A stretch of DNA of 20,427 nucleotides from a virus (IMGVR_UViG_3300028045_000136:1-20427), one strand, 5' to 3'. Numbered from the stretch's first letter, positions 1 through 20,427 are shown. The notes: a model not told the origin generated them from the letters alone. Made by a program: numbers and translations.

Positions 1-173
1 CCCAATAACTTTCTCATTATATATTCCTGGTCATTATGTTCATATATCGTTAATCCTTCCATTGATTTGAAATAAGGTAATTGAACATGATCTGATATCT
101 TATCTAATATACGATAATGTTTATCAGACTTATCTATTTCCTCTCTTAATATTTTACGTATTAATCTCTTCAT
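1..173 (-). CDS. Leader-type paralogous repeat protein, 3' part outside window
   Basis: Partial gene: the start is at 173 and the reading frame runs off the left edge after 57 codons. The visible part has the family leader (MKRLIRKILREE) followed by the helical module beginning KSDKHYRILDKIS and ending in the DQEYIMRKLLG stretch. This is almost identical to the N-terminal halves of the genes at 690-1130, 2298-2711 and 9972-10385, so YD-like repeats may follow outside the window, although one sibling (1158-1667) carries an unrelated tail instead. Function unknown. The L-R-E at the end of the leader fits a T4-type prohead protease site (inference). A second, out-of-frame ATG lies 25 bases upstream at 198 because the start region is tandemly duplicated; the ATG at 173 is the one that opens the family reading frame. 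Confidence 0.85.
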   Translation of the reverse strand, partial: MKRLIRKILREEIDKSDKHYRILDKISDHVQLPYFKSMEGLTIYEHNDQEYIMRKLL

Positions 174-209
174 AATTTTTATCTATTAATCTTTTCATAA
201 TTTTTATCT
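160..209. repeat. 25-bp tandem duplication of a gene start
   Basis: Two adjacent 25-base copies (160-184 and 185-209) differ at one base. Each contains the leader of a family gene plus its ATG and first codons on the minus strand. The upstream copy places a decoy ATG at 198 that opens a short frame ending after 14 codons, while the downstream copy starts the true gene at 173. It is either a short slippage duplication or what is left of a family gene that collapsed by recombination between neighbouring copies. Confidence 0.8.
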
Positions 210-680
210 ATGATCCATTATATCACCATCAGAGTCTTCATAATACATATAATTACCCTTACTATCATATTCCCTTTTCTCCCAATAACCCTCAGAAGAT
301 TCATAATATATCTCATTACCATTATCATCATATTCTTGTTTCTCCCAAAAACCATTATGACGTTCATAATATATCTCATTATCCTTATCATCATATTCCC
401 ATTTACTCCACATAACTGAATTTTCCCAATATACCCTATTGTCATTTTCATCATAAATATCCCACCCTGAAAGAAGATTAATATTGATATCATCACCATA
501 TATATTTTTCATTATATATTCCCGATCATCTCTATCGGTTATATCCCAAAATCCACCATTATATTTTTCATACATATTTCTAAAATATGGTGGTTCAATA
601 ATGGAGGATATCTTATCCAAGAATCTATAATATTTATCAGATTTATGTTCCCTAAGTATTCGTTTTATTATTTTTTTCAT
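204..680 (-). CDS. Leader-type paralogous YD-like repeat protein
   Basis: A 158-residue member of the tandem family. The leader is MKKIIKRILREH. It is followed by a divergent helical module (KSDKYYRFLDKIS, then a PPYF and a DREYIMKNIYG segment) and about four YD-like repeats of roughly 21 residues with the pattern YDDxGNEIYYExSxGxWEK. The C-terminus has the family end cap, D-G-D-I-x-D-x-R. No catalytic motif, signal peptide or membrane segment is visible. Repeats rich in Tyr, Trp, Asp and Glu suggest an extended beta structure, but this is not shown. The gap to the upstream gene is 9 bases, so it is co-transcribed with its paralogues. This is the most diverged leader and helical module of the left array. 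Molecular function unknown; packaging into or processing with the capsid is a hypothesis based on the leader. Confidence 0.85.
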   Translation of the reverse strand: MKKIIKRILREHKSDKYYRFLDKISSIIEPPYFRNMYEKYNGGFWDITDRDDREYIMKNIYGDDININLLSGWDIYDENDNRVYWENSVMWSKWEYDDKDNEIYYERHNGFWEKQEYDDNGNEIYYESSEGYWEKREYDSKGNYMYYEDSDGDIMDHR

Positions 681-689
681 AATTTTTTA

Positions 690-1130
690 TCAACTACTAA
701 ACCATCTATTGTCTCTTATGTCACCATAAGAATTTTCCATATATATCTCATTATTATATTCATCATATTCATATTTATACCAATTACCCCTAATATCTTC
801 AAAGTATGTCATATCACCATTTTCATTATATTCCCGTCTTAACCAAAAACCATCATAATCTTCAGAATATATCTCATTACCATATTCATCATTAATAAAT
901 TTTTTTACTCTGTGGGTACTATTGAGGTTAATTGGTGGGACACTAATTCTTATATTACCCAATAACTTTCTCATTATATATTCCTGGTCATCATGTTCAT
1001 ATATGGTTAATCCTTCCATTGATTCAAAATAAGGTGTTTCCACATAATTAGATATTTTATCTAAGATACGATAATGTTTATCAGATTTATCTATTTCCTC
1101 TCTTAATATTTTACGTATTAATCTTTCCAT
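690..1130 (-). CDS. Leader-type paralogous YD-like repeat protein
   Basis: A 146-residue family member. It has the leader MERLIRKILREE, the standard helical module (KSDKHYRILDKIS through DDQEYIMRKLLGN), a short non-repeat spacer with two prolines (SVPPIN), and about three degenerate YD-like repeats. The end cap D-G/Y-D-I-R-D-N-R is followed by four extra residues ending in Ser-Ser, which the sister copies lack. The N-terminal half is nearly identical to the partial gene at 1-173, while the repeat part has drifted further. The start is set by the conserved leader and lies 27 bases after the stop of the preceding paralogue, the widest spacer in this array. Function unknown. Confidence 0.85.
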   Translation of the reverse strand: MERLIRKILREEIDKSDKHYRILDKISNYVETPYFESMEGLTIYEHDDQEYIMRKLLGNIRISVPPINLNSTHRVKKFINDEYGNEIYSEDYDGFWLRREYNENGDMTYFEDIRGNWYKYEYDEYNNEIYMENSYGDIRDNRWFSS

Positions 1131-1157
1131 AAAGGTTAAATGTTGTATTCTTGTAAA

Positions 1158-1667
1158 TTACCCGTTGATTATATCGTATTTTTTTTTTACCGGAAATCTC
1201 CCAAGGTCAAATAAGTATAAGATATATTCTATTTCTTCTTTTTCAATTTCTGTTAGTTGATTATATTTATACGTATAAAAGTCATCTAAACTAGTCCTAA
1301 CAGTAGGGTCAAAATCATCCATAATATCTATTGCCAGACTATGAAAAACTTCCTCATTAAAATCTTCTTTATTAGTTTTTGTAGGGGTTTCTAAAAAATT
1401 ACTATAAATACCATAATTAATCTCTTCATAATATACGCCACCTGTTGTATTATATATTTTATGAAAAAAATTAATATTAATAATAATATCATCACCTAAT
1501 ATTTTCTTCATTATATATTCTTGGTCATCCTTATCATATATGGTTAAACCTTCCATTGATTCAAAATAAGGTATTTCTACATGATCTGAAATCTTATCTA
1601 AGATACGATAATGTTTATCAGATTTCTCTATTTCTTCCCTTAATATTTTACATATTAATCTTTTCAT
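1158..1667 (-). CDS. Leader-type paralogue with an unrelated, non-repeat C-terminus
   Basis: A 169-residue protein. Residues 1 to about 58 are the family leader (MKRLICKILREE, with a Cys where siblings have Arg) plus the standard helical module ending in DDQEYIMKKILGDD. From there on it has none of the YD-like repeats. Instead there is a mixed segment (IININFFHKIYNTTGG) and then a predicted helical, acidic tail with motifs such as SLAIDIMDDFDP and LTEIEKEEIEYILYLFDLG. I do not recognise the tail. The same constant front joined to a different tail is seen again at 2718-3284, pointing to module exchange at the end of the helical domain. The stop lies 27 bases before the next gene and the start lies 6 bases after the previous stop. 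Confidence 0.85.
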   Translation of the reverse strand: MKRLICKILREEIEKSDKHYRILDKISDHVEIPYFESMEGLTIYDKDDQEYIMKKILGDDIIININFFHKIYNTTGGVYYEEINYGIYSNFLETPTKTNKEDFNEEVFHSLAIDIMDDFDPTVRTSLDDFYTYKYNQLTEIEKEEIEYILYLFDLGRFPVKKKYDIING

Positions 1668-1673
1668 AATTTT

Positions 1674-2291
1674 TTATCTATTATCTTCTATATAACCATC
1701 AGAACCTTCATAATATATTCTATTACCCTTATCATCATATTTTTGTATCTCCCATTCACCACGATTATCTTCCCAATATATTATATTACCATTATCATCA
1801 TATTCATATTTTTCCCAATAACTATAACTATCATCATCACCATCCACCACAAATATCACATTACCCTTATCATCATATAAAACTCTTTCATATATCCCAT
1901 ATTTATCTCTCGTAATACTTTCTTTATTTAAATGTTCTGTTGTATACCATGTACCCCTAGAATCTTCATGATATATCTTTTTACCGTTATTATCATATAC
2001 CATTAATATATTACCAACATATTCCCACTCAATATCTTTATTACCATATATCTTTTTCAATATAAATCCCTGTTCTTCTTTAGTTATTTCAAGAATATTA
2101 AATATTTTAAAATATGGTGGACTATATTCCTGGAAATATTCGATTAATAATTCCTTTAGATCATAACCTTGACCTTCTGATAGATATTTAACCATCTCAA
2201 TATTTTCTTCCTGACCAGAATTAAGTAGATTAAAGATTTTCTCTTTATATTCAAATTGTTCCCTTAGTATTTTACGTATTAATCTTTTCAT
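1674..2291 (-). CDS. Leader-type paralogous repeat protein with alternative helical module
   Basis: A 205-residue protein. The leader MKRLIRKILREQ is followed by the second type of helical module in this family (FEYKEKIFNLLNSG, IEMVKYLSEGQGYDLKELL), about residues 13-56. The rest has a PPYFKIFNIL segment resembling the PYF part of the standard module, an EEQGFILKKIYGN stretch equivalent to DQEYIMRKILGN, and then four or more YD-like repeats, one of them badly degenerate. It ends with the family cap D-G-Y-I-E-D-N-R. The first 160 or so bases are nearly identical to the 5' end of the gene at 2718-3284, indicating recent duplication or gene conversion. Function unknown. Spacing of 6 bases on each side indicates a single transcript. 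Confidence 0.85.
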   Translation of the reverse strand: MKRLIRKILREQFEYKEKIFNLLNSGQEENIEMVKYLSEGQGYDLKELLIEYFQEYSPPYFKIFNILEITKEEQGFILKKIYGNKDIEWEYVGNILMVYDNNGKKIYHEDSRGTWYTTEHLNKESITRDKYGIYERVLYDDKGNVIFVVDGDDDSYSYWEKYEYDDNGNIIYWEDNRGEWEIQKYDDKGNRIYYEGSDGYIEDNR

Positions 2292-2297
2292 AATTTT

Positions 2298-2711
2298 TTA
2301 TCTATAATCTATAATTCTACCATCAGAACCTTCATAATATATCCAACCTTTTAAATTTTCATCGTATTCATATTTCCTCCATCCTTCAGAATTTTCATAA
2401 TATATTATATTACCCTTATCATCATATTCCCATTTATTCCAATAACCTTCAGAATCTTCATAATATATCTCATTACCATTATCATCATAAATATATTTAT
2501 CCCAACCACCATTAGATTCTTCAATATATATTTCATTACCCAATATCTTTCTCATTATATATTCTTGGTCATCCTCATCATCTATGGTTAATCCTTCCAT
2601 ACTTTCAAAATAAGGTAATTGAACATGTTCTGATATCTTATCTAATATACGATAATGTCTATCAGATTTCTCTATTTCCTCTCTTAATATTTTACGTATT
2701 AATCTTTTCAT
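2298..2711 (-). CDS. Leader-type paralogous YD-like repeat protein
   Basis: A 137-residue protein and the clearest example of the family architecture. It has the leader MKRLIRKILREE, a standard helical module to DDQEYIMRKILGN (about residues 13-58), about four YD-like repeats, and the end cap D-G-R-I-I-D-Y-R. The third repeat is short, with a deleted residue after the Trp. It is flanked by 6-base spacers, so the preceding stop codon forms part of the A-rich leader of this gene. Closest relatives in the window are 9972-10385 (same length, other side of the terminase) and the partial gene at 1-173. Function unknown; packaging or processing with the capsid is inferred from the leader only. Confidence 0.87.
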   Translation of the reverse strand: MKRLIRKILREEIEKSDRHYRILDKISEHVQLPYFESMEGLTIDDEDDQEYIMRKILGNEIYIEESNGGWDKYIYDDNGNEIYYEDSEGYWNKWEYDDKGNIIYYENSEGWRKYEYDENLKGWIYYEGSDGRIIDYR

Positions 2712-2717
2712 GGGTTT

Positions 2718-3284
2718 TTATCCTTGATAATTTCGGGGTAAGGTATTGATTGTATCGTTATGGATTATTTTTACATATCGACTTCCTAAATGTTTTACAA
2801 ATCTCCACGATATTTCATATAATAAGTCATCTATGTTTATAGTGTTAAATAATGAACGAATATAAAAATCTAAATAAATAATATAACTATTTCTATTAAT
2901 ATCCACTTCATTTACTTTTATTTCATTAACCTCTTCTGCCTGATCACATACTTCATTCCTTAAAACATTCCCGGTACACCATGTATATTTTATTTCATCA
3001 AATATGTGGTCTATTATTTTTTCTATAATTTTAAAATTATTTTTACTGAAAATATCTATAATTGTTTCTTTATCCATTTTAAGGGTGTTCATTATTTTAA
3101 AAAAATGAGTTATCTCATATTCCTGGAAATATTCGATTAATAATTCCTTTAGATCATAACCTTGACCTTCTGATAGATATTTAACCATCTCAATAAGACC
3201 CTCGTCACCAGAATTAAGAAGATTAAAGATTTTCTCTTTATATTCAAATTGTTCCCTTAGTATTTTACGTATTAATCTTTTCAT
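2718..3284 (-). CDS. Leader-type paralogue with alternative helical module and unrelated C-terminus
   Basis: A 188-residue protein whose first 54 or so residues (leader MKRLIRKILREQ plus the FEYKEKIFNLLNSG module) nearly match the gene at 1674-2291, but which has no YD-like repeats. Its tail is predicted helical (DKETIIDIFSKNNFKIIEKI) followed by a mixed segment with two Cys and a DINRNSYIIYLDFYIRSLF stretch. I do not recognise the tail. The ATG overlaps the stop of the upstream gene in an ATGA, which suggests coupled translation and ties the array to the portal operon. It is the first gene of the left array and one of two that keep the constant front but carry a new tail. Confidence 0.85.
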   Translation of the reverse strand: MKRLIRKILREQFEYKEKIFNLLNSGDEGLIEMVKYLSEGQGYDLKELLIEYFQEYEITHFFKIMNTLKMDKETIIDIFSKNNFKIIEKIIDHIFDEIKYTWCTGNVLRNEVCDQAEEVNEIKVNEVDINRNSYIIYLDFYIRSLFNTINIDDLLYEISWRFVKHLGSRYVKIIHNDTINTLPRNYQG

Positions 3285-4048
3285 ATAATACTTTGATTTA
3301 AATCATATATTTTTGAAATGTCACTACTATAATTTTCACCATCATAACCCATGTTAAGAAGTTTATCTTTAACTTTTAATAATTTATCTTTTAAATCTAT
3401 ATCATTAGATTCATTTAATTTTTTATCTATAGTTTCAATACATTCTCTCTTTAATTTTTTATAAATCTTTTCCTTTTCATCATCATCACCATTAAGAATT
3501 GTTTTTATTATTTCTTTTTCTGATTCAGAAATATTTGAATACTTTAAATTAAATTTGTTTAACCCTAAATTAAGTAATACACTTGGGGGTAATTCCAACG
3601 ACTCAAATAATGATTCCTCCACTATTTCATTTTTAGTCATCACTTTTACTATAATATCAATACATTCGTTAATCTTATCTATATTAGATGGTGTTTTTTT
3701 AGTGTTAACCAAAAATTCTATATTATTATAAAAAGAATCGTTTACCTTTATAATTTTACTTTCTTTTAATATTTTTGAGAAATATCTATTCCCCCTTTCA
3801 ATTTTTCTTTTATTTAATCTTTTTAATAACGAAATATTTTCTTTTATATATTCCCTCGCCATTAATTCATCATCAAACTTTTTAGTTTGTAAATTTTTAT
3901 AAATTAAATATTGGTCAGATAAGGTTTTATTTTCTTTTAATGTTTTTACAAACTTTGAAAATATTTTTTTACCCCTTTTATTTTTCTTTATTACTGATTC
4001 AAATATTACATAATTAAATGTATCTTTTATATTACCAAAATTTTCCAT
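3281..4048 (-). CDS. Helical, highly charged protein downstream of portal (unknown)
   Basis: A 255-residue, Lys/Glu-rich, almost wholly helical protein with no Cys-based or enzymatic motif. The N-terminus (NYVIFESVIKKN) and the segment FSKFVKTLKEN contain I-x-E and L-x-E triplets, the pattern cut by T4-type prohead proteases. This would suit a core or scaffold-associated protein encoded right after the portal, but the assignment is speculative. It starts 22 bases after the portal stop behind an A-rich leader, and its own stop overlaps the next ATG by four bases. In T4 the genes after the portal encode prohead core proteins and the protease; I see no protease catalytic signature here, so I leave the function open. 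Confidence 0.8.
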   Translation of the reverse strand: MENFGNIKDTFNYVIFESVIKKNKRGKKIFSKFVKTLKENKTLSDQYLIYKNLQTKKFDDELMAREYIKENISLLKRLNKRKIERGNRYFSKILKESKIIKVNDSFYNNIEFLVNTKKTPSNIDKINECIDIIVKVMTKNEIVEESLFESLELPPSVLLNLGLNKFNLKYSNISESEKEIIKTILNGDDDEKEKIYKKLKRECIETIDKKLNESNDIDLKDKLLKVKDKLLNMGYDGENYSSDISKIYDLNQSII

Positions 4049-4070
4049 AGTTTTTTTTATTTTTATATTA

Positions 4071-5948
4071 TTATTTTATTAGATTATCAATTTCTTTTGT
4101 TATGTCTTCTATTTTTTTGTTAACTTTTTTTCTTCCCTCTTCTACCGTTTCTAAATTATAATTATTCTTATCCTCTTTAATACTCTCAGTTAACCTTTTT
4201 AAATAAATACCCTGATACTTCTTAATCTTTTCTTCATACACCCTTTTATTCTGTTCCATTATTAAATTATCCTTTTTATTAGTAGACTCTTCAGTAGGTG
4301 TTGGGATATCTCCACCACCAAAATCCGGTTCAAAACCACCCATGTCTCCACCCATGTCTTCCCCTTCTTCTCCTACTTCAGCCTCTCCGGCACCACTAAT
4401 CAAGGCATCAAAATCACCATATAATTTATCTACCCTGTCAAATATGCCTGTTTTCTTAATAACATTTGCGGTTTGTTCCATCTCAGCAGCAGCCGCCTTC
4501 TCTAATCTCTGTTGTTCTAAATCATTCCTGATTTCTTCCTCAGACATACCCAATATCTCCTTTTTTGCCCTTGTCATAGACATTGCCCCGAAACCATTAC
4601 CCGAATCTGTAACTGCATCTTTATATAACGTAACTTTCATTTGTGTTTGTTCTACTTTTAACATCTCTGATTGTGTAGAGGGGTTATTTAATGTCAATGT
4701 GAAATTCTCTAACTCATCCTCTAAACCTAAGATATATAAATGTACAATTGCGATTTTATTTAGTTCTTGTAACATTGATTGTTGTATCCTATTAATTGTC
4801 CTGGCGAATCTTATATCTTGTAATGCCAAATTTTTCCCCTCACCATTAACTTCCTCAAAACCTAAAAATGGTTTAGGAACTCTAAGTGCAGTAAATAGTT
4901 TCTTTTGAAGATATTGTATATCTGCAATTTCTGATAAATTTGTTGCCCCTGGTAATGTTTCTATTGGACTAGGTGAATTAGGGTCTCTTACTGGTATAAA
5001 ATAATCCTGATCCTGTGCCATTTGATTGTATCTTGTATCAATCTGTCCAGTTTTTTGGTCAATAACAGGACTCTTTTTAAAATTATTTGCGATTTTTTGA
5101 ACATATGATGGGACATCTTGTTCATCAATGTTACCAACAAATATTTTAAATATTCTTCTTTCTGGTGCCCTTGTTACTCTATATATCAACATCGCATCTT
5201 CAGATAGTAATAATTGTTTCCATATTCTTCTTGCCTTTTCTAACATTGATGTTCCATATGGTAATCTTCTATCGTCACCTAATAACCTAAAATGTGCCAC
5301 TTGCCACGCATTAAATTCTATATCCCTTTGACCCCAAACAAATTTTACTGGGTTATGTTTATCTGTTTCTGCGTTCATAGAATTTTCCCCGAAACCTTCA
5401 TTTTCCTTTCTAGTTATTTCTATATTGGGTAACTGTTTAACACTTAAAATACCTTCCTCACTATCTATATTTAGGAAAAGAAAATTATCCCCATATTTAC
5501 AAGTGTTTCTTGTCCACATAGGTAAAGATGTGTGAATATCCAATCTATTAAAAAATAAATCTTCTAATATTCTTCTCACCCTTTTACTTTCTGAAAAAAT
5601 ATTTAACATTTTATTATTAGAATTTAATGTTGTTGATTCTTCCATCATTATATCTAATGCAGCCGCAATTTCCGGGAAAAATTCCATACCTTCAAAATCC
5701 GCATAAGATGCCAACCTTGTTGTTTCGTAATATATTGAATGTTGATATATTTCATTATCAACTTTTTCCCACATATTAGAAAGATATCTATCTTGTTGTC
5801 TTTTTAACTTTTCAAATTCAAATTCTTCTTTTGATTTAGTTTTTAATAATTCTTTATCATTAAAAGAATAAGTAGATTTTTTTTGTCTCTCTTTAACTTC
5901 AGGACCAAATAAGTTATTTAATTGTTGAAATATTGTTTTCTTTGCCAT
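4071..5948 (-). CDS. Portal protein, T4 gp20-like
   Basis: A 625-residue portal subunit, expected to form the dodecameric ring at the capsid vertex through which DNA is packaged. Family signatures include the early helix pair around YYETTRLASYADFEGM and FFPEIAAALDIMMEES, the KYGDNFLFLNI strand region, the YRVTRAPERRIFKIFVGN segment (one of the best-conserved stretches of T4-type portals), and LPGATNLSEIADIQYLQKKL followed by FTALRVPKPFLGF. The last 100 residues or so form a Gly/Asp/Glu-rich linker (EEGEDMGGDMGGFEPDFGGG) and then a charged helical tail, which may be a species-specific extension. The size is a little above that of T4 gp20. The gene follows the terminase directly, with a 55-base gap containing a small inverted repeat. 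Start chosen at the ATG preceded by an A-rich leader. Confidence 0.95.
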   Translation of the reverse strand: MAKKTIFQQLNNLFGPEVKERQKKSTYSFNDKELLKTKSKEEFEFEKLKRQQDRYLSNMWEKVDNEIYQHSIYYETTRLASYADFEGMEFFPEIAAALDIMMEESTTLNSNNKMLNIFSESKRVRRILEDLFFNRLDIHTSLPMWTRNTCKYGDNFLFLNIDSEEGILSVKQLPNIEITRKENEGFGENSMNAETDKHNPVKFVWGQRDIEFNAWQVAHFRLLGDDRRLPYGTSMLEKARRIWKQLLLSEDAMLIYRVTRAPERRIFKIFVGNIDEQDVPSYVQKIANNFKKSPVIDQKTGQIDTRYNQMAQDQDYFIPVRDPNSPSPIETLPGATNLSEIADIQYLQKKLFTALRVPKPFLGFEEVNGEGKNLALQDIRFARTINRIQQSMLQELNKIAIVHLYILGLEDELENFTLTLNNPSTQSEMLKVEQTQMKVTLYKDAVTDSGNGFGAMSMTRAKKEILGMSEEEIRNDLEQQRLEKAAAAEMEQTANVIKKTGIFDRVDKLYGDFDALISGAGEAEVGEEGEDMGGDMGGFEPDFGGGDIPTPTEESTNKKDNLIMEQNKRVYEEKIKKYQGIYLKRLTESIKEDKNNYNLETVEEGRKKVNKKIEDITKEIDNLIK

Positions 5949-5972
5949 ATTTTTTTTAATTTTTTATATTAC

Positions 5973-5991
5973 TATGATAATAAATATCATA
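5973..5991. other. Small inverted repeat between terminase and portal
   Basis: A perfect 7-base stem (TATGATA / TATCATA) with a 5-base loop lies in the 55-base gap between the terminase stop and the portal start. The stem is all AT except for one pair and is not followed by a U run in the minus-strand transcript, so it is not a convincing terminator. It could be an RNA-processing or translation-modulating structure, or chance in such AT-rich DNA. Confidence 0.3.
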
Positions 5992-6003
5992 AAAAAATAA
6001 ATG

Positions 6004-7797
6004 TTATCTCCCACCAAATAACCAGTTATATTCACCATCATCATTGTTACCATTATTAGGTTGTTTAGGGTGATATGTTGGTGTACTACTATAAAAAGGA
6101 CTATTATATTGTCTATTCACTTTATTAACTTTATTGTTTGAAGAAACATTAACCCAACTATCTAACATTGCCTTAGTTTGTTTTTCTACTTGTTCTAATT
6201 TTTTAAATGATGTTTGCACAATAAAAATAGGCATTGCGTATGCCATGATTATATCATCGTGATATCCATTCATATGGTCTGGTCTACCATTTTTATAAAC
6301 AAAAGTTCTTAATTCAGATATAAGTCTTTGTGAACGTATTATTGTTTTGTTTTCTCTAATGTGTTCTTCAAATTCTGAAATCATTTGTAATCTTGTATTC
6401 CCTACATTAAACCCAGGTACTTTATTACCTTGTTTATACACAGTTTTTGCATATTTTTCACTTAATTTTCTACTCTTAGGGTCATCATAATGTAAATATT
6501 TATAATCCATTTCTAATAATTTTAAAACTGTTGCAACACCCATACCACCGGTAATATCAACAATAGTGTATGCATTATAAAGATTACCATATTTATATAC
6601 TATTTCTGCTAAAATATCTGGTGGTAATTTATGTTGAAATTCTGCAACTTGTTCTAAGTTTTGGAAATCTAATATAACTATAGTAGAACTATCTTTCCCA
6701 TCCCCCCTACTAACATCTACACCCATAATATATTTATGACCCTCTTCAGGTTTTTTCCATATCCACATAGATTTTTCAACCTCTGCCATTAATAGAGGTT
6801 CTTCAACATTATTTTTTTCATGAAATGAAATAAATTCATCATCAATCACATTACCTCCTGACCCAATAAAAGAAACATCTAATTCTTGTGCAATTTTTTT
6901 AGGATCACCCATATCCGCAGACATCTCATCATACCAAGGTGATAATGGTTTCCAACCATCATCAACCATAATATCATAATGTTCTATTATGTTTTCATTA
7001 GTTTCATATATCTTACCTTTATATTCCCACCTTAAGGCCCTTCTACCTATAGTCTCACATTTAATATTATTTTCGTTTTCTTTATGCCAATATAACCCTC
7101 GATTGTATCTTATATCGTGATACCATCTCATTTCTATAATATTAAAGTTATTATCTTTTTTTCTTGCCGAATCGTAAGTTTTATAATATAGGGGATCCAT
7201 TCCATTAGGGGTGGAGATTAGTGCGATATTACCACCAGTACCTAAACTTGCCAAGGCGGCACCAAATACTTCATCACCTTTATCAATAAAGGCTGCTTCG
7301 TCCATTATTAAAAAAGTTGGTGTGAAACCCCTTAACGCATCTTTAGATGTGGCTAATGCCCTTATTTCACATTTATTACCTTTTAATAATAAATGACCTT
7401 TGGAATTAACATCTAAGTAGTCAGTACCTTCATTTAGACCCCATACCCAATATGGTATTTGGTCTAAAAACCCCTTTACCTTTTTTAAGAATTCTTGTGC
7501 TAAAGTTTGTTTATTCGCTAATAATAATACTTTGTTAGGGTTTTCTGGGTCACCAAAGGCAGTTTTTACTGCAATGTATGCCGCAGTAGTAGTAGACACC
7601 CCGGCTTGTCTAGGTTTAGTAACTATATTACGATTAAAATTTTCGTAGGCTTTAATAATTTCTTTTTGTTTATAAAATAACTTAAATGGTACATTACCTT
7701 TTTGTGTTAAATCAAAAGTCTTTAAAAAAGTTTCTATCGCAAAAATTGGGTCACCTAAACAACGGGCAAATAATTTTAATTGTTCACTTCTATCCAT
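6004..7797 (-). CDS. Terminase large subunit, T4 gp17-like packaging motor
   Basis: A 597-residue DNA-packaging ATPase/nuclease. The ATPase half shows a Walker A-type loop at residues 61-69 (KPRQAGVST, the R-Q-x-G-x-S/T variant typical of gp17), a Walker B at 163-168 (LIMDEA, with the catalytic Glu) and a coupling motif S-T-P-N-G near 195-199. The RNase H-like nuclease half shows metal-binding acids at about D361 (in GVDVSRGDGKDS), D414 (in TIVDITGGMG) and the H-D-D at 513-515. All motifs are intact and the length is close to T4 gp17, so it should be functional. No small subunit is recognisable, though the acidic gene just upstream occupies that place. The start is an ATG after a TATAAATA-containing leader. 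The enzyme acts at the portal encoded next. Confidence 0.97.
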   Translation of the reverse strand: MDRSEQLKLFARCLGDPIFAIETFLKTFDLTQKGNVPFKLFYKQKEIIKAYENFNRNIVTKPRQAGVSTTTAAYIAVKTAFGDPENPNKVLLLANKQTLAQEFLKKVKGFLDQIPYWVWGLNEGTDYLDVNSKGHLLLKGNKCEIRALATSKDALRGFTPTFLIMDEAAFIDKGDEVFGAALASLGTGGNIALISTPNGMDPLYYKTYDSARKKDNNFNIIEMRWYHDIRYNRGLYWHKENENNIKCETIGRRALRWEYKGKIYETNENIIEHYDIMVDDGWKPLSPWYDEMSADMGDPKKIAQELDVSFIGSGGNVIDDEFISFHEKNNVEEPLLMAEVEKSMWIWKKPEEGHKYIMGVDVSRGDGKDSSTIVILDFQNLEQVAEFQHKLPPDILAEIVYKYGNLYNAYTIVDITGGMGVATVLKLLEMDYKYLHYDDPKSRKLSEKYAKTVYKQGNKVPGFNVGNTRLQMISEFEEHIRENKTIIRSQRLISELRTFVYKNGRPDHMNGYHDDIIMAYAMPIFIVQTSFKKLEQVEKQTKAMLDSWVNVSSNNKVNKVNRQYNSPFYSSTPTYHPKQPNNGNNDDGEYNWLFGGR

Positions 7798-7840
7798 TAT
7801 AATATTTATTTATAAATATTGGATAAAAATAAAATATTGT

Positions 7841-8863
7841 TTAATACAAATAATCTCCAATACTTTCATTAAAGTATTTCTCTACTAAAGTATGGTCAGG
7901 GTGATAATAATCTAAATTTGTAGGTAAAGATAATAATTCATTTTCTTCTATCATTACTTCTTTTAATACTTCAAGAAAATAATTAGAATGACCAGAGGGG
8001 TATTCATACAAAGTAATAAAAAACTTTTTTAATGTTTCATAAAAAATATCAGTTATGTCAAATAATAAATCTTGACCAACCCATTTACCTTGACCCAAAA
8101 GACTTTTTAATTCTCTATGTGCCATATCAAATAATTCACTTTCTGCCGCACTATTATAACTTCGTAAATAGTTATTTGATAAATCTATTCTAAGATCTTG
8201 AAATAATTCATCTGTTTTGATTAAAGATTCTAACTCATTATTTAACATTTCCATAGTTAAGGTTTCACCATTATTAAGTTCTTCACCAATATAATTTTCT
8301 TTATTTTCCATTATAAATTCTTTAATAGAATTAAAAGAATCAGAGTTTATGGATTCAAATACGTCATCATCATATGGGTCAAACTCATACATTTCAGAAA
8401 AATCTTCAGAAAATATATATGTTTCTAAAATGTACCTATCACCTTCAACAAATAAATCTATTAACTCTGACCAATGGTCAACATTTAAAATAATTTTATT
8501 ATCAGACAATGTTATATCATAATAATCATTACTGAAATGTTTTGTATTCTTTATATTATCATCTATCCACCCTATTTCATTTAAAATATCTATTACATCA
8601 TCATAATCAAAATTATTAAATGTTGCAAAACTTTCATCAAAGTCAAAATATTCAAAAATATCTTCACCTTTTTCCATCAACCATAACATTGTGAGTTTTA
8701 ATATTTCATACTCATCAATATTGGTAAACCCATGAATTTCGTTTACAATTTCAAAAAAAGACATATCACGATCTTCATCATATACTTCTATATCCTTAAT
8801 ATATTGTTTTAGAAATTCATCTATTATTTTTTTATTAGTTGCCATTGTTTTATCTTCATTCAT
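7841..8863 (-). CDS. Acidic protein upstream of terminase (unknown)
   Basis: A protein of about 340 residues, strongly acidic and rich in Phe, Tyr and Asp, with predicted helices throughout and no catalytic signature that I recognise. There is a Trp-rich piece (LTMLWLMEKGED) near residue 60 and an EGDRYILETYIFSEDF stretch in the middle. It sits immediately before the terminase large subunit, where T4-like phages encode the small terminase subunit, but it is about twice the usual size and shows no helix-turn-helix or coiled coil that would support that role. I chose the ATG at 8863, which shares one base with the stop of the previous gene (TGATG), a coupling arrangement also seen at 14849. A TTG three bases earlier and an ATG at 8845 (MATNKKIIDEF) are alternatives. 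Confidence 0.8.
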   Translation of the reverse strand: MNEDKTMATNKKIIDEFLKQYIKDIEVYDEDRDMSFFEIVNEIHGFTNIDEYEILKLTMLWLMEKGEDIFEYFDFDESFATFNNFDYDDVIDILNEIGWIDDNIKNTKHFSNDYYDITLSDNKIILNVDHWSELIDLFVEGDRYILETYIFSEDFSEMYEFDPYDDDVFESINSDSFNSIKEFIMENKENYIGEELNNGETLTMEMLNNELESLIKTDELFQDLRIDLSNNYLRSYNSAAESELFDMAHRELKSLLGQGKWVGQDLLFDITDIFYETLKKFFITLYEYPSGHSNYFLEVLKEVMIEENELLSLPTNLDYYHPDHTLVEKYFNESIGDYLY

Positions 8864-9489
8864 CAAAACCCATCAGAATCTTCAAAACTTATTTGTTCAC
8901 CATCTTCATCATATTCAGATTTCTCCCAATAACCACCAGAAAGTCCTTGTGTTACAATGACTGAATGAAAAAAATCATAATGTTGATACCCAGTATATTC
9001 ATATTTCCACCAAGAACCATCAGAATCTACAGAATATATTCTATTACCCTTATCATCATATTCATTTTTTTGCCATTCACCAGAAGAATCTTCCCAATAT
9101 ATCATATCACCATAATAATAAATACTCTTTCCTTTAATACTTATATCATTACCCAATATTTTTCTCATTATATATTCCTGGTCATCCTTATCATATATAC
9201 CTAAGGCTTCCATTGATTTAAAATAAGGTAATTCACCATAAGTAGATATTTTATCCAACATACGATAATGTTTATCAGATTTTTGGGTGTCAGGTGGTAA
9301 TTGTATAGAAACTTCATCTTCATGTATCCACACTTCAACACCACTTAAAAAAAGTTCTTCATCATCAGGACTCTTTAAAAACGTTTGAGTAGAGTCTTCA
9401 CCTATTTGATATACACCTTTTCTGTATCTTTGTGTTATAGTAGTGTTTTCTATTGTTTTAGTAATGTAATCTCTTATTTGTACATCCAT
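8863..9489 (-). CDS. Chimeric paralogous repeat protein lacking the leader
   Basis: A 208-residue member of the YD-like family with a replaced N-terminus. Residues 1 to about 68 are unrelated to the siblings and look beta-rich (YRKGVYQIGEDSTQTF, VEVWIHEDEVSIQLPP). From KSDKHYRMLDKIS onward it has the standard helical module (to DQEYIMRKILGN) and about four YD-like repeats, one interrupted by a roughly 20-residue insert (GYQHYDFFHSVIV). It stops at EDSDGF without the usual I-x-D-x-R cap. The junction lies exactly where the leader would end, so the exchange removed the putative targeting peptide. Either the new domain supplies another localisation or the protein is no longer handled like the others. 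The downstream gene starts within its stop codon (TGATG). Confidence 0.85.
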   Translation of the reverse strand: MDVQIRDYITKTIENTTITQRYRKGVYQIGEDSTQTFLKSPDDEELFLSGVEVWIHEDEVSIQLPPDTQKSDKHYRMLDKISTYGELPYFKSMEALGIYDKDDQEYIMRKILGNDISIKGKSIYYYGDMIYWEDSSGEWQKNEYDDKGNRIYSVDSDGSWWKYEYTGYQHYDFFHSVIVTQGLSGGYWEKSEYDEDGEQISFEDSDGF

Positions 9490-9513
9490 TTTACTAATGT
9501 ATTAAATTTTTAT

Positions 9514-9873
9514 CTATTCAAAATCATCTTCAAATATATACCAAGTTTCACTATCATCATCTTCAAAATACCTCTTTCTACCATCATCTACATTATAGAC
9601 AAACCCCGAAGCACCAATAAAAACATTCGTATTAAATATTTTACTTAATATATATTCCTGGTCATCCTTTTCATATATGGTGAATCCTTCCATATCTTTG
9701 AAGTATGGTATTTCTATATAATTGGATAATTTATCCAACATTTCATAATGTCTATCACTATCAGATTTATATTGTTCCCTTAGTATTCGTTTATCTAACA
9801 TAGTTATTTTTTTAAGGTCAGATTCTGTTAACCTTATAATTCTACCATTTTTCCTTATTTTCATTATTTTCAT
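9514..9873 (-). CDS. Leader-type paralogue, short form with extended leader
   Basis: A 119-residue family member whose N-terminus is longer than in the siblings. It contains NGRIIRLTESDLKKI followed by DKRILREQ, so a second leader type (R-L-T-E-S-D-L) is fused ahead of the usual leader ending. The helical module is present (SDRHYEMLDKLS to DDQEYILSKIF), but only one degenerate repeat-like segment follows and the end cap is absent; the protein ends EDDFE. Two in-frame ATGs sit nine bases apart (9873 and 9864) behind an (AAT)8 run; I chose the first. A close match of its 3' end is found as an orphan tail at 9917-9976, so this copy was once duplicated. Function unknown. Confidence 0.82.
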   Translation of the reverse strand: MKIMKIRKNGRIIRLTESDLKKITMLDKRILREQYKSDSDRHYEMLDKLSNYIEIPYFKDMEGFTIYEKDDQEYILSKIFNTNVFIGASGFVYNVDDGRKRYFEDDDSETWYIFEDDFE

Positions 9874-9895
9874 TATTATTATTATTATTATTATT
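9872..9895. repeat. (ATT)8 microsatellite at a gene start
   Basis: Eight ATT units overlap the start codon of the gene at 9514-9873, so on the coding strand (AAT)n runs directly into the ATG. The same eight-unit repeat precedes the likely start of the gene at 14849-16768. Slippage here could change leader length and translation rate. Confidence 0.8.
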
Positions 9896-9916
9896 ATAGA
9901 TTCATTAAATTTTTAT

Positions 9917-9976
9917 CTATTCAAAACGATCATAAGTATACCATATGTCTTCACCTGTCATATCATAAATTCTATC
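9917..9976 (-). pseudogene. Orphan 3' tail of a family gene
   Basis: Read in the frame DRIYDMTGEDIWYTYDRFE then stop, this piece resembles the last residues of the gene at 9514-9873 (SETWYIFEDDFE then stop). The bases following both stops are also identical for over 20 positions. It lies directly behind the stop of the gene at 9972-10385 and in a different frame from it, with only a 14-codon ATG frame left. I read it as the remnant of a deleted or overwritten copy of the short-form gene. Confidence 0.6.
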
Positions 9977-9979
9977 TAT
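9963..9979. repeat. 17-bp direct repeat, downstream copy
   Basis: TCATAAATTCTATCTAT occurs here and at 10382-10398, flanking the gene at 9972-10385. The upstream copy contains that gene's leader and ATG; this copy contains the same leader followed at once by the orphan tail. This fits a leader whose gene body has been deleted. Confidence 0.7.
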
Positions 9980-10385
9980 AATCTCTTATATCACCATAAG
10001 AATCTTCATAATATATTCCATTACCCTTATCATCATATTCCCTTTTCACCCATCTACCATCAGAATCTTCAGAATATATCAGATTACCATTATCATCACG
10101 TTCTTTTTTTCGCCATTCACCCACATAATTTTCCCAGTATATTATATTACCCTTCTTTCTATCGTAGACCTCTATCCAATGTTTTTCTCTTACAATCTTG
10201 ATGATATCATTACCCAATATCTTTCTCATTATATATTCCTGGTCTTCCTTATCATCTATGGTTAATCCTTCCATTGATTCAAAATATGGTAATTGAACAT
10301 GATCTGATATTATATCTAATCTACGATAATGTCTATCAGATTTCTCTATTTCCTCTCTTAATATTTTACGTATTAATCTTTTCAT
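9972..10385 (-). CDS. Leader-type paralogous YD-like repeat protein
   Basis: A 137-residue protein, the first copy transcribed in the window and close to the gene at 2298-2711. It has the leader MKRLIRKILREE, a standard helical module (KSDRHYRRLDIIS to EDQEYIMRKILGND), a short basic spacer (IKIVREKHWIEVYDRKKGN), about three YD-like repeats and the end cap Y-G-D-I-R-D-Y-R. It is separated by 18 bases from the stop of the upstream virion-type gene, which itself begins with a related leader (IIKNILKEQ). Gene copies of this type therefore lie on both sides of the terminase-portal block. Function unknown; capsid association is a hypothesis. Confidence 0.86.
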   Translation of the reverse strand: MKRLIRKILREEIEKSDRHYRRLDIISDHVQLPYFESMEGLTIDDKEDQEYIMRKILGNDIIKIVREKHWIEVYDRKKGNIIYWENYVGEWRKKERDDNGNLIYSEDSDGRWVKREYDDKGNGIYYEDSYGDIRDYR

Positions 10386-10398
10386 AAATTCTATCTAT
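10382..10398. repeat. 17-bp direct repeat, upstream copy
   Basis: Partner of 9963-9979. It covers the ATG of the gene at 9972-10385 and the bases just upstream, and overlaps one arm of the hairpin at 10391-10413. Confidence 0.7.
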
Positions 10399-10413
10399 TA
10401 TTTTTATAGATAG
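10391..10413. other. 8-bp perfect inverted repeat spanning a stop codon
   Basis: CTATCTAT and ATAGATAG form an 8-base stem around a 7-base AT loop; the stop codon of the gene at 10404-11825 falls at the loop edge. No U run follows on the minus strand, so intrinsic termination is unlikely. It could slow readthrough or mark an RNA cleavage point between the virion genes and the repeat-protein array. Confidence 0.35.
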
Positions 10414-11825
10414 TCTTTTAATTTCCTTATTAAGTCAAAATTACCATCATCTAATGCATCATTTATTAAATCTTGTATTTCTCTTTTAGACATATTAGAA
10501 TAATCTACTTCTCCACCATCTTCTTCATCTTCTAAATCCCACAATTCTATTTTTCCATCATCCTCATCATCTAAATGGTCTAAAACATCTCCCATATCAT
10601 CATATCCAGTATCATCTAACATATCTTCTAAACTTTCATTTTCATCTTCATAATGAAGTTCTTTTAATGTTTCTATGATTTCACCACACCTTTGACTACC
10701 ACTAATTATTTCTTTCATAAATTCATGAAATTGTAACGCAGGTAATTTTGATAATTCTCTGAATAACCATTGTTTTATATCATAATCTTCAGGTGGAATA
10801 CAGTTTAAGAATTTTTCCCACATACCTGGTCCTAATCTCATTCCCCAAAGTTCGTTTTCTAACGTATCAGATTTTTTAATAACCTGTTTTTGTTCTTCAA
10901 AATCTAAATGGTTGTCACCCCAATTAGTTGCGGCCAATTCTAATACCCCTTTAATTAATTCATGTACCAATACTGGGAAAATCCATGCCTTTGCCTCAAC
11001 CACAGGTACTTTTTCCTCATCCTCTAAACCCATTTCCTCTAATTCATCTTCATCTTCTTTTTCAGGTTTTTTCCATTTTATCTTTTCTTTACCACCTACC
11101 GTACCCGTTAACATTGAGTCGGGTATAATCCAATAATTTAAATCGGCCAAAGACATTAATCTACCATATAATGCCATTAATGTGGGATCAATAGAATCTA
11201 ATTCGTCTGCAACCATATGGAAAATATAATGACCTTTTTTTGCCGCACCTTGCATTAATGCGTTAATCACATTTCTTTTATCTACCTCTAATTCTAATTC
11301 TTCCATTCTTTTTGCACTCTTAGGTTGTTTAGGTATCTCATATTCTTCACCATCATCATCATCATCATCATCCATACTAATATTAGTTCCAGGTGGAACT
11401 AATTCTACCTCTAACATACTTTCTGGTACATCAAATTCTTCTGAAACAATATCAATTGCCAATTGTTCTAATGCATCTTTGTGTCTTGTTTCTATAATAG
11501 AAATATCTTTCATTAATCTCATCATTTGAGCCATGAGTCTAGAATCAATATTATTAATACCATGATACCTTTTTACTTTATTTATAATATCTTTAAATCT
11601 TTTAGATGCCAATTTTTCAGAATAATTATGTAAATCTCCTAAAGGTAAGGATTTACTTTTTCCAAAAATATGTTCACCACTTCTTAATCTTCGTTCAATA
11701 TCAGGATTCATTCTTTCAGAATGTTCAGGGTCATATTCTATTTCTTCTTTTATATTAAATTCTTCTTTTATATATTGTTCTTTAAGAATATTTTTAATAA
11801 TTGAATCTAAATTTTTTCTTTTCAT
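10404..11825 (-). CDS. Probable virion/prohead-associated protein, full-length three-part version
   Basis: A 473-residue protein with three parts. The N-terminal part starts with a leader (SIIKNILKEQ, containing L-K-E) and includes EYDPEHSERM and KRFKDIINKVKRYHG. A central domain (about residues 166-260, from KQPKSAKRMEE to KIKWKKPEKEDED) lies between acidic linkers, the first with seven Asp in a row. The C-terminal part (IFPVLVHELIKGVLELA, LRLGP-type segment, DYDIKQWLFRELSKLPALQ) ends in an acidic tail and SKREIQDLINDALDDG. The first and third parts are repeated in the gene at 12498-13544 and the central domain in 11865-12488. I cannot name the family. H-E-L-I-K-G is not an HExxH metalloprotease site. 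The location among virion genes and the leader suggest a capsid or prohead role. Confidence 0.85.
   Translation of the reverse strand: MKRKNLDSIIKNILKEQYIKEEFNIKEEIEYDPEHSERMNPDIERRLRSGEHIFGKSKSLPLGDLHNYSEKLASKRFKDIINKVKRYHGINNIDSRLMAQMMRLMKDISIIETRHKDALEQLAIDIVSEEFDVPESMLEVELVPPGTNISMDDDDDDDGEEYEIPKQPKSAKRMEELELEVDKRNVINALMQGAAKKGHYIFHMVADELDSIDPTLMALYGRLMSLADLNYWIIPDSMLTGTVGGKEKIKWKKPEKEDEDELEEMGLEDEEKVPVVEAKAWIFPVLVHELIKGVLELAATNWGDNHLDFEEQKQVIKKSDTLENELWGMRLGPGMWEKFLNCIPPEDYDIKQWLFRELSKLPALQFHEFMKEIISGSQRCGEIIETLKELHYEDENESLEDMLDDTGYDDMGDVLDHLDDEDDGKIELWDLEDEEDGGEVDYSNMSKREIQDLINDALDDGNFDLIRKLKDYL
11351..11371. repeat. (CAT)7 coding microsatellite
   Basis: Seven CAT units on the plus strand encode the seven-Asp run at the linker ahead of the central domain of the 473-residue protein. 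The linker is where the paralogue at 12498-13544 has lost that domain, so this low-complexity stretch may be a recombination-prone boundary. Confidence 0.75.
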
Positions 11826-11864
11826 AATTTTTTTTATTTATAATTTTTAAAAATAATAACTTAT

Positions 11865-12488
11865 TTAATCTTCATCCTCTTTTTTAGGTTTTTTCCATTT
11901 TATCTTTTCTTTACCTGCGATACTACCAGTTAACATTGAGGCAGGGATAATCCAATAATTTAAATCGGCCAAAGACATTAATTTACCGTATAATCCCAAT
12001 AACCTTGGGTCAATCGAATTAAGTTCTTCTTCAACCATATGGAAAACATAATGACCCTTTTTTGCCGCACCTTGCATCATTGCATTGATCACATTTCTTT
12101 TATCTACCTCTAATTCTAATTCTTCCATTCTTTTTGCACTCTTAGGTTGTTTATCTTCCTTTAATCTGTTTTCTTGTAATTTTTTTTCATCTTTCACTAC
12201 CCTTACTATTGATGAACCATACATATTAAAATAGGAATCAAATGAAATTGAACTACGTTTTGGGTGTCCAATAGGAAACCCTCTAGTCCCAAATAAAGAA
12301 AATTCATGTCCAAATATTTTGTCCATATCATAAAAATTATCAAAATAAAAATCTTCATATTTTTTATCGTCAAAATATGAACTAGTGACAACATTTTGTT
12401 CATCAGTTACCCACTGATTAGGCATCCCAACAAAACTAAAAAAAACATTGTTTCGTTTATTTAAAGGGTCTTTTTTTTTCTTTTTCAT
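11865..12488 (-). CDS. Free-standing central domain with a new N-terminus
   Basis: A 207-residue protein. Residues from about 113 to the end (KQPKSAKRMEELELEV to KKPKKEDED) are nearly identical to the central domain of the 473-residue protein, including the distinctive INAMMQGAAKKGHYVFHM and LMSLADLNYWIIP stretches. It stops inside the acidic linker where the long protein continues. The first 110 or so residues are unique: a very basic start (MKKKKKDPLNKRNN) and an aromatic-rich segment (YFDDKKYEDFYFDNFYDMDK) that I do not recognise. It lacks the leader. It sits between the gene that lacks this domain and the gene that has it, so the three look like products of one duplication followed by domain partition. 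It could replace the missing domain in trans. Confidence 0.83.
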   Translation of the reverse strand: MKKKKKDPLNKRNNVFFSFVGMPNQWVTDEQNVVTSSYFDDKKYEDFYFDNFYDMDKIFGHEFSLFGTRGFPIGHPKRSSISFDSYFNMYGSSIVRVVKDEKKLQENRLKEDKQPKSAKRMEELELEVDKRNVINAMMQGAAKKGHYVFHMVEEELNSIDPRLLGLYGKLMSLADLNYWIIPASMLTGSIAGKEKIKWKKPKKEDED

Positions 12489-12497
12489 AATTATTTT

Positions 12498-13544
12498 TTA
12501 TAAATAGTCTTTTAATTTCCTTATTAAATCAAAATCACCATCATCTAATGCATCATTTATTAAATCTTGTATTTCTCTTTTAGACATATTAGAATAATCT
12601 ATTTCCCCATCTTCTTCATCTTCATATTCTTCCTCTTCCTCTTCCCCTTCATATTCTTCCTCTTCATATTCTTCTTCCCCTTCATCTTCATAATGAAGTT
12701 CTTTTAATGTTTCTATGATTTCACCACACCTTTGACTACCACTAATAATTTCTTTCATAAATTCATGGAATTGTTGTGCGGGCAATTTTGATAATTCCCT
12801 AAATATCCATTGTTTTATATCATAATCTTCAGGTGGAATACACTTTAAGAATTTTTCCCACATAATAGGACCTAATCTCATTCCCCAAACTTCGTTTTCT
12901 AACGTATCAGTTTTTCTAAGAACACCTTTTTGTTCTTCAAAATCTAAATGATCACCACCCCAATTAATTGCAGAAAGTTCTAATGCCCCTTTAATTAATT
13001 CATGGACCAATAAGGGGAAAACCACCGCCTGGGCCTCAATTACTGGTACTAATCCTTCTGATGGAACTTCTTCTTCTTCTTCATCAAAATTTATACTAAT
13101 ATTAGTCCCTGGTGCCACTAATTCCACCTCTAACATGCCTTCCGGAATATCAAATTCTTCTGAAACAATATCAATTGCCAATTGTTCTAATGCATCTTTG
13201 TGGTTACGTTCTATTGCATGAATTTCCATTAAAACGGACATAAAACGACTATTAACTCTTCTAACATCATTAACACCATGATATGATTTTACCTTTTGTA
13301 TTACATCTTTAAATCTTTTAGATGCCATCCTTTGAGAATAGTTTTCTAAATTAGTTGAAGGGAAGGATTTACTTTTCCCAAAAATATGTTCATCGTTCCT
13401 TAATTTTCTTTCAAGTTCAGAATGCATTCTTTCAGGGTGTTCTGGGTCATATTCTATTTCTTCTTTTATGTTAAATTGTTCTTTTATATATTGTTCTTTA
13501 AGAATATTTTTAACTATTGAATCAATTATTTTTTTCCTTTCCAT
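12498..13544 (-). CDS. Probable virion/prohead-associated protein lacking the central domain
   Basis: A 348-residue paralogue of the 473-residue protein at 10404-11825. It starts with the same kind of leader (SIVKNILKEQYIKEQF) and shares the N-terminal part up to VELVAPGTNIS. It then passes through a short Glu-rich linker (FDEEEEEVPSEG) straight into the C-terminal part (VIEAQAVVFPLLVHELIKG). The central domain of roughly 95 residues is absent. The acidic tail is expanded into a long Glu/Tyr run before the shared end (SKREIQDLINDALDDG to KLKDYL). DNA identity with the sister gene is high in the shared blocks, so the split is fairly recent. The neighbouring gene 9 bases downstream carries the missing domain. 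Confidence 0.85.
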   Translation of the reverse strand: MERKKIIDSIVKNILKEQYIKEQFNIKEEIEYDPEHPERMHSELERKLRNDEHIFGKSKSFPSTNLENYSQRMASKRFKDVIQKVKSYHGVNDVRRVNSRFMSVLMEIHAIERNHKDALEQLAIDIVSEEFDIPEGMLEVELVAPGTNISINFDEEEEEVPSEGLVPVIEAQAVVFPLLVHELIKGALELSAINWGGDHLDFEEQKGVLRKTDTLENEVWGMRLGPIMWEKFLKCIPPEDYDIKQWIFRELSKLPAQQFHEFMKEIISGSQRCGEIIETLKELHYEDEGEEEYEEEEYEGEEEEEEYEDEEDGEIDYSNMSKREIQDLINDALDDGDFDLIRKLKDYL

Positions 13545-13561
13545 TTAATTTATATTTTTTA

Positions 13562-14452
13562 TTAATCGTAATATATCATCCACATATTCCAAGATTCTCT
13601 TGGTAATTTATTAAAAATTCTTTGAACTGTTTTCAAATCATAATCATCATATAATCTTGATGCCCTTGTCATCGCAGTCCTTATTAAACTATCCCTAGTT
13701 TTATTTTGTAAATTAATTAACTTATTTATTATATTTAATGTTTCTTCTAACCCTTCTATTTCATCACCATCTTCTTCATATTCTAACTCATTTTCAATAT
13801 CTTCAGGTGTTAATCTTTTTGGGGATAAAACATTGCGATATAAGTCATCAACAGTATAAGTTAAAAAAGGGCCTGCCCCAAACATATTAACTAATTTACT
13901 TTTTTTTAATGTTTCTAAATACATTAAAACTGTTCCTTTATCGTCATTAGACATATCCATAACTACATCACCAGGTTGTTCAGTTATCAATTTTTTACTC
14001 TTAATATATTCTATAAGTTCACCTTTCCCCATTTTAGGGTTTTTATTTCCTTTTTTTCTATTTTTTTTGGGTGAGACTTTTTCAGGTATTTTTTCAAAAT
14101 CAGTATCATCAGAAAATTCTTTAGCCATTTTTTTAAATTTCTTACCCTTTTTAGTGGGTTTATCTGCCATTGCATAGAAATATCTTTGTTGGGCTTTAGA
14201 TGCAAATTTTTCGTTCATCGTAGTAACTTTTAACCCACCATCTTTAGTTGGGGTAACTGTACCATCATCCACTTCAATACCTACACCTTTTTCTTCTGCA
14301 CTTTTTACTTCATTTGGTGAATATGTTTTTTGAACCATTTTCTTTTCCTCAACTTCATCAATAAATTCATCGTCCTCTTCAATTTTTTCAATTAAAAGTT
14401 TTTTTATGATTTTTTTAATTTCATATTCATATATTTTAATTTTATTGTTCAT
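13562..14452 (-). CDS. Virion-type protein with leader and SKAQQRYFYA segment
   Basis: A 296-residue protein. The N-terminus (YEIKKIIKKLLIEKIEEDDE) is another version of the basic amphipathic leader ending in L-I-E. Around residues 78-125 there is FASKAQQRYFYAMADKPTKK followed by KKMAKEFSDDTDFEKIPEK, a Lys-rich segment resembling short SKAQQR-type domains that recur in phage proteins; its role is unknown to me. A basic stretch (SPKKNRKKGNKNPKMGKG) and an acidic segment follow, then a helical C-terminal part (LINLQNKTRDSLIRTAMTRASRLYDDYDLKT). It begins one base after the stop of the previous gene, implying coupled translation. A structural or core role is inferred from position and leader only. 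Confidence 0.82.
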   Translation of the reverse strand: MNNKIKIYEYEIKKIIKKLLIEKIEEDDEFIDEVEEKKMVQKTYSPNEVKSAEEKGVGIEVDDGTVTPTKDGGLKVTTMNEKFASKAQQRYFYAMADKPTKKGKKFKKMAKEFSDDTDFEKIPEKVSPKKNRKKGNKNPKMGKGELIEYIKSKKLITEQPGDVVMDMSNDDKGTVLMYLETLKKSKLVNMFGAGPFLTYTVDDLYRNVLSPKRLTPEDIENELEYEEDGDEIEGLEETLNIINKLINLQNKTRDSLIRTAMTRASRLYDDYDLKTVQRIFNKLPRESWNMWMIYYD

Positions 14453-14453
14453 T

Positions 14454-14849
14454 TTAAGTGTTTATAAATTCTTTATTATAATTTAATATTAAATCTTTTT
14501 CGTATAATTTATCTTCTACGGTTTTTATATCTTCACCAAAAGAAAAGAATAATCTTTTTTCTGGGTATTCATCATAACCTTCCATATTTTCCCAACCTAA
14601 GGCAACAATACCATCAACTGCATCCCACATCGCAAACGAATCAGATTCTTGTACTAAATCTAATTTTAATTTACTATTCAAAGATCCTGTTTTTTTAATA
14701 AATTTTTCCTCAGGTGGTTCAGGGTTACTAGAAGAAGGGTGGTCCCAACCTTCACCATCAATATCTTTTATAAACTCTGAAAAGAGGAATTCATATATAT
14801 AATTCCCCTTCCAGTTTTGCCCTATTTTATTTATAAATACTAATTTCAT
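14454..14849 (-). CDS. Small conserved-looking phage protein (unknown)
   Basis: A protein of 131 residues when started at the ATG at 14849; the TTG one codon earlier is an unlikely start. The ATG overlaps the upstream stop as TGATG. The sequence looks like a compact mixed alpha/beta protein with VFINKIGQNWKGNYIYEFLF at the start, a proline-rich loop (HPSSSNPEPPEEKFI) and DAVDGIVALGWENMEGYDEY in the middle. No catalytic or membrane motif is visible. Its place between two virion-type genes suggests a small capsid, neck or assembly protein, but I cannot assign it. Confidence 0.8.
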   Translation of the reverse strand: MKLVFINKIGQNWKGNYIYEFLFSEFIKDIDGEGWDHPSSSNPEPPEEKFIKKTGSLNSKLKLDLVQESDSFAMWDAVDGIVALGWENMEGYDEYPEKRLFFSFGEDIKTVEDKLYEKDLILNYNKEFINT

Positions 14850-16768
14850 CAATCAAATATACTTCTTCTTCTAAAACTTGGTCTGTTTCTTTCTTTCGCC
14901 TTACCTGGAGGATTTACTTTTGGTTTAGGTATTTTTTCCCAACCTCTTTTTGGTTTAGTTCTAGGTTTAGTTCTAGGTTTAGTTCTACGTTTAGGATCTT
15001 TAGTTGGTGCATCCATCATTATATCATCATCAAACCCACCATCAAAATCATCAAATCCATCAAATTTATTAGTATTGATAGAATCCCAATTAGCCTTATC
15101 TTTCGCCTTTGGTCTAGGATTTACTTTTGGTTTAGGTATTTTTTCCCAACCTCTTTTTGGTTTAGTTCTAGGTTTAGTTCTACGTTTAGGATCTTTAGTT
15201 GGCGCATTCATCATTATATCATCAATATCCATTTCTATAAAGTCACCATCATCATCAAAATCATCTAAAACTATACTATTATCATATTCTTTATCAGGGT
15301 AATTATATCCAGAATCCATATCGAATTTATTAGGGATATCATCACCATCATTATCCATATAGTCATTACGGTTAAACCCTATTTCACCACCCATTTCTCT
15401 TTCCGGGTAATGGAATTTAGAATCCATATCGAATTTATTAGGTATATCATCACCATCATTATCACTATAATCGTGTGATGTCTGATTAAAGGGATTCATT
15501 TCTTCATCTACCATTCTTCTTCTTCCACCTTTTTTGAAACTAAATTCTTCTCGATCTAATCTTCTATTTTTATTTCTATTAATTTTTTTTCCTTTACCAT
15601 ATAATTTTTCAGACATTATATCATCTTCTTCAATCCTACCTTTTCTATATTCCATTTTATCATAAACAGGGTAATCTCTATATGTTGCCTTTTTACCTTT
15701 ATGGTGTTCATTCACACAGGATGAACAACCTTTACCCATACATTTTTCACAAATATGTCTTCTTTCTTTTAAAACTTTTTTTAATGATTTTTTTGTTTTA
15801 TTGGTAAGATATGATTCCATTAAAGATTTTTTCTTAAATTTCATTATACTTTCACTCAATTCTGTTTCATCACCTTCTTCTCCTGCATCTAAATCTAGAT
15901 CACTGTCTAAATCTAAATCTAAATCTTCTTCACCTTCTTCACCCTCTTCTTCTTCACCTTCTATTTTGGCGATGATATCTTCTTTATCTTCATCATCAAT
16001 ATCATCTAAATGCATGGCAGAAATTATAGAATTAATTACATATTTTTCTAATTCTGGGTCAGGTTCATCCATGTCCCTTAACATTTGACCAATTTTACCA
16101 GTAAACTTTTGTATTTTTTTAGTGTTTTCATCACCTTCAATCTCCATATCATCCCCTTCAATATCCATATCGTCCCCTTCAAGACCCATATCGTCATCCA
16201 TAAAGTTCATTTCACCACCCATATCCATTTCAACTTCATCTTCAACTGGTGCCTCTATTTTAGGTGTGTCCACCTTTAATACTTTTTTTTGTTCTTCGAT
16301 ATCTTCATCAGAATCAGATAATATTTCTTCTTTATCATCTTCTTCTTCTTCATCTTCTGTCATTACAAAACCAAATCCAGTACCACCATCAAAGGCAACA
16401 CCATCAGATTCAAAAATATTAGTATTATTTTCAATCCCATATGATTCATTTAACATATCAAATTTTAAATTTAAATGTTTTAATGCCTCTGCATAAGATT
16501 TGTATCTTTCATCATATTTATTTTTTATTCCCCCAACATAGTTAAAATCTTCAGATATGAAGTTACCAGTAGTTTTACTAGTTGTTTTTATAAAATAATT
16601 ATGATTTTCTCTAACAATACCATATACGATATTATTAGGTCCTTTTTTAATTAATTCTAATTCTGATAAACTTTTACTTTCATTTAGGGTTGACATTCTA
16701 CCCATTAAATCTTTTATTCTGTTTATTTTGTCTTGCCCTTTCAGAATTTTTGGATTATACTTTGACAT
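14849..16768 (-). CDS. Large modular acidic/basic protein with zinc knuckle and internal repeats
   Basis: A 639-residue protein from the ATG at 16768 (MSKYNPKILKG). A longer version from 16810 would add 14 residues, mostly eight Asn from an (AAT)8 run; I prefer 16768 because the same microsatellite lies in a leader at 9872. Parts in order: a helical start with LMGRMSTLNESKSLSELE (L-x-E triplets); a globular piece (NNIVYGIVRENHNYFIKTTS); a long Asp/Glu/Met-rich region with three 7-residue GDDMDIE-type units; a Cys knuckle (CEKCMGKGCSSC, C-x2-C-x-G-x-G-C-x2-C) followed by His-His; two calcium-type repeats (DNDGDDIPNKFDMDS, as in thrombospondin type 3); and a basic C-terminus with a duplicated TKDPKRRTKPRTKPKRGW block. 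Probably a virion or prohead-core protein; function unknown. Confidence 0.84.
   Translation of the reverse strand: MSKYNPKILKGQDKINRIKDLMGRMSTLNESKSLSELELIKKGPNNIVYGIVRENHNYFIKTTSKTTGNFISEDFNYVGGIKNKYDERYKSYAEALKHLNLKFDMLNESYGIENNTNIFESDGVAFDGGTGFGFVMTEDEEEEDDKEEILSDSDEDIEEQKKVLKVDTPKIEAPVEDEVEMDMGGEMNFMDDDMGLEGDDMDIEGDDMEIEGDENTKKIQKFTGKIGQMLRDMDEPDPELEKYVINSIISAMHLDDIDDEDKEDIIAKIEGEEEEGEEGEEDLDLDLDSDLDLDAGEEGDETELSESIMKFKKKSLMESYLTNKTKKSLKKVLKERRHICEKCMGKGCSSCVNEHHKGKKATYRDYPVYDKMEYRKGRIEEDDIMSEKLYGKGKKINRNKNRRLDREEFSFKKGGRRRMVDEEMNPFNQTSHDYSDNDGDDIPNKFDMDSKFHYPEREMGGEIGFNRNDYMDNDGDDIPNKFDMDSGYNYPDKEYDNSIVLDDFDDDGDFIEMDIDDIMMNAPTKDPKRRTKPRTKPKRGWEKIPKPKVNPRPKAKDKANWDSINTNKFDGFDDFDGGFDDDIMMDAPTKDPKRRTKPRTKPRTKPKRGWEKIPKPKVNPPGKAKERNRPSFRRRSIFD
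14909..15029. repeat. Coding direct repeat, copy near the C-terminus
   Basis: A 121-base block that recurs at 15116-15224 (109 bases). Both encode the D-D-I-M-M-x-A-P-T-K-D-P-K-R-R basic segment ending in KIPKPKVNP. The length difference is one 12-base unit (Lys-Pro-Arg-Thr), present three times here and twice in the partner. Unequal pairing can therefore change the protein by four-residue steps. Confidence 0.85.
15116..15224. repeat. Coding direct repeat, upstream-in-gene copy
   Basis: Partner of the block at 14909-15029, with one fewer 12-base unit. The 86 bases between the copies encode an Asp/Phe-rich spacer (FDGFDDFDGGFDDD). Confidence 0.85.
15311..15355. repeat. 45-bp coding repeat, calcium-type motif copy 2
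   Basis: Nearly identical (one base changed) to 15419-15463. Each encodes the NDGDDIPNKFDMDS calcium-binding-type repeat of the large modular protein. Confidence 0.8.
15419..15463. repeat. 45-bp coding repeat, calcium-type motif copy 1
   Basis: Partner of 15311-15355. DNA identity beyond what the protein requires points to a recent internal duplication. Confidence 0.8.
16136..16198. repeat. Three 21-bp tandem coding repeats
   Basis: Three consecutive 21-base units encode a 7-residue acidic repeat (E-G-D-D-M-x-I/L) in the large modular protein. The units differ from one another by a few bases. Confidence 0.8.
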
Positions 16769-16773
16769 ATTAC

Positions 16774-17123
<350 letters not shown>

Positions 17124-17177
17124 ATTTTATTTTATAAATAAATATTAGAAAAATGATAAAAAATACTTATTTACACA

Positions 17178-17978
17178 TTACTTATTTTTTTTTATTTTAA
17201 ATGTCTCATCTAAAGTAAGGGATTTGTCATAAGACAATGTTTCTAAATCATATAATTTTTCTAAATACCCAGATCTTCTTAGTACTTTAAATGTTATATT
17301 TTCAAAAGAATATTCTCCTTCTCTATCTAAACCACTTTTCCTCATTTTTTTTAGTTTTTCTTTAATGATTTTTATATTACGAATAGTTTTATTATATTTT
17401 TTAGATTTATACATTGTGTAAATATGTTTAATAGTACTAATAACACTATTAACTTTAATCACAACATTTTTTAAATCAATCTTTATGTTTTTATATTCTG
17501 GTTTAATAACCCAACCATCCCATAAAACTGAATAAACACCTGAGGAAACATGTGGTTCATGACTATCTTGTACATATAACTCTACATCATAACTCTTTAT
17601 TGTTATATTATGTTCTTCATTCCATAAATTTTTCTTACTAGTAAAATATTCTCTCACAAATTCTTCATTTTCATTAACTTTTTTGAAGTCAATTAATATA
17701 TGTAAATCCACATCTGAATATTTAGACCAATTATAATTGGCCAAACTACCAGTTAAAATGATATCATCAATATCAACCCACTCAATATTTAATGTTTCAA
17801 AAAAGTCATCTGATATCATAAGAAGTCTTTGTCTTACTTTATCATACATATGTTGTGTTTTATTAAAAATTTTAGGGTTTAATATTGGTTGTATTTCAAA
17901 AGAAGAAAAATCAATATTATCTTTTTCTATAATATCGTTAACTTCTTGTTCTGTTATATTTTCTATTTTCATAAACAT
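17178..17978 (-). CDS. Nucleotidyltransferase-fold protein (Pol beta superfamily)
   Basis: A 266-residue protein with the hallmark of the DNA polymerase beta-type nucleotidyltransferases: a G-S at residues 77-78 (ILTGSLANYNWSKYSDVDLH) followed by the D-x-D pair at D89 and D91. A further acidic residue in YDVELYVQD (about E133) is a candidate for the third metal ligand. The key residues are present, so it could transfer a nucleotide to a protein, RNA or small molecule; the target cannot be read from the sequence. The second half is basic and helical (KKYNKTIRNIKIIKEKLKKM), with FKVLRRSGYLEKLYDL near the end. An ATG two codons in (17972) is an alternative start. It stands between a membrane protein and virion genes; no antitoxin-like partner is visible. 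Confidence 0.87.
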   Translation of the reverse strand: MFMKIENITEQEVNDIIEKDNIDFSSFEIQPILNPKIFNKTQHMYDKVRQRLLMISDDFFETLNIEWVDIDDIILTGSLANYNWSKYSDVDLHILIDFKKVNENEEFVREYFTSKKNLWNEEHNITIKSYDVELYVQDSHEPHVSSGVYSVLWDGWVIKPEYKNIKIDLKNVVIKVNSVISTIKHIYTMYKSKKYNKTIRNIKIIKEKLKKMRKSGLDREGEYSFENITFKVLRRSGYLEKLYDLETLSYDKSLTLDETFKIKKNK

Positions 17979-17993
17979 TTTTATTATAAATAT

Positions 17994-18011
17994 AAAAAAC
18001 GGGTGTTTTTT
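17994..18011. terminator. A-run/T-run mini hairpin, one arm of a 13-bp inverted repeat
   Basis: AAAAAAC and GTTTTTT form a 7-base stem around a GGGT (or ACCC) loop, so either strand would give a weak hairpin followed by U residues. It sits between the membrane protein gene and the nucleotidyltransferase gene. The GC-containing core also pairs exactly with 18342-18354. A weak bidirectional terminator is possible; the all-AT stem makes this uncertain. Confidence 0.35.
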
Positions 18012-18021
18012 AATATTATTA

Positions 18022-18312
18022 TTATTTATTCAAACAAAATTTAGGGTCGTTTAATAATTTATCTACCCTGGAATCTATATAACTAAAACTTTCCGATATA
18101 TTATCTTTTAATATACCCCTTTCTTTTTCACATTCATCATGTAATTTATCTAAAGAAACATATAACTTATTAATGTTTTCTTTATACTGGTATTCGTTTT
18201 TTTCTAATTTTTTATTAATTTTAATGATTTTAATAGTAACCACTCCACTAAGTATAAATAAAATTATACTCAACACAGAGGCCACACCTAACATAAAATA
18301 TATTGTCTCCAT
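18022..18312 (-). CDS. Single-pass membrane protein with coiled-coil tail
   Basis: A 96-residue protein. Residues 5 to about 31 form one hydrophobic membrane helix (FMLGVASVLSIILFILSG), then a basic stop (IKINKKLEKN) and a charged helix with heptad-like spacing (INKLYVSLDKLHDECEKE), ending in a short tail with a Cys. The positive charges after the helix predict the tail in the cytoplasm. Small phage proteins of this shape include spanins, holin partners and superinfection-exclusion factors; nothing in the sequence decides among them. There is no lipobox and no lysis gene nearby. The gene is bracketed by a 13-base inverted repeat. Confidence 0.8.
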   Translation of the reverse strand: METIYFMLGVASVLSIILFILSGVVTIKIIKINKKLEKNEYQYKENINKLYVSLDKLHDECEKERGILKDNISESFSYIDSRVDKLLNDPKFCLNK

Positions 18313-18341
18313 AATTTTTAATTTTTAATTTATTATTTATT

Positions 18342-18354
18342 AACACCCGTTTTT
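18342..18354. repeat. Second arm of the 13-bp inverted repeat
   Basis: AACACCCGTTTTT is the exact reverse complement of 17995-18007. It lies just after the stop of the 64-residue gene and upstream of the membrane protein gene, so the two arms flank that gene. The ACACCCG core stands out in such AT-rich DNA. Confidence 0.7.
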
Positions 18355-18547
18355 ATATTTTTAATATTGATACTATTTCATATTTCCAACCACTATCAGA
18401 ATTCCTATTAAATATCTCACACATTTTTAAAACCTCTTCATACGAATCTGTTTCAAAAACTTCATCATATGGGTTTAATAATAATACATGTAGGATTTTC
18501 CCTTCAACCACTAACACTTTTTTTATTTGATAACTTTTATTACTCAT
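18353..18547 (-). CDS. Small protein of unknown function
   Basis: A 64-residue protein with an alternating hydrophobic start (YQIKKVLVVEGKILHVLLLN), a charged middle (YDEVFETDSYEEVLKMC) and a Trp-containing end. It looks like a small alpha/beta fold; no motif is recognised. It overlaps the stop of the KTSC-domain gene by 8 bases, so the two are probably translated together. Confidence 0.72.
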   Translation of the reverse strand: MSNKSYQIKKVLVVEGKILHVLLLNPYDEVFETDSYEEVLKMCEIFNRNSDSGWKYEIVSILKI

Positions 18548-18833
18548 TTTTTAAATTTTTTATTTGTTCCATTATAGGTGAAACATCTACAATAACTGTA
18601 GATTTTGTATAAGAATATTTTTTAATAACACTATTCATTACCTTCCCCTGACTTTTACTGATCTCAAATTTACGATAATCTTCATTTTTAACATCAAAAT
18701 ACACATATTGTGTACCCGATTTAAATATTATTGCCAATTTTTTTTCATCTGACAAATATTTAGATGCCAATATGTTAGTTGAATCATATAAACACTCTAT
18801 AGTGTTATTTTCTTCATGTTTTGATAAAATCAT
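18540..18833 (-). CDS. KTSC-domain protein
   Basis: A 97-residue protein containing a KTSC-type domain at about residues 25-75: the strand pair LAIIFKSGTQYVYFDV, a Y-R-K-F helix start, then SKSQGKVMNSVIKKY, which matches the family's K/S-x-G-x-x-x-N-x-x-I-K/R-x-x-Y pattern. KTSC domains occur in phage and bacterial proteins, with proposed nucleic-acid-related roles that are not well established. The first 24 residues and last 20 residues are not part of the domain. The gene starts 4 bases after the previous stop and overlaps the next gene. Confidence 0.8.
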   Translation of the reverse strand: MILSKHEENNTIECLYDSTNILASKYLSDEKKLAIIFKSGTQYVYFDVKNEDYRKFEISKSQGKVMNSVIKKYSYTKSTVIVDVSPIMEQIKNLKNE

Positions 18834-18837
18834 AATT

Positions 18838-19062
18838 TTAATCTTTAAATAATTTATATGAATGGATATTTTTCATTTCATAAATAATACCACTAATAGT
18901 AGTAGGGTTATTTACTGATACAGTTTCTTCTTCTGTTATTATTACATAATTTCCAGTAATAATCATCGCAGAATCTAAATACTCTATTCTAACTGTTGGT
19001 TTATTTTCTTTATCTTTTAATAAAAGAACAACCTTTCTAAATATTGGTGCAGATGGTATCAT
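18838..19062 (-). CDS. Small beta-rich protein of unknown function
   Basis: A 74-residue protein with several probable strands (KVVLLLKDKENKPTVRIEYL, AMIITGNYVIITEEETVSV). No motif, signal or membrane segment is recognised. It is part of a run of small genes separated by 3 to 4 bases, so it is surely co-transcribed with them. Confidence 0.72.
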   Translation of the reverse strand: MIPSAPIFRKVVLLLKDKENKPTVRIEYLDSAMIITGNYVIITEEETVSVNNPTTISGIIYEMKNIHSYKLFKD

Positions 19063-19065
19063 AAT

Positions 19066-19308
19066 TTATTTTTTTAAATGTTTAATAAATATATCAGAAA
19101 TAAGTTCGACTTGATTATATAATAAATATTGCATGTTACCATTAATATCAGTAAAATATATCCCTTTATCGTCCTCATGTGTTATATTGATATAATAGGT
19201 AATATCGTGTGATAAAGAGTTACCAGGATTGGCAGGTATGGATTTGATTTTCTCTAAAGTTATTCTCCCTAAGAAGGGACATTTAAAATGTATTATTGAT
19301 GTTGCCAT
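19066..19308 (-). CDS. Small protein of unknown function
   Basis: An 80-residue protein beginning MATSIIHFKCPFLGRITLEK, with a middle strand pair (HDITYYINITHEDDKGIYF) and a basic end. The single Cys near the start is not part of a zinc motif. Unknown function. It follows a 69-base AT-rich gap after the methyltransferase gene, the largest gap in this small-gene run, in which I find no Bacteroidota-type promoter. Confidence 0.72.
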   Translation of the reverse strand: MATSIIHFKCPFLGRITLEKIKSIPANPGNSLSHDITYYINITHEDDKGIYFTDINGNMQYLLYNQVELISDIFIKHLKK

Positions 19309-19377
19309 AAAGTTAATTTTTTACCTACTATAATAATAAATAAAAAGTAGATATTTGTAAATAAAATATGTTTTTTA

Positions 19378-20037
19378 TTATGATGACAGTATTTCCTTAC
19401 ATAAATCATATGGTATTTTTGAACGTTCATAGTTGTTCTTTAATCCCTGTGTCCCAGTTTTACTACCTCTTGGTGCGGATACATGACAAGGATCACCATT
19501 TTTACACATAGGTCGTGGAACCCATTTGTTATTATTTGTCCATATGTCAGTAGGTTTCATTCTTTCATCACCATACTGACAGTAGGTTACTGTATGCCTT
19601 ATAATAGGGTTCTTTACGAATAAGGTGTTGTCTGTAGGTTGGAGTAATGGTGATTTTCTCATTTTACCTCTAGGGTTTTCAATATACCAAAGTAAATTGG
19701 GGTTTAACTCTAAGTAGTACTCAATTAATTTTAATGTTGCCTCAAGTATTTCAATACCTAACCTGGCACTATCTGTCTTTGGTGTGAAAGGTTTTCCCTT
19801 GACCCAATTTTTTCCGATGGCCGCAACACTGAATCCAGTACAAGGTGGTGATGACCATAATACGTCAGGAATGAATGGGACTTTCTTAACATCAAATTCC
19901 TTTATGTCACAGACATAATCAATACCACCAAAATCTTTTATGTCTGAACAAAAGACTTCATATTTTAGTTCTTCACATACTTTTCCTATACTTCTTGAAC
20001 CCGCAAAAAGTTCAAGTACTTTATATTCTTTTTTCAT
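19378..20037 (-). CDS. DNA (cytosine-5) methyltransferase
   Basis: A 219-residue enzyme of the C5-cytosine methyltransferase family. The S-adenosylmethionine-binding motif is at residues 8-18 (LELFAGSRSIG), an acidic residue follows at the end of strand 2 (CSDIKDF), the catalytic Cys66 lies in SSPPCTGFS (motif IV), and E120-N121 in IENPRGKMR corresponds to the ENV motif VI, here with Pro in place of Val. It is much shorter than typical bacterial enzymes (about 300-400 residues), leaving little room for a target-recognition domain, so the recognition site may be short or loose. No restriction endonuclease is beside it. It most likely protects the phage genome from host restriction (inference). 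Base modification other than simple methylation cannot be excluded from sequence alone. Confidence 0.88.
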   Translation of the reverse strand: MKKEYKVLELFAGSRSIGKVCEELKYEVFCSDIKDFGGIDYVCDIKEFDVKKVPFIPDVLWSSPPCTGFSVAAIGKNWVKGKPFTPKTDSARLGIEILEATLKLIEYYLELNPNLLWYIENPRGKMRKSPLLQPTDNTLFVKNPIIRHTVTYCQYGDERMKPTDIWTNNNKWVPRPMCKNGDPCHVSAPRGSKTGTQGLKNNYERSKIPYDLCKEILSS

Positions 20038-20071
20038 TTTACTTTATTTTTGGTTATAAATTTAAATTTTT

Positions 20072-20302
20072 TTAGAAAGAATTCTTATGACCATCCCAAC
20101 CCATCTCATTTAATTCAGATGCGTAATCGCAATCCGACTTTTCCCCTTCTTTACGATTGTGAGGATACCATTTTTTATTTCCCTTTTTCCTTTCTCTTTT
20201 AATACTTGCACAACTCTTAGAACAACATAACCCCCAACCTCTATCTAAGTCTACCTTCCTTGTAGTGTATGTTTTATTGCAGATATCACATTTTCTTTCC
20301 AT
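20072..20302 (-). CDS. Small Cys4 zinc-finger protein
   Basis: A 76-residue protein with C5-x2-C8 and C27-x3-C31 (an extra Cys at 26), in a pattern typical of small phage zinc fingers (CDICNKTYTT, then GWGLCCSKSCAS). A basic stretch follows (KRERKKGNKKWYPHNRK), suited to nucleic-acid binding. The end has a GWDGHK segment. There is no HNH or GIY-YIG nuclease motif. It is the first gene of the leftward operon, about 70 bases downstream of a Bacteroidota-type promoter, and is followed 34 bases later by the methyltransferase gene. Confidence 0.78.
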   Translation of the reverse strand: MERKCDICNKTYTTRKVDLDRGWGLCCSKSCASIKRERKKGNKKWYPHNRKEGEKSDCDYASELNEMGWDGHKNSF

Positions 20303-20374
20303 AAGTATTTAATTGTAGAATATTATTAAGAATAACTTTACTTTACACTATTTTTTTTTTAGATTACTTAATAA

Positions 20375-20405
20375 CAAAGTTAAATATATTTATTAATAAA
20401 ACAAA
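20375..20405 (-). promoter_or_regulatory. Bacteroidota-type promoter for the leftward operon
   Basis: On the minus strand TTTG (20405-20402) is followed after 19 bases by TAACTTTG (20382-20375). This is an exact fit to the Bacteroidota -33/-7 consensus TTTG and TAnnTTTG. Transcription would begin near 20370, giving a leader of about 70 bases before the zinc-finger gene. I checked the other gaps of the window for CAAAnnTA on the plus strand and found no second copy. Confidence 0.55.
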
Positions 20406-20409
20406 AAAA

Positions 20410-20427
20410 ATGAAAAAAATATTACCA
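20410..20427 (+). CDS. Possible start of a divergent gene (partial)
   Basis: The last 18 bases read ATG AAA AAA ATA TTA CCA behind an A-rich leader of the kind seen before other starts in this window. A divergent plus-strand gene beginning MKKILP would explain the gap. Only six codons are visible, so this is a weak call. Confidence 0.3.

What the first reader, a model, noticed from the sequence alone, without database searches (positions are those of the whole stretch)
1..10385. Recombining array of leader-bearing repeat proteins around the terminase-portal core
Ten paralogous genes (seven at 1-3284, three at 8863-10385) bracket the packaging genes. They combine a short leader, one of two helical modules, and YD-like repeats or an unrelated tail. 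The combination of a T4-capsid-targeting-like leader, many diversified copies and position in the late operon suggests a repertoire of internal proteins packaged in the head, comparable in logic to T4 internal proteins such as IPI*, which is injected to block host defence. This functional link is inference; the modular paralogy is directly visible.
Basis: partly seen in the sequence, partly recalled or inferred. Interest (0 to 1): 0.78.

Follow-up and report, generated by a model that had tools for sequence, protein, structure and literature searches.

The report
Tagged repeat-protein arrays in phage head operon
An uncultured T4-like phage carries at least ten related small genes beside its DNA-packaging genes, nine of which begin with a short tag that looks like the address label T4 uses to load proteins into its head, so the phage (and dozens of other tagged genes in its relatives) may carry an exchangeable set of proteins ready to be injected into the host; the loading itself is predicted, not shown.

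Summary
Observation confirmed with corrections. Ten paralogous genes lie at 1-3284 (seven, the first cut by the contig end) and 8863-10385 (three), bracketing portal and TerL. Nine carry an N-terminal MKRLIRKILRE-type leader; 8863-9489 has lost it, and 9514-9873 seems to carry two fused leaders. Bodies combine a PPYF helical module, a second module, and 21-residue repeats that model as Rhs/teneurin YD sheets, or tails without relatives.
Relatives show an exchangeable cargo system. The array slot is empty in 26/35 and in 9/35 holds one gene with four mutually unrelated bodies behind one leader; homology stops at the leader's L-x-E. The leader matches the T4 capsid-targeting rule (hydrophobic -6/-3, L/I-x-E), is enriched at N-termini across the clade (OR 4.4, p 2e-25; control phages OR 0.87), and ends like the major capsid protein's own processing site (LLNE|S, aligned to T4 gp23 E65). 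Recognisable tagged proteins are cell-wall or virion-like; untagged ones are enzymes.
Leaderless YD arrays in other phages sit among replication genes, so this clade seems to have tagged and moved a pre-existing family. Best reading: head-packaged, probably injected internal proteins. Packaging, cleavage, injection and anti-defence action are untested. New variant of a known kind.

The parts
3..173 (-). Array gene 1 (cut by the contig end): leader MKRLIRKILREE plus PPYF module
174..203 (-). 30-nt scar: duplicated leader start (ATGAAAAGATTAATA) and spacer, a likely recombination or slippage footprint
   Evidence: read directly
204..680 (-). Array gene 2: leader, PPYF module (long form), about 4 YD-like repeats
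690..1130 (-). Array gene 3: leader, PPYF module, about 3 YD-like repeats
1158..1667 (-). Array gene 4: leader, PPYF module, tail without YD repeats; no relative of the tail among the ORFs of the fetched loci
1674..2291 (-). Array gene 5: leader, module B, second half of the PPYF module, YD-like repeats
2298..2711 (-). Array gene 6: leader, PPYF module, YD-like repeats; modelled (repeats pLDDT about 90, Rhs/teneurin-like)
2718..3284 (-). Array gene 7: leader, module B, unique tail (no relative found in IMG/VR)
3281..4048 (-). Conserved core gene (255 aa) that borders cargo slot 1 in relatives
4071..5948 (-). Portal protein (T4 gp20 type, phrog_213, E 9e-62)
6004..7797 (-). Terminase large subunit (phrog_2, E 3.5e-44)
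7841..8866 (-). Conserved core gene; some homologues in relatives begin with the leader (MRNIIKKILRE-), this one does not
8863..9489 (-). Array gene 8: leader replaced by an unrelated ~68-aa N-terminus; PPYF module and YD-like repeats kept
9514..9873 (-). Array gene 9: two leader types in tandem (LTESDL type + RILREQ), PPYF module, short tail; its leader matches the slot-1 genes of relatives
9972..10385 (-). Array gene 10: leader, PPYF module, YD-like repeats
10404..11825 (-). Conserved late gene with a leader-like N-terminus (SIIKNILKEQ); borders cargo slot 2
12498..13544 (-). Diverged, internally deleted copy of 10404-11825 with the same leader

Best explanation
The array is one cargo cluster of an enlarged T4-type internal-protein system. 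Each gene encodes a short amphipathic leader ending in I/V-L-x-E. The leader docks the protein on the prohead core and is cut off after the E by the gp21-like prohead protease, leaving the body (PPYF module plus YD-like beta-sheet, or another domain) inside the head, from which it is injected with the DNA. The shared leader and module DNA serves as a homology arm through which bodies are duplicated and swapped, so slots in the late operon hold none, one or many cargo genes. SHOWN here: modularity, recombination footprints, slot variation, leader statistics, the L/I-x-E rule, the matching capsid pro-site, and the YD fold by model. INFERRED: packaging, cleavage, injection, and action in the host cell (perhaps against first-line defence, as for T4 IPI and IPIII).
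For: (1) Leader geometry: in 83 leaders from five relatives, -2 is L/I in 79 and V in 1, although V is common at -3 (17) and -6 (22); -3 and -6 are 93% hydrophobic. T4 IPIII is targeted by residues 4 and 7 and processed at 8 and 10, by the L/I-x-E rule (PMC9026906). (2) N-terminal enrichment in five relatives: 111/486 proteins against 172/2704 internal windows, OR 4.4, p 2e-25; unrelated phages OR 0.87. (3) The clade has a gp21-type protease (phrog_207) and a gp23-type capsid protein whose LLNE|S aligns with T4 gp23 E65 and is kept in 14/14 variants as LL[NS]E. (4) Slot between g3281 and g145: empty in 26/35; in 9/35 one leader gene, four bodies. The leaders align over about residues 1-31 (68-86% identity for the alignments that stop there), just past the E; the bodies alone give no hit. 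(5) Leader plus DNA homology then a sharp drop. (6) Arrays in two other phages follow the tail-sheath gene, one as a 522-aa fusion of three units. (7) Tagged proteins with Pfam hits are cell-wall, lysozyme or LRR types; untagged ones include thymidylate synthase, methylases, IMPDH, sigma factor and DnaJ. (8) Leaderless YD arrays elsewhere lie near helicase, primase and polymerase genes, fitting a body that works in the cell and was given a packaging tag here.
Against: No virion proteome was found for this clade. About 23% of proteins carrying the motif (about 16 points above background) is far more than T4's few internal proteins, so the leader may be a more general late-protein tag. Tagged lysozymes and peptidoglycan-binding proteins could be tail parts. 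P1' is mostly E/S/D/N, and E is unlike the A or S seen in T4 gp23 and the clade's own capsid protein. The scaffold shows no excess of L/I-x-E. 8863-9489 has no leader. YD arrays are widespread without any leader.
Confidence: 0.62

Rival explanations
1. The leader is a general late-protein or virion-assembly tag of this clade (docking to membrane-bound proheads, tail or neck), and the array proteins are structural or tail-associated rather than head-internal cargo.
For: Tagged proteins include phage tail lysozyme and tape-measure-like matches; two relatives carry the arrays next to tail-sheath (and in one, tail-tube) genes; the tag is very common.
Against: L/I-x-E with V excluded, the matching capsid pro-site and homology ending at the motif point to the prohead protease. 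Unrelated, often-absent cargo does not suit a structural part.
Confidence: 0.2
2. The array proteins act in the host cytoplasm late in infection (for example superinfection exclusion, decoys or anti-defence) and are not packaged; the leader is only a conserved recombination arm or an inherited N-terminal helix.
For: YD arrays are common in phages without a leader, near replication genes; leader DNA identity is what recombination arms would show.
Against: A pure DNA arm does not explain protein-level conservation of position-specific residues across three divergent leader types, or the restriction to non-enzymatic or cell-wall proteins.
Confidence: 0.13
3. Neutral tandem duplication junk: the array expands and decays without function.
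For: Unique tails without relatives, one gene without a leader, a partial leader duplication at 174-203.
Against: dN/dS mostly 0.1-0.7, intact reading frames in all nine complete members, arrays in at least three phages of the clade and in many others.
Confidence: 0.04

Closest known systems
T4 internal proteins IPI, IPII, IPIII and Alt with their capsid targeting sequence (CTS)
   Same: Short N-terminal leader, hydrophobic spacing and L/I-x-E, leader shared by unrelated bodies, accessory genes, a T4-type protease, portal, TerL and capsid protein in the same phages.
   Different: Leader sequences are not recognisably homologous; far more tagged genes per genome; tandem arrays of one family; P1' is mostly E/S/D/N; YD-like bodies; packaging not shown.
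Cleaved head and ejection proteins of phiKZ, 201phi2-1 and SPN3US
   Same: A large set of head proteins processed after a short x-x-E motif (PMC9026906, PMC7411985).
   Different: Those propeptides are often long (111-130 aa in SPN3US) with S/A-x-E or A-x-E, and capsid content was measured by mass spectrometry.
YD/Rhs repeat proteins (Rhs effectors, teneurins)
   Same: Repeat region modelled as a YD-type sheet (8uy4 E 1.8e-4; 8qja TMq 0.50, rmsd 1.6 A).
   Different: 3-6 repeats of 21 aa, no shell, no DPxGL core motif, no C-terminal toxin domain seen.
Leaderless YD-repeat paralogue arrays of other phages (IMG/VR; Verrucomicrobia phage P8625 gp42)
   Same: The same 21-aa repeat, and in many of them tandem paralogues (up to 12).
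   Different: Other N-termini (MTIAQQL..., MKKLSETYKEL...), no L-x-E leader, neighbours are replication and transcription genes.

Membership tests
T4-type internal proteins with CTS | 10-19-residue N-terminal propeptide ending in L/I-x-E | tested here: met
   9 of 10 array genes carry ...ILRE (an 11-residue leader in eight, about 32 residues in 9514-9873, longer than in T4); clade leaders 79/83 L/I at -2
T4-type internal proteins with CTS | Hydrophobic targeting residues at the spacing of IPIII (positions 4 and 7, processing at 8 and 10) | tested here: met
   -6 and -3 hydrophobic in 93% of 83 leaders, which matches IPIII numbering relative to residue 10; the choice of leaders partly selects for this
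T4-type internal proteins with CTS | One leader on otherwise unrelated bodies | tested here: met
   leaders align over about 29-32 aa, bodies without similarity
T4-type internal proteins with CTS | The phage has a gp21-type protease whose capsid protein is processed at the same motif | tested here: met
   phrog_207 protease and phrog_138 capsid protein in relatives; LLNE|S aligns with T4 E65; the motif is present, cleavage itself is not shown, and these genes lie outside the window
T4-type internal proteins with CTS | Present in mature virions, leader removed | not testable with these tools
   needs virion mass spectrometry
T4-type internal proteins with CTS | Injected into the host; anti-defence activity (IPI, IPIII) | not testable with these tools
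   known for T4 only
Rhs/YD repeat proteins | YD-repeat beta-sheet fold | tested here: met
   AF2 repeats pLDDT about 90; Foldseek best hits Rhs and teneurin; no Pfam hit
Rhs/YD repeat proteins | Large closed shell, DPxGL core motif, C-terminal toxin | tested here: not met
   119-208 aa, motif absent, no toxin domain found

The most novel reading that the evidence does not exclude
A whole clade of uncultured T4-like phages uses a modular capsid-targeting tag on dozens of proteins per genome, with dedicated exchange slots in the late operon, so each virion delivers a large, fast-changing injectome. Families that other phages encode near their replication genes (YD-repeat arrays) are re-routed into the head by adding the tag.
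Probability: 0.45. Interest if true: 0.82.

Novelty: new variant of a known kind. Interest (0 to 1): 0.64.

Why it matters
If the leader is a capsid-targeting sequence, head cargo can be read from sequence alone in an uncultured phage clade, giving a list of predicted injected proteins of unknown function. It would make the role of T4-type internal proteins, a long-standing question (the role of IPII, and the target of IPIII, are still unknown), testable on a large natural set, and would add delivery tags of a new sequence type to the T4 system. It would also show how a phage turns a protein made during infection into a pre-packaged one by swapping in a short leader.

Tried and rejected
Pfam and PHROG scans of the array proteins gave nothing significant. 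The tail of 1158-1667 has no relative among the fetched ORFs, and the tail of 2718-3284 and the N-terminus of 8863-9489 have no close relative in IMG/VR. Excess of L/I-x-E sites in the scaffold: none (10 against 10.2 expected). A cultured relative with a virion proteome: closest is Flavobacterium phage immuto (TerL 28%); it has a few similar leaders, but I found no proteome paper. No paper in the library holds the LTESDL string or describes phage YD-repeat arrays of this kind. Rhs toxin reading rejected (size, no DPxGL, no toxin domain). Exact leader DNA in IMG/VR: only the same 65-kb contig, so the leader is shared as protein and not as a mobile DNA element. Neutral junk was considered and given low weight (dN/dS, intact frames). 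An 11-of-11 binomial test of tagged accessory genes was set aside because six of the nine slot-1 genes are orthologues; six independent bodies remain.

Full report
What is there. The window is a 20.4-kb IMG/VR virus fragment with its late genes on the minus strand. It holds a T4-type portal (4071-5948) and large terminase (6004-7797). Ten paralogues flank them: seven at 1-3284, the first cut by the contig end, and three at 8863-10385. The proteins are built from parts: a leader (MKRLIRKILRE), a 'PPYF' helical module (YRxLDKISxxVxxPYFxSMExLxIxxxDQEYIMxKIxG), a second helical module (IFNLLNSGxxENIEMVKYLSEGQGYDL), and 21-residue YD-like repeats or other tails. The gene at 8863 lacks the leader and has a different N-terminus; the gene at 9514 seems to carry two leader types in a row.

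Recombination. The first 60 nt are identical between 1674-2291 and 2718-3284, and between 2298-2711 and 9972-10385, with 85-93% identity over the next 120 nt and then a fall to about 37-72%. A 30-nt duplicated start lies at 174-203. dN/dS over the leader plus module is mostly 0.1-0.7, with one pair near 1.

Relatives. Eighty TerL relatives (74-86% identical) share a fixed late gene order where their contigs allow it to be seen: g13562, g10404, g7841, (about 284 aa), TerL, portal, g3281, g145, protease, scaffold-like, capsid protein. The slot between g3281 and g145, where the seven-gene array sits, is empty in 26 of 35. In the other 9 it holds one gene with the leader MKIRKNGxxxNLTESDLxRIVKRxLNES and one of four bodies (90, 102, 109 or 155 aa). 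The slot of the second cluster is empty in 49 of 50 and holds one leader gene in the other; L014 has one more leader gene beside TerL. Six of the nine slot-1 genes belong to close relatives with near-identical bodies or repeat a body, so the independent count of accessory bodies is six, all tagged. Pairwise blastp of these genes aligns residues 1 to about 30, just past the predicted cleavage E (a few alignments run on at low identity), and bodies cut off behind the leader give no hit at all. In two other phages the same family sits directly after the tail-sheath gene (G001 and L189), and in L189 as a 522-aa fusion of three units.

The leader. Three types (MKxLIxxILKEE; MKKIIRLTESDLxRIVxRVIxE; MKIIITESQLKRLLNE) share one geometry. 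In 83 cases -2 is L or I in 79 and V in one, while V is frequent at -3 and -6 (Fisher p 6e-5 and 1e-6). A pattern taken from the T4 rule hits 22.8% of N-termini against 6.4% of internal windows in five relatives (OR 4.4, p 2e-25), and shows no N-terminal excess in unrelated phages (OR 0.87). The review of T4 head work (PMC9026906) gives the rule: propeptides of 10-19 residues, targeting mainly by residues 4 and 7, processing at 8 and 10, cleavage after L/I-x-E. The clade's capsid protein has LLNE|S at the column of T4 gp23 E65, kept as LL[NS]E in 14 of 14 variants. The protease is of the head-maturation family phrog_207. The scaffold test was null.

What is tagged. Of 78 tagged proteins, those with Pfam matches are peptidoglycan-binding, tail lysozyme, cell-wall hydrolase, LysM, SH3 and LRR types, apart from one weak V-SNARE match; untagged proteins of the 166-kb relative include the usual enzymes, and also two amidases and one peptidoglycan-binding protein. 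This fits virion cargo but also leaves room for tail components. Because the five genomes are related, these counts are not independent.

The repeats. The model of 2298-2711 has a leader helix, a low-confidence helical part and beta repeats at pLDDT about 90. Foldseek finds Rhs effectors and teneurins first and small phage proteins. By sequence, a cultured example is gp42 of Verrucomicrobia phage P8625. YD proteins with 1-12 copies occur in more than 60 other viral loci, with other N-termini and no leader. Their larger neighbours are mostly replication and transcription genes. Bacterial relatives are repeat proteins of Clostridia and Treponema. I read this as a pre-existing phage family that acts in the infected cell, to which this clade added the head tag. 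That last step is inference.

Function. T4 IPI blocks a type IV restriction enzyme, and IPIII lets T4 infect strain ECOR17 even when expressed without its CTS (PMC9391042), so internal proteins are a precedent for injected counter-defence. Nothing here identifies a target for the array proteins.

Verdict. I rate it a new variant of a known kind.

Noticed in passing
10404-13544: Relatives have one g10404 gene; the window has two diverged copies plus 11865-12488, whose C-terminal 95 aa are 85% identical to just the segment (residues 166-260) missing from 12498-13544, behind an unrelated 112-aa N-terminus: a duplication with a shuffled piece.
   Followed up: partly
L113:8245-9852 (G026 68.2-69.9 kb): Three adjacent genes in the 166-kb relative with the same ITESQYKRLLNE-type leader and different bodies: another cargo cluster.
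   Followed up: no
L127:9827-10800: Two tandem paralogues starting MIRRPWETKRNLILESNxRILGESK next to the G001 array, perhaps a fourth leader type.
   Followed up: no
L175 and other leaderless YD loci: Tandem arrays of up to 12 YD-repeat paralogues (MTIAQQL... start) near replication genes in many unrelated uncultured phages; no function known.
   Followed up: partly
L151-L154 (Flavobacterium phage immuto): A cultured distant relative has leader-like N-termini (for example ENFDLKKFLVENKLTTNSKILKE) just upstream of TerL; it could serve as a laboratory test system.
   Followed up: partly
19378-20037: ORF that looks like a DNA cytosine methyltransferase-type protein (PPCTGFS motif); read by eye only.
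   Followed up: no
17178-17978: ORF with a nucleotidyltransferase-like motif (GSLANYNWSKYSDVDLHI), conserved in the clade; read by eye only.
   Followed up: no
L049:14690-14926: A GIY-YIG-like reading frame stands where the prohead protease gene is expected in one relative, perhaps a homing endonuclease; read by eye only.
   Followed up: no
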